Part shown: positions 1-64,000 of the stretch, piece by piece
Layout of the letters: each line of letters opens with the position of its first letter
How positions within the stretch are numbered: position 1 is the first letter of the stretch
Source: Amanita rubescens
Taxonomy: Eukaryota; Basidiomycota; Agaricomycetes; Agaricales; Amanitaceae
NCBI GenBank assembly: GCA_015039365.1
Contig: WION01000039.1
Coordinates: 62,001-126,000, forward strand
Reading direction: 5' to 3'
DNA length: 64,000 nt
Program-made: the position numbers and the translations under genes
The notes under the pieces: generated by a model
The model's input: the letters and a program-made list of their open reading frames with translations, nothing else
Databases searched by the model: none
What the model was told of the DNA's origin: nothing

Positions 1-3000
1 ACGATCCACGGCACAGAAGAATCCAGGGGCAGACTTTACGTCGCCCCTCAAGGGGTAGACTCTCGCGTCGCTCTTTCACAACCGTGACCCAAACTGTGCC
101 AGTTCCGTCTGCCGACTTCATCATGTATGCATTGATTTTTTGCCTTATTTCCATTAGACTGACTACGCTACCCGCGCTTTCCACCTGTTACTGCCCTGTT
201 CACCTGCATTCAATTTGTTTGGTAATGTTACTCACGTCTCGTATTTAAACTAACTTATGGATACTGTCGCGTACATTCCGAGGCACTTGTGTCATTCCTT
301 CAACATTGTGCCATTGGTACAAGGACCTAATGAAGCTGAAGTCGAAGCTGGAACAAGGCCAAGTGGACGTCCATTTATGCCTAACCAGTAAACGTCCCCA
401 GACACATGCCGCTTTTCTTTGTCCACAGTGGCGGATTCTCCATCATCTTCAGGTACCAGGCCTCTCCGTGATTTGCAAACTCACCACCGACAAAATCAGG
501 CACCAGGTGAGCCATGTCAATCCCTGCTTCGCTGTTGCTGACCCGTCCACTACTTTTGGTTGGTCATCCATTGCTTCCCATATAGTTATCCTGTCCTTCG
601 GGTGGCAGCTGGTGAGGGCGTCGAAATCGTCCTCTCTCTTTTTCAGCGTCTTTACACTAGTTTCAAACATACGATACAAGTTGAAAGCTATCCAACAGCG
701 TAAGCGCTTTGTCGTAAAAATTGCAGGGACTCACACATCTGATAGAGTTACTACAATAGCCAGCTTACCTAGGGTGAGGCGAAGTGCGAAGGGTGCACAT
801 GGGTGTGACAGGGCATGGGAGGGTGCAGCGGGGCAAAGTTGAATGGTAGAGGGCAAGGGAGGGTGATGGGGCCGTCGTCAGCGTATACGAGGCGCGTTTT
901 GGTAATACGCGAGTCGACGATCTAGACAATTAAAGTACTTAGTCGCAAGCTAGCGCCTTTAACACATCTCAAGGCTTACCAAGATCCCGCTCAAGATGAA
1001 ATGACGAAGAGACTTTCCCAATCCTGGAGTTGGAGATGCTCAGTTGGCGAATACGGAATGAATTTTGAGGACGGGCAGTGCGTAATACAGCGTTTATATG
1101 CGAAATAAACTCACTGATGATGTAGAATACGCTTACGTACCATGAATGGCAACGGTGATGAAGATGGTGCACTCGGCTGTGCGTATCAGGTTCTATAATG
1201 AGTTTACAAAGTGGCACTCTCGCGATAGATAAGTTGGCACACGCCGAGTTCGCTTTGCTTAGCGGTTAGGCACATAATGCACTGGCGAAGCTCCGCATGG
1301 CAATCCGTGCATACACTAGCTGCGTTGACTTCAAATGCGACAATGTTCGAGGTCAGTGTGCGATGACTCGCACAGAAAGTTTGATTCATACATTAGAAGC
1401 AAGCCGTAGAAGTGTATGCCTATTCGGCGCTTCTGCATCTTGGTCTAGCGGCGGATGATCGTTCACTACAGCCTTTGGCCAGCTCTTCATGAAGGACACG
1501 ACTAGGCCGGGGAAATTAGGTGGCAACAGGAGTGAGGATCCTTGGTTTTGGCAGGTGGAACGTCTTTGTAGCTCGAGTATTGAGGATCAGGCATGGATAG
1601 TTGAAAGTAAGTTCCTATCCGCATTAAGAGTGCGTTACTACTAACTGAGATTAGTGGACAGAGTGGAATGGTTCCGGGATCGGGCCGCCAGGCACGAGAA
1701 GAAAAGGAGGAGCCGAATTTGACCGTACCATACAATTTTTTTACCAAGACGAGTGACGTTTGGACTGATCTGGCAGCTAAGAATGCAAGTAAACTTAGAA
1801 CGCAGCATACGCGCGCAAACAGGCTGCGTACAACAAGGCTATTGCTCTACGAGTGGTTCTACACAAATATGGTTCAAACGTAAGTCCCCTCCTGTAGCCA
1901 TGGTCACCGTGTCTTACGATAGCCATTCTACTAGACGTCTACTTAGCGTATTCACTCACCTCCTAAGGTAAGCTTTATAAATGATTTCGGACATACGTTA
2001 ATCGTCTTTCTAGACTACATATTAGCGAATACTTATAACCTAGTGATACAACCTACTCAACTATGTCCTACAAAGTGATACACTATAGCCTATAGGAATA
2101 TGGCTTGCGTGGTATCTTGCATTTTGGATATATATCAAGATGTTCGTTCAAATCGAATCCCCGTTGCATTCGGCTCTGCCTGTACATCTCCTGTGTTCGT
2201 CTCCGCCTCTCCCCTCGATCCTTGCCCTTCATCATTCCATCTTGCCTAGCAACGACATCGGTTTCTTTTAATTTCCAACACCTCTTCGTCACATCCAGCG
2301 ATCGTTCCCGCCAGCTCTTGCCATCGCCTTGCCACCCCTCTGACCTCTCCGTGCCCGGGAAGACGTGGAGAGTATATTTCGGATGACCGTCCTCAAAGCC
2401 TCGCGCCGTCCAACAGTCTTTGTCCACGGTATGCGCTTTCGATCCCCCCCTCCTCAAGGTCAATGGTATCGGCCGACGAACAAGAAATTGACTCACGTTA
2501 TCACCCCGTCAACATTTCTTTCGTCGTCGAATGCCTTCCTTGCATCGCTCGCATGTTTTTCCAACGCCAGGGAAGTCTTCTCCAGTGCCTCCTTCTCTTC
2601 TGACCATGGCAATTCAGGGTCCGTTGTTTTTGAGGGCGAAAATTCGGGGTTGGGAATCGTTTGACATGTGAGTTTAGAAGCGTGTGAGTGATAAAGTGAG
2701 ATGGGAGAAGGCAGAGAATGACTGAGGATACTGGAGTTGAAGCAGCCTGAGTGATGCGAGTGGTGGGGGAAAATGGAGAAGGGCAGGCAGGGAGCGACTG
2801 AGGATGCTGGGGCAGGAGTGACTTCTCGATGTGGCGTTGATTCGCCCACCGACGCCAGCTTCACTGCTTGTGCAGCTGCCAACATTGCACGTCGACAGTG
2901 CCGTTCTCAAAGCAAGTTCAACTTTATACTGCCAGACTTATGCCACCCAGCCGCCAACATTGCATATTGACCGTAAGCGGAAATTTAACTTCGTCACAAA

Positions 3001-4812
3001 TATGCCCTGTCATTCCTTCTATAGATTTCATATTTGCTGCCTGCCATAACCATGGTAGCCAAACCTGTCCGACTTACGTTGCACTCTTCATTTTATATAA
3101 GGTAAGATTCTACGACACATTTCTTGTAGGGCTCTGATTTGTGTGCCATAGCCAACTTTTTGACGTTGTTGACCAACCATCCCCTCTTTCGCCCTCCAAC
3201 TGCTCAACTACATGATGCACTCCACCCCATACGTTGTCCAGGTAGGCCGGATTTCGATGTTGCTGACTCACCACCCCCCTCCCTTGCCCTCCACCACTCA
3301 ACCACGCTCTCCTGCACCCCACTGCACCCACTGTGCCCTCCCATGCCCAGGCTCCTGCACTCTCCCACATCCTGTTGCACCCCTGCGACACCTGAGCAAG
3401 CCGAGCACCTGAGCACCAGTCACTAGTCATGGACAGCCCTCGAATAATATATAACTGGTTACACCTGGTTTGGGCTGTTTCATAACCAGTTATGGTTACA
3501 GTTGGCATTGGTGACCAGACTTGACCAATTAGATGTGACATTGTAATGCTTGACAGTGTACCTCTACAGATGGTAGAGTTTTCATTTGGGACAGAGTATT
3601 ACCATATGCAATAATAATTGTCTGTTCTACTGTGCTTGAGCATATGAGATCATGCCTTATCAAACCATGACTGCCTGACAGTGCCTGATCAGAAGCACTA
3701 TCACACCAAATCCTGCCATCCAAAGAACAGGAATTGAAAGTCTGATGCACATTGCACTTTTTACAAACCATTGTGGTCCTTGAGCAGAGGCACAGTCAAA
3801 CCAATACTGGTATGGTTCAGGTAAAGCTGGATCAATGTCACCATCCTGCTACCAGTGATGTAACTTATTATCCTTGATCCAATGGTTAACAAGCTGATGC
3901 CCCTGATCTAACCCCTCAACACTGGGAGATCTTACAAACCATGGCTGCCTGACAGCACTGATCAAGGGTATCATCAAGGCAAACTCAGACATTCAATGGC
4001 CAGAAAACAACAGGCTGACACTCATTATCTGCCATCCCATGTCTTGCACATATGATAATATTGTAACTACCAGATGGCATTTGGTCAGAGGTCCCTTTGC
4101 ACCAATGATGGTATGGTCTGGTAGACATAGATCAGTCAATACCTTCCTGTTGTTGTTGATGTTCATGATCTGTCTGTGACACCATGAAAGAATTTGATCA
4201 GAGGTACCATCCTTGTAATGAGTGAGACACCTGACTTTTTTGGGTTATTCTGGCAGTCCTTATGCAAGTTAATATGTCTGGCATCTCATGACCTATGTAG
4301 TCACCCTTACACATCTTTGCAAGTTGTAACTACTGGTATCCATTGGTCACACTCTGATATCTGTGATGTAATCTGCCATCACTACCGTGTCTTATCTACC
4401 CTGAGACAGCTGGTAGGTTTTCATAAATATTATACATAATTGACAAGAATTGTCATACTTATTACTCCTGATCATTATATTATAGCCTTTTTCTCAGATA
4501 GTCCCACACTTGTGAGAGAGCCAATTCTGGGCTACCTTGTGAAATCTACCAACCCTACCGTCCTTTATATTACATTATCAATCGATACATCAGAGTTGTA
4601 TATATTATAGTTTTTTTGGTTGTTATAAAGCTTTATATACCCTTATCCATTTTCAACCATTTTCCTGATGGTCGATCATGGAATAGTGGAAAAGAAGTCA
4701 GAAAAAGCTCCACACGGCTTGCCAAAACGAGTAAAGGTCACAAATGTGATTGCGTGATCCTGATCACTGGCAGAAGCGTTGTACTGAACCCACTACTTAT
4801 GTAGCGGGAACT
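1..4812. other. Region without a supportable gene
   Basis: I see short open frames only. The best are 3529-3771 (minus, 80 codons, starting MVCKKC) and 2083-2496 (minus, 137 codons), and neither shows a motif I recognise. A stretch at 3660-4000 contains two diverged copies of a segment beginning AAACCATG.CTGCCTGACAG. The stretch 3220-3420 is C-rich low-complexity sequence. From about 3500 to 4810 the base composition becomes AT-rich like the NLR gene that follows. No tRNA or rRNA was recognised. Confidence 0.5.
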
Positions 4813-7800
4813 ATGACCACTACAAGTGGAGCATTCTTCCCTGGTGTGACTGAGCTTTCCATCACGGGAGGAATTTTTTATGACATTGCAGGAAATTTGG
4901 TATATTGGCTATGCTCACTTACAATGAATACATATAAATTATTAACCTCAAATTTGTCATCAGATAGTAAACTACCTATCTTCTGGTAGTTCTTCAGACC
5001 AGATTCAATCCCTGCTTCCTGCTTTGAGGTTACCTAGTTCTATGTTCACTGGCAGGATTGCCTACTTGCAAAAACTCAAGGAAATCTTCTGCAACATTAA
5101 TAAAGAGAAAAAAATACTTCTTTTGTTTGGCATGGGTGGTGTTGGCAAAACTCAAATTTGCCTGCAATTCATAAAACAGAACAAAACCTGGTATATCTGA
5201 TCTTTATGCCTTGTGACACATTTGACATGCAACCTCAGGTTTTCTAACATATTCTGGATTGATGCTTCTTCAGAAGCCAGTATTGACCTCAATCTTAGAC
5301 AAATTGCAAAAGCAAACAACATTTTTACTGAATCTGTTTTGGATTGGATTTCTGCTAGAGAGAACTGGCTCATGGTATTTGACAATGCAGATGGAGGATA
5401 TGAGATAATTGAAAAATTCCTGCCTTCAGGAAGTAATGGGAATATCCTGATTACAAGTAGGAATGAAGAATTGATGAGGATCACTCTGGAAGGATACATA
5501 CTTGAAGTTCATGGAATGGACAAGGAAGAGGCCATTTCTTTGCTCCTGAAATCTGCTGGAATCAGGGACAAGTCTATAAAAATCATGGAATCAGCTAGCA
5601 GAATTGTCCTAGAGCTGGGATTCATTCCACTTGCTATTGATCAAGCAGGGGCATACATGCAAGGCAGTCATTGTGATTTAGATGTCTATCTAGATTTGTA
5701 TCATAAGCAATGCAGAGAATTGATGTTGAACTCATTATTCAAGGGGGCATCAAACTATGGGAAATCTACATATGGAACATGGGAGATTTCAATGAAGGAA
5801 CTTGAATCTAGGGCTACCAGAGGATCAGGATAAGAAAGACTCATAGCTCAAAGTGCAATTATTCTTTTCAAATACTTTGCATTTTTACATCATGACAACA
5901 TATCAGAGGACATATTCAGGACTGCTGCTGAGAACTACTACAAAAGGGATATTAAGCAGGAAAAGAGCTTGGGATTGCCACTATTGGTAGACTTATTAGA
6001 TTCTAAAACACTGTTCCTTAATGAAGCAGGTCAATGGGATAGCCTGACATTCCATGACAGTATCCGACTCTTGCTCTCATTCTCAATTATTAAAGGCAGC
6101 AATAAAATATATTCCATTCACCCATTGATACATACCTGGAGCAGAGACAGGATAAACAGGGCTGATGTGTCTGGAATTTATTATATGGCAATTGCCCTGC
6201 TATCAAGTTCAATACATGCAAATATATGTGATGATGACTATCTTTTTTGCATGGAAATTGTTCCACATATCAGAGCAAGTCAAAAATATGCATCTGATCT
6301 GAAGCTTGAGGTAATAAACTTTGATGATGAATGTCAAAATTTTGGATCTGCATTTCACAGAACAGGAAATTTGACTGAGGCCCAGCAGTGGTACCAATAT
6401 AGCATGGAAGTAAGGACTACAAAGCTAGGAGCACAACATCCAGAAACTTTTTCCAGTTTGCTGTATTTGGTAGAAGTTTACAGGAGACAAGAGTCATTGG
6501 AAAAGGCAGAGAAGCTGCAGTTGCAAGCATTGGATGGATGGAAGTCCAGCTTTGGATCTGGGGATATAAAGGCCTTTGATATAATGCATGGTTTGGCATT
6601 AGTATATTGGAAGCAAGGTAGACTGGAAGAGGCAGAGAACCTGGAATTGCAAGTTTTGGATAAAACACAAGAGCTACTTGGAGCAAGTAATCCAAATACC
6701 TGTCGTATCATCCATGGATTAGCACTAGTATATCATGACCAAGGCAGGTTGATAGAGGCAGAGAAATTGCACTTGCAAGCACTAGAAGGAATGAAGGCAG
6801 GGCTGGGGGTGAATCATCCACATACCCTTGCCATTATGAATGATTTAGCAGTGGCTTATACAGCCCAAGGCAGGTTGAAAGAGGCAGAGCAAATGCAATT
6901 CCAGATCTTGGAAGGAAGGAAGGCAAGGCTTGGAGTTGACCATCCAAGTACTCTTGATGTCATACATCACTTGGCATTGACATACCAGAAGCAAGGTAGA
7001 CTGGAAGAGGCAGAGAAACTGGAATTGCAAGTTTTGGATAAAAGGAAAGAACAACTAGGGCCAGGTAATCCAAATACCTGTCGTATCATGCAGGGTTTAG
7101 CAGTCATTTATCAGGATCAAGGCAGGTCAATAGAGGCAGAGAAATTGTACTTGCAAGCACTAGAAGGAATGAGGGCTGGGCTGGGAGCAAGTCATCCAGA
7201 TACCCTTGCCATTATGAATGATTTAGCAGTGGCTTATAGGACCCAAGGCAGGTTGAAAGAGGCTGAGAAGATGCAATTTCAGATCTTGGAAGGAAGGAAG
7301 GCAAAGCTTGGAGTTGACCATCCACAAACTCTTGAAACCATGCATCACCTGGCATTGACATTCTGGAAGCAAGGCAGACTGGAAGAGGCAGAGAAACTGG
7401 AATTGCAAGTTTTGGATAGAAAGAAAGAACAGCTTGGAGCATGTAATCCAGATACCTGTTGTATCATACATGGCTTAGCTGTCATATATCAGGATCAAGG
7501 CAGGTTGGTAGAGGCAGAGAAATTGTACTTGCAAGCACTAGAAGGAATGAAGGCAGGGCTGGGAGCAAATCATCCAGATACTCTTGCCATTATGAATGAT
7601 TTAGCACTGGCTTATAGTACCCAAGGCAGATTGAAAGAGGCAGAGCAGATGCAATTCCAGGCCTTGGAAGGAAAGAAGGCAAGACTTGGACTTGACCATC
7701 CACATACTCTTGATATCATGCATCATTTGGCATTGACATACTGGAAGCAAGGTAGACTGGAAGAGGCAGAGAAACTAGAATTGCAAGTATTGGAAAAAAG

Positions 7801-8458
7801 GAAAGAACAACTTGGAGCAAGTAATCCAGATACCTGTCATATCATCCATGGATTAGCACTAGTATATCAGGATCAAGGCAGGTTGATAGAGGCAGAGAAA
7901 TTGTACCTGCAAGCACTAGAAGGAATAAAGGCAGGGCTGGGAATGAATCATCCAGATACACTTGCCATTATGAATGATTTAGCAATGGCTTATACACCCC
8001 AAGGCTGTTTGAAAGCAGCAGAGCAGATACAATTGCAGATCTTGGAAGGAAGGAAGGCAAGGCTTGGAGAAATTGACCACCAACAAACTCTTGATACAAT
8101 GCATCACTTGGCATTGATATACTGGAAGCAAGGTAGACTGGAAGAGGCAGAGAAACTGGAATTACAAGTTTTGGATAAAAGGAAAGAACTTGAACTTGGA
8201 GCAGATAATCCAGATACCTATCATATCATGCATGGTTTAGCAGCAATATATTATAGTCAAGGCAGACTGACAAAGTCAGAGGAATTATACTTGCAAGTAT
8301 TAGAAGGAATGAAAGCAAAGCAGGGAGCAAATCATCCAGATACTCTTGTCATTATGAATGATTTAGCAGTGATTTATGGTAGCCAAGGCAAGTTGAAGGA
8401 TGCAGAGCAACTACGAGCATTGGTGGGAAGAACAACAAGGCTTGGAGTTGGCCATTAA
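4813..8458 (+). CDS. NB-ARC/TPR NLR-like receptor with one in-frame stop
   Basis: Fungal NOD-like receptor of the NB-ARC/TPR class, expected to act in cytosolic non-self recognition or regulated cell death. Model: exons 4813-4899, 4964-5190 and 5239-8458, both introns GT-AG (64 and 48 nt), 1177 codons. A 29-codon first exon encodes a short glycine-rich N-terminus (ITGGIFYDIAGN). The P-loop GMGGVGKT is near residue 85. LITSR, a GLPLA-like LGFIPLAIDQ and an MHD-like IHPLIHTW follow in NB-ARC order. Residues about 470-1177 are TPRs with LG..HP.TL and QGRL.EAE signatures. Codon 303 is TAA (5831-5833) where the paralogue at 48084 has CAG; the frame is open on both sides and the alignment needs no gap. 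This could be a young pseudogene, an assembly error, or a site bypassed by splicing. The start was chosen because the second NLR has a first exon of exactly the same length. Confidence 0.85.
6596..8450 (+). repeat. 378-bp higher-order TPR repeat, about five copies
   Basis: Within the NLR coding exon the 42-residue TPRs are ordered as a repeating trio. Type A contains WKQGRLEEAEKLELQ, type B contains QDQGRLIEAEKLYLQ, and type C contains TQGRLKEAEQMQFQ. The same point of type A falls at 6613, 6991, 7369, 7747 and 8128. That gives steps of 378, 378, 378 and 381 bp, the last from one inserted codon. Copies of one type resemble each other more than the neighbouring types, so the expansion unit was three TPRs, not one. 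Confidence 0.9.
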
Positions 8459-9709
8459 AGAATCTGATTTGACTTGGATGAAACCCGAGAGACAAAGCAG
8501 AAATATGATGAGATTTGTGATAGTCAAATTGTATGCCCAGTATCCAGAGTACATGCGTCTCATTGCATTTATAAGTAGCAAGAAATAGTTGATTTTATCA
8601 TCAGTGATCAAAGAGAAGACATGAACAGTGTGATCATGAGCTGCACATGTTATTCGACTCAGTGGGAGATCTTGGTCAGCTTCCAAATGTGGGCCCTGTC
8701 TTGGATGTAATGCAGGTGGTCCTAAAACTCTGCCCAAGCCTTGGCCTGTGCACTCAAATCTCGACCTTGGCAAAGTGTCTGTTACCCCTCGCCCTCAATC
8801 TTGTACTCAATGCACCCTTCTTGCCTTGGCAGCCTCCCTCAGATTTATACCAATCACTATCAATACATCTGCTTCCCCTATTGTTTCTGTGTACTCCTAT
8901 CCTGCTGTTATATGGATTGGAAAATATGGCAGAGACTACTGATGCACAAGGACCTATTGAAGGGAGTTGCAGCTTGTGCAATCCCGAGAGCGTGTTGTAC
9001 ACGCTACATCTTGGAGTGATCGGGAGTGATCGGCTATTGAGCCGTGATGCGTACGTTTCCTCTTTTGGAAGTACAACTTCATTCCTCATATTCGTTACTC
9101 GTCTTGACAGCTGCCAGTCACAGAACTGTACAGCTGGTTGTACTTGTGGCTTACGCGCGTTCGTGTACACCTCAGTTGTTATACTCGCACAACTGAGGTG
9201 AGGCCTTTTTACGTATATGCTTTTTCACGCTTTACTGAATATAGTCTAGCTCGTATCGTTCTATAGGTTAGACTACCAATACAGTTGTTATACTCGCACA
9301 ACTGAGCTCGTATCGTTCTATAGGACCAAGTAAGTCACAATGGATGTCTGACTGTCCACCACAATTGATTATGCTACAGAGATCAAAGAACAATATTGAT
9401 GCCCTCATTTTTGGATCCTGATCATACGAAGGACAAATGCAGCTTATGCAGTAGTACAGTAAGACAAGTGTTTACAATATTCTTGGAATTTTGGGAAAGT
9501 CTGTAGTGTAAGGCAAGGAACAAAATCCATTGATCATCATTTACAACCAGAGTGGTGAGCCAGGTCAAAGCCTCTTTTGTAAGTATTCAGTGGCTTTAGG
9601 TGAAGATGGTACTTTAAGTGAGTTAAATGGTGAATTTCAAATATAAATGTCTCCATTCAATGCAGTGAATCCTCAGAGAGGTATTCATACAATATCATGA
9701 CCAGATGTA
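8459..9709. other. Intergenic stretch with a dispersed repeat and a hairpin
   Basis: No gene is supportable. Bases 8651-8850 match the minus strand of 41310-41505 at roughly three quarters identity by eye, which marks a dispersed repeat family. Bases 9170-9198 form a perfect 10-bp inverted repeat (CCTCAGTTGT, 9-nt loop, ACAACTGAGG). A shorter second copy lies at 9282-9304, and both are flanked by the same GCTCGTATCGTTCTATAGG segment. I see nothing else in the remainder. Confidence 0.55.
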
Positions 9710-9714
9710 CCTTC

Positions 9715-10121
9715 TGTTAAATATAGAATTATATTTATAGAATGATTAACTACTGATTGACTACAATCAATGTTACTCATATCGCTCGCGTCATCCTTTA
9801 TGTATGACATAGAGATGACATCATAATGACTTCATTATGATATCATGGTGACATCATGATAGACTCATGATCGCACCTTATGGTGTGCTTAGCACGCCAT
9901 ATCTTCCCATCTATACTATATGCTTACACATATGTAGACACATATTTGTTCTCTCTTAGTATATAAACCTGTCCTGTATCGTAGAATAGGACAATCCATT
10001 CTCTTCCTCTTACTATCACTACTACGCCGAAGAGTAGTGCTAAGATCATATCGCAATAGGTAAGCTATTGCACCTGCTCATGCTGTGGACACGCTCTCGC
10101 GTAGACCTGTCTTCTTCGTCA
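9715..10121 (+). repeat. Copia 5' LTR
   Basis: 407 bp, TG...CA ends. A TATATAAA box at about 9960 predicts transcription start near 9990. A GGTAAGCT sequence near 10060 could serve as a splice donor in the leader. Confidence 0.95.
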
Positions 10122-10136
10122 GGTTATGGGCCCCGC
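10122..10136 (+). promoter_or_regulatory. Primer-binding site, half initiator-tRNA type
   Basis: GGTTATGGGCCCCGC lies directly after the 5' LTR. It is complementary to the anticodon stem-loop of initiator tRNA-Met (..GGGCCCAUAACC..) rather than to a tRNA 3' CCA end. Drosophila copia and yeast Ty5 prime this way with a cleaved half tRNA. Use of the mechanism here is inferred. Confidence 0.7.
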
Positions 10137-11018
10137 CGTCGATATTGCCAGGACCCACATCGCCGCTCGCTTGCTCGTCATCCGACATGATGTCCCACTG
10201 GTATAGTATCGCAGCGAGCCTGATATGGTCTTATCATCTTGATATCACTAATCCTTGATATGGCATATGCGCTAATGACATGCGCCCGGACCCTAGGGCT
10301 TTAGGGGGATCTCCTAGACACCCAGGGATAAGGGTACTACCTACGTTTCTCGACGCTGGCATGGCAACGTCGGCCCCCACAGAGTTATACTTGCCCTCTG
10401 TGATGTGACTGGGGTATTCATGCACGATATAACATCATAAGCCCTTAGAGGCTTTATAATACAATATGGCTCGTATATAGAAACTTCTAGTATAAAGGAC
10501 GTGCTGACACCTCATTGTGGGTGGTACACGCAGTCTATTAAGGATGCGCCCTTAGGGACTCCTTTAGTCGGAATGATCGATAGGATCATTCTAAGTTTGG
10601 GCTCTATGGTGATCCCATAATCCCATTTAGAAGTTTCATATTGATTACCGGTCGTGCTTATATAACGGTCTGGGGGGTTTACGGACCAGACGTTATTTCT
10701 ATTTACAATTGCAACGGGTAAAACCGTGGTTCGCCCAAGAGTGCTTGAGCCAGCAATTGATTTTGCATGTCATTTACAGCATTCAGGGATAAACCGAGCT
10801 TTCAAGACCGAGTGGATCCGTGGACCTGAGCTTTATCTAAGCTTGGCTTGTAACTAAGTTACTCAGGGTCGGTTGGTTTAACCGAATATGGACTGTACTC
10901 GTAACCGAGGAACTCTATATAGTCTGACATTCTCGTCTATGGCACCCTGGTAACTTAATAAAGACGAATTAGACTTTTAGCTTTAATTAAGCTTTAAGCT
11001 CATTAAATTCTCTTTTAG

Positions 11019-11570
11019 GAAAGAAAACTGGATTCCGAAACTAGTACTCCGTTACCAGTTTACGAAGCCGAAGGAGAATCATTTCCTCCTGCCCGGAGAT
11101 TACCTCCTTCTTACGACGCCCCAATACCACCGTTTCCCTTAACCTTAGGGAACCAGACTTTTATTGATACACCGGCACCAATCCCATCTTCGTCCCGTTT
11201 TAGGACGATAGTTCGTGTTGTCAATTCTGACACCAGATTCGGTGTCACAACTCGTGGACCTGTCACAGTTCACGATCGAAGAGATCACTTCCTAGCCGCG
11301 CGACTTAGAAACGGTCGCACCTTGCAAGACGAAATAATACATCGTCGTCGACAAGCAGCTATCGAAGAAGGTGTTCCACCCACCTTAGATCTTTGGATTC
11401 CACCCAGGGGCACTTCAGTAGCCCAACACATAGCAAATAGGCGTACACGCCGTAATCTCGAAAGAGATAACCAAGAGGTCGAAAACCTCGAAAATCAAAG
11501 AAACTTCCATTTCTTTTGGCGTCTTCTAACCGCCTATATTATAATCATCACCTCCGCCTTCCTCGTCTAA
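11019..11570 (+). CDS. Small leader ORF of the Copia element with C-terminal hydrophobic tail
   Basis: An open frame of about 183 codons ends at TAA 11568-11570, one base before the gag ATG. It has no in-frame ATG, but it is preceded by a good splice acceptor (TCTCTTTTAG ending 11018). One phase-compatible upstream exon would be 10126-10200, whose ATG lies inside the primer-binding site, with donor GTATAG at 10201. The predicted protein has a proline-rich first third, an arginine-rich middle (RRTRRNLERD) and a C-terminal membrane-anchor-like segment (LLTAYIIIITSAFLV). I recognise no family. It may be an accessory protein from a spliced RNA, or a fortuitous frame. Confidence 0.45.
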   Translation, partial: ERKLDSETSTPLPVYEAEGESFPPARRLPPSYDAPIPPFPLTLGNQTFIDTPAPIPSSSRFRTIVRVVNSDTRFGVTTRGPVTVHDRRDHFLAARLRNGRTLQDEIIHRRRQAAIEEGVPPTLDLWIPPRGTSVAQHIANRRTRRNLERDNQEVENLENQRNFHFFWRLLTAYIIIITSAFLV

Positions 11571-11571
11571 C

Positions 11572-14500
11572 ATGTCTAACGACTTGACGATTCCTAGTTC
11601 CATTCCCGTTTTGAATGGAACTAACTATAAAGAATGGGAACGCATGATGCGTTTCCTATTACAAACAAAGGGACTATTTCAGTACCTTAAAGATGACTAT
11701 GTTCATCCTCCGCGGATTACTCCGCTACAACAATTCTTCATAGACACAGGTGTTCGTGCAGCCATAACTGCACAACCTGCTGTAGCAGCAGTTGCTGCAC
11801 ATGGTTCACATCCAGCAACACCTGCAATCCCAGCCGTTGAGGGTGAACCGTCTATCACCCAACAAATGGTTGATGATGCAAAGGCCGTCAAAAAGGCTTT
11901 TGAAGATTGGGTCGTCGAGGATGATCGCATCCTCGGATCCATAAATATGAAATGTTCTGCTACTATACAGCAGATCAATTCAGAAGTAAATGCCGCTAGA
12001 GTTTTATGGCGGAATTTAGCAAATCAATACGGTGTGACAACGTCTGCCGGAATATATAATGACTTCCAATTAGCCGTTACTTGGAAGTTCCAAGACAAAA
12101 AGGATCCCACACAATCCTTAAACGACCTCCTTGCCATAATAAACCGCTTATCATCTAGCGGAATTGTATTGCCTGAAAATGTACAGGCAATGATTGTACT
12201 TTCAGCCGTCCCCCGTCATTGGGACAATTTTGCCGCTGTGGTTCTAGCCACAACAGAACCATCGGATCTTACGATCCAAGGGATACTTCCCTTAATTCAG
12301 AATGAGTGGCGCCGAAGGCACCCTGAATCTGCCGCGACGGCAAATTCGTCGCAACAACAGCAGCAACCATGGCAACAAGTACGTGGTCGAGGACGAGGAC
12401 GTGCTCGCAGACGTGGCCGCGGAGCAGGTCGTGGACGTGGGGGGAGACCTTATTCTAGGCCTCCACAAGGCGCTCAGACACCGGCTCCTACTGCTCCTCC
12501 GGCAAATCAAAATTGGCCGGGTAAAGTTGAGGGCCAAACACGTGGTCCTAACTGGGAGAGGAACCGAGAACGCCGAAAGGCAGATGCAGCCGAGAAGAAG
12601 GCTGCCAAAGCCGCAGAACATACTATGGGTTCTGCACATACCGTTGCCCGTATTGGGCCTTATGACATCACCGAGCCAGTTGCCGGCTCTAGCAAAGGCA
12701 AACAAAGAGAAAAGGATGAACTGGACTTTGAGTCCTATAAATCGAACCGAGGAATGGGGATATCGTCAGACGATATCGACTATAAAAATATGGATATAGA
12801 TCAGGAAGCTGAACTATATTATGACGATTATTACTATGAAGATAACGGCGAACAATGGTATGAAACCATTAAGAAGCTGGAAATGGCTAACTTTCTCTTT
12901 ATAGAGGCAGCAATGAAAATGGTGTTCCCTAAATTGGGGCATCATCGTCGTACTATAAATTCCTTCTTTGAACAATCTGTACTATATGATAGTATAAATT
13001 ATAAAGAAAATTTAGACGAAAACTGCCTCGTAAGAGATAAGTCGTGTGACACTGTCATTTATAATGCAAATATGATTGAACGATCATATAATATTGGTAA
13101 CATGTTTAAAAAACCTTTTACATGTTTAGCGGTCAATAAAAGAAAATTTAAGGATAAAGTACATCCAACATGTCCCTGTCCGGAATGTGTTGAGAAGCGT
13201 ACTGGAGATACACTATGGATGTGTGACTCCGGTGCATCTGACCACTTTACCTTTAGTAGGAAAGACTTCTCTGAATATAGAGAATTTCCTGCAAACGAAA
13301 ATCACAGTGTCAAAACCGCTAATGGTATAGACCGTCTTGAGGGACTTGGCACAGTTATTCTTGAACACAAGTTGTCCACAGGGGAAACAACACTCGTAAA
13401 GCTCTTCCCTGTTCTATATATGCCACGGGCAACTGCACGCTTGATTTCAAACGGCAGATTGATCCGACAAGGATTAACTTGTAAACAAGATGAAAAGATG
13501 GTAGTCTTTTCCTTTACAGACTCGGGTAGAACGTGTATTGAAGGACATTATCTTATGCCCGATGATACATTAGTTTACGCTCGAGGTAGGATTATTATAA
13601 TGAATCCTACACTGGTTTCCGGTCCAGGCTTAGCCAACAGGAATTCTAAATTAATTCTTGGAAGACCGACAAAGAAACCAGATGCAGAGTCTATAGAAAA
13701 ACTATTAGACTACGAGACCTGGCATAAACGGTTTGGTCATCCATCTAACGAAGTCTTCTCCAAGATACCGTTAAATGTCAATGGATGGAAAGAAGTTACA
13801 CTTCCAGAAGGAAAATTACGTTGTGAAGGTTGTCTAAAAGGCAAAATGAAGGCAAAACCTTATAAACTGTCTTCGAAGAGAGCTACTCGTCCCTTCGAGT
13901 TACTCCATATGGATCTTATGACCGTACCGGCCATATCTTACCACAAATACAAATATATTGGTGTTATCGTAGACGATTTCACCTCGTATACGTGGATTGG
14001 TTTGTTAAAAACCAAAGATCAAACTCTAGAATATTTTACCGGATGGTATAATGAGTTTGTAGATCCTAAACAACCTATTTCTCACCTCCGTTCTGATCGA
14101 GGGGGGGAATTTGTAAATAAAGCCTTTGAAGAATTCCTTAAATCCAAAGGAATTAAACATCAACAGACAGCTCCTTACACCCCACAACAAAATGGTCGCG
14201 TTGAACGCATGAATCAGACTTTGTCAGACAAAGCTGAGGCTATGCGATTAGACGCAGGATGTCCGAAATCTTGGTGGGAGTTCTCATTCAGAACGGCTGT
14301 GCATGTGTACAACCGCACTCCCCTAAAAAGGACTAAATGGAAGACCCCTCTGGAAAATCTTCTTAACAAAAAACCAGACGTATCATACTTCCGAGTATTT
14401 GGATGTGAAGCCTGGGTATTTATCCCTGATCAACGGAGACCGGATAAGCTGTCCGAGAAATCCGTTTTATGCACTTTTGTAGGATATGAATCAGGAACCA

Positions 14501-17418
14501 AAGGCTATAGGTTCATGACGTCGACAAACACACTGGTCATATCCTCCCAGGCAACATTCTTTGAAAACAGGTTTCCGCGCAAAGGAAAGACTGCAGATAT
14601 AATTACTGAAGATCTTGGTCCGATCTGGGAGGCGATTCCTCAAAAGGAACCTAACCGCCCTCCACAAAATTTGGATTTAGATAACTTACTCCCAGAGAAC
14701 CGTAGACGTTCTCCGAGCAGAAGACGCTCACCCGGTTTGGATCGAAGGGGTGCATCTCCTGATAGACAGCAATCAGACCCTTCTGATGATTCAAACGATG
14801 ATGATGACGGTGATGAATTTGCCGATCGTCGAAGAGATTTTTTGGATGATAATATCCAAAGGCAAAGGGAAGAAAGAGAACAAGAAAGACGTGACAATTA
14901 TCGTAGACAACGCGATGATTGGAAAAAGGGTCAAGGAATTGATAAACAATCTCGTTTACGAGATCAATTCAAACGTCAAATGAGTGATATGTTTAAGAAA
15001 CGTAAAACTCCTGAACCCTTTAGACGTACTCCCTCTCCACAGATTAAAGAGGAGACTCCTGTTCCTTCTAGGCCTATAACACCGATACCATATGTATCTA
15101 GGCCACCTTCACCTCGTAGTCCTATGGATGAAGATAATCCCTTCTCTTTGAATCAAAGAGATCGAGATGAAATAGAAAACCCATTTATGACGGATCGAGA
15201 ATTTGATCAATTTGAACAACGTCAAAGAGATCGTTTTAGAGAATTTGCTCAGAGACCTAGACCTCCTCCACCGATCATATCTGATCCTGGTCCACCCTCT
15301 GTACAAATAGGTCCTCGCCGTTCTGGCCGTTTTCCAATTCCAAGGGTACAAAGAGACAACGCGTATGGAGATAAAACTCCTGCACAGATAGAAGCGGAAA
15401 TTCAGCAAAAGCGAGATGCTTTACGAGAGCAGTTAAAAGATAAAACTCCGAGTTCTTCGACTCAGGATCCACCGTCAGCAGACAGGAACCCTGATAGAAT
15501 GAATGAATCTGCTTCTCTACTCAAAGAAATCTTTGCTTTAAAGTCTGAATTAAAATCTGCGGAACATGATCATTTAACCCGAATGATTAATGAATCTGGA
15601 AATGAATTCCTTCATTTTCTTCTAAAAGCGGCTGTCCCCCTTGTGGATAATATTCCATATGACTATAGAGATATATCTAAAATGCGCTCCAGTAATCCTC
15701 AATTGTATAAACAATGGAAGATTGCAATGGATGACGAATTTAAATCTCTTCAATCTAGAGATATTTGGGAGTTAGTTGATCTTCCAAAAGGACGAAACCT
15801 AATCAGATGTCGTTGGGTTTTCGACTTAAAAACCGATGGACGCAAAAAAGCTCGCGTCGTAGCTAAAGGTTTTAGTCAACGTCCCGGATTAGATTACGAC
15901 GAAACATTCTCGCCTGTAGCGAGATATGAAACAATCCGAATACTTCTGGCCACATCAGTGCTTGAAAATTGGGATATACAAGCCCTAGATGTAAAAACTG
16001 CCTTCTTATATGGCGATCTTGATGAAGATATTTACATGGCCCAGCCAGAAGGTTTCGTTGTAAAAGGACAAGAATCTAAAGTATATAGGCTGAGGAAAGC
16101 CATATATGGATTGAAACAGGCATCATATGCCTGGAATAAACAAGCTGATAAATCGTTGAAATCGTTGCATTTCGAGCGATGCTTGTCTGATTCTGGCGTT
16201 TACGTTCGTAAAGGCAAGAATACTATCACGATATGCATACTGTATGTCGACGATATACTCTTTATGGGAAATGATGATTCCACCATCGCATCCATTAAAA
16301 AGAAATTTATGGAGATGTGGGAATGTCGTGATCTTGGAAAGATCAAAGAGTATTTACGAATCCAAGTCAATTACAACCGTGATTTAGGATTCTTAGTTAT
16401 AGATCAAGGTCCTTATGCCTTGAAGGTTGTCAAGCGATTTGGACTTGAAGATTGCAAGTCTGTACGCACACCGTTACCTGCTGGGTATGCTCCTATAAAG
16501 AATGAAGGAGAATGCACACCACAGGAACGTTCTTATTATCAACAGATAATAGGATCCCTTCTATATCTTGCCTTAGGAACTAGGCCTGATATAATTTATG
16601 CAGTAATTTTGATGTCCCAATTTTCATCAAACCCGTCCCAAGAACACATTCAAAAAGCTTTGTATATAGTCAAATACATTGCTCATACCTTAAACGTCAA
16701 AATCGTTTATAGCGCCAAAGGCAATAATAAATTTAGAGCCTACGCTGACGCTGACTGGGCCGCTGATCGTAATACACGACGATCTATAAACGGTTATGTC
16801 TTAATGTTAGCTGGTGGTGCGGTAGCTTGGACGAGTAGAAAACAAAAGACTGTAGCTCTGTCTTCGACTGAAGCAGAATACATATCTTTGTCAGATGCTG
16901 CAAGACAAATTGCATGGGTTGAAAATCTATTTTACGAAATAGGTGCACCCATTAAAAGCATCTTACTTAGCGTAGATAACCAAGGCGCTATATTTTGGGC
17001 ACAAAATCCTGCACAAGAACATCGTTCCAAACACATTGATATTCGCTATCATTTCGTTCGCGAGTTGATCGAGACTAAAAAGGTAGTCCTCGAATATATA
17101 CCAACAAACGAGCAGAATGCGGATCTCATGACTAAGAATTTATCCTTTGAAAAGGTCAAATTCTTTAGAGAACGATTGGGACTTTCCTTAGAAGAATACC
17201 CGACTTCTACAAATACATTAATCAAAAGACCTGATCGATTAGAGACTGAGGAAATTCGTGATTTGACGAAATTAATTCTTGATTGGCAAAATCTTGAATT
17301 AGATGGAATTGACCGTCTATCACACAAGAAGTTGATGGAACTTCTTGATGGTCTTATTGATCAACAGGAATCGGATATAGATCCCTTCTATGATGAAAAC
17401 ATCATAGACTTTAAATAA
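11572..17418 (+). CDS. Copia gag-pol polyprotein
   Basis: 1948 codons from ATG 11572, with no frameshift. In order: a gag domain of the UBN2/DUF4219 type (NGTNYKEWERMM near residue 15) and an RG-rich segment near 270-300 instead of a CCHC knuckle. Then protease (DSGASDHF), the GAG-pre/HHCC zinc region (HKRFGHPS...CEGCLKGK) and the integrase core (D at HMDLM, D at SDRGGEF, E at NGRVERMNQ). A 300-residue charged Arg/Pro/Asp linker follows, then reverse transcriptase (FSPVARYETIR, LYVDDILFMG) and RNase H (ADADWAAD, STEAEYISL). The order protease-integrase-RT-RNase H defines Pseudoviridae-type elements. All catalytic residues I can check are present. Confidence 0.96.
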   Translation: MSNDLTIPSSIPVLNGTNYKEWERMMRFLLQTKGLFQYLKDDYVHPPRITPLQQFFIDTGVRAAITAQPAVAAVAAHGSHPATPAIPAVEGEPSITQQMVDDAKAVKKAFEDWVVEDDRILGSINMKCSATIQQINSEVNAARVLWRNLANQYGVTTSAGIYNDFQLAVTWKFQDKKDPTQSLNDLLAIINRLSSSGIVLPENVQAMIVLSAVPRHWDNFAAVVLATTEPSDLTIQGILPLIQNEWRRRHPESAATANSSQQQQQPWQQVRGRGRGRARRRGRGAGRGRGGRPYSRPPQGAQTPAPTAPPANQNWPGKVEGQTRGPNWERNRERRKADAAEKKAAKAAEHTMGSAHTVARIGPYDITEPVAGSSKGKQREKDELDFESYKSNRGMGISSDDIDYKNMDIDQEAELYYDDYYYEDNGEQWYETIKKLEMANFLFIEAAMKMVFPKLGHHRRTINSFFEQSVLYDSINYKENLDENCLVRDKSCDTVIYNANMIERSYNIGNMFKKPFTCLAVNKRKFKDKVHPTCPCPECVEKRTGDTLWMCDSGASDHFTFSRKDFSEYREFPANENHSVKTANGIDRLEGLGTVILEHKLSTGETTLVKLFPVLYMPRATARLISNGRLIRQGLTCKQDEKMVVFSFTDSGRTCIEGHYLMPDDTLVYARGRIIIMNPTLVSGPGLANRNSKLILGRPTKKPDAESIEKLLDYETWHKRFGHPSNEVFSKIPLNVNGWKEVTLPEGKLRCEGCLKGKMKAKPYKLSSKRATRPFELLHMDLMTVPAISYHKYKYIGVIVDDFTSYTWIGLLKTKDQTLEYFTGWYNEFVDPKQPISHLRSDRGGEFVNKAFEEFLKSKGIKHQQTAPYTPQQNGRVERMNQTLSDKAEAMRLDAGCPKSWWEFSFRTAVHVYNRTPLKRTKWKTPLENLLNKKPDVSYFRVFGCEAWVFIPDQRRPDKLSEKSVLCTFVGYESGTKGYRFMTSTNTLVISSQATFFENRFPRKGKTADIITEDLGPIWEAIPQKEPNRPPQNLDLDNLLPENRRRSPSRRRSPGLDRRGASPDRQQSDPSDDSNDDDDGDEFADRRRDFLDDNIQRQREEREQERRDNYRRQRDDWKKGQGIDKQSRLRDQFKRQMSDMFKKRKTPEPFRRTPSPQIKEETPVPSRPITPIPYVSRPPSPRSPMDEDNPFSLNQRDRDEIENPFMTDREFDQFEQRQRDRFREFAQRPRPPPPIISDPGPPSVQIGPRRSGRFPIPRVQRDNAYGDKTPAQIEAEIQQKRDALREQLKDKTPSSSTQDPPSADRNPDRMNESASLLKEIFALKSELKSAEHDHLTRMINESGNEFLHFLLKAAVPLVDNIPYDYRDISKMRSSNPQLYKQWKIAMDDEFKSLQSRDIWELVDLPKGRNLIRCRWVFDLKTDGRKKARVVAKGFSQRPGLDYDETFSPVARYETIRILLATSVLENWDIQALDVKTAFLYGDLDEDIYMAQPEGFVVKGQESKVYRLRKAIYGLKQASYAWNKQADKSLKSLHFERCLSDSGVYVRKGKNTITICILYVDDILFMGNDDSTIASIKKKFMEMWECRDLGKIKEYLRIQVNYNRDLGFLVIDQGPYALKVVKRFGLEDCKSVRTPLPAGYAPIKNEGECTPQERSYYQQIIGSLLYLALGTRPDIIYAVILMSQFSSNPSQEHIQKALYIVKYIAHTLNVKIVYSAKGNNKFRAYADADWAADRNTRRSINGYVLMLAGGAVAWTSRKQKTVALSSTEAEYISLSDAARQIAWVENLFYEIGAPIKSILLSVDNQGAIFWAQNPAQEHRSKHIDIRYHFVRELIETKKVVLEYIPTNEQNADLMTKNLSFEKVKFFRERLGLSLEEYPTSTNTLIKRPDRLETEEIRDLTKLILDWQNLELDGIDRLSHKKLMELLDGLIDQQESDIDPFYDENIIDFK

Positions 17419-17429
17419 AGGATATCTAA

Positions 17430-17440
17430 GCGAAGGGGTG
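17430..17440 (+). promoter_or_regulatory. Copia polypurine tract
   Basis: GCGAAGGGGTG lies immediately upstream of the 3' LTR, in the position where plus-strand synthesis starts in LTR elements. Confidence 0.75.
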
Positions 17441-17847
17441 TGTTAAATATAGAATTATATTTATAGAATGATTAACTACTGATTGACTACAATCAATGTT
17501 ACTCATATCGCTCGCGTCATCCTTTATGTATGACATAGAGATGACATCATAATGACTTCATTATGATATCATGGTGACATCATGATAGACTCATGATCGC
17601 ACCTTATGGTGTGCTTAGCACGCCATATCTTCCCATCTATACTATATGCTTACACATATGTAGACACATATTTGTTCTCTCTTAGTATATAAACCTGTCC
17701 TGTATCGTAGAATAGGACAATCCATTCTCTTCCTCTTACTATCACTACTACGCCGAAGAGTAGTGCTAAGATCATATCGCAATAGGTAAGCTATTGCACC
17801 TGCTCATGCTGTGGACACGCTCTCGCGTAGACCTGTCTTCTTCGTCA
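17441..17847 (+). repeat. Copia 3' LTR
   Basis: 407 bp, indistinguishable by eye from the 5' LTR. It is followed by the CCTTC target duplication. Confidence 0.95.
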
Positions 17848-18065
17848 CCTTCGTCTTCCATGACTCTCAAGGTTTTGTCCAAAATGAACTTCACACATTT
17901 TTTTAAATTTTATATTATCCTCAAGACCTTGGGCAAGATCAGCACAAGAACTATGTATGAAGTTTGGACTTGGTACTGTAACTTTGTTTTATTGAAGTGT
18001 GTATGCATTATACATACCCCTGCTATTTCACATGTAGTATTTCCAAATATGTACTCTGTCTCATC

Positions 18066-18290
18066 TCATCTTGATGCTAAATTTGTCATACTGGTAAGAT
18101 TGTCTGGGTGGTCTGTTGTTTTTGTTGCATTTGTTACATCAAGCTTCTGTGCCTCATCCCACCTTGGATTCCTGTATGTTGATGCCAAATTGGCCATGCT
18201 TGTGAAAGTGTCTGGGTGGTCTGATTCAAGCTTCCCTTTTCTTCCATTCACCACATCCATTGAAGCTTCCTGTCACACTTTGACTTAGGT
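18066..18290 (-). pseudogene. TPR fragment of an NLR
   Basis: A short minus-strand frame encodes about two TPRs of the type seen in the second NLR (SDHPDTFTSMANLASTYRN, RWDEAQKL). It lacks NB-ARC and has indels. It sits between the Copia 3' flank and the end of the GTPase gene, and is best read as a remnant of another NLR at this locus. Confidence 0.7.
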
Positions 18291-18460
18291 AGCCCATGTG
18301 ATAATGATAGCCTGCTAGAATTTACAAAAGTTATTTGCTTTGTTTCATGCCCTTCAACCTGTCCCTCCATGTATTGCCAACAACATACACATACTGTGTG
18401 TCCACATTAGAAAGAAAATTTGAGTGAATAACCAAAGGAAGGCATACAGTGAGAAGTGAT

Positions 18461-21400
18461 CTATGTATAAATAAATCTGAGCTCAATGCAAAGGCTATAC
18501 AGCCAATAGATCACCTGAATATCATGCTGGGTGTTTCAGATAAGTGATTCACAAGTAGTCCATGACTAGACAAAGTACCTACCATCAATGTGAGTCACCT
18601 GCCAGTAGAGTAATGTGATCAAATCTTGATGATCAGAGTGCATAAAGTCAGGAGTAACATCAGTCTTCAGCTTCTGAACATAGCCTTTTTGCTTGAATTG
18701 ATCAAAGGCTTCTGTGACTGATTGCAAAAATGGTTTATTGATCCAAAAGGATAGCTTGGCAATGATAATAATTGCTTGAAACTTTAAGCAAACATACAGT
18801 AAATGAAAAGGAACAGTTTACCAGCTAAGGCCTGACAATCACTTGGCTTATTGTAACACCATCAGTTGTGTACTACCCAAAGGAAAGAACAAAATACCTT
18901 GACATGAAAGTTGCTTTGGATGTCTCCAAACATGGAGAAAAGTTCATACTGGTTTATGAGATAGAGTAAAACAACATATCATCAGACCTACACACTATCA
19001 TGCAAACTGATATGAACATCAATGCCTCATGAACAAGCATCACTCACCTGGAAATTGAGGAAAGTGATATAAGTGAAAGAAGTGATCACATGAGGTGGGA
19101 CTGGGTCAGCTGAAATGAAATCTTACAATCTATGATAATGGTGTATAAGGAAGATATGGAAAAGATATGGCAACATGCTTACTTTCTGGTATACATAAGA
19201 CAATCATGAATTGAAGTATACTGAGAGTCCAGGTCAGACAATTTGCAATGTCACTCACTTGCTGTTGGTGAAAGGAAAAAGATGTAATGAGATTGCTTTT
19301 CACAAAATGTGCAATGTCACCCACTCGCTTTTGATGATGTAATGAGACTGACTTTCACAAAATGTGCAATGTCACTCACATTCTGTTAGTGATAGGAAAA
19401 TACTATGTGAGACTGGGGCTTTCACAAAATGTGCAATGTTGCTCACAATCTGTTGGTGATAGGGATGTGATGAGACTGCCTTTAAAAAATGTGAATTGTC
19501 ACTCACAAGCTGTTGGCCATAGGAAAAGATGTGATGAGACTGCCATTCACAAAATGTTCAATGTCACTCACTGGCTGTTGGTCATAGAAAAAGATGTGAT
19601 GAGACTACAGTTCACAAAATGTGCAACTTGAATGTCACTCACCAGCTGTTGGTAACAGGAAAAGAGGTGATGAACTGCCATTGACAAAATGTGGAATGAC
19701 ACTCACTCGCTGTTGGTGATAGGAAAAGATGTGATGAGACTGCTTTTCACAAAATGTGCATCACTTACTTGCTGTTGGTGATGGGAAAAGATGTGATGAG
19801 ACTGCCTTTCATGGAATGTGGAATGTCACTTACTCGCTGTTGGTAATAGGAAAAGATGTGATGAAAGTTTGAAACCAGTGCCTTTCACAAAATGTTCAAT
19901 GTCACTCACTTGCTATTGGTCATAGAAAGGATGTGATGAGACTGCCTTTCACAAAATATGTAATGTTGCACACTTCCTGTTGGCCATAGGGAAAGATGTG
20001 ATGAGATTGCCTTTCATGGGTGTGCAATGTCACTCACAAACTGTTGGTAATGGGAAAAGATGTGACAAGACTGCCTTTCACAAAATGTGGATTGTCACTT
20101 ACAACCTGTTGGTCATAGGAAGAGAAGTGATGAGACTGTCTTTCACAAAATGTGCAATGTCACTCACTTTCTGTTGATCATAAGAAAGTTGTGATGAGAC
20201 AGCCTTTCACAAAATGTGTGGTGTCACACACATCCTGTTGGTCATATGAGACAGCCTTTCACAAAATGTGCAATGTCACTCACATCCTGATAATGATAAG
20301 AAAAGATGTGATGAGACTGCCTTTGCAAAATGTGGATTATCACTCACTTTCTGTTTGTGACAGGAAAAGATGTGATGAGACTGCCTTTGACAAAATGTGC
20401 AATGTCACTCACTCGCTGTTGGAAATAGGAAAAGATGTGATGATACTGCATTTCACAAAGTGTCCAATGTCACTCACTTCCTGTTGGTAACAGGGAAAGA
20501 TGTGACAAGACTGCATTTCACAAAATGTGCAATGTCACTCACATACTGTTGGTGATAGGAAAAGATGTGATGAGATTGTGGTTCACAAAATGTACAATGT
20601 CACTGACAAACTGTTGGTCATAGGAAGAGATATGATAAGACTGCCTGTCACAAAATGTGTAATGCCACCTACATCCTGTTGTAACAGCAAAAGATGTGAT
20701 GAGACTGCCTTCCACAAAAATCTTCAAGCTCACATCCTGTTAGTGATAAGGGAAATACATAGAACAGTTGCTCAGAAATATTTGCAATGTTACTCACATA
20801 CTGTTGGCCATAGGCAAAAATTTGACAAGGTCATCTTCTTAATCATTAAACTAGCATGACATGCTGCCAACCTGCTATATTATAGGAAAACATGAGATTT
20901 ACACTGCTTTTCACAATACTTGCAACACCACTCACAATCTGTAGAACAACAAATGTGTACAACTTGTCCTGTAGCAGAGTGGCTAGCATCACTCACTTCC
21001 TTTGGAAAGGAATTAGCATCATGAGTTGGGACAAAGAAAACAATGTGACTGACTCTCTTTTGTCATAGTATTTCATATGATGAATCATATCTCACAAAAG
21101 GATCACATACATCCTGTTTGTTTTGCCATAGTTTGTGACTTTGTCAAGACTCAGCTTTGGAAAGAAGAAATATTTACTGTCTGTTGTTTTGAGACAAGAT
21201 GTAATGATTATAAGCAGACAGAAAGGAAAAGTCACTTACTTCCTGTTATTAATGCAAAGAACTTTGTTGAGACTGTCTTTCAGATAATAGTATGTCACCA
21301 ACTTTCTGTTGTTCATTGAGTTATGTTTGATAAGCTGCACAAACATCAATGTTGCTTACTTTCTTTAAGCAGGTCAAGTGTGGTGTGAAGCAGTGTTATA

Positions 21401-23349
21401 TTACTCACTCCCTGTCCATGAGAAGCTGGATTGACAAGTTTGCTTGCAATAATAGATTAACTCACTTGCTATTGGTCATATGATGCACAATGAGATCATT
21501 TACAAAAAATCAAAATTGAGTCATGTCACTCACTTCCTGTAAATTATGGGACAAGTAGGGACAAGATTCCTGATCACAAAAGGAAGCATTTCTCACAAAC
21601 TGTTGTCATGAAATGACATGTGGGATCTATGCTAGTTCAATGTCACTTACCCACTGATATTAATGTCTTCCAAGTCAGATCCTGCCAGCAAGAAGGTGAC
21701 AACTCACCTGTGTTTCACTCAGTTGTTCATTGGCCATCTGAAACATGATTAACCTTGTTCTCATGTGAGGGCATTTGAGTGTTACTTACCTTGATGATCT
21801 GTTACAAGTATTTATCATTCCATATAAGGCCGCCTACCTCCCTGTCCACCTATTGCCATTTAACCTTTCCAATGCTAATGTGCAGTTTGAAGAAAATGCA
21901 TACCCAGAGATGTGGAAATTTTGAAAAAACTATGAGAATGACATCATCCCATGTCCAATGTTTATGTTTCAGAACATGTCTGAACAATGTTGATGTTAGT
22001 AAGTGAGATGCTGAATGTGACCCTCACTGAAGTGCAGATTTAACACAAAGGTCAAGATTATTCATTTGTGTTGAAACAAACAGCTGATGTATGCTGCCAT
22101 CATCTATTGCATCAGCAGTTTGCTGAGTTAATTCAGCACAATTCTTCTCTGGTAAATCCATGTCTATGAAACAACATTATACCAATTTTTCATGAAGAAA
22201 TAAATCCTCATCACTCTCACCTTCTAATCGCACATATGCCTTGGGAGGATATTTGGTATCCAAAACTTTAGGAAGATAAACTTTCTGAAAAGTGATTTCA
22301 GCAATTTCACTGGCTCTCTCCCACTTATCTTCATCCTTTGCGTCAGGCAAGTTGACAAATTCACTGGCTATTTGACCATCAAATTTAGTGAATATAACCA
22401 CCAAAGCAACTGTAAAGGAAATATTTACTAGTCAGTACAAGTAGATTTTGTGGCAAGTTGGCCAATGGAAAGGAGGTAACAGTAGTTAAGGGTAAACAAT
22501 CTCTCCAAAACCAACAAGTTACAAGATGAGATATGAATTCATTAGGACTCACCTCTGCCTGTCCCTTTATTGAAGAATTCAAGTTCTGCAGGTAGAATGG
22601 GACGAGGGCTGTCCATGGGTATACAGTACCTACAGGATGCCAGGTCAGACAGTACTGTAAAGAGATAAAGCAAGATACCAAATTGCATGCAACTGATTCT
22701 TCAACTCAGTTTCTGCAGACTTCTTTTCAATGAACTTCCAGGCAATCTCCAATTCCTCAGTTGAGCCAGATTCAAAACCCTGTGAGTCATGGAAGACAAA
22801 GTTACTTCCAGGGTATGTAATTTGATGCCAAATATCATGCAGGCCTCTCTGTTATCATTGCATGTGAATGGGTACATCCCTGCACCATTATCCAACTCAC
22901 CCCAAGTGATGGCATCAAATGAATCACAGACTGTTCAAGCTGATTCCCTGCAAGAAACTCACAGTCAAAGGAAGCACAAAACTCAGAGTGATTTACCATC
23001 TTTATCACATATAATAGGCTTTGTCCCCTTTGCTATCCCACAAACCTTCTCAAGGATGGTTGTCTTGCCTGCATTAGCCCTCCCAATGACAAGGATGCGA
23101 AAGTGTGGGCATAGATAGTGTTCCCTGAGGATTTGAACATGTGTCTCATCAGGATCTGATAAGTGTCAGTCAAGGATTAGGAATCCTGAAACACATACTC
23201 AAAGAAGGTGCAGCAGTTGTAGCTGCCATGACCGATGTTGTGCTAGGAGCATGAGTTTGTGTGTGAGCTGCCTTACTTGCCAAATCCTGCTTAAATTTCT
23301 GGGCTAACTTTCCCAGCATTGAGCCAATAACATTTTTTTTCCCAGACAT
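18461..23349 (-). CDS. AIG1/GIMAP-like GTPase with about 40 single-codon exons
   Basis: P-loop GTPase of a family common in agaricomycetes. Ordinary exons (minus): 23349-23199, 23155-22997, 22947-22901, 22848-22679, 22629-22553, 22409-22221, 22163-22028, 21979-21904 (335 codons). The G1 motif is GRANAGKT, G3 is FHDSQGF and G4 is FTKFDG. Then come a 9-nt exon (21798-21790, IIK) and a 30-nt exon (21737-21708). Next are 40 exons of exactly 3 nt from TGG at 21653-21651 to ATT at 19129-19127. Ordinary exons resume: 18948-18898 (17 codons, YELFSMFGDIQ...), CTG at 18824-18822, 18781-18599 (61 codons, FQAIIIIAKLSFW...) and 18514-18461 ending TAG. From 21904 downwards everything is phase 0. The model gives about 484 residues. 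The role is unknown; neighbours suggest defence. The G domain is confident; use of each micro-exon is inferred from splice consensus. Confidence 0.75.
19127..20800 (-). repeat. Tandem intron-plus-codon array in the GTPase gene
   Basis: About 27 degenerate units of 52-76 bp, mostly near 65 bp. On the minus strand each unit begins with a donor (GTGAGT most often; also GTAAGT, GTGGGT, GTCAGT, GTGTGT, GTAGGT). It contains CACATTTTGTGAAAGGCAG and ends in ATCACCAACAG or similar. Exactly three bases separate each acceptor from the next donor. Examples on plus coordinates: TAT 20798-20800, GAT 20734-20736, TTT 20608-20610, CGA 20413-20415, GTT 20103-20105, GAA 19974-19976, CTG 19643-19645, AAT 19380-19382. 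The array continues upward to 21653 with introns unrelated in sequence but the same three-base spacing. Confidence 0.9.
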
Positions 23350-25108
23350 TTTTGGGACCAGCTAGACAATGAGGTTGCAAGCTCCCCCATCAAGATGAGA
23401 TTGTTTGATAGGGTGGTGGTGAAAAGGAAATGCACACCAGAGATAATGGAAAAAAGCAATTTTGTGACTCGTGAGAATCAAGAAGTGTATGGACTTGGAC
23501 TGTGACAAAGGTAATGGATGATGTTTCTGGTGTTTGGATTCCGATTATGACTCTATGAGATCGGAGGGAATAGTGAATTAGATGGTGGATACCTACTCGT
23601 AGTACGCGAGTAGTAGCCTAGTAGGGCTCAGCTCGAAGCGCTCGTGCCTCAGATGATCGTGGGAAAGGCTTCAGTTAGAAACGATAGGCTTGAGCTAGAC
23701 GCTCAGAGCGATGCGAGTGTACCGAGTAAAATCGAATGGTGCGTCTGGTCAAAGGGTTGAGAGTGCGCAGGACTGAAAGTTCAGGCAGCACTGACCGGGG
23801 ACCCTGGGTTGCTCTCAGGCCCAGTGGTACATATTTGAATAACATCTCTATTCGGCACTGACGTACCCCGGACTCTCAGGTCAACGTTCAACGTTCAACG
23901 GTGACTGAATGATATAGACGGACGCTACGCTTGCGAAGGTGCTCTGTCCTTCCGCTGACTCCCCGCTTTCACACATGCTGTCCAACCACCATCTTCTATT
24001 CGTGTCTCCGCCCGTCCATCGCAACCTGACCAATCTTATGATCAAACCAACTTGAAAGACGAGGGTAGAAGACTGATGTATTGAGACAGCACCCGTGTCT
24101 TCCCCCGTCACCTCATGAGTCGGAATAGCTGCCTGATGCACCAGTCATGACTTACACAAGGCGCAAAACTCGACGGTTCATATCCTCATCGCCCTTATAT
24201 GTCCGTAACGGTGACTGTAACCACGTATTCATCGTGACCCGCTATGCTTTAATATTAATCCCACCACGATCGAACCTCTGTACAAGAACCCAAAGGTGCG
24301 CCCACAAATCCTTACTACACCTTCTCGCTCAACCTAATGATCTCCGACAGTTCGATGGCGCGGTGAGATTTGGACGTACAACCATGGCGCGACGCGAAGG
24401 GTAAGGTTAAACGAGGATCGGTTTCACTTGAACGCTCCCTTCGCTATGCTTGGTGAATGTGTTGACAAGAAAGACATGTTCTTTTCTCGTTGACATTGCC
24501 CCTCTACAGAATAACGATAGGTATGCCAGCCGTGCACAGCGCAAGAGTGGATTGGATTGCAAAACGAGGGATACAGATTAATAACAAGGGTGAAGGTGTG
24601 GTCGTCTATTCCTATATAGCATGGATTGACCCCCTTCCGTAGGCCTCACGCCAAGGCTTAGGCCAATTTTCGCCCGTTTAGCTCTTCCAGAATCTGGCTC
24701 GTTCGTCTCCAGCACTCCAACTCCGGTTATCAAGGCAAATGTTGCAGAGTTTATGGCGCGAAAGAGAGATATGGCCATATTGGCGGGTGCTACACTCATG
24801 AAGGTGCTGCCATTTTTCCCATATATGCAGCGGACTGACCCTCTTTTACAAACCATCGATCCACGCTGCGTATTGATGCTGCTCATCCATTCGAACCCTC
24901 ACCGACGAACTCTGTGAATGTAAAATATTACCTTAACCTAACGGAGCACAAAACGCAGCGGTATCGCCCGTCTTCCTCCAATCCAATCAGTCCAGCCCAG
25001 TAACAATCATAACCCTTCTGTTTATTTCGGATTTGTCATTATTTGCTGCCATTCCTTGATTCTGTTATAAGCTCCACCTGAACCACGACCTGGCGATTTG
25101 CAGAGGAT
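23350..25108. other. Intergenic region
   Basis: Upstream of the GTPase start and of the RabGAP block. Base composition shifts here from AT-rich to more GC-rich. The longest frame that might be coding is 24578-24886 (minus, 102 codons, ATG at 24886), which has no motif I recognise. No RNA gene was seen. Confidence 0.5.
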
Positions 25109-25694
25109 CTACTGAAGGTCGACTGTATTCAACAGGAAAACAGCAAAGGTCGAAGATTAAAGACTTTGTAAGTCTCAATAACGAGTCACCGTCGATTCGC
25201 TGGAGTTAACGTGGACACAGATATTTCTTCCCCGGTTTTCCACCAATGACGGTCAAGCGTGAGGTCGCTTGATAAATGTCAGTTCCGTTCTTCGTCAGTC
25301 GTCGACTCATACAGCGACTCATATGAGAGCATAAAAAAGTAAAAATAAAATTCGTGTCTAGTTTTAAAAGGCACATTATAACGATGAGGGGGACGCGCTG
25401 CTAATGCTTGGATCAACATATTTGAGATCTAGGTAATGCGCCGACACGACGCTGTCAGGCCTCAGGTTGAAACGCGAGAGATGCAATAATAGATCGTCAT
25501 ACGAGACACGCGCCCATTCCAAAAAAGGCAACAGTTCATCACGCGCATTCACCGCAAGCGACACGCATGAGATCGCGATGATCTCAACCGCTCTCCGCAA
25601 CTTTAAAGAACCCACAAAGGATGAACTTACCCACATTTACTTCTCTATACCTCCATCAACAATCGCGGATTCTACTTCCAATGATATCGACAAG

Positions 25695-28600
25695 ATGGAC
25701 ATCAACGCGGTCTTGACCCTGGGAGACGCAGAGGAAGAATCATACGTGAGTTATCAGCGCTTCAACGGCTTTTGCTCACCGTACGATTCGAATAGGCGGG
25801 GAAGCTTTACCTCATGCCGCCCTACCTCTCGTTTGCGTCGTTGGATCGCAAATCCGTCCGGTTCACAATACCCCTCGCAACCGTTCGTCGCGTTGAACGG
25901 TTGAACGCCAGAGCAGGCATATATGCGCTCAGCGTATCAACCTGGCACGGTCCACGACTCGTACGTAGCCCATCCGTTACGAAACTAAATTGTAACTTGA
26001 ACCGAACTTTCAAGGTCGTTCAACTGACGTCTTTACGCCCAACCGCGGACGCGTTTTGCACCATATTTCGGGATGCGCTGAAAATCGAGCTGCAAAAGGG
26101 TCAGATGAAGGCCGTCAAGACGTTTGTCAAGACGTGTTATTCAGAGGCTCTTATATCCACCTCGTCCAACGTTGCTGATAATGAACGAGAAGATGGTAGT
26201 CTAATTAGCGAAGAGACAGATGGTGCACCTGCTAGAGAGCATCTATACCACGGTGGACTGGGTCTTCGCTTCAAGTTTCCTGGTGATCCTAAAAAGTCTG
26301 TAGACTATCTCAACAGGAGATATTCTTTTCTCTAACCTCGAACTAGACTGAGGGAAGCATCAAAGATCAAGCTATGGACTACATATTTGAGAAGTACAGT
26401 CTCGTTTATCATTAAATTCTGCTATTTCACGAGTTTTTTTTAATTTTCTTAGCTCATGGCCGGAACCTGGCTTTGTTGCGTTATCCTCAATGTACAAGGC
26501 TAGTTCAAGTCGGACTTCCAAACAGACTACGTGGAGAAATATGGGAAACGCTTTCTGGATCCATTTTCCTTCGTTTCACGAACCCTGGCTACTACGAACG
26601 GTTACTAGAGGAACACAAGGGCAAAACTAGTACAAGCACAGAAGATATCGAGAAGGATTTACACAGAAGTCTACCCGAATATGCCGGCTACCAATCTGAG
26701 GAAGGCATAGGCGCGCTCCGCCGGGTGCTACAAGCGTATTCGTTCAAGAACCCGGAACTTGGGTATTGTCAGGTCGGTTCCTCCCCTTTTTGCGAAACCA
26801 TGAACTAACTTGATATATAGGCGATGAACATACTTGCAGCAGCGATCCTAATGTAGGGCCTTCCCACTTTGTCCCCCTTGATTCGTTTATCAAACGCGAT
26901 TGGCAGTTATATGTCGGAAGAGCAGGCATTTTGGCTTTTGGAAGTGCTATGCGATAGATTACTACCAGGATACTACTCGTACGTTGCCTTCTCTCCATTT
27001 TCTTCATTACTAATGATATATGCTCTACAGGCCATCGATGCATGGGACGCTCCTCGATCAACGCGTCTTCGAAGCTCTGGTAGCCAGATGTCTTCCTATG
27101 ATCCACACTCATTTCGAAACGGTTGACGTGCAACTATCGGTCGCTTCGCTTCCCTGGTTCCTCAGTTTGTACGTGAAATTTCACTCATTTCGCGATCAGG
27201 AGCTGACAGAGGTCTCAGATATATCAACAGTATGCCTATGGTCTTCGCGTTCCGGATAGTGGACTGTTTCTTCTGTATGGGGCCAAAGGTTTTGTTCCAA
27301 GTAGGGTATGTAAACCTTTTTTATGTTGAATTCTTCGTATTAATGACTTTTTGATAGATTAGGTCTGACTTCCAGCTTCGACGATGATACCGTGACTTAT
27401 GATGGAACATATTATAGCGATTCTCAAGATCAACGGGGAGAAGCTACTACAGGTTCAGGATGACGGCGGTTTCCTCAAGTACGTACTAAAACCCTTTCGA
27501 TGATCATACCACTCACGTTGCCGTTCAGCGTGATGAGGGAATACTTCGCCTCCCTTGACCAATCAGCCCATCCAAGCTCAAGTGACCCCCGTTCGCGCGC
27601 CATCACGCGCTTCCAAGAACTCCTTCTCATATCCTTCCGAGAGTTTTCCGTTATTACAGAGGAAATGATTCTCTCGGAACGGAAACGTTTCCGAAACGAG
27701 ATCATCCACAATATCGAAGCCTTCTCTAAGCGTGCTGCGGTTCGGAACCTCAAGACTCTCGGTAGATTCAGCAAGGAACAAGCGGGGCTCATTTACGATG
27801 CCTTGTATAAGGCGATGTGTATTGAGCCGGCGCCACCTGCGACTGCGCCACCGCCGTCGTTGTTCACGACCAACGATGGTCATGAGGAGAAGCCTGAGAC
27901 GAGGATCGGATTGCGGACGTTCCGCCACTTTTTGAGCGAGATCGCGACGTGGGCTCGAGATGAGAAGATCGTTATGAATGGTTTGACGGTGAGTTCCCGT
28001 TCTGTCATGAAGAATCTTTTCTGACGTTTTGCTTGTTTGATAGCGGCGTGTGGATCGTGAGGTCGCCGAACATGAGTTTATCGATAGGTTGTTCTACTTT
28101 TGGGATACGTCATGTCGGGGTGCGTTGTCGTTCCAGGTAGGCGGAAGTTTTACTCGTTGTGGTTCTTCTTTCTGATTTGTTGCCTGATGATTGCAGGATC
28201 TTGTATCGGGCTTGGATGGTGTCATGTTCAATGACTTGATGGAGAACATTGAATGGTTCCTCAACCTCCATGACAAGAACAAGGACGGGTATCTTACCAA
28301 AGATGAAGTGCTGACATTGTCCGAGTCGCTGCTGGTGCGTGGACGTTTTTCGTTTCCTGTTAATTCATTTATAAACAAGTTTTTCAGTTCATTTTCCGAT
28401 TCGAAGTTGGCGATGCTTACTTGGGCGCCGTTAGCAGATTCATGAGCAACGCATTTGAATATGGTGACACACTTCTTCCGCAAAATGAGGGTAGGTCGGG
28501 CGAGGAAACATCCGTTGAGACAAATCAACCTTACATCAATCTTGCAACGTACGCCGATTATTAATAGTCTCGCTAGAGCTTACGAACGCTGACTTTGTCC

Positions 28601-29420
28601 AATACAGGTTCCGCATGGTCGTTCTTGCTGATGAAATCCTTGAATCATTCTTCGAAACAGACCTCCCCGCCTCGTTTAGGTTGCAACCGCTTCCTGAGCT
28701 CGAACTCCCCGTGGCTAGTGCAGGCATCCTTGGCGACATTTGGTCAAGCATCGCCACTGATAGCAACAAGAAGATATTTAACATGTTCACTGACGAGATC
28801 GGCAAGACAATCGGGAAACACCACGTAAGTCCTGCTTTTTACGTCTACAACAGACGACCATAAGACTAATTACCTTTCTTAGGTCATTCACCGTCCGTCT
28901 ATTGGTCGGATTACCACGCTCCAAGAACCCAAAGCGCGGGAATCGCTTCTTACACCTTCCATGCGTTCCTCCGCGTCCAAATCAAGCCTCAGTACCGAAT
29001 CGACAACCAAGACAGACTCAAGCTCGTCAGTTGCAACACCTTCAACATCAATGACAGGGCTTACCATCGACGTGGTAGCTGCTTCTTCAAAGAACCTCCC
29101 TCCTGTTCTTGAGACTGGCGGTCTTTCCGCTATGCCGATGGCGAAAGCCGTCAATGCTGTCAATGCGGCTTTGATGGAACGGACGCCGTTTGCGATTGAT
29201 GATGCTATAGAGGATGATGAGGACTCTGACGATGATCCGTTTGAAGAAGATAACGATCAAGTGATGGATGAAGTTGATGCTTTCCTCGAAGCGCATGATT
29301 CGGGGTTAACTGAGGAAGATAAGCGGGTTGCGAGTGGTACGTTATTTTGAATGTCTTGTTTATTAACGTTGACTGATAAGATTTGTAACAGATCTTTTGA
29401 ATGCGAAGCCTGTTAAGTAA
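25695..29420 (+). CDS. GRAM/TBC/EF-hand Rab GTPase-activating protein (Gyp2/Mdr1, TBC1D9-like)
   Basis: Accelerates GTP hydrolysis by Rab GTPases in membrane traffic. Exons by consensus and phase: 25695-25745, 25796-25960, 26015-26295, 26347-26393, 26453-26772, 26821-26852, 26907-26978, 27031-27168, 27219-27305, 27358-27362, 27418-27478, 27529-27988, 28044-28136, 28197-28334, 28388-28548, 28608-28824, 28883-29336, 29392-29420. They join in frame to TAA 29418-29420 and give 936 residues. A GRAM-like segment (YLMPPYLSFASLDRK) precedes the TBC domain ([47 protein letters not shown]). An EF-hand loop (HDKNKDGYLTKDE) lies near residue 640, and an acidic, serine-rich C-terminus ends the protein. 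The frame is open upstream to about 25467, so the true start may be earlier or on an unseen exon. A truncated inverted copy is at 44627-47772. Confidence 0.88.
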
Positions 29421-29522
29421 TTGCGGGAATAGGATAAGGACATGTTGGATTTCTCTCCTTATAACAACGTCATATAGTGTTCTGAACCCGTCTTAGTTAT
29501 TCTCATATTTCGGAAATTGTAC

Positions 29523-30483
<961 letters not shown>

Positions 30484-30900
30484 AGAAGACGGCGCCAAGG
30501 TCCTGTCAGGCACGCTTGACCCTAGTAGTAGCTACACGTGCTACTTCCACGTCCAGAGTTTTCTGCCTCCCACCTGGCAGCAGGAGTGTAGACTCCGGCA
30601 ACTCGCCACCACCTCAGCTTCGTAAGTTCTTCTCTGGCGTTTTCTCATACTTCAAGTTACCCGTTTGCTCATTTACGGTTTTTATCTGGTCAGCTCAGGC
30701 CGTTCAACAACTTTCTGGGGGCTGGCCCTAAGCCCAACGCTCGGAAGTGACGGGCGATTCATACCCCCAATTTTATCATGTCATCCGCCGCTTTACTACT
30801 GCAGGACTCTCGCCTTTGACTCGCCTGCTCACAACCTCAGCGCCTTTAGAGAATTGAGCGGGATTTCCTGATCCCACCAGAAGTGGCACCACCGCTCTTC

Positions 30901-31240
30901 GCGCTCGTTAACTTCTGGCAACGAATAGCACTACCGACCATGCCCGACCATACCCATATCTATACCAACTTCCGAATTCATAGCAATCTATCATCAATCA
31001 ACATTTGAAATGTATGAAACTTTAAAGGATTGCGAAACTGTCATCTCATCCTTCGACATGTCGCCGTGATAGACAACATCAATACTTCGCCCGCGGTCAA
31101 GCTATACCAACATGAACGTTATATGCGGGAACCTGCCAATTGGGCGAAAAGGTTGCTTCTATCGTCTGCTTGAGCCAGTCCAGTGCTTTCAACGACGTCA
31201 ACGTTCGACTGCTGGTGACCGCGGACAATTTCACCAGTCT
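30901..31240. other. Intergenic stretch, nothing seen
   Basis: Between the decayed WD40 copy and the broken frame at 31290. No open frame of note, no repeat, no RNA gene recognised. Confidence 0.4.
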
Positions 31241-32314
31241 TATTGTCCCCGGTTTCCTCCGTTTCTATGACAACATCCAGCTCTCTTCTTGATTCTCACT
31301 CTAGCGCGATCTCCCTTCGTCACCTCGGATACATCCACCTCGCCAATCTCGTCAGCTTCCCCGTCATCTTCAACGTCGTTTCCATCTCCCGCCTCTACGG
31401 CTGCGTCCCAAACCTCGCTTTTCAAAACTTCCGAGGTCTTATCCCCAACCCTCGTATCTTGTTAGCTTCTGTCCCAGGCGCCGCCGTCTTACCTGTCATC
31501 CTTTGGTTCGTATGCGAGCGTTGCTGCTGCCTTTACAAGGATGATATGCACGTTCGATTGGAGAAGAGATCGCGGTGGGGAAGACTATTTGCTCAAGGTG
31601 CCCGGCCCAGTTAAAGACCTGGATATGGTAGAAGCAGAGAAGGACGAGTTGATGGATGTTGAACCTCCGGGACTCGGTTCGGATGAAGAATGGGATATTC
31701 CCTCGGGAATCGAGGAACACATCGATCAGGACCCATTCATCCCCTATCTAGCCCGATAAGAAACGATGTCAGGCCCGAATTTGCCTTTGCCCGAAACTCG
31801 GGTAGGACACCATTATCATCGCCGACATGTCTTCCTCCGGATTCATCTCGATTTGGGGACGATGATGATGGTAGCGACTAGGAAGACAACTATTCCGACG
31901 GGGAACCTGGCAAGAGTCGGTTGCAGATTCCTCGGAAAAAGTTGCGGCACACGAGCGTCATTCTCGCAAGAGTGGGCGAGGAGAGGGGGTGGATGGCAGA
32001 TTCGATGGAGGTCTTCGTGCCGGGGCCAACGTTGTCATCGACTGCCAGATCCGGAGGAACGAGCGTGGACAAGCGGGGGGTGTGCATCATAGCGGGCTAC
32101 TGCAGCTCAGAAGGATGGATCGTCAACGAATGCCAGTAGCGCTCCTCTCGAGCAGTACCTAGCAAGAAGAGGACGCTCTACAAGACGAACGCAATTTACG
32201 ATAGTATCTATTATTCTATTATCTACAATACAGGGGTGTGCATTCATCCCTAAATTGTCATCCTCGCAAGTGCATCATTCATTCTTTGGAGCTTCGTGTT
32301 GACATTAAAACCCC

Positions 32315-32445
32315 TACATACATAAATCTGTCCGCTTATGTTAGCTTCTCTTCTTTAGAATCCACATCTGCGCGGATGTACTTACATCGTTTATCGGTAC
32401 CATTGGCGCTGGTCGTCGATCCAAACATACTCCATCCTTGAATAT
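32315..32445 (+). pseudogene. Decayed duplicate of the 5' part of the 33027 gene
   Basis: The order CTGTCCGC.TATGTTAGCT, TCTTC.TTAGAA.CCACAT, GGCGCTGGTC.TC.ATCCAAACA is shared with 32965-33083. The start-codon context and much of the reading frame are lost here. Confidence 0.5.
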
Positions 32446-33026
32446 CGATATCATGGAGGCGATGACCGGCCTTCCCGCTCGAGCGTCGAGCCTATCCTTT
32501 ACATAGGTATACGCGCACGAAGTAGCACGAGAGATAGGATGAATATAATGAGTTTTTTGTGTCGGAGATATTGGATCTGCGTCAAGGCCAAGTTTTCCCC
32601 CGGTTTGACTGATAATGATAGACAGTGATGGAGGAACAGAGCGTGTATCAGGTGATGAGCCCAGATAGTTGCGTTCGGGATACGAGGAGATAGTTCCTCT
32701 AGTGCATTGGAACGACCGATTGCCAATTGATGCATAACGAAATTACGAAGGTCCCGGTCTTCAGCTTCTCCATCCCGCCGTATTACTCATTGATGCAAAT
32801 AGGCTGACCTTGAGCGCGTCTCGCTCGCTGATGCATAATTGTGTTCGCTCTGGTAGCGTCGATGCTGAGCACAGTACCAGTTGGTCCATCTCGACTACCA
32901 GTCCAGCGCTCTACTTGTTTGTCCAAGCAGGAAATGGCTGACCGACCGTGTGGTTGAAATTGAAACTAAACCTGTCTGCATATGTTAGCTCCTCTTCCTT
33001 AGAAACCACATTTACACACATTTACC

Positions 33027-33392
33027 ATGGTCGCCATCACATCCTTCATCTCTACCATGGGCGCTGGTCATCAATCCAAACACACTTCATCGTTCAAAAT
33101 CGATGCCACCGACGCGATTGCCGGTGTTCTTCACGTCCAAGTTGCCAAGGACGAGGAAAAAACCTGTCATCATCCTTTGACATTCAAGGATGGCTGGCTT
33201 GCCACTGCCGCCGTGTTCAAAAAGTGGAAAACGCAAATTGCCAAGAAAATCACAAAAGATAAGCGCTCCCTTCTTCCTAATGCTGACGCAGAGGATATGC
33301 AGAGGATTTTGCACCATGCGGCTTTCCTCGTCGCTATCAAGGCGGGTCAGAAGTTGAAAACGTCGACGGCGGTTTTCTGCACCTCTGAGTAA
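33027..33392 (+). CDS. Small hypothetical protein, 121 residues
   Basis: ATG at 33027 is in a strong context (TTTACCATGG) and the frame is uninterrupted to TAA 33390-33392. The protein is lysine-rich with mixed hydrophobic positions (LTFKDGWLATAAVFKKWKT). No signal peptide or membrane segment is evident, and I do not recognise the family. A decayed duplicate of its 5' end lies about 650 bp upstream, which suggests a once duplicated gene. Confidence 0.45.
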   Translation: MVAITSFISTMGAGHQSKHTSSFKIDATDAIAGVLHVQVAKDEEKTCHHPLTFKDGWLATAAVFKKWKTQIAKKITKDKRSLLPNADAEDMQRILHHAAFLVAIKAGQKLKTSTAVFCTSE

Positions 33393-33987
33393 TTTGACGC
33401 GATGTTTCCTCCACATCTTCACTATATCAGCAAGGCTTGGGAAGACGAAATCTCGGGGAAAATCCGGGAGGAGCTGCGGAAGTAACCCAGCCCTGTAAAG
33501 GGAGGTAGGAGGCGCGAATTTCGTTTGATTTTTTTCTATTCCTTTATCCACGGTATGGGCGTACATATTGTGTTTTTTTAGGTCCAGATCCCCGCCCACG
33601 ATGTTTGTCGCCCGCCCCGTTCGCCCATCGCGTCAGGACCGCCCCAATCCTTGGAACGACTCCGGATGATGAGGAGGAGGAGGAATGGGAAATAATGTGC
33701 GTTTGCCAAGAGGGTGAAGAGGTTAAGTGGGGCAGGAAGAGTCTGAGAGCGCATGTTAGTGTCTTCTGTGCACGGAAGATCTTACGACTCACGGCATTGA
33801 GATTAGGCTTGGAAAACAAGGCATCGCGTAGCCGGAAAAACCATGAGTTACTCAAAGATGTGGGTGCTGCCCGCTGCGGTCACTGCGGCACGCGATGTTT
33901 GTGTTTGGCTGAATCATGCGAATCTAATCGATAAGACTTGCCTTAAACCTCCACCACGCTTGAAACAACCATACTCTTTCGTCTAGA
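33393..33987. other. Intergenic stretch upstream of the NACHT gene
   Basis: Contains a frame of 109 codons at 33605-33934 with an acidic run (DDEEEEEWEIMCVCQEGEE) but no ATG start and no family. The 80 bases before ATG 33988 are the likely NACHT promoter and 5' UTR; I see no clear TATA box. Confidence 0.4.
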
Positions 33988-35774
33988 ATGTCTAGCGCCG
34001 GAAACATCAATATCTCCGGCAGCCAGTTCACCGACATTGGGGGTGATCAGATCAATAATTATGACCAGAGCCAGTTCAACTTGAATCAAATTAACATGCC
34101 AGTGCATTATGGGAGCACTCGTGCGCTGTTTGCTTCCTACTCGTAGCTACCGGGTCGTGACCACATAGATACAGGGACTGTCTTTGATATCTTGAAGGAC
34201 TCGAATCAAATTGCTATTCACGCCGCCTATAATTCTGCAGAACGCGAGTCAGAACATGCATCAACCTGTCAAGAGGGTACTCGCGAAAGGGTTTTGTCGA
34301 AGCTCATGCGGTGGTCCAAAGCTAATGATGGATACCCAGTGTGTTGGCTCGAGGGACCTGCCGGCTCAGGGAAGTCGACAATCTTGCATACCATCGCGGA
34401 GCAATGTGACGATGAGGGGCGGCTCGCATTTAGCTTTTTCTTTTCAAGAGGCAAAGCTGATCGCAGCGATACGGCTAAAGTCATCCCCACATTTGCGTAT
34501 CAGCTTGCTCGATCCCTTCCCGCAATTCAATCACCTTTGCTGCATGTGCTCACAAAGAGTAATCCATTCGCTCCTTATCTCCGCTTGCACGATCAGCTCA
34601 AAAATCTCATCATCGATCCCACTCTTAGCATTCAGCAGACCACCCTGCCCATGGTTGTCATTATTGATGGCCTTGATGAATGTAGTGACGAGAATCTCCT
34701 ACCGCAGCTCATTCATGCACTTGTCGATGTGACCTATTACCTTCCATTCCGATTTCTCTTTGCAAGTCGGCCTGAATCTCATATCCGACAAACATTTCAA
34801 TCCTCTTTGATCAAACCAAAGACATATGTCCTCTCACTCCGAGACTTTCAGGCTCATCATGATGTCGGCAACTACTTGAAACAGCATCTTACAGAAATAC
34901 ACAGGCAAAATTACAACATCATGCAAAAAGTACCACATCCTTGGCCATCAGCAGAACAGCTTGTTGCTCTTGTCCAGAAATCAGAGGGTTTATTCATCTA
35001 TGTGTCAACCCTGGTCAAATTTGTGGGTGATAGGCAAGGGCTTCTTCCCCAGGAGAAGCTTGAGTTAGCTATAACAGCACATCATGGTGTTGATCCTCTA
35101 TATGAGCAGGTTTTATCAAAAGCTCAAGCTGAGTCTGCTCACTTTTCCAGTGTAGTGGGTACCATCATATATCTCCACCACCCTCTTGCCATACATGACC
35201 TGGAGCAACTTCTACAGCTATCATCTGACCATATTCGACAAGCATTACAGGGTTGCCAATCTATTTTTGTCCTTCCCAACACTGAAGAGGAATCAGTTCA
35301 CCCATATCATGCATCATTGAAAGATTTTCTTAGTGATATGAACAGAGCAAAGGTTCATTTTCTTGACCCCAAGATGTACCATGTTACCATTCTGGTCAAC
35401 TGCTTGCAGTTGATTGGGCAGGTGCATGACTCAAACCATGGTGGTCAACCTCTGAAATATGCATGTCAACAATGGTATTATCACTTCTCTTTGGCACTTT
35501 CACATCAGGCAACAATTGATTTGATGAAGAACTGTGGAAACATAGAGGTGTTAATGGTGAAGTTGAGCAGAGAGTGGTTAAAAACTTGGATGTATGGGCT
35601 GGAAGATGGATTAATGACTTTTTGTCAAGGTTGTGATTCTGTTCTTAAACAATTACAGGCAAGTTGTATTTAAACCACTATTGGAATATGTGCTCAAGCT
35701 TATCAATCAAGCCACTTCAAAGAGAGTGGAAAGTTGTTACAGAGAGTATGAATCAAATATTGGAGATTTCTAAG
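33988..35774 (+). CDS. NACHT-domain STAND NTPase, core exons
   Basis: NLR-like NTPase of the fungal NACHT class. ATG 33988 begins a glycine-rich N-terminus (ISGSQFTDIGGDQINN) like that of the two NB-ARC genes. An intron 34102-34146 (GT-AG, 45 nt) removes an otherwise in-frame TAG. Exon 34147-35658 carries CQEGTRERVLSKLMRW, the Walker A GPAGSGKST, the Walker B VVIIDGLDEC and a sensor-like FLFASRPESHI. A helical region follows (LKYACQQWYYHFSLAL). A GC-AG intron (CAG/GCAAGT at 35659) then joins 35712-35774 in phase 0. No WD40 or ankyrin sensor follows; a long series of micro-exons does. Without the second intron the protein ends at TAA near 35673. The NACHT identity is confident; the 3' splicing is inferred. 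Confidence 0.82.
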
Positions 35775-36242
35775 GTGAATAATCCCTTATGAAATATAAT
35801 AGAAGGAAAATGATTTTGTTACTCTGCTTAGAATGTATGTAACTTGATATATCATTGTGGCTCAAGTTGACTATCTTGTGCCTGAATAAATATCAGCTGG
35901 TGTGTATTTTGTCAATCTTTCTATAGCAAAGCAGCATTTCTCAAGCAATTATCTCTAGAATGTAAGCAAGTTGAATTTGTTCATATAATTGTCAAAATCT
36001 ATTAATAATTGCTGTTCTAGAATGTAATATTTGTGCAAAATCAAAAACCAAATATATTGCTAACTGATATTTTGTATTTCATTACTGTATCATTAGAAAG
36101 TAAGTTGGTTTGTTTTACATGTTTGATAACTAGTAGATGGTGGTATTGATCACAAAATGTCTTAGTTGGTAAGTGGTACTTTCAAACATGAACATAATAT
36201 TCTGATTATCACTTTGTGGCAACAATCTGTGTACAGCAACTT

Positions 36243-38732
36243 GTAAGTGATTCAGGTTGACATGTGCAGAACCTCTTGGTGATGATTTTGTGGCATCTGG
36301 CTGTGTTCAGTATGTAAGTGATTCAGGTTGACATGTGCAGAACCTCTTGGTGATGATTTTGTGGCATCTGGCTGTGTTCAGTATGTAAGTGATTCAAGTT
36401 GACATGTGCAGAACCTCTTGGTGATGATTTTGTGGCATCTGGCTGTGTTCAGGATGTAAGTGATTCAGGTTGACATGTGCAGAACCTCTTGGTGATGATT
36501 TTGTGGCATCTGGCTGTGTTCAGGATGTAAGTGATTCAGGTTGACATGTGCAGAACCTCTTGGTGATGATTTTGTGGCATCTGGCTGTGTTCAGGATGTA
36601 AGTGATTCAGGTTGACATGTGCAGAACCTCTTGGTGATGATTTTGTGGCATCTGGCTGTGTTCAGGATGTAAGTGATTCAGGTTGACATGTGCAGAACCT
36701 CTTGGTGATGATTTTGTGGCATCTGGCTGTGTTCAGGATGTAAGTGATTCAGGTTGACATGTGCAGAACCTCTTGGTGATGATTTTTTGGCATCTGGCTG
36801 TGTTCAGGATGTAAGTGATTCAGGTTGACATGTGCAGAACCTCTTGGTGATGATTTTGTGGCATCTGGCTGTGTTCAGGATGTAAGTGATTCAGGTTGAC
36901 ATGTGCAGAACCTCTTGGTGATGATTTTGTGGCATCTGGCTGTGTTCAGTATGTAAGTGATTCAGGTTGACATGTGCAGAACCTCTTGGTGATGATTTTG
37001 TGGCATCTGGCTGTGTTCAGTATGTAAGTGATTCAGGTTGACATGTGCAGAACCTCTTGGTGATGATTTTGTGGCATCTGGCTGTGTTCAGTATGTAAGT
37101 GATTCAGGTTGACATGTGCAGAACCTCTTGGTGATGATTTTGTGGCATCTGGCTGTGTTCAGTTTGTAAGTGATTCAGGTTGACATGTGCAGAACCTCTT
37201 GGTGATGATTTTGTGGCATCTGGCTGTGTTCAGTATGTAAGTGATTCAGGTTGACATGTGCAGAACCTCTTGGTGATGATTTTGTGGCATCTGGCTGTGT
37301 TCAGGGTGTAAGTGATTCAGGTTGACATGTGCAGAACCTCTTGGTGATGATTTTGTGGCATCTGGCTGTGTTCAGAGAGTAAGTGATTCAGGTTGACATG
37401 TGCAGAACCTCTTGGTGATGATTTTGTGGCATCTGGCTGTGTTCAGAGAGTAAGTGATTCAGGTTGACATGTGCAGAACCTCTTGGTGATGATTTTGTGG
37501 CATCTGGCTGTGTTCAGAGAGTAAGTGATTCAGGTTGACATGTGCAGAACCTCTTGGTGATGATTTTGTGGCATCTGGCTGTGTTCAGTTTGTAAGTGAT
37601 TCAGGTTGACATGTGCAGAACCTCTTGGTGATGATTTTGTGGCATCTGGCTGTGTTCAGTTTGTAAGTGATTCAGGTTGACATGTGCAGAACCTCTTGGT
37701 GATGATTTTGTGGCATCTGGCTGTGTTCAGAGAGTAAGTGATTCAGGTTGACATGTGCAGAACCTCTTGGTGATGATTTTGTGGCATCTGGCTGTGTTCA
37801 GAGAGTAAGTGATTCAGGTTGACATGTGCAGAACCTCTTGGTGATGATTTTGTGGCATCTGGCTGTGTTCAGTAATGTAAGTGATTCAGGTTGACATGTG
37901 CAGAACCTCTTGGTGATGATTTTGTGGCATCTGGCTGTGTTCAGAGATGTAAGTGATTCAGGTTGACATGTGCAGAACCTCTTGGTGATGATTTTGTGGC
38001 ATCTGGCTGTGTTCAGATATGTAAGTGATTCAGGTTGACATGTGCAGAACCTCTTGGTGATGATTTTGTGGCATCTGGCTGTGTTCAGTATGTAAGTGAT
38101 TCAGGTTGACATGTGCAGAACCTCTTGGTGATGATTTTGTGGCATCTGGCTGTGTTCAGTATGTAAGTGATTCAGGTTGACATGTGCAGAACCTCTTGGT
38201 GATGATTTTTTGGCATCTGGCTGTGTTCAGGATGTAAGTGATTCAGGTTGACATGTGCAGAACCTCTTGGTGATGATTTTGTGGCATCTGGCTGTGTTCA
38301 GACAGTAAGTCAATTAGCTTGACATTGTGCAGAACCTCTTGGTGATGATTTTGTGGCATCTGGCTGTGTTCAGACAGTAAGTCAATTAGCTTGACATTGT
38401 GCAGAACCTCTTGGTGATGATTTTGTGGCATCTGGCTGTGTTCAGACAGTAAGTCAATTAGCTTGACATTGTGCAGAACCTCTTGGTGATGATTTTGTGG
38501 CATCTGGCTGTGTTCAGACAGTAAGTCAATTAGCTTGACATTGTGCAGAACCTCTTGGTGATGATTTTGTGGCATCTGGCTGTGTTCAGACAGTAAGTCA
38601 ATTAGCTTGACATTGTGCAGAACCTCTTGGTGATGATTTTGTGGCATCTGGCTGTGTTCAGACAGTAAGTCATTCAGCTTGATATGTGCAGAATCTCTTC
38701 AAAAGTGATAATTTTGTGACCCTTTGCTGGTA
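36243..38732 (+). repeat. 71/72-bp tandem array: 68-nt intron plus 3-nt exon
   Basis: Thirty-four exon positions start at 36311 and step by 71 bp to 37873, then 72, 72, 72, 71, 71, 71 and 72 bp. Each unit starts GTAAGTGATTCAGGTTGACA and ends GGCTGTGTTCAG. The final six units use a 69-nt intron variant (GTAAGTCAATTAGCTTGACA). By eye the 68-nt part is almost invariant: one change near 36393, and two units with an extra T in GATTTTTTGG. Exons: TAT 8, GAT 8, TTT 3, GGT 1, AGA 5, ACA 6, and three four-base exons (TAAT 37873, AGAT 37945, ATAT 38017). Confidence 0.95.
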
Positions 38733-39320
38733 CTTAGTTTGTAAGTTGTTTTCTTAGACTCAAAAAAAAAAAAATTTAATCATACATATTTGTATTTAGA
38801 ATGTATGTCACTTTTTATTTGTTGGGACATTTGCTAATGTCCCTCTTGCTCATAAATCAGAATGTATGTACTTTTGTTCATTCCTTTACACCTGTGCTTC
38901 GGCACTCAAAATTTGTAGTGGGCATGTTACTTTTTTACATTTACATTCAAATTATGCTAACATTGTTTATTAATGTTATCAGAAGGTTAGTGGATTTTTT
39001 AACTAATTTAAATTCAAATCTTTACTCTTTCTCTTGTCAGGAGGTATATGTAATACATCTTTTCTATCTCTGATTTGTATGCTGACTCTACTATTGTCTA
39101 CTAAACTTAGTTGGTATGTTTCTTTACTCTTTTATGCTTAATAACTGAATTAATGTTATTTTTTGACTTCATTTTCAGATTGTATGGTTCTTCATCTGCA
39201 GTGCAGTGCAGAACTTTCTCATCTTTTTTCCTTTAGGATGTCAGTTTGTTACTCCTCATTTCAATTTTTATCAATGCAAATTTTAAATTGGGAATTTGCT
39301 AGCATGTATGTATCCTCTTT

Positions 39321-40007
39321 TGTCATATCCCGTTCCAGACTCCACCCAAACTCCATGACCTCGGACCCCGATGGACTCCTGACTATACCCATGACCACTT
39401 TCCACCCATGTCGCATCTCATATCAAGCCTATGCCAAAACTCCGAAAACTCCGTGACAACTCCGTGACAAACTCCGTGACGGACTCCGTCACAACTCCGT
39501 CACAACTCCGTGCATATTCGCTAAGTTCCTTTCTACATATTCTCCATACTTGTTTCACCTCTTGTTTCATCTCGGGTATCACTGGTATCATTATCCCTTC
39601 GTACCATATGCTCTACTCCACTTCCTGTTCCATATCTCTATGGTTTCCTCGCTTATCAGAACACGGCCATAGAACCCCTTGTCGGACTACGTATATAAGG
39701 CCTCACTTGTATTCATACAGTAGTCCGAATATCGACTTGGATTGTGCCCCAACTCGTATTGACTCCCTGTCTTTCATTGTCTAAGACCTCATCCAGACCG
39801 CTCGCCCTTCGGACTCCGGTCCCGGACTCCATCCCGGACTCCAGAGCGTTCTCCAGAAGTTTAGGCAAGACGTACGTTAGCACGGCGCAGCTTGCACGCT
39901 GAAGCCTAGCCTTTCCCCACTACGTCCCGGACTCCGTTATACTCCGTCCTTCCCTGTCCGCGGCTTAGTTCCCGGGCTCCGTCCCAATTAGGATCACCGT
40001 CCTTACA
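39321..40007 (+). mobile_element. Solo LTR, 687 bp
   Basis: Starts TGTCATATCC, ends CCTTACA and is flanked by TCTTT at 39316-39320 and 40008-40012. It is GC-richer than its surroundings, has a direct repeat of AACTCCGTGAC-type units near 39465-39515, and a GTATATAAGG promoter box at about 39692. No internal domain remains. It lies in an intron of the NACHT micro-exon tail, after the CAT exon at 39303. Strand is nominal. Confidence 0.9.
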
Positions 40008-40703
40008 TCTTTGTTCTATACATAGCATACTAACATTTACCAATTACTTGTCTTTGAAGTACTTTGGTGCTGTTTTTAATTCTTCTATCTGTTTCCTGTT
40101 GTCATTAAAATATTCTACAGACAATTTTGTGCAACATTTCAAGTTGGATTGCACTCCCCCTCTCACCTAAAAGTCTGCATGTGTCAATTCAGCACGTATA
40201 GTATGCACATTCCCTTGATTTTTGGTCCATTCTGACATTCCCCACAACTCCTAGCATGCCTTTTTTTCATTCCATTTATTTTTGTAATTTACTTCAATTG
40301 TATGATTAGAGACTGAGTTTTTCATTTGTATTTGAAAGTTTGACAATATGAGTAAAACCCTTGACTTCCATGTAGAGACTTGTGGCTAAACCTTTTGTGA
40401 TAAAACAATCACAAAATATGCCACTGATCATAACAGGCTGCCAGAAGTTCATGAGAAGCCAATTTCATGTGCTTTGCCTTGCCAATTTCACAGACAATTT
40501 CAGTACTTTGCCTATACAATCACACCTAATTTGTTCATCAACATCAATCTTTATAACGTGCTCTACTTAGTGCTTAACACAATATGTTTAGTACTAGTAA
40601 GCATCAGAAACCTCATACATGTCAACACTCAGGCCAATTCTGTCATTATCATCACCCTCTGTCCCTCACCATCCCAATTTTGTTCACCTGTCAATTCACT
40701 TAC

Positions 40704-41008
40704 CTCAGCTTCTTCAACTGGCATGGTTGATTTGTACTGCATGCTCCATTCTGGACTTGGCCAATATGAGCTGCCACTTCATGTGGCAGGTCCAAGGCCT
40801 TTTTTTTTGATCTTACCCAAGGTATCAACATGCTGCACTCCTGCAAAAGTAATCTGTGTTGCATCCAGAAATTCTTCAACTGATTCTGCCAACTGATTAT
40901 GAATATCTACTGGCAGTGAGAGCTCACTTGATAAGGTTGTATACTCAGCACATACATTTTCCCTTGTTATTTTGATGAGTTGTAGCAAGGTTTCAGGCTG
41001 AAAAGGTT
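40704..41008 (-). CDS. Two-exon fragment of an unknown gene
   Basis: Minus exons 41008-40817 and 40770-40704 join through a GT-AG intron (GTAAGA...GGCAG) without a stop. The peptide is helical and acidic (PETLLQLIKITREN, LAESVEEFLDATQITF). It ends at a good donor (GTAAGT at 40703), so more exons must have existed downstream. I find neither a start nor an end and do not recognise the family. It could be a remnant of another STAND-type gene. Confidence 0.45.
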
Positions 41009-41094
41009 CTGCATGGAGAAGTGAGTAAATACTAAGCAACTGAAGAAAAATGCATTTGAAACAATATTGTATGGTACCCAACCCTTGATGTTCT

Positions 41095-41530
41095 TCATAG
41101 ATTTTGCAAACAACTATAGAAATATTCCCTTTGCCCCTGCACTGCCGGTGGTTGCCAGGTCACCATGAAAAGGTCGAACTCTGTATAAACTTTAGGGAAC
41201 AAGAGGGGTTGGGCAAACTCCAGGGTTTTTATGGGGAGTTTTGGAGGGGCAGGGGTGGGGGTTGGAGGTGCCCAACCCCTCTTGACCCTCCACTGTATAT
41301 CAGACTCAAGAGATGAAATCTGATGGAGGCTGCCAAGGCAAGAACGGTGCATTGGGTACAAGATTGAGGGCAAGGGGGTAACAGGCACTTCGCCAAGCTC
41401 AAGAGTTGAGTGTGTGGGCCAAGGCTTGGGCTCCAGGGTTTACTATGTGATGCATGACCCGGGGACCACCTGCGTTGCATCCGAGACACCCGCGGTTGGA
41501 AGCTCAGGATCTCATGCTTAGGCCACCGTT
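41095..41530 (-). repeat. Dispersed repeat, SINE-like
   Basis: Minus-strand sequence GCCCAAGCCTTGGCC... through TTGCCTTGGCAGCCTCC matches 8651-8850 on the plus strand with many substitutions. It continues into a C-rich segment to about 41230. It has no protein frame shared by both copies. I cannot make out convincing pol III A and B boxes, so the SINE label is tentative. Confidence 0.5.
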
Positions 41531-41630
41531 GAGCCATGAACGTTCACAGTTCTACTGCTGCCAGCCTGAGAGATGTGATGATTACGCAAAACAAAATGGT
41601 TATACACTAGCAATACAATGTCAAAATACG

Positions 41631-43084
<1,454 letters not shown>

Positions 43085-43198
43085 GGGTTAAAGATGACAA
43101 GCACGTCAAAGTTGGGAAGCATAATATTGATTACGGTATCCAAATCCATTATCTTATCAACGAAATAAATGTATGTAGTATAGATGATAATCCCGAGA

Positions 43199-44310
43199 TC
43201 ACTCCTCTAGATGAATCCGAACATGTTGTCCTAAATTATCCCTTCTGCTGAACGACTTTCCGCACCCTTTGTGCGGGCAAACATGTGCTACGCGAGAGAT
43301 CAGACAGCAACCAGGAAAGAGACCGTAGGTACCACTTACGCTTGTCGTCGGTATGAATACTCCTAACGTGCCTCTTCAAGTGCTCACCACGCACAAAGCA
43401 TTTCCCACATCCGGGAACCATACAGATAAACGTTCGCTCTTCAACGGGCGCGTCATCGTCCAATTCACTTGCTGCCGTCCTTCTTCTGCCCCTGCGACCA
43501 CTAGGGGTCAATGCCACAATGTCAGTGACAGGAACGCCTTCTCCGATTCCTTCTCCCCCGCGCAGCACTGGAACATATGGTACCTTTCTTCCGCGACTCT
43601 TCTTAATCAAATTCGGTACAGGAACAGGTAGCGGGGCCCGCCTTGTTCTACTGGCACCTTCGGTAGATGCGCCCCCTATCGAAAGACCATCTCCGTCAGA
43701 TAGATCAGGATACCTGAGTTCCAAAGAGTCTTGCTCTTCTCTTGCTTTAGTGACCATAGCCAATGCACGGGCTGCGCTGCCCTAACGCCTTTCCTTTACC
43801 TCTCCCCCGTCCCCTTTTGCCTTTGACAACGGTTGTCGACAGCTCATCAGCTATTGATGGAGACGCAGATGGACTTGGAGACGTGACCACAAAGGATGGA
43901 AGAACAGGTGAAGGCGATCGAGATGGGATATATGCGTCGGAATCATCGTTCCCAGAACCATTCTCGCCCTCATCGTCGCTTCCCAAAACCAAGTCAAAAT
44001 CGAAAGAAGCATTTTGCATCTTTTTCCGAGTACTTCTATGGACATAATTATCCTCGGATCGGTTCACGCGCTGGCGCTTGACAGGGATGGCCGTGGACGG
44101 CTCTATTTGATCCCTTCCTCGTTTCTGGCTCGACTTGCTCGAATCGCTAGTGCTTGGAGATCCACCCCTTGGTGCCAAATCTTGTTGATCCGTCCCAAAG
44201 ATATCCGTGCCGGAGAGTGTCAAAGGTTGACTGGTTATCGGAAGTAGATGGATAGTGAACGCCCTGTTGTTGCTCTCCAGTAAGCGCCTCTCCAACGCGG
44301 GCTGGGTCAA
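43199..44310 (-). pseudogene. C2H2 zinc-finger gene with a frameshift
   Basis: The C-terminal part has two adjacent C2H2 fingers. The first (CMVPGCGKCFVRGEHLKRH) ends at a 5' splice site (GTAAGT). The second (CPHKGCGKSFSRRDNLGQH) follows the intron, with TGA at 43201-43199. The N-terminal part (44310 to about 43770) is Ser/Arg-rich with a basic GRGRGKGK stretch. The two halves are in different frames; continuity breaks by one base near 43780-43795, where no intron fits. A translation could still start at ATG 43763 and keep the fingers. A probable transcription factor, perhaps non-functional. Confidence 0.6.
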
Positions 44311-44626
44311 TATTTGCCACTGGCTCTTGAAACTAGCTCAGAAAAGCCTCTTCTGTGTTTGGCATACCAGGTAATGAGAACGAGAATGACGGCTGAATGC
44401 CACCCGAGGCTGACACCAAAGGTTCCTGCGCTTGCTCGAGTCCTTGCTGAAGATGATGAATGTCATGAGCCGAGGACGTCACGTCGTAAATGCCATTGTC
44501 AGAGAAGGATACGTGGCGGGTATCAGGAGCTGGAGGTATGGTCGGACCGGTTCACGCGCTGGCGCATGACAGGTGTGGCCGTGGACGGCTCGTTTCTGGC
44601 TCGACTTGCTCGAATCGCTAGTGCTT

Positions 44627-47600
44627 AAGATACCCGTCCTTGTTCTTGTCATGGAGGTTGAGGAACCATTCAATGTTCTCCATCAAGTCATTGAACATGA
44701 CACCATCCAAGCCCGATACAAGATCCTGCAATCATCAGGCAACAAATCAGAAAGAAGAACCACAACGATTAAAACTTCCACGTACCTGGAACGACAACGC
44801 ACCCCGACATGACGTATCCCAAAAGTAGAACAACCGGTCGATAAACTCATGTTCAGCGACCTCACGATCCACACGCCGCTTATCAAACGAGCAAAACGTC
44901 AGAAAAGATTCTTCATGACAAAACGGGAGCTCACCGTCAAACCATTCATAACGATCTTCTCATCTCGAGCCCACGTCGCAATCTCACTCAAAAAGTGGCG
45001 GAACGTCCGCAATCCGATCCTCGTCTCAGGCTTCTCCTCATGACCATCGTTGGTCGTGAACAACGACGGTGGTGGCGCAGCCGCAGGTGGCGCCGGCTCA
45101 ATACACATCGCCTTTATACAAGGCATCGTAAATGAGCCCCGCTTGTTCCTTGCTGAATCTACCGAGAGTCTTGAGATTCCGAACCGCAGCACGCTTAGAG
45201 AAGGCTTCGATATTGTAGATGATCTCGTTTCGGAAACGTTTCCGTTCCGAGAGGATCATTTCCTCTGTAATAACGGAAAACTCTCGGAAGGATATGAGAA
45301 GGAGTTCTTGGAAGCGCGTGATGGCACGCGAACGGGGGTCACTTGAGCTTGGATGGGCTGATTGGTCAAGGGAGGCGAAGTATTCCCTCATCACACTGAA
45401 CGGTAACGTGAGTGGTATGATCATCGAAAGGGTTCTAGTACGTACTTGAGGAAACCGCCGTCATCCTGAACTTGTAGTAGCTTCTCCCCATTGATCTTGA
45501 GAATAGCTATAATATGTTCCATCGTAAGTCACGGTATCATCGTCGAAGCTGGAAGTCAGACCTAATCTATCAAAAAGTCATTAATACGAAGAATTCAACA
45601 TAAAAAGGTTTACATACCCTACTTGGAACAAAACCTTTGGCCCCATACAGAAGAAACAGTCCACTATCCGGAACGCGAAGACCATAGGCATACTGTTGAT
45701 ATATCTGAGACCTCTGTCAGCTCCTGATTGCAAAATGAGTGAAATTTCACGTACAAACTGAGGAACCAGGGAAGCGATGCGACCGATAGTTGCACGTCAA
45801 CCGTTTCGAAATGAGTGTGGATCATAGGAAGACATCTGGCTACCAGAGCTTCGAAGACGCGTTGATCGAGGAGCGTCCCGTGCATCGATGGCCTGTAGAG
45901 CATATATATCATTAGTAATGAAGAAAATGGAGAGATGGCAACGTACGAGTAGTATCCTGGTAGTAATCTATCGCATAGCACTTCCAGAAGCCAAAATGCC
46001 TGCTCTTCCGACATATAACTGCCAATCGCGTTTGATAAACGACTCAAGGGGGACAAAAAAGGGGAAGACCCTACATTAGGATCGCCGCTGCAAGTATGTT
46101 CATCGCCTATATATCAAGTTAGCACCTGGTTTCGCGAAAAGGGGAGAAACCAACCTGGCAGTACCCAAGTTCCGGGTTCTTGAACGAATACGCTTGTAGC
46201 ACTCGGCGGAGCGCGCCTATGCCTTCCTCAGACTGGTAACCGGCATATTCGGGTAGACTTCTGTGTAAATCCTTCTCGATATCTTCTGTGCTTGTACTAG
46301 TTTTACCCTTGTGTTCTTCTAGTAGCCGTTCGTAATAGCCAGGGTTCGTGAAACGAAGGAAAATGGATCCAGAAAGGGTTTCCCATATTTCTCCACGTAG
46401 TCTGTTTGGAAGCCCGACTTGAACTAGCCTTGTACATTGAGGATAACGCAACAAAGCCAAGTTCCGGCCGTGAGCTAAAAAACTCGTGAAATAGCAGAAT
46501 TTAATGATAAATGAGACTGTACTTTTCAAATATGTAGTCCATAGCTTGATCTTTGATGCTTCCCTCAGCCTAGTTCGAGGTTAGTGAAAAAACATCTCCT
46601 GTTGAGATAGTCTACAGACTTTTTAGGATCACCAAGAAACTTGAAGCGAAGACCCAGTCCGCCGTGGTATAGATGCTCTCTAGCAGGTGCACCATCCGTC
46701 TCTTCGCTAATTAGACTACCATCTTCTCGTTCATTATCTGCAACGTTGGACGAGGTGGATATAAGAGCCTCTGAATAACACGTCTTGACAAACGTCTTGA
46801 CGGCCTTCATCTGACCCTTTTGTAGCTCGATTTTCAGCGCATCCCGAAATATGGTGCAAAACGCGTCCGCGGTTGGGCGTAAAGACGTCAGTTGAACGAC
46901 CTTGAAAGTTCGGTTCAAGTTATAATGTAGTTCCGTGATGGATGGGCTACGTACGAGTCGTGGACCGTGCCAGGTTGATACGCTGAGCGCATATATGCCC
47001 GCTCTGGCGTTCAACCGTTCAACGCGACGGACGGTTGCGAGGGGTATTGTGAACCGGACGGATTTGCGATCCAACGACGCAAACGAGAGGTAGGGCGGCA
47101 TGAGGTAAAGCTTCCCCGCCTATTCGAATCGTACGGTGAGCAAAAGCCGTTGAAGCGCTGATAACTCACGTATGATTCTTCCTCTGCGTCTCCCAACGTC
47201 AAGACCGCGTTGATGTCCATCTTGTCGATATCATTGGAAGTAGAATCCGCGATTGTTGATGGAGGTAAATGTGGGTAAGTTCATCCTTTGTGGGCTCTTT
47301 AAAGTTGCGGAGAGCGGTTGAGATCATCGCGATCTCATGCGTGTCGCTTGCGGTTGGATGCTCTTGCGGCGCGTGATGAACTGTTGCCTTTTTTGGAATG
47401 GGCGCGTCTCTCACTTTCTGTCAGTCGAGCGTCGAAGCACTCTTTCCTAGTATGACTACAATCTATTATTGGCCAGTGTAAGTAGTCCAAACTGCATCCA
47501 TCGCGTATATGTTGATCCAAGCATTGGCAGCGCGTTCCCCTCAATGTTGCCTTTTAAAACTAAAGACGAATTTTGTTTTTACTTTTTTATGCTCTCATAT

Positions 47601-47772
47601 GAGTCCCTGTACACACGAAATTGAGTCAACCGTCATTGGTGGAAAACGGGGAAGAAATATCTGTGTCCATGTTAACTCCAGCGAATCGACGGTGACTCGT
47701 TATTGAGACTTACAAAGTCTTTAATCTTCGACCTTTGCTGTTTTCCTGTTGAATGCAGTCGACCTTCAGTAG
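44627..47772 (-). pseudogene. Inverted truncated copy of the RabGAP gene
   Basis: The minus strand matches 25109-28295 with few substitutions and small indels, including the same introns and the five-base exon. It breaks off inside the EF-hand exon (AAGATACCCG at 44627), so the EF-hand and everything after it are missing. The 5' end region also differs from the intact copy near 47390-47560. It is a non-functional duplicate unless a truncated TBC protein is made. Confidence 0.9.
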
Positions 47773-47935
47773 CTTCCTCCACATGCATCAAATAGTCCAC
47801 ATCTTCAAGTTCCCCGGCCCTTTCAAGACGGACTGATGAGACTAAGACTTGCCCGACGAAATCACCATACGAACGGCGCGTGACAGTGACATCCAAACCG
47901 CCATCTGCCGAACTATGCCGAGAGCTCTTTTCCAT
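47672..47935 (-). other. Possible first exon next to the duplicated block
   Basis: ATG at 47935 opens a frame (MEKSSRHSSADGG...) that reaches a consensus donor (GACTTTGTAAGTCTC) at about 47717. Only the last part (TACTGAAGGTCGAC onward) is shared with 25109 onward, so the duplication breakpoint runs through this exon. It may be the original first exon of the RabGAP gene or of an unrelated gene. Not recognised. Confidence 0.3.
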
Positions 47936-48083
47936 TTTCCATACGAAGTCCCGCGTGACACATTACATCACTTCCTTTCTTCTGACCACCATATAGCATC
48001 ATTCATTGCACAGCACCAGGTAACCTCATTTTGGTCCATTCTGGGTATAATTCTCAATTCCATGTACATAGACTGTGATCACC

Positions 48084-49230
48084 ATGTCAACAGATCCACC
48101 TCAGGTAGTGAATACTGGTACCTTTGCTGGATACCAGAATGTTGTTATCATGGATAGCCAATTCATGGAGGTATTGCATTTCACCATTTTTTCACCCAGA
48201 TCTTGTTAATAAAAATTCTTAGATCAACTATTATCTTGCAGACCCCTCCAACATTGATCTACCTCCTTTACCTCCTATTAAACATTCTAGTACTTTCTTT
48301 ACAGGCCAAGATAAGTACTTGCAAAAGCTGAAGGATCACTTTACCTCCAATATTGGGGGTCAAAGAAAATTCTTTACTTTGCATGGTTTAGGTGGCATTG
48401 GAAAAACTCAGATTTGCCTTAAATTTATTGAAGAAAATCCTGATTTGTGAGTATTTGATGCATTAGTATAGTAATTCAAAATAGCTGACCTATTCAAGGT
48501 TCTCTGACATGTTCTGGATTGATGCTTCTTCAGAGAAAACTGTTGAATTTGTACTCACACAAATATCCTCAGCCTACAGCACTTCACCAGATGGTAGACC
48601 CTCGGCTGGATCTGCTCTCAAATGGATTTCTGAAAGGCCCAACTTTTTGATGGTCTATGATGGAGCAGATGGACATTACTCAGTAGTTGAGAAGTTCCTC
48701 CCACCAGGAAATGGAGGAAATGTTTTGATAACAAGTAGAAATATTGGGTTGAAGAGGCTTACATTGAGCAACTCAACAGAGATTCATGGCATGGAAGATG
48801 AAGATGCTATTTCTTTGCTTTTGAAGTCAGGCATGCTTGACAACACAGATGATGATATCTGTAATCTGGCCCAGCAGCTTGTGTCACAATTGGATGGAAT
48901 CCCTCTTGCCATTGACCAAGCAGGAGCATATATGCATTCCTGTGGTTGCAGCATCAATGATTATTTGGAATTGTACACAAGATACAAGAATAAGTTAATG
49001 ATGGATGCTCCAGGATTTCAGGGTGCTTCAGATTATGGGACATCTACATATGGGACATGGGATATTTCCATGAAAAAGATGGAGGATAGAGCTGCAAAGG
49101 ACAGTTCCCAGGAATCTGCTGGAGCACAAAGTGCCATCAAGCTCTTGAGGATCTTTGCTTTCCTTGATCATGCTAATATACCAAAAGAATTGTTCAAAAA
49201 TGCCACTGAGAACTACATGAAAAGACATAT
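48084..49230 (+). pseudogene. Second NB-ARC/TPR NLR, 5' part (split by LTR insertion)
   Basis: Exons 48084-48170 (29 codons, as in the first NLR), 48223-48446 and 48499 onward; introns GT-AG of 52 nt each. The N-terminus has the same short glycine/aromatic motif (GTFAGYQNVVIMDSQF). The P-loop is HGLGGIGKT, followed by FWIDASSE, VLITSRN and LDGIPLAIDQAGAYM. The frame runs without a stop to 49230, inside codon AT/C. It resumes at 57135 if the LTR element and one copy of the CATAT duplication are removed. This shows an intact NLR before insertion. Confidence 0.9.
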
Positions 49231-49526
49231 TGTAAAGTGGTTAAGATGATAGTGGTTATTCCTTATACAAACACCCGTTGCGCCAACAGTGTGCACTGGA
49301 CCAAGATATATTCTTGAGACGTGCTATGTAGCGTAGGTGGGTAAAGTATAGGATGATTATGTAATGTGTCAATGCGTGAATATACAGTCACGCGTGACTT
49401 CAACTATATACAGTATATCTATGGGAGTTGTCCACAGCTCCCCGGTCTTCAGGCTTGGAGATCCTCTGGATCTCCGACATCATGAATATCCATATGGCTT
49501 CAGGCAGCTCTTGTAGCTACCTTACA
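49231..49526 (-). repeat. LTR (3' LTR in sense orientation)
   Basis: 296 bp, apparently identical to 56834-57129. The plus strand reads TGTAAAGTGG at the left end and CTTACA at the right end. Confidence 0.93.
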
Positions 49527-49538
49527 CTCTCCCCCACA
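49527..49538 (-). promoter_or_regulatory. Polypurine tract of the 7.9-kb element
   Basis: The minus strand reads GTGGGGGAGAG immediately before the LTR. Its position and composition are those of a plus-strand primer, and it fixes the orientation. Confidence 0.7.
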
Positions 49539-49556
49539 AGATCATGTAATGATCTT

Positions 49557-52013
49557 AAATTGAAACAAAGATGCTAACGAAAATTCGGGCTTGAGGACAT
49601 CATTTCATCTTGAGAAAATTCCCCAAGGTGATGGTGTAGGCCTCACATCCTCCCCCACTTGCCACAAGTTACGGGGCAAGGGTAGAAATTGAGGGGGAAA
49701 ATATTTCCGTGCAAAATTCAATGTAGGGGCACCATTTTCCGTGGAGAGACAGTAAATCGTCATAGGAATTTACTTCTTCTATCCTCGGAGGTGTAGAGTA
49801 GTTATAGGCGCTTGTTCCTTTCGAAAGCGAACATTTCCGACGTGATGTGAGTGAGAACGAGTCTTCTGAACGTTTGACGAGGGTGCGCGTCGAAATTCGA
49901 CGTTCCTTCCATGTTTGGAAGTTCGTGACTGGGTGTGACCGACCAGAATTCGAGAGAGAGGTTGCAGGCATTCTCAAGTGGCGTAGATGAGATTTCGACT
50001 CGTGAAGAGATGCCTTTGTATATAGACTTCACTCAGAGCAAGTTTGAAGTCTAGACATCGAAACGGTGGGTCGGTGTGAACGTTTGAAGCTTGGGCGCGT
50101 CAGCGTCGGTGTGACTTCCGAATAAGGAAGGTCGCGGGTCGCCTGGGTCTTCATGGTCGTAGTGTGCTGTACTTCAGCACAAGGTTGAGGGGGGTGTTGG
50201 GAGCTTCCCAATGTGAACTTCTGGCAGCATCCAGCTGCCTGAGTGAGGTCCGAGCCTCACTAGATTGGGACGTGACGCGCGCGTCGGGATCTTGATGAGC
50301 CTTCCAGATTTGGAAGGTCGGTGGTCATGTGACACGCGCGACTTGTGCGTCAAGTCTGTTTATCGCTAGGGCTACCCAGCGATAACGATGAGAAGGGGAG
50401 CTCCTATCGACTGGAGCTCATCAAACAATATGGTGACGGCTACAAGAGCCATCTGGATCCCTTCTGCGCAGTAGAGAGGCAGGGAGAACGAGAGAGAGAG
50501 AAGGGGGTGATGACAGCATGTGGTTAAGAGGACGAGGTAAGTTCCTCGTTTCTTTCTTCTTCTTTCTTGCGACTGACTGACGTCGATGGTCGTGTTAGGA
50601 ACTGTACGATGTCAACGTAATCGGGTACCGCGGTGGGAGGTGTGGATAAGATGGTATAGGCGCAATCTCGGGAACCACTCAATGGTGAGCAGTTGGGTGA
50701 ATTCTCCCCCACAGAGCCTGTCCTGGGGAGAATGAGAGATGTTCTCGATACCAGGCGAGTACCCGGCATCGTTCTTGTTGAAACGGCTGACACGCATCTG
50801 TATTAGACGCATACTTCGACTCGACAACGAGGATCCAGTCTTGCGTGTCTCAGCAGGATGGGGACGGGATCAGGAGATGCCCATGCGATGTTGTCGATGG
50901 ACGGTGAAGCGCGGGAGTGCTGAGAAGGATACAGGTGGCGAGACAGGACGAGGATGAGGATTTGGGGCACGGTATGCTTTCCTCATCTTTCCTCTTCCGT
51001 ATTCTCGCTGACTGTTTCTCGTAGCGTTGTCGTACAGGTGCGGTAGACCTTGAACGGACCGACGTGAATGGGAAAACTCAAAGCTAGGATGTTTATTGCG
51101 CCTTGGAGAGTTCATCGAAACTCTCCTGCGCCTTTGGAGATACTAGGATCGACTTTGATTCGTTCGCGAGTCTCTTCCCCACAGAAGGAAAAAAAAAAAA
51201 TTCGGCGGAGATAGTTATTGGGATTCTCGGGATAGCTTCCCAAGAGTACAAGCATAGTAGGTAAGTCCTACTACGTTCGTGGTGGCGTCTTTGTTGACGA
51301 CGTTGAACCAGCGCCTCGTATGTGCATTATCCGGGTAAGCGGCCCACGAAATTGATAGTGAGGAGGGAGCGGGATGATTTCGAGACTAGGTAAGTCTCGT
51401 CTTTCCTGCTTTCCATCCTCGTATTGGCAGTTTGAAGAAACCGGCGTGGTTTCTCGGGTAGACGGATTGAAAGGGAGGACTAGCACTGGACCTCAAGAGT
51501 GTTTCCAAGGCCTGGACAGTATGTCGGCCTCGAGGTTAGGACTTAGCGTCGACCTCTCATTCGTCAGCATTAACAAGTTGACCAAATAGGGAGTCGCAAG
51601 CACAGGAGAAAGGGATCGGGTAAAGGACGGAGACTATCACTTGCGTATGTCTCTTTTTCCTTTCGGCTCTCCTGTACCTCCACTAACTGCGGCATGCGCT
51701 AGACGTGGTTTTCCTGAATACGCGAGTGTCCAATGGGTAGGTCAGAAGACTCAATAGTATCTTCCGTAAGTTTTCCGAGATTTAGCTTAGCTTTCGGTTG
51801 GTTTATTATTTCTTAGCGAATCGCGATTGACTCGCCGAGTCCCTTCCCCTTCAAACGAAGAGGAGCAAATTAAGTGTTCGGAGACTCTGGTGTGTCTCCG
51901 TGGTTGTAATTGATTAAGTTGATTAATTAAGTGAGTCGTTAACTCGGATATAGTCGTTTTGCTGATAAATATCTTCATAATTTACAGGATTTACAAGCTT
52001 GAGGGACTCGGAA
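49557..52013. other. Interior of the 7.9-kb element without a long ORF
   Basis: No long frame on either strand. Perfect hairpins are frequent, for example 50300-50317, 50361-50384, 50701-50733, 51105-51126, 51255-51273 and 51381-51399. On the plus strand several consensus donors (GTAAGT at about 50536, 51262, 51391, 51768) are followed within 45-65 nt by pyrimidine tracts and AG. These look like fungal introns, so a spliced plus-strand transcript is possible. I cannot assemble a protein from it. Confidence 0.5.
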
Positions 52014-55000
52014 TCACGGTGAAGCCAACACCGAACGACACGAACGAGAATATTGACAACGCGGAGATTCCGCGCAACGCTCGTGGGTCAGGGAGTGACC
52101 CGACTCAGTCGTTGTTTCGGCCTCAGGACCGGGATCATTTCCGAGTACGAAATTCATTGATTTGGGCGGCATCGTTTCCGCCCAGTGTAGATGTGAGTGA
52201 TGTTCACTCATAAAGTTTGTTTTATTGACGACACTATAGTTTTGTCGTCTGTAGTTAACCGCTACGTCGGGCGGTTTATGACGGGTGCGCCAAATACGTT
52301 TGACGCACGTGGAATCAGGAGTTTCCGCCCACCACGAAGGCTCGGGTGGAAGAGACGGTGGCGCGTTTGCTGCGGCCTTGGCGTCGACATAGGGATAAGA
52401 AGGAGGGGCTGAAGTGGGAGTCTTGTCGTCCTCGTGGATGATTGTGTACTCCGTCTCTTCAGCCTCGCGATTGTGGATTGCGCGGAAGGTAATGGCACTG
52501 AAGACCCACATCATTCTCAACGACGTGCCAAGACTACAGCCAAGGTCAAAAGCGACGACTTGGCTAGCGCGTTTGAGTATAGGCGGTGTGAGCACCACCA
52601 CGGGTTGAGGTGAGTACGCAGCGGCACTTGGGTTGAATAACTGGCTGATGACATTACAGGGATATCGTCGGAGCGAAAAGGACCAGTCGAGTTCGTTACT
52701 CGATTGCTTTGAAGATCCGACCAGTTGACGCAACGCACTATTCAAAATGTCTAGGATTTGTCGTTGGGATGAATCAAGACAGTCGGGGACACAGCCCAAC
52801 TGTGTGGGGTGTTGGACCAGCTGATGCGATTCGAAGGAGATGTCCTTCAGCTGGTGTGGTGAAACGGCCTGCGTAGGAAGGGTAGCCATATGCGTGAGTG
52901 GAGCGAGGGCCATACAAGGACCAGGTGAGTGCAAGTTGCTACTCATTTCCTCGTTATTGAAAACATATGGGCCTCGTAGTCGCGTTTCTTCCTCGTTGGA
53001 CAGCGCTAGGTCTTGAGGGGTGTCTTCAACACGTTCCTTGACGTTGACGGACTCCGGGAGTCTTTCCGCACGACTTTCCGAGACCTCAACATGGGAGATT
53101 CCCAATGTAGACTCAGGATGGTGCGAGACCGGGTTTGAACAAGTGGTAGAGAGCCCAATGGCTCTCGGGACGTAGAGCTGCTGAGGAGCAGCTTTGGGCT
53201 GAACCGGAGAGGATTCGGGTTCTTCAGGTTCAAGCCTTGGTGAGCATGAGTCCACGCTCGCCTCTGTTTCTTTTCTAATAACAGACAGGGCTTGTCGTAG
53301 GGATGCGAACTCAGCTTCCGACTTATCGGGTGGACCCTTAGAAGCACGACGAACATTTCCGTCGTAATCAAGTGAGCGTCTGCGTTTGCGTTCTTGAACG
53401 TACGCTGCAGCGCTCGCTAAATGCCTTCCTTCTGAAACTTCAGAAGGATAGTTGTTGGGGTTAGACTGCCTTCGAACAGTCTGGGAGTTCCGTGAGTATA
53501 CCTTACTCACTGTTGTTCTGTCATTGACAACATTTAGGCCATGTTGTCTAGATACTGCCTCAATAGGTGGCCTGTCCTCGTCTAGTGGGTGACGAGGAGC
53601 CTCTGCTTGGACGGAAGAGGTAGCGGGAGCAGGGACGGATGGCATGGACGCTACCGAGGCATTAGGTGAGGACATTTCCTCACTTATGTGCTGTATATTA
53701 ACGACGGTGGTGTCGTAGATCCGCCGTTTCTCCCCCAATTCGATTGAAAGTAAAGAAGATTGGACCCGTATGTTAGAAGGTCCAGGAATTGACGTAGAGC
53801 GTTCGATTACGCTCTCTTTTGACGTTTCGAGAGGCGCAGGTGCGTTCCTCTCGACTTCAACAGTTCTTTTGAGCTGTTGCGGCTTTCTCGCAGAGGGAGC
53901 GAGTAAATTCTTACCAGCCCGCACGTTTAAGGCTGGCTCAGGGACTCTAGAACGGACTTCATTCTTTTGGTGAGTGACTTTACTCACTACCAGTTTCTTG
54001 TTCGTAACGTGAACCTCACGTCGTTTAGAAACACGAGGAGGTGAACGGATTAGCTCATTTTGGAGCTGTGAAGAGGGGATGGCCGGTGTAGGGGAGACTG
54101 GCGAAGGTTTTGGCACCAAGGAAGTTTCCTTGGCAAAGGGCATGTATTCTGTCCGACTTGCTAGCTTTCTTGTACTGACCGCTGTGTCTCCAATTCGAGA
54201 CTTCGATTCGGACACAGTAGCGACTGTTCTGCTAGGTAGAACCTTCGGGATCCGACAAACGGAGTCGTTGAGGATAGAGGAGCGTCGAACTGTACGCTCC
54301 TGAACGTGTACCACGGCTTTCACATGTGGTCTTCCTTCCGACACTTCGGAAGGAGTTTTCAAGAGTTCGGACTGCTTACGAGCGGTCCTAGGGTACGGTG
54401 AGTATACTTTACTCACTCTTGATGGCTTTGAGCTGCTAACGATGTTTGGATCATATTGTTGTGATACCACCTTAGCAGATGATTCATCCTCGTCTGCGGG
54501 TTCACCAGAGGGTTCGGCTTGAACAGAGAGGACGGGAAGGATGACGGGATTGGGAGCTGACAGTGTAGGGACTGCCACGTCATCAGTTGAGGAGGCTTCC
54601 TCACTTCCTCGATGTGTACTGACAATGTCATAGTTACGTTGTCTCGGTAACACCTCAATAGGTGTTGTAACCTTGGGAGACCGACGAGGAGAAGTACCAC
54701 GAGTAGGAGGGACAGGTGAGGATCGGACTTCCTCGTCTACGTTGTCGTATATATTGACAATGTTCAGGCTGCATCGTCTCGATACCACCTCAGCCGGTGG
54801 TGAAGCCTCATCTGGAGATTGACGAGTAGGCATGTTACGTGCAGGGAGAGCAGGTGAGGAAACTTCCTCATCTTCGTTATTGTGTATACTAACGATGTTT
54901 AGGCTACATCGTAATACTGGTACCACCTCAAAGGGTGGTAGTATAAGTCCGTTTGAAGGTGCGCGAGCAGGTGCAGTTGGGAATGCGGGAACAGTAGAGG

Positions 55001-56708
55001 CGACAGAAGAGGGGACTAGCGACGTGGAGTCTTCCGGGACCAGTGAGGATACTTCCTCACTTTCGACATTCTGTATACTGACAACGGCATCGCAAACTTG
55101 CCGTTTCTCCCCCATTTCACCAGAAAAGGAAGAAATATAGCCGGGCGCGCTCACGAATCCAAGAGCATCAGGCGAGCGCGCGGGTATGTGCTCATTTGAG
55201 ATTTCGGGAAGTAAGGGTGAGCTCCCCTCTACTTCTATAATTTGTTCGAGTTGAACTACCTCTCGTACAGCGGGAGGTTCGCTGATTGCTGACTTTGTGG
55301 TGACGACACGATCGCATCGTTTAGGAAGCCACGAAGGCGCGAGGGTTAGCTCATGTTTGAGCTGAGCTGAAGGATTGGCCCGTATAGAGGTGACGGGCAA
55401 AGATTCAGACAGCGAGAGGGCTGTCTCGGTTGAAGGTGCGTATTTGACTGCGCTCTCTTGTTCCTTTGTGCTAACCAACTTATATCCAATTCGAGACTTC
55501 GATTTGGACTCAGCGCGAGGGATAGGAGCACAACGTGCGACGGCGGCGACAACTTGATACTTTGACGAAGATCCGACAACTCTCGTACTTTTGTCTGGAA
55601 GTTTCCGGACAAACACGGAGGGTTCCAACATTGGCGGCGGTATACGCTTATCACGCGTATTGGATTTCCGAGACGGTGTATGAGAGACGGACAATTCCGT
55701 CTTCTTAGACGATTCCGAGGGAAGTTTCCCTCGTGAATCTAAACCACGAGCTATTGCTGGCTCGTTGGGCTTACTCGGTGAATTCCTTTGGAGTTCACGA
55801 GATGCGGGAGTGAGGTCCGGCTTCAACGAGCTCGGACGCTCTTGAGTACGAGTGACTTGAACTCGTCTCGGGGTATCTGGAGACTCAAGGGCCGAGTCTC
55901 TCTTTCCAGCATCGTACTTGACTCGTGGAGAGTCGTGTTTGCGTGGAACGGTTGAAGGACGGGGCTTGTCCTCCATAGGGAGAAGGGTGGTCCTACTCGG
56001 AGTTGAGACAGGACGTGTTGGCGTTGACGCACTTCGGACGCGTTCTCGCTTGTCTACAGTCGTCTTTGAGATGACTCCGGGACTCTTCCTCGTTGTCTCG
56101 GCGGTTGCCAATAGTGGTGACAGCTTGTTACCGGGGTCTTGAGTCGGAGGTTGGCTATCCGAGTGGGTAAGGTCGTGAGTGAGCTGAATGCGTACACGTG
56201 AATCCCAGATTTCAGCAAGCTTCAGGAATGGCTTGGGTAACGTGTCCGAGGCATAAGAACCATTATGCAAGCATAGGTACGCGTTGCGGAAGTTGAGTTG
56301 AACGACGCGTGAATGCTCGTTGAGTCTGAAGTGAGACTTCAAGTATGTCGCGATGAACACGTCAAACTCAGTTGCGTGATCGGATCTGAGTTGAGAACAC
56401 TGAAGATAATGTTCTCGTTTATGAGCGGGGAAGACTTTCCGCCAGCTCTTAAGGGTACTGGATATTATTTCCAGTTCACGAGACAATGTTGAGCTGAAGT
56501 TCAACTGAACTTCATTGCGTATTTGCTCACTACGAGCCTCAAGCTCGTAGTACTTAGTTTTCATTCGTTTTCGTGAGGAACGATACCTCCTCTCCTTCTC
56601 GGGAAGGAGCAATGAGGAGGTTTCCTCAATTGCGAGATTCAAACTTTCCCGAGGGTTCGTTTCCCTCGGGATATCCAGTGGAGGCTTCTTGGAGCCTCCT
56701 GGGGCCAT
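52014..56708 (-). CDS. 1564-residue Gag-like or novel ORF of the 7.9-kb element
   Basis: ATG at 56708-56706, uninterrupted to 52014. The first 190 residues are helical and basic (RYRSSRKRMKTKYYELEARS, WRKVFPAHKREHYLQCSQL) and could be a capsid-like domain, judged only from position and helix content. Residues about 200-1150 are Ser/Pro/Glu/Val-rich, apparently disordered, and internally repeated. Blocks like SESKSRIG...VST, VSRQ..LNIV..EDEEVSSP and RTVRRQS...PSEVSEG recur. There is no zinc knuckle and no catalytic motif. The last 250 residues include one hydrophobic stretch. I do not recognise the protein. Confidence 0.7.
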   Translation of the reverse strand: MAPGGSKKPPLDIPRETNPRESLNLAIEETSSLLLPEKERRYRSSRKRMKTKYYELEARSEQIRNEVQLNFSSTLSRELEIISSTLKSWRKVFPAHKREHYLQCSQLRSDHATEFDVFIATYLKSHFRLNEHSRVVQLNFRNAYLCLHNGSYASDTLPKPFLKLAEIWDSRVRIQLTHDLTHSDSQPPTQDPGNKLSPLLATAETTRKSPGVISKTTVDKRERVRSASTPTRPVSTPSRTTLLPMEDKPRPSTVPRKHDSPRVKYDAGKRDSALESPDTPRRVQVTRTQERPSSLKPDLTPASRELQRNSPSKPNEPAIARGLDSRGKLPSESSKKTELSVSHTPSRKSNTRDKRIPPPMLEPSVFVRKLPDKSTRVVGSSSKYQVVAAVARCAPIPRAESKSKSRIGYKLVSTKEQESAVKYAPSTETALSLSESLPVTSIRANPSAQLKHELTLAPSWLPKRCDRVVTTKSAISEPPAVREVVQLEQIIEVEGSSPLLPEISNEHIPARSPDALGFVSAPGYISSFSGEMGEKRQVCDAVVSIQNVESEEVSSLVPEDSTSLVPSSVASTVPAFPTAPARAPSNGLILPPFEVVPVLRCSLNIVSIHNNEDEEVSSPALPARNMPTRQSPDEASPPAEVVSRRCSLNIVNIYDNVDEEVRSSPVPPTRGTSPRRSPKVTTPIEVLPRQRNYDIVSTHRGSEEASSTDDVAVPTLSAPNPVILPVLSVQAEPSGEPADEDESSAKVVSQQYDPNIVSSSKPSRVSKVYSPYPRTARKQSELLKTPSEVSEGRPHVKAVVHVQERTVRRSSILNDSVCRIPKVLPSRTVATVSESKSRIGDTAVSTRKLASRTEYMPFAKETSLVPKPSPVSPTPAIPSSQLQNELIRSPPRVSKRREVHVTNKKLVVSKVTHQKNEVRSRVPEPALNVRAGKNLLAPSARKPQQLKRTVEVERNAPAPLETSKESVIERSTSIPGPSNIRVQSSLLSIELGEKRRIYDTTVVNIQHISEEMSSPNASVASMPSVPAPATSSVQAEAPRHPLDEDRPPIEAVSRQHGLNVVNDRTTVSKVYSRNSQTVRRQSNPNNYPSEVSEGRHLASAAAYVQERKRRRSLDYDGNVRRASKGPPDKSEAEFASLRQALSVIRKETEASVDSCSPRLEPEEPESSPVQPKAAPQQLYVPRAIGLSTTCSNPVSHHPESTLGISHVEVSESRAERLPESVNVKERVEDTPQDLALSNEEETRLRGPYVFNNEEMSSNLHSPGPCMALAPLTHMATLPTQAVSPHQLKDISFESHQLVQHPTQLGCVPDCLDSSQRQILDILNSALRQLVGSSKQSSNELDWSFSLRRYPCNVISQLFNPSAAAYSPQPVVVLTPPILKRASQVVAFDLGCSLGTSLRMMWVFSAITFRAIHNREAEETEYTIIHEDDKTPTSAPPSYPYVDAKAAANAPPSLPPEPSWWAETPDSTCVKRIWRTRHKPPDVAVNYRRQNYSVVNKTNFMSEHHSHLHWAETMPPKSMNFVLGNDPGPEAETTTESGHSLTHERCAESPRCQYSRSCRSVLASP

Positions 56709-56833
56709 TAGGGTGATTCGGGTTCGCTCTATGTGGGTGTAGAACGAGTGGGTGTTGATCTTGAATATATTTGATGTTCAGCTTTCAAGTTTGAAAGCTA
56801 TGAGGCACGTCTGCACAGGGTAGTGCAAAAAAG

Positions 56834-57129
56834 TGTAAAGTGGTTAAGATGATAGTGGTTATTCCTTATACAAACACCCGTTGCGCCAACAGTGTGCACT
56901 GGACCAAGATATATTCTTGAGACGTGCTATGTAGCGTAGGTGGGTAAAGTATAGGATGATTATGTAATGTGTCAATGCGTGAATATACAGTCACGCGTGA
57001 CTTCAACTATATACAGTATATCTATGGGAGTTGTCCACAGCTCCCCGGTCTTCAGGCTTGGAGATCCTCTGGATCTCCGACATCATGAATATCCATATGG
57101 CTTCAGGCAGCTCTTGTAGCTACCTTACA
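56834..57129 (-). repeat. LTR (5' LTR in sense orientation)
   Basis: 296 bp. On the minus strand it starts TGTAAGGTAG and ends CACTTTACA. No standard TGG-type tRNA primer site follows on the minus strand, so its priming is unclear. Confidence 0.93.
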
Positions 57130-57134
57130 CATAT

Positions 57135-58635
57135 CAAGGATCATGTGTATTTTTCATCCTCATTGAGTTTACTGGATGATGAAACTGTGTTCATGGGAAA
57201 GGATGGGGAGTGGGACAAATTAAAGTTTCTACATGGCATTCAGGTTTTACTCTCCTTTTCTTTTGTCAGGAGTCACAATCACCTATATTCCTTGCACCTA
57301 CTAGTAAATGATTGGAGTAGAAATTGCATACCAAAAGCAGAAGTAATTGATTGCTATTACAGAGCAAGAGCACTGTTGTCCTGTTCAATAGCACTTGACT
57401 GGAACACTGATAATCATGAATTCTGTCAAGTGCTTGCACCACACATTAGGACAAACCTTTTGCATGAATTGGAATTAAAGTTGAACCACAAGTACTATGA
57501 TGATGAATATGCAAGATTTGCACTTGTATTTGATCGTGCTGGCAGCTGGGATGAGGAAGAAAAGTTATTACATGTTGCAGTTCTTGAAAGAAAAAGAAAG
57601 CTTGGATTGGACCACTCAGACACTCTTACCAGCATGGGCAATTTGGCATCAACATACTGGAGTCAGGGAAGGTGGGGTGAGGCAGAGAAGCTTCAGATAG
57701 ATGTACTGAATGCATTTAAAACAAAGTTTGGATCAGACCACATAGACACTCTCACCACCATGTCCAATCTAGCATCAACATACTGGAATCAAGGAAGGTG
57801 GGATAAGGCAGAGGAGCTTGATGTGAATGTGATGAATGCATTCAGAACAAAGCTTGGACCAGATCACCCATCCACTCTTACCAGCATGGCCAATTTGGCA
57901 TCAGCATACATGGATCAGGGAAGGTGGGATGAGGCAGAGAAGCTTCAGATGGATGTGATGAGTATAAGAAAAACAAAGCTTGGATCAGGCCACCCATCCA
58001 CTCTCACCAGCATGGCTAATTTGGCATCAACATACAAGAATCAGGGAAGGTGGGATGAGGCAGAGAAGCTTCAGATAGATGTGATGAATGCATTCAAAAC
58101 AAAACTTGGACCAGACCACCCAGACACACTCACCAGCATGGCCAATTTGACATCAATATACAGGAATCAGGGAAGGTGGGATGAGGCAGAGAAACTTCAG
58201 ATGGATGTGATGAATGCATTTAAAACAAAACTTGGGTTAGACCACCCATCCACTCTCACAAGCATGGCCAATCTGGCATTAACATATGGGAATCAGGGAA
58301 GGTGGAATGAGGCAGAGATGCTTCAAATGGATGTGATGAATGCATTCAAAACAACTCTTGAATTAGACCACCCAAACACTCTCACCAGTATGGCCAATTT
58401 GGCATTAACATATGGGAACCAGGGAAGGTGGGATAAGGCAGAGAAACTTCTGGTGGATGTGACAAATGCATTCAAAACAAAGCTTGGATCAGGCCACCCA
58501 TCCACTCACACCAGCATGGCCAATCTGGCATCAACATACTGGAATCAGGGAAGATGGGATGAGGCAGAGAAGCTTCTGATGGATGTGATGAATGAAAGAA
58601 AAACAAAGCTTGGACCATACCACCCAGACACTCTC
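57135..58635 (+). pseudogene. Second NB-ARC/TPR NLR, 3' part (cut again by Gypsy)
   Basis: Continuation of the same exon: end of the NB-ARC region (FSFVRSHNHLYSLHLLVNDW, the MHD-like position) and a helical linker. Then come at least eight highly similar 42-residue TPRs (126-bp units: NQGRWDEAEKLQMDVMNAFK). The frame ends exactly after a codon at 58635, where the TGTTAC end of a Gypsy LTR begins. The last TPR is cut after HPDTL, and the rest of the gene should lie beyond the window. Reading frames that run from the upstream LTR into this exon are accidental. Confidence 0.88.
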
Positions 58636-59061
58636 TGTTACAAACGTACGTCATGGCCTATCTTTTCTTATCTTATCATCTATGTCATTCCTCCTATGTC
58701 ATTAATTGCATATGCGTTCCTTCCGGAACATTCATCGTTTATCATATGCCAATTACTTTTATCACATGTATGTCGTTTTCACATGTTAACCGTTTCATTA
58801 TCACATGTAACCGTTTTCATTATCACATGTGTATATACTTACCATATTTGCGTATGTACTTTGTACTATATAAATCACGCAAATATACGACTAGACTTCA
58901 GTCTAGTTTTAACAGTCAAAATCTGTCTCGTTATCGTCTAAGTTCCCTTGAGGACTTATCCGATAACATTATTCTTTGAACGTTCTCAAGTGCCGGAACT
59001 CCCTTGAGGAACCTACGGTACCTGATAGGCTTGACTTATCAGCGAACGAACAAACGTAACA
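58636..59061 (+). repeat. Gypsy 5' LTR
   Basis: 426 bp, perfect terminal inverted TGTTAC...GTAACA. A TATATAAA box at 58867-58874 predicts transcription start near 58900. Bases 58900-58911 (AGTCTAGTTTTA) are the exact complement of 59063-59074. Confidence 0.9.
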
Positions 59062-59062
59062 A

Positions 59063-59074
59063 TAAAACTAGACT
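59063..59074 (+). promoter_or_regulatory. Self-priming primer-binding site
   Basis: TAAAACTAGACT starts one base after the LTR and pairs over 12 bases with 58900-58911, the predicted 5' end of the transcript. This is the arrangement of Tf1/sushi-type elements, in which the folded and cleaved 5' end of the mRNA primes reverse transcription instead of a tRNA. Confidence 0.75.
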
Positions 59075-59098
59075 CCTCTCCGAGCACGATAGCTTTAA

Positions 59099-60901
59099 CG
59101 CTCTCACCTCCCATCATTCACCATTGCTCCACGACAATCTAAAAGTACCCCCCCGAATAACGCCAAACGAAACCCCCTTGACCATCTCTATTATCTCGAC
59201 GAACATTCCATTCATTGGGATAAACGAGAAAACGGCTGGTGTTATACCGCTTCAGGAAAACCCGTACCAGGTCACCAATTTTGGGTAAAACAAAAACTTG
59301 GAAGACCACCAAATCAATCCTTCCCGTTCGAAGGAGGATTATATCTAAACGAACGCAAACTTGCCTTTCACGAAGGAAGTAAACGTTGGTACGCCACTGA
59401 ATCGGAAACAGGAGAAGAACCGTACTTTATTAGAGACGAATACTTTGAAGGAGAACCCTTCATAGGAGGAAACGAGGAGTTAACACGAACTGCGCTACAA
59501 CGTTGGAAGAAAGCGAACGAACCAGAAACCTTAATTACTAGCCAAGAAACTCCCGTTGTATCACCACACGTTCATTACAGAGAAAGCGCTGAACCGTCAG
59601 GAGAGTCCGATAAAGAAGACAATAAAGATTCCTTCTCTGAACAAGAGAAAGAAGAAGAATCCCAAGATAAACTTGAATACGCACCTGGAACCGAAGACGT
59701 CGTTATACCCACAGTAGAACAACGAGTTGAAGACGAAACCTCAGCTCAACTCATCGCTTCCTTATCCCTTGCAACCGAATCTAAACTCGAAGCTACACGA
59801 CCCGCACCATCACCCCCTGTCGTATTTCCATACTTGTTTGCCCCACCAACAAACCCATTCCCTTCTAGAAAAGGAAAAGAACGAGATATGAGTGGATCAG
59901 GACCCCGGACCGAATCAAGGTCAGATCTACCGAAGATCAAACCTCCTAAACCGTTCGAAGGAGATCGAAAATATCTCAATCCGTTCATAGCGAAAGCCGA
60001 ATTATTCATGAAAATGAATAAAATGACGGATGCTCAAGATAAGATACAGTTTATTATGTATCATATTGATGGCAACGCTCAACAATGGCGCGACAACAAA
60101 ATAACTGAATATGACGCCGAAACGACAAAATACGCCAACTATGACGCTTTTATTAAAGAACTGAAAGAAGATTGGGGACAAGTAGACGAAGCAGGACTAG
60201 CCATGCACAGATTACTCACATGGAGAAAACTCCCAAAGCAATCAATTAATCAATATATTGCGCGCGTCGATCGAGACATCAATTTAGCCAAAATCACTGA
60301 CGATACAACGAAATGTCATCTCCTAGTTTTAGGATTGCCAAACACCTTACGAGAAAAACTACGACTAGGAGGTGCCCCGACAACCTATAAATCATTACGA
60401 ACTCGTATTCTTGACATAGAAGTGGCGAACACCTTATTCTCCACTTTTGGCCAAGTAAAAGAGTTTGATGACAAAATGGAAGTCGATGAGGCTGTATTAG
60501 AATTAAACCGACAAACACGACAAATGCAAATTGCTGAAACCTCCATGGAATGGGTAAAAACCGCTGTATGCTATGGATGCGGAAAAACAGGACATTTAAT
60601 CTCGGACTGCCCTAATCCAAAAAAGAAACGACAAAACCTTGGGAATTCACGAGGAAGGGCAGCCCCTAGAGGACAATTTCGAGGAAAACCACGCAGCCGA
60701 AATAATAACCGCAACAAAGGGAAAGGAAAAGGAAAAAGAATCAGAGCGCTGGATGCGGATGGCGATGAAGACGACAGTGGCTCGTCAAGTGAAGAATCCA
60801 ACAGTGAAAACGACGAAGACCAGAGAATCGCCGTCATACGAGAAATGGCGAAAACACTACCACGAAGCGCCCGCCGAAAATTGAACAAAAAGGGTTTTTA
60901 G
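59099..60901 (+). CDS. Gypsy gag with AUG-free N-terminal extension
   Basis: The first ATG is at 59888 and gives a 337-residue Gag. It has a capsid region (YLNPFIAKAELFMKMNKM, ALVLGLPNTLREKL-like core at 60330), a CCHC knuckle (CYGCGKTGHLISDC, about 60570-60611), a basic tail and an acidic tail ending at TAG 60899-60901. The same frame is open upstream to 59099, a further 263 codons with no ATG. The upstream peptide looks like real protein (HWDKRENGWCYTASGKPV, FFEG/EYFEGEPFIGG-type segments) and becomes acidic before the capsid. Either a near-cognate codon is used or an unseen spliced exon supplies the start. The capsid and knuckle are certain; the extension is inferred. Confidence 0.8.
   Translation, partial: RSHLPSFTIAPRQSKSTPPNNAKRNPLDHLYYLDEHSIHWDKRENGWCYTASGKPVPGHQFWVKQKLGRPPNQSFPFEGGLYLNERKLAFHEGSKRWYATESETGEEPYFIRDEYFEGEPFIGGNEELTRTALQRWKKANEPETLITSQETPVVSPHVHYRESAEPSGESDKEDNKDSFSEQEKEEESQDKLEYAPGTEDVVIPTVEQRVEDETSAQLIASLSLATESKLEATRPAPSPPVVFPYLFAPPTNPFPSRKGKERDMSGSGPRTESRSDLPKIKPPKPFEGDRKYLNPFIAKAELFMKMNKMTDAQDKIQFIMYHIDGNAQQWRDNKITEYDAETTKYANYDAFIKELKEDWGQVDEAGLAMHRLLTWRKLPKQSINQYIARVDRDINLAKITDDTTKCHLLVLGLPNTLREKLRLGGAPTTYKSLRTRILDIEVANTLFSTFGQVKEFDDKMEVDEAVLELNRQTRQMQIAETSMEWVKTAVCYGCGKTGHLISDCPNPKKKRQNLGNSRGRAAPRGQFRGKPRSRNNNRNKGKGKGKRIRALDADGDEDDSGSSSEESNSENDEDQRIAVIREMAKTLPRSARRKLNKKGF
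60892..60898 (+). promoter_or_regulatory. -1 frameshift slippery heptamer at the gag stop
   Basis: G GGT TTT in the gag frame fits X XXY YYZ and is followed directly by the gag TAG. Slippage by one base reads GGG TTT TTA GAA and enters the pol frame, which is open from before this point to the window end. No experiment supports it; the frames require some such event. Confidence 0.65.
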
Positions 60902-63900
60902 AACGAGACGACAATGAATCAGCGTCTGTCGTCTCTGAAGACGAACAACTATGTATAAATGGTGTAACAGTATCTTCTATATCCAGAAATAAAATCACCA
61001 TTCCCATTACCAAATGTTCGAATCTAAAAACCGCTGAAACCAAAGCCCTTATCGACTCAGGCGCACAAGGAAAATTCGTCGATAGCTCACTCGTCAATTG
61101 GAACGAAATCACTCGTTTAAAGAAACCCATCCCAGTGCGAAATGTGGACGGAACAAATAACAAGTCTGGAGATATACGGTATAAAATCCAGATAAGCTAT
61201 AACATCGAAAACAACCGGTTTAAAGACTGGTTTTATGTCACACGACTAGGCGATCAACGACTGATACTAGGATTACCTTGGCTCCGAGAAATCAACCCCA
61301 GAATAGATTGGTCTGAAGGAACAGTTAGATTCCCCGACGAAAGGAAGATCGATCCGGAAGAAGAAACTACATTTGATTACGACGAAGAAACCGAAATGTA
61401 CCTTCGGTATATCCAAAAAGAAGAAGAATTGAACGCAGATGAGGACGAAGATCTCGAGACTGATCACCTTTGGATCCAAGCGAAAACATCAGCGTCTCAA
61501 ACGCTCGCACATGAACACGAAGATAAATCTACGAAAGTAGAATTACCCCCTGAATATGACAAATGGAGAAAAGTTTTTGATAAACAGACATCAGAACGAT
61601 TTCCCATTTCACGACAATGGGATCATGCGATAGATCTAAAAGAAGGGTTTAAACCTAAAGTGGCAAAGAACTACCCGTTATCAATCCACGAGGAACAGCT
61701 AATGAATAAATGGGTCGACGAACAACTCAAAAAAGGCTACATTCGACCATCACAATCTCCGCAAGCGTCTCCTTTCTTTTACGTTGCAAAGAAAGAAAAA
61801 GGAGAATTGAGACCTTGCCAAGATTACCGATACATCAATAGCTGGACGAAACGAAATGCCTATCCCCTTCCTTTAGTATCCGACTTATTATTAAAACTAA
61901 GAAAAGCAAAATACTTCTCCAAGTTAGACCTCCGATGGGGTTACAATAATGTGCGAATAAAGAAAGGCGACGAATGGAAAGCCGCGTTCACGACGAACCG
62001 TGGTCTCTTCGAACCTACTGTAATGCTCTTTGGATTATGCAATTCACCGTCAACATTTCAAACGATGATGAACGAATACTTCCGTGACATGATAGCCGAA
62101 GGATGGCTAGTCGTCTATATTGACGATATGTTGATATATGGAGCGAACGAGGAAGAAACGAGGGAGCGCACTAAGCAAGTCTTGCAACGGCTGAAAGAAA
62201 ACGATCTGTTCCTGAAACTAGAAAAATGTAAATTCGTCGCCAAGGAAGTCGAATTCCTTGGGATGATCGTCAAAGAAGGAAAGATCATGATGGACCCCGT
62301 AAAACTCGCTGGAATCAGCAAATGGCCCGAACCGAAAACTGTTAAACAAATACGGTCATTTCTAGGGTTCGCGAACTTTTACAGGAAATTTATAGGAAAT
62401 TACGCCGAAATAGTAGCTCCGCTCACGGAACTTACGAAGAAAACAGTTCCCTTCCGATGGGATGCAGAATGTCAGAAAGCATTTGACACGTTAAAGGAGA
62501 AATTCCTAGAAGAACCGGTTCTAGTTATGCCAGATCCAACGAAACCGTTTTTATTAGAGACCGATGCGTCAAACTGGGCGGTAGGAGCCGTCCTGAAACA
62601 ACGGGGATCTGATGGAGAACTGCACCCATGCGGATTTATCAGTCATCGGTTAAGCGATACCGAACAAAGATATCAAGTATACGATCGCGAGTTATTAGCA
62701 ATAAAGAAAGCGTTTGAAACCTGGAGACACCTTCTTAAAGGAAGCCCACATACGATAATGATCCACTGTGATCATAAGAATTTATCATATTATAAACATC
62801 CGCAGAAGATGACCGCCAGACAATCACGCTGGTGGCAAGAAATCACAGAGTTTGATATCAAGTTAGAACATGTCCCTGGATCAAAACTTATTCAGGCAGA
62901 CGCTTTATCGAGACGCCCTGACCATATTAACGAAGAAGAGGCAAAAGCAAAAGAAATCCCACAAACCATGATCTCTGATGATATGGTTATCGCCGCGATC
63001 AATGTATCTTGGGCAGACAAAATCACCGAATTATTGCCACAAGATAAATTTGCTAAAGTTGTAATCGACGGTCTCAAACACGGAAAACTACCCCTCCGAT
63101 CAAAGTTTAATGACTGGAAGAACGATAACAACATCATTCGTTATCAAGGACGCGTTTATGTTCCTCAAAACGAAGAATTACGAAACGAAATAATCAAGTC
63201 ACATCACGACCCCGTAGTTATGGGTCACCCTGGACGATTGAAGACACTAGAGCTTATCCGCCGCGACTATTATTGGCCTGGAATGACAACGACCGTATCT
63301 AAATGGGTCGAAGGCTGTGCCTTATGTCAACAAATGAAGGTTAATACACATCCGATCACACCGGGTTTGATGCCTATTAAATCCCACGCCACACGCCCAT
63401 TCGAACAAGTTTCAATGGACTTCATCACAGATCTGCCAATTATCGACGGTTTTGATTCTGTTTTGACCGTGGTCGATCAAGGCTTAACAAAGGGCGTAAT
63501 ATTCATACCATGCAAAAAATCTTTCACCGCTATGGATACCGCCAACTCTTACATTAACGATGTTTATAAACGATACGGGTTACCGACAACCCTCATCTCT
63601 GATAGAGGACCACAATTTACCTCTAAAGTTTTCGAAGAAATCTGCAAGATCTTCGGAATTAACCATAGAAAGTCGACCGCCTTTCATCCGCAAACTGACG
63701 GAGAATCGGAACGACTCAATCAGGAGCTAGAAACCTACCTCCGGTTATACTGCGTTGATCATCCAAAACAGTGGAAAGATCACCTGCCATTAGCAGAATT
63801 CGCGCACAATCAACGGATACATCAATCTACCAAGATGACGCCGTTTGAAATCATGTTTGGAATAGAGCCTGTGGCTATCCCCACAGCATTCCCGCGAATC

Positions 63901-64000
63901 AACGTACCCGCCGCTGAAGACCGCTTCAAGGTCTTAACACAAATACGAGACGAAGCTCTCGCCGCACACGAATTAGCTAGACAGCTAATGACTCAACGTG
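60893..64000 (+). CDS. Gypsy pol polyprotein, partial
   Basis: Open frame in -1 relative to gag, incomplete at the window end. Protease: ALIDSGAQGKFVD (about 61045). Reverse transcriptase: LRPCQDYRYINSWT, KLDLRWGYNNVRI and VVYIDDMLIYG (61920-62130). RNase H: LETDASNWAVGAVL and the later E and D positions (62555-62780). Integrase: the H2C2 zinc region (GHPGRLKTLELIRRDYYWPG...CALCQQ) and the core with D at MDFITD, D at SDRGPQFTS and E at DGESERLNQEL. The order RT-RNase H-integrase is that of Metaviridae. I saw no stop or frameshift in the segments I translated, so this copy may be intact. Confidence 0.93.

Follow-up and report, generated by a model that had tools for sequence, protein, structure and literature searches.

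The window, a 64,000-nucleotide stretch of Amanita rubescens DNA, contains two runs of minute exons: 41 one-codon units in a GTPase gene on the minus strand, and 51 units, 47 of them one codon long, after a NACHT domain on the plus strand (Table 1). Both runs are probably spliced unit by unit, and would then specify the variable segment with which immune-receptor-like proteins sense nonself. For the GTPase gene, single-codon exons had been proposed in an initial annotation, and the triplets are very likely to be real exons of this kind, because stop codons are nearly absent from such arrays, a spacing of four nucleotides is rare, the codons at the array head are conserved amid diverging introns, and codons recur in order in the intron-less proteins of relatives. 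The array segment follows the G (or NACHT) domain and precedes C-terminal helices. From this domain company, together with the variability described below, we infer a receptor role in which the segment may act as a rewritable region of nonself recognition.

Table 1. Features of the two arrays and their host genes, in window coordinates.
Feature	Position	Strand	Basis or detail
N-terminal part, GTPase gene	21654..23349	-	ATG at 23349, 11 ordinary exons; hand gene model, consensus splice sites
Array, 41 single-codon exons, WFEQGKKETDREI-Q-YDDFYERKDDKVFEQRQRLPLINRQKI	19127..21653	-	splice chain and motif scan
CAG exon between ATT and TAT, donor GTTGGC	20872..20874	-	read by eye; missed by motif scan and chains
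65-bp units (intron plus codon), part of array	19336..20719	-	Tandem Repeats Finder, 76-80% matches
Candidate zero-length exon, AG|GTGAGT junction 3' of last array codon	19047..19048	-	sequence
C-terminal exons, GTPase gene	18599..18948	-	sequence and comparison by eye
NACHT / NPHP3_N domain exon, open frame	34147..35658	+	ends in phase 0 with CAG|GCAAGT
Second array, 51 exons: 47 of 3 nt, 3 of 4 nt, 1 of 6 nt	35743..39305	+	chain, generic splice weights
Young core of second array, 71-bp units	36242..38699	+	98% matches; introns near-identical, codons differ
Consecutive 4-nt exons TAAT (37873-37876), AGAT (37945-37948), ATAT (38017-38020)	37873..38020	+	chain and sequence

The N-terminal part of the GTPase gene, as modelled by hand, keeps 352 codons open and runs up to the array in phase 0, with ..NEQLSETQ as its last residues. 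The spliced protein carries a P-loop (GRANAGKTT) and TKFD, matching the GxxxxGK[ST] and [NT]KxD motifs of G-domain GTPases, and, used whole as the query, it finds 1058 homologous proteins at E <= 0.001. The Pfam cut-off for MMR_HSR1 (21.9) is passed by the homologue P0054 (25.2 bits), whereas P0018 (16.1), P0012 (19.3) and P0028 (18.3) fall below it, which counts against our reading. Immunity-related GTPases (IIGP1/Irga6, Irgb10, GM4951) are among the solved folds nearest to the predicted AlphaFold structure of P0018 in a Foldseek search (many of 35 rows at E <= 0.001). These matches are weak, however, with a best E of 5.7e-6, TM of ~0.3-0.4 and identities of 9-13%, and this too speaks against the reading. 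We know of no single-codon array in immunity-related GTPases. Beyond the array, the first C-terminal exon (18948-18898) encodes YELFSMFGDIQSNFHVK and the second (18781-18599) FQAIIIIAKLSFWI...; by eye, both resemble the C-terminus of P0012, P0017 and P0018. The candidate zero-length junction recurs in paralogues, with AG|GTRAGT in 9 of 13 loci examined and AG|GTAC in one further. Among the 120 matches listed, the coverage of the spliced query by NCBI Amanita models reaches 72% at most; present gene models thus miss the array.

A splice chain that left exon length free (0-30 nt, with splice-site weights trained on spacing-3 sites) placed 40 triplets in the GTPase run, TGG first and ATT last, exactly where 40 acceptor-triplet-donor sites had been annotated; one merged exon (GGA) was split by rule, and the CAG exon brings the number to 41. 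Spacing 3 accounts for 38 occurrences of the motif, against three in total for all other spacings from 0 to 12; in 200 dinucleotide shuffles of the interval, spacing 3 averaged 1.2 occurrences and never exceeded 5. Every one of the 41 triplets is a sense codon, as had been noted of the 40, and the reported composition of five D, E, K and R each is borne out, as are the five Q if CAG is counted. Threonine, said to be missing, is encoded by ACA at 21180-21178. Nor are the introns unrelated throughout, as had been stated: about half of the run is the 65-bp tandem repeat, which accounts for 55% of its length and 21 of the 41 exons. No transcripts of the window's GTPase and NACHT genes, and no RNA of the strain, were found, so the splicing of the GTPase gene itself is a prediction.

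A probable allele on C557 keeps the GTPase array with one unit fewer and with one CGA changed to TGA. Between the two, exons no longer than 6 nt show one difference in 124 bases, and the chained introns 15 in 3402. The sole exon-base difference is the stop, which counts against the reading. Compared with this probable allele, the window's own GTPase array is not diversifying fast, and targeted hypermutation of its triplets is not seen.

The plus-strand run was absent from the initial annotation. The open frame before it (34147-35673) matches the Pfam families NPHP3_N (E 3.4e-26) and NACHT (E 6.9e-13), and a Pfam scan of that exon found no ANK family. The generic splice weights used for this array merge some exons with intron tails at other loci. 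In the young core, 26 of 33 introns equal the consensus, and they enclose 30 triplets of six kinds together with the three 4-nt exons. The first of these, TAAT, gives a stop in the window's NACHT copy when read in phase 0.

Arrays of this kind extend well beyond the window. Across the A. rubescens genome, 4296 CAG-NNN-GTRAGT pairs stand 40-60 nt apart, compared with none for the reversed-pattern control, while a spacing of 4 gives 17 (control 2). When exon length was left free (0-30 nt, weights from spacing-3 sites), 696 of 793 chained exons measured 3 nt, in a set taken without the window's plus strand, which gave no chain, and L019, which had too few sites; the chain at L020 alone has 83 exons of 3 nt. 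Scaling the strict count by these chains (4296 x 696/281) extrapolates to ~10,600 single-codon exons in the assembly, both haplotypes included. Array introns are mostly 50-70 nt long. Stops are nearly absent. The first triplet of the strict pairs is TAA or TGA in four cases and TAG in none, but one of GAA, GGA, AAA, AGA, CAA and CGA, six sense codons that differ from TAA or TGA in the first base alone, in 2007. Pooled distinct triplets include 1 stop in 621, against 37.5 expected from base frequencies, and the joined codons contain 1/696, 8/680 and 107/680 stops in the three frames. Could the overlapping donor CA|GTRAGT account for the missing TAA and TGA? This explanation is weakened, since TAT yields a donor-like CA|GTATGT just as TAA yields CA|GTAAGT, yet TAT or TGT stands first in 204 strict pairs, and TAG is absent too; overlap alone cannot explain the missing stops.

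Furthermore, codons predicted from arrays can be read in proteins. Among intron-less JGI proteins on contigs of about 1.5 kb, which we infer to be transcripts of close relatives because the contigs are short and without introns, P0018 (478 aa, on a 1486-nt contig) follows the codon order of the L011 array in 41 of 49 aligned residues. The score of 227 compares with a maximum of 74 in 2000 order shuffles and with 30 and 21 in the other frames, and the splicing of L011 had been predicted before P0018 was seen. With another chain and merged exons split by a fixed rule, 40 of 48 residues were identical (217 vs 80). The same rule applied to P0014 and L045 gave 33 of 53 aligned residues identical, with gaps, and a score of 140 (shuffle maximum 65). 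P0012 and P0017 agree at 274 of 287 positions before the array, at 39 of 82 within it and at 87 of 92 after it. In the structure model of one relative, the first two thirds of the array segment have very low confidence, as in disordered segments, and residues 318-478 of P0018, used by themselves as a query, matched only P0018.

Comparison between loci separates the codons from their introns. At the head of the GTPase array, introns differ by 12-19% between the window and its paralogues: codon and intron bases differ, respectively, at 0/30 and 103/546 for L013, at 0/27 and 66/536 for L031, and at 2/27 and 69/533 for L025, a count that leaves out five comparisons with L015 (1-codon misregister; codon differences 7-10 of 27-30). 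Between L025 and L031, in contrast, codons differ more (2/27) than introns (2/536), which counts against the reading. The core introns of six NACHT loci all follow a single 68-nt consensus, with 99.5% identity (8160 bases compared, 43 mismatches), while codons differ by 0.49-0.62 per base between loci; the core exons were picked by the similarity of their introns to that one consensus, a selection that weighs against the reading. In the young arrays of L032 and L033, 22 of 25 exons differ and introns differ at 3 of 1523 columns, whereas L033, L034 and L035 share one identical codon string, again to its disadvantage. L022 has 52 identical introns of 60 nt, followed by 17 kinds of exon, mostly of 3 nt and some of 2 and 4. 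Such frame-breaking exons of 2 or 4 nt occur in several young arrays (8 of 69 chained exons in L022, 8 of 53 in L021) and, with the phase-0 stop of the window's NACHT array, suggest that some copies are broken.

How might such arrays be made and kept? In the scheme we favour, the splicing machinery would treat each 50-70-nt intron as a unit (intron definition) and, on excising it, leave three nucleotides each time. Arrays would lengthen and shorten by whole intron-plus-codon units, and codon identity would be diversified between introns that stay alike, with the result that the array segment is where paralogues and alleles mainly differ; selection would then purge stops and frame breaks. A more specific proposal, which we hold tentatively and with some doubt, is that copies of a single intron accumulate head to tail and stay near-identical, both inside a locus and from one locus to the next, while the codon at each joint is written anew. 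NACHT and GTPase loci and alleles would thereby receive different recognition peptides rich in Tyr/Gly/Arg/Ser/Asp or in Gln/Leu/Arg, a generator that can be likened to an antibody CDR3 built of one-codon exons.

It is very improbable that the runs are instead intronic minisatellites, intron-like tandem repeats that are removed as one large intron, with a 3-nt spacing that was merely copied and no coding role. Tandem repeats of 65 and 71 bp do exist, NCBI Amanita models cover no more of the query than stated above, and of six such models four stop at or shortly after FPH(F/Y)W, one stops earlier and P0044 lacks the array segment. We nevertheless reject this explanation: triplets are nearly free of stops, the L011 introns are unrelated and still keep the 3-nt spacing, and the ordered codons of the intron-less P0018 and P0014 contradict it for two related loci. 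A real possibility is combinatorial use, in which single-codon exons are skipped or included so that one gene gives many isoforms, as reported for the NACHT-ANK genes of Tuber melanosporum in the available parts of PMC10197012 and PMC9815663. Nearly every exon is 3 nt long, so a skipped exon keeps the frame, and exons of 2 or 4 nt, as in young arrays, would be tolerated. On the other hand, P0018 holds nearly every codon predicted for L011, no two of 14 JGI proteins were traced to the same locus, and splicing alone leaves the codon differences in the DNA of loci and probable alleles unexplained. Combinatorial use is compatible with unit-by-unit splicing rather than opposed to it.

Concerted evolution with diversifying selection, known for hnwd WD-repeat genes as far as the accessible parts of PMC4986451 and PMC9815663 go, is likewise possible, if not what we would expect: unequal exchange would keep the introns alike and selection would keep many codons. 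The unit lost between the probable alleles and the codon strings that appear by eye to be block-duplicated in L025 fit such exchange. The codon-to-intron difference ratios, however, are 448, 166, 112 and 26 in the four arrays with at least 30 comparable pairs (a fifth, outside the set, has one comparable pair and zero codon difference), and they are hard to reach under concerted evolution, because a conversion tract would take the codon along with the adjoining intron. Alternatively, an excised intron, as RNA or cDNA, may have been copied into a head-to-tail series, each joint gaining about three untemplated bases; the expected outcome is identical introns with exact ends and random exons of 3 +/- 1 nt. 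Unit ends that coincide with intron ends, the L022 array and the presence of the same intron with different codons at separate loci suit this idea. We think it rather unlikely, since each array has codon runs and a palette of its own (mostly CTA/CAA/CGA in L025), which random addition would not produce, and since we know of no enzyme or intermediate for it.

Runs of codon-sized exons had been thought undescribed. Their kind is already known: the nank (NACHT-ANK) genes of the truffle Tuber melanosporum hold dozens of alternatively spliced 3-bp exons (Iotti et al., 2012, as cited in the parts seen of PMC4986451, PMC3689799, PMC10197012 and PMC9815663), and there too the gene is a nucleotide-binding, immune-type fungal gene, whose mini-exons are credited in these sources with varying its C-terminal recognition domain. 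Here as well, 3-bp exons follow one another by the dozen (41; 47 of 51; 83 in L020), and one Amanita array also follows a NACHT domain. Unlike the ascomycete truffle, A. rubescens is a basidiomycete, and its arrays belong mainly to G-domain GTPases, the gene of the first run having a G domain in place of NACHT; no ankyrin repeat was seen in the scanned NACHT exon, units number thousands genome-wide, and near-identical introns enclose different codons. Alternative splicing is described for the truffle exons; here, splicing can be followed in two protein-locus pairs. What is new is thus the occurrence in a basidiomycete and in a GTPase family, the scale, and the diversification of codons whose flanking introns hardly vary; among the matches listed, in which few subscription papers were covered, no report of such arrays in Amanita or in GTPases was found. 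If the reading is true, thousands of exons have the smallest size that keeps the frame, and spliceosomal exon recognition would work there with three exonic bases alone. Truffle codon-exon receptors would be no curiosity of one ascomycete, the architecture being shared by a basidiomycete and another protein family, and evolution could rewrite the variable stretch of a receptor by single amino acids.

Other systems share parts of this pattern. Podospora hnwd genes and other fungal NLR repeats also have highly similar units with a few hypervariable codons, exchanged and reshuffled (accessible parts of PMC4986451 and PMC9815663); in those genes the invariant portion of each unit is translated into protein, whereas the diversification scheme proposed here would have an intron as the constant part of the repeat, with one codon per unit alone kept and reaching the protein. 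Schistosoma micro-exon genes (MEG) have 10-20 exons of 6-81 bp (mostly 15; 3-81 in the abstract) and introns of 0.1-5 kb, according to the parts seen of PMC10526429. Many tiny exons, mostly multiples of three, and variable proteins are common to both, but the Amanita runs consist of 3-nt exons, and their introns, at ~50-70 nt, are shorter than those of MEGs. Introners, inserted into many genes genome-wide and in some cases flanked by 3-9 bp repeats (available text of PMC9860276), resemble the arrays in that many near-identical intron copies occur in one genome, as at L022 and the six NACHT loci. Here, in contrast, the copies follow one another head to tail, separated by a single codon. Adjacent triplets are often different, which means that the intron copies are not bordered by a constant 3-bp duplication. 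A match at L036, on a phage contig among the viral_contigs, proved to be a G-rich tandem repeat of 35 bp in which CGG takes the place of the triplet, and was judged to be chance.

The GTPase gene of the window is interrupted, between its G-domain exons and the C-terminal exons downstream, by a run of predicted single-codon exons. A splice prediction in silico with free exon length yields the same 40 exons that the initial annotation had counted, and one CAG triplet with an unusual donor raises the number to 41. Within this interval, the acceptor-donor motif has 38 occurrences at spacing 3, and spacings 0-2 and 4-12 together add three more; dinucleotide shuffles (n = 200) give a mean of 1.2 spacing-3 motifs and a maximum of 5. 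The 11 upstream exons reach the array in phase 0. The introns had been described as unrelated among array members, a statement that fails for about half of the run, where they belong to a 65-bp repeat. After the last array codon lies a zero-length AG/GTRAGT junction, found also at eight related loci (9 of the 13 loci examined); this candidate recursive splice site hints at stepwise, recursive removal.

A second array of 51 exons (47 of 3 nt, three of 4 nt and one of 6 nt) follows the NACHT exon. Its core is a 71-bp repeat with 98% matches, yet the codons differ. The three 4-nt exons adjoin one another and their phase-0 reading holds a stop, so that the window's NACHT copy may be broken.

Features of the window that bear on the two arrays, with neighboring elements
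Feature	Position	Strand	Remarks
TPR array	6593-8409	+	126-bp units, high internal identity
Polyprotein frame	11545-17418	+	1957 codons, uninterrupted
Zero-length junction	19048/19047	-	after last array codon
Array of 41 triplets between splice acceptors and donors	21653-19127	-	40 by splice chain (free exon length), 1 added
65-bp repeat	20719-19336	-	76-80% matches
G-domain protein	upstream of array, ATG 23349	-	11 ordinary exons, 352 codons; motifs GRANAGKTT, TKFD
Inverted duplication of a gene piece, 2.8 kb	25503-28296 / 44626-47412	+ / -	95.9% identity
NACHT exon	34147-35658	+	array 3' of it
NB-ARC match	48485-49249		
TPR array	57592-58635	+	126-bp units, high internal identity

Arrays of this kind are already known. 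Such runs had been thought undescribed, but truffle NACHT-ANK genes contain dozens of alternatively spliced codon-sized exons (Iotti et al., 2012, as cited in PMC4986451, PMC3689799, PMC10197012, and PMC9815663). As far as the open-access literature searched shows, the lineage, the gene family, the scale and the invariant-intron pattern are new.

The window belongs to an assembly of 75.7 Mb (786 contigs). Pairs of CAG-NNN-GTRAGT units set 40-60 nt from each other, the strict pattern, number 4296 there, against none for the reversed control; the spacing-4 version is present 17 times (control 2). In 16 arrays chained with exon length free from 0 to 30, 696 of 793 exons are exactly 3 nt, under splice-site weights trained on spacing-3 sites. 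The first triplet of the strict pattern is TAA or TGA four times and TAG never, TAT or TGT 204 times, and one of six sense codons (GAA, GGA, AAA, AGA, CAA, CGA) 2007 times. The 621 distinct triplets include a single stop where position-wise base frequencies predict 37.5, and the three frames of the joined codons hold 1/696, 8/680, and 107/680. These stop counts speak for the triplets being translated in their own frame. At the third position of the 621 triplets, C is almost absent (0.3%) and G makes up 10%, unlike usual AG/GT exon ends; at the second, C is rare (6%).

Are the triplets present in mature products? Searched for homologues, the in-silico spliced GTPase protein gave 1058 matches; of the 120 listed, 22 are JGI proteins, and the NCBI Amanita models never extend over more than 72% of the query. 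Homologues P0029 and P0069 come from Amanita rubescens. Of the 14 JGI proteins inspected, on contigs of 1.1-2.6 kb, six (P0001, P0007, P0012, P0014, P0017, P0018) continue beyond FPH(Y/F/L)W into an array-like W-F segment; the other eight end near this segment, lack it or carry a different one. The L011 array, from elsewhere in the assembly, had been spliced in silico before this search. P0018 follows its codons in order, with identity at 41 of the 49 residues aligned and a score of 227; 2000 order shuffles reach no more than 74, and the two remaining frames score 30 and 21. Another chain with a fixed rule for merged exons gives 40/48 (217 vs 80), and P0014, in a gapped alignment, matches the L045 array at 33/53 residues, scoring 140 where the shuffles reach at most 65. 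Since the L011 array spans ~3 kb, a genomic contig of 1486 nt, the length of that of P0018, could not hold its frame if the source locus has similar introns. We infer that the short JGI contigs are RNA. In P0044, an Amanita rubescens GTPase model, FPHYWV is joined directly to the LFxLFG region, without array segment.

The codons change while the introns stay alike. In L022, 52 identical introns are followed by 17 kinds of exon; pairwise differences per base are 0.0013 in introns and 0.564 in triplets, a ratio of 448 (166 in the window's NACHT array, 112 in L025, 26 in L021). Between the related loci L032 and L033, 22 of 25 exons matched by order differ in the young array, with 3/1523 intron columns, versus 3/21 exons and 40/1392 columns just upstream. 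One identical codon string is common to L033, L034, and L035. Six NACHT loci, including a probable allele of the window's own, have the flanking codons AGA AAT CTG and a single intron sequence in common. In their core, picked by intron similarity, 120 of 135 introns, of 68 nt, show 43 mismatches in 8160 bases, and the 135 exons (125 of 3 nt) give different peptides; both stops sit in one locus (contig C605). P0012 and P0017 are identical at 274/287 residues before the array, 39/82 within it and 87/92 after it. The codons could arise by selection plus exchange of units, or by a copying process that keeps introns fixed and varies the joints.

The conserved head of the GTPase array keeps its codons while introns drift: between the window and L013, L031, and L025, 0/30, 0/27, and 2/27 codon bases differ, and 103/546, 66/536, and 69/533 intron bases. 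L025 versus L031 goes in the opposite direction (2/27 and 2/536); five comparisons with L015, out of register, are left out. Against the probable allele of the window's array region (L030, contig C557), 15/3402 bases differ in chained introns and 1/124 in exons up to 6 nt. This sole exon difference, TGA for CGA opposite window 19709-19707, is a stop, and L030, one unit shorter, is possibly a natural truncation allele on the probable other haplotype.

In the proposed mechanism, short introns would be excised singly, leaving three bases behind each time; with a single codon in nearly every unit, the frame would survive whether units are gained, lost or skipped. The AlphaFold model of P0018 (mean pLDDT 79) falls below 50 at residues 316-358; the array occupies 327-376, and disorder is thus possible over the first two thirds of it, whereas the final third is modeled as a helix running into the C-terminal helices. 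Among solved structures, Foldseek places immunity-related GTPases and bacterial dynamin-like proteins nearest to the model, though the TM-scores are low. Fungal NACHT proteins and hypervariable repeat domains are tied to nonself recognition (PMC4986451, PMC10197012), making a variable recognition segment the likeliest role of the array.

The high identity among the window's TPR units resembles that of variable fungal NLR genes. Between the TPR/NLR genes and the GTPase lies the polyprotein frame, which we take to be copia-type.
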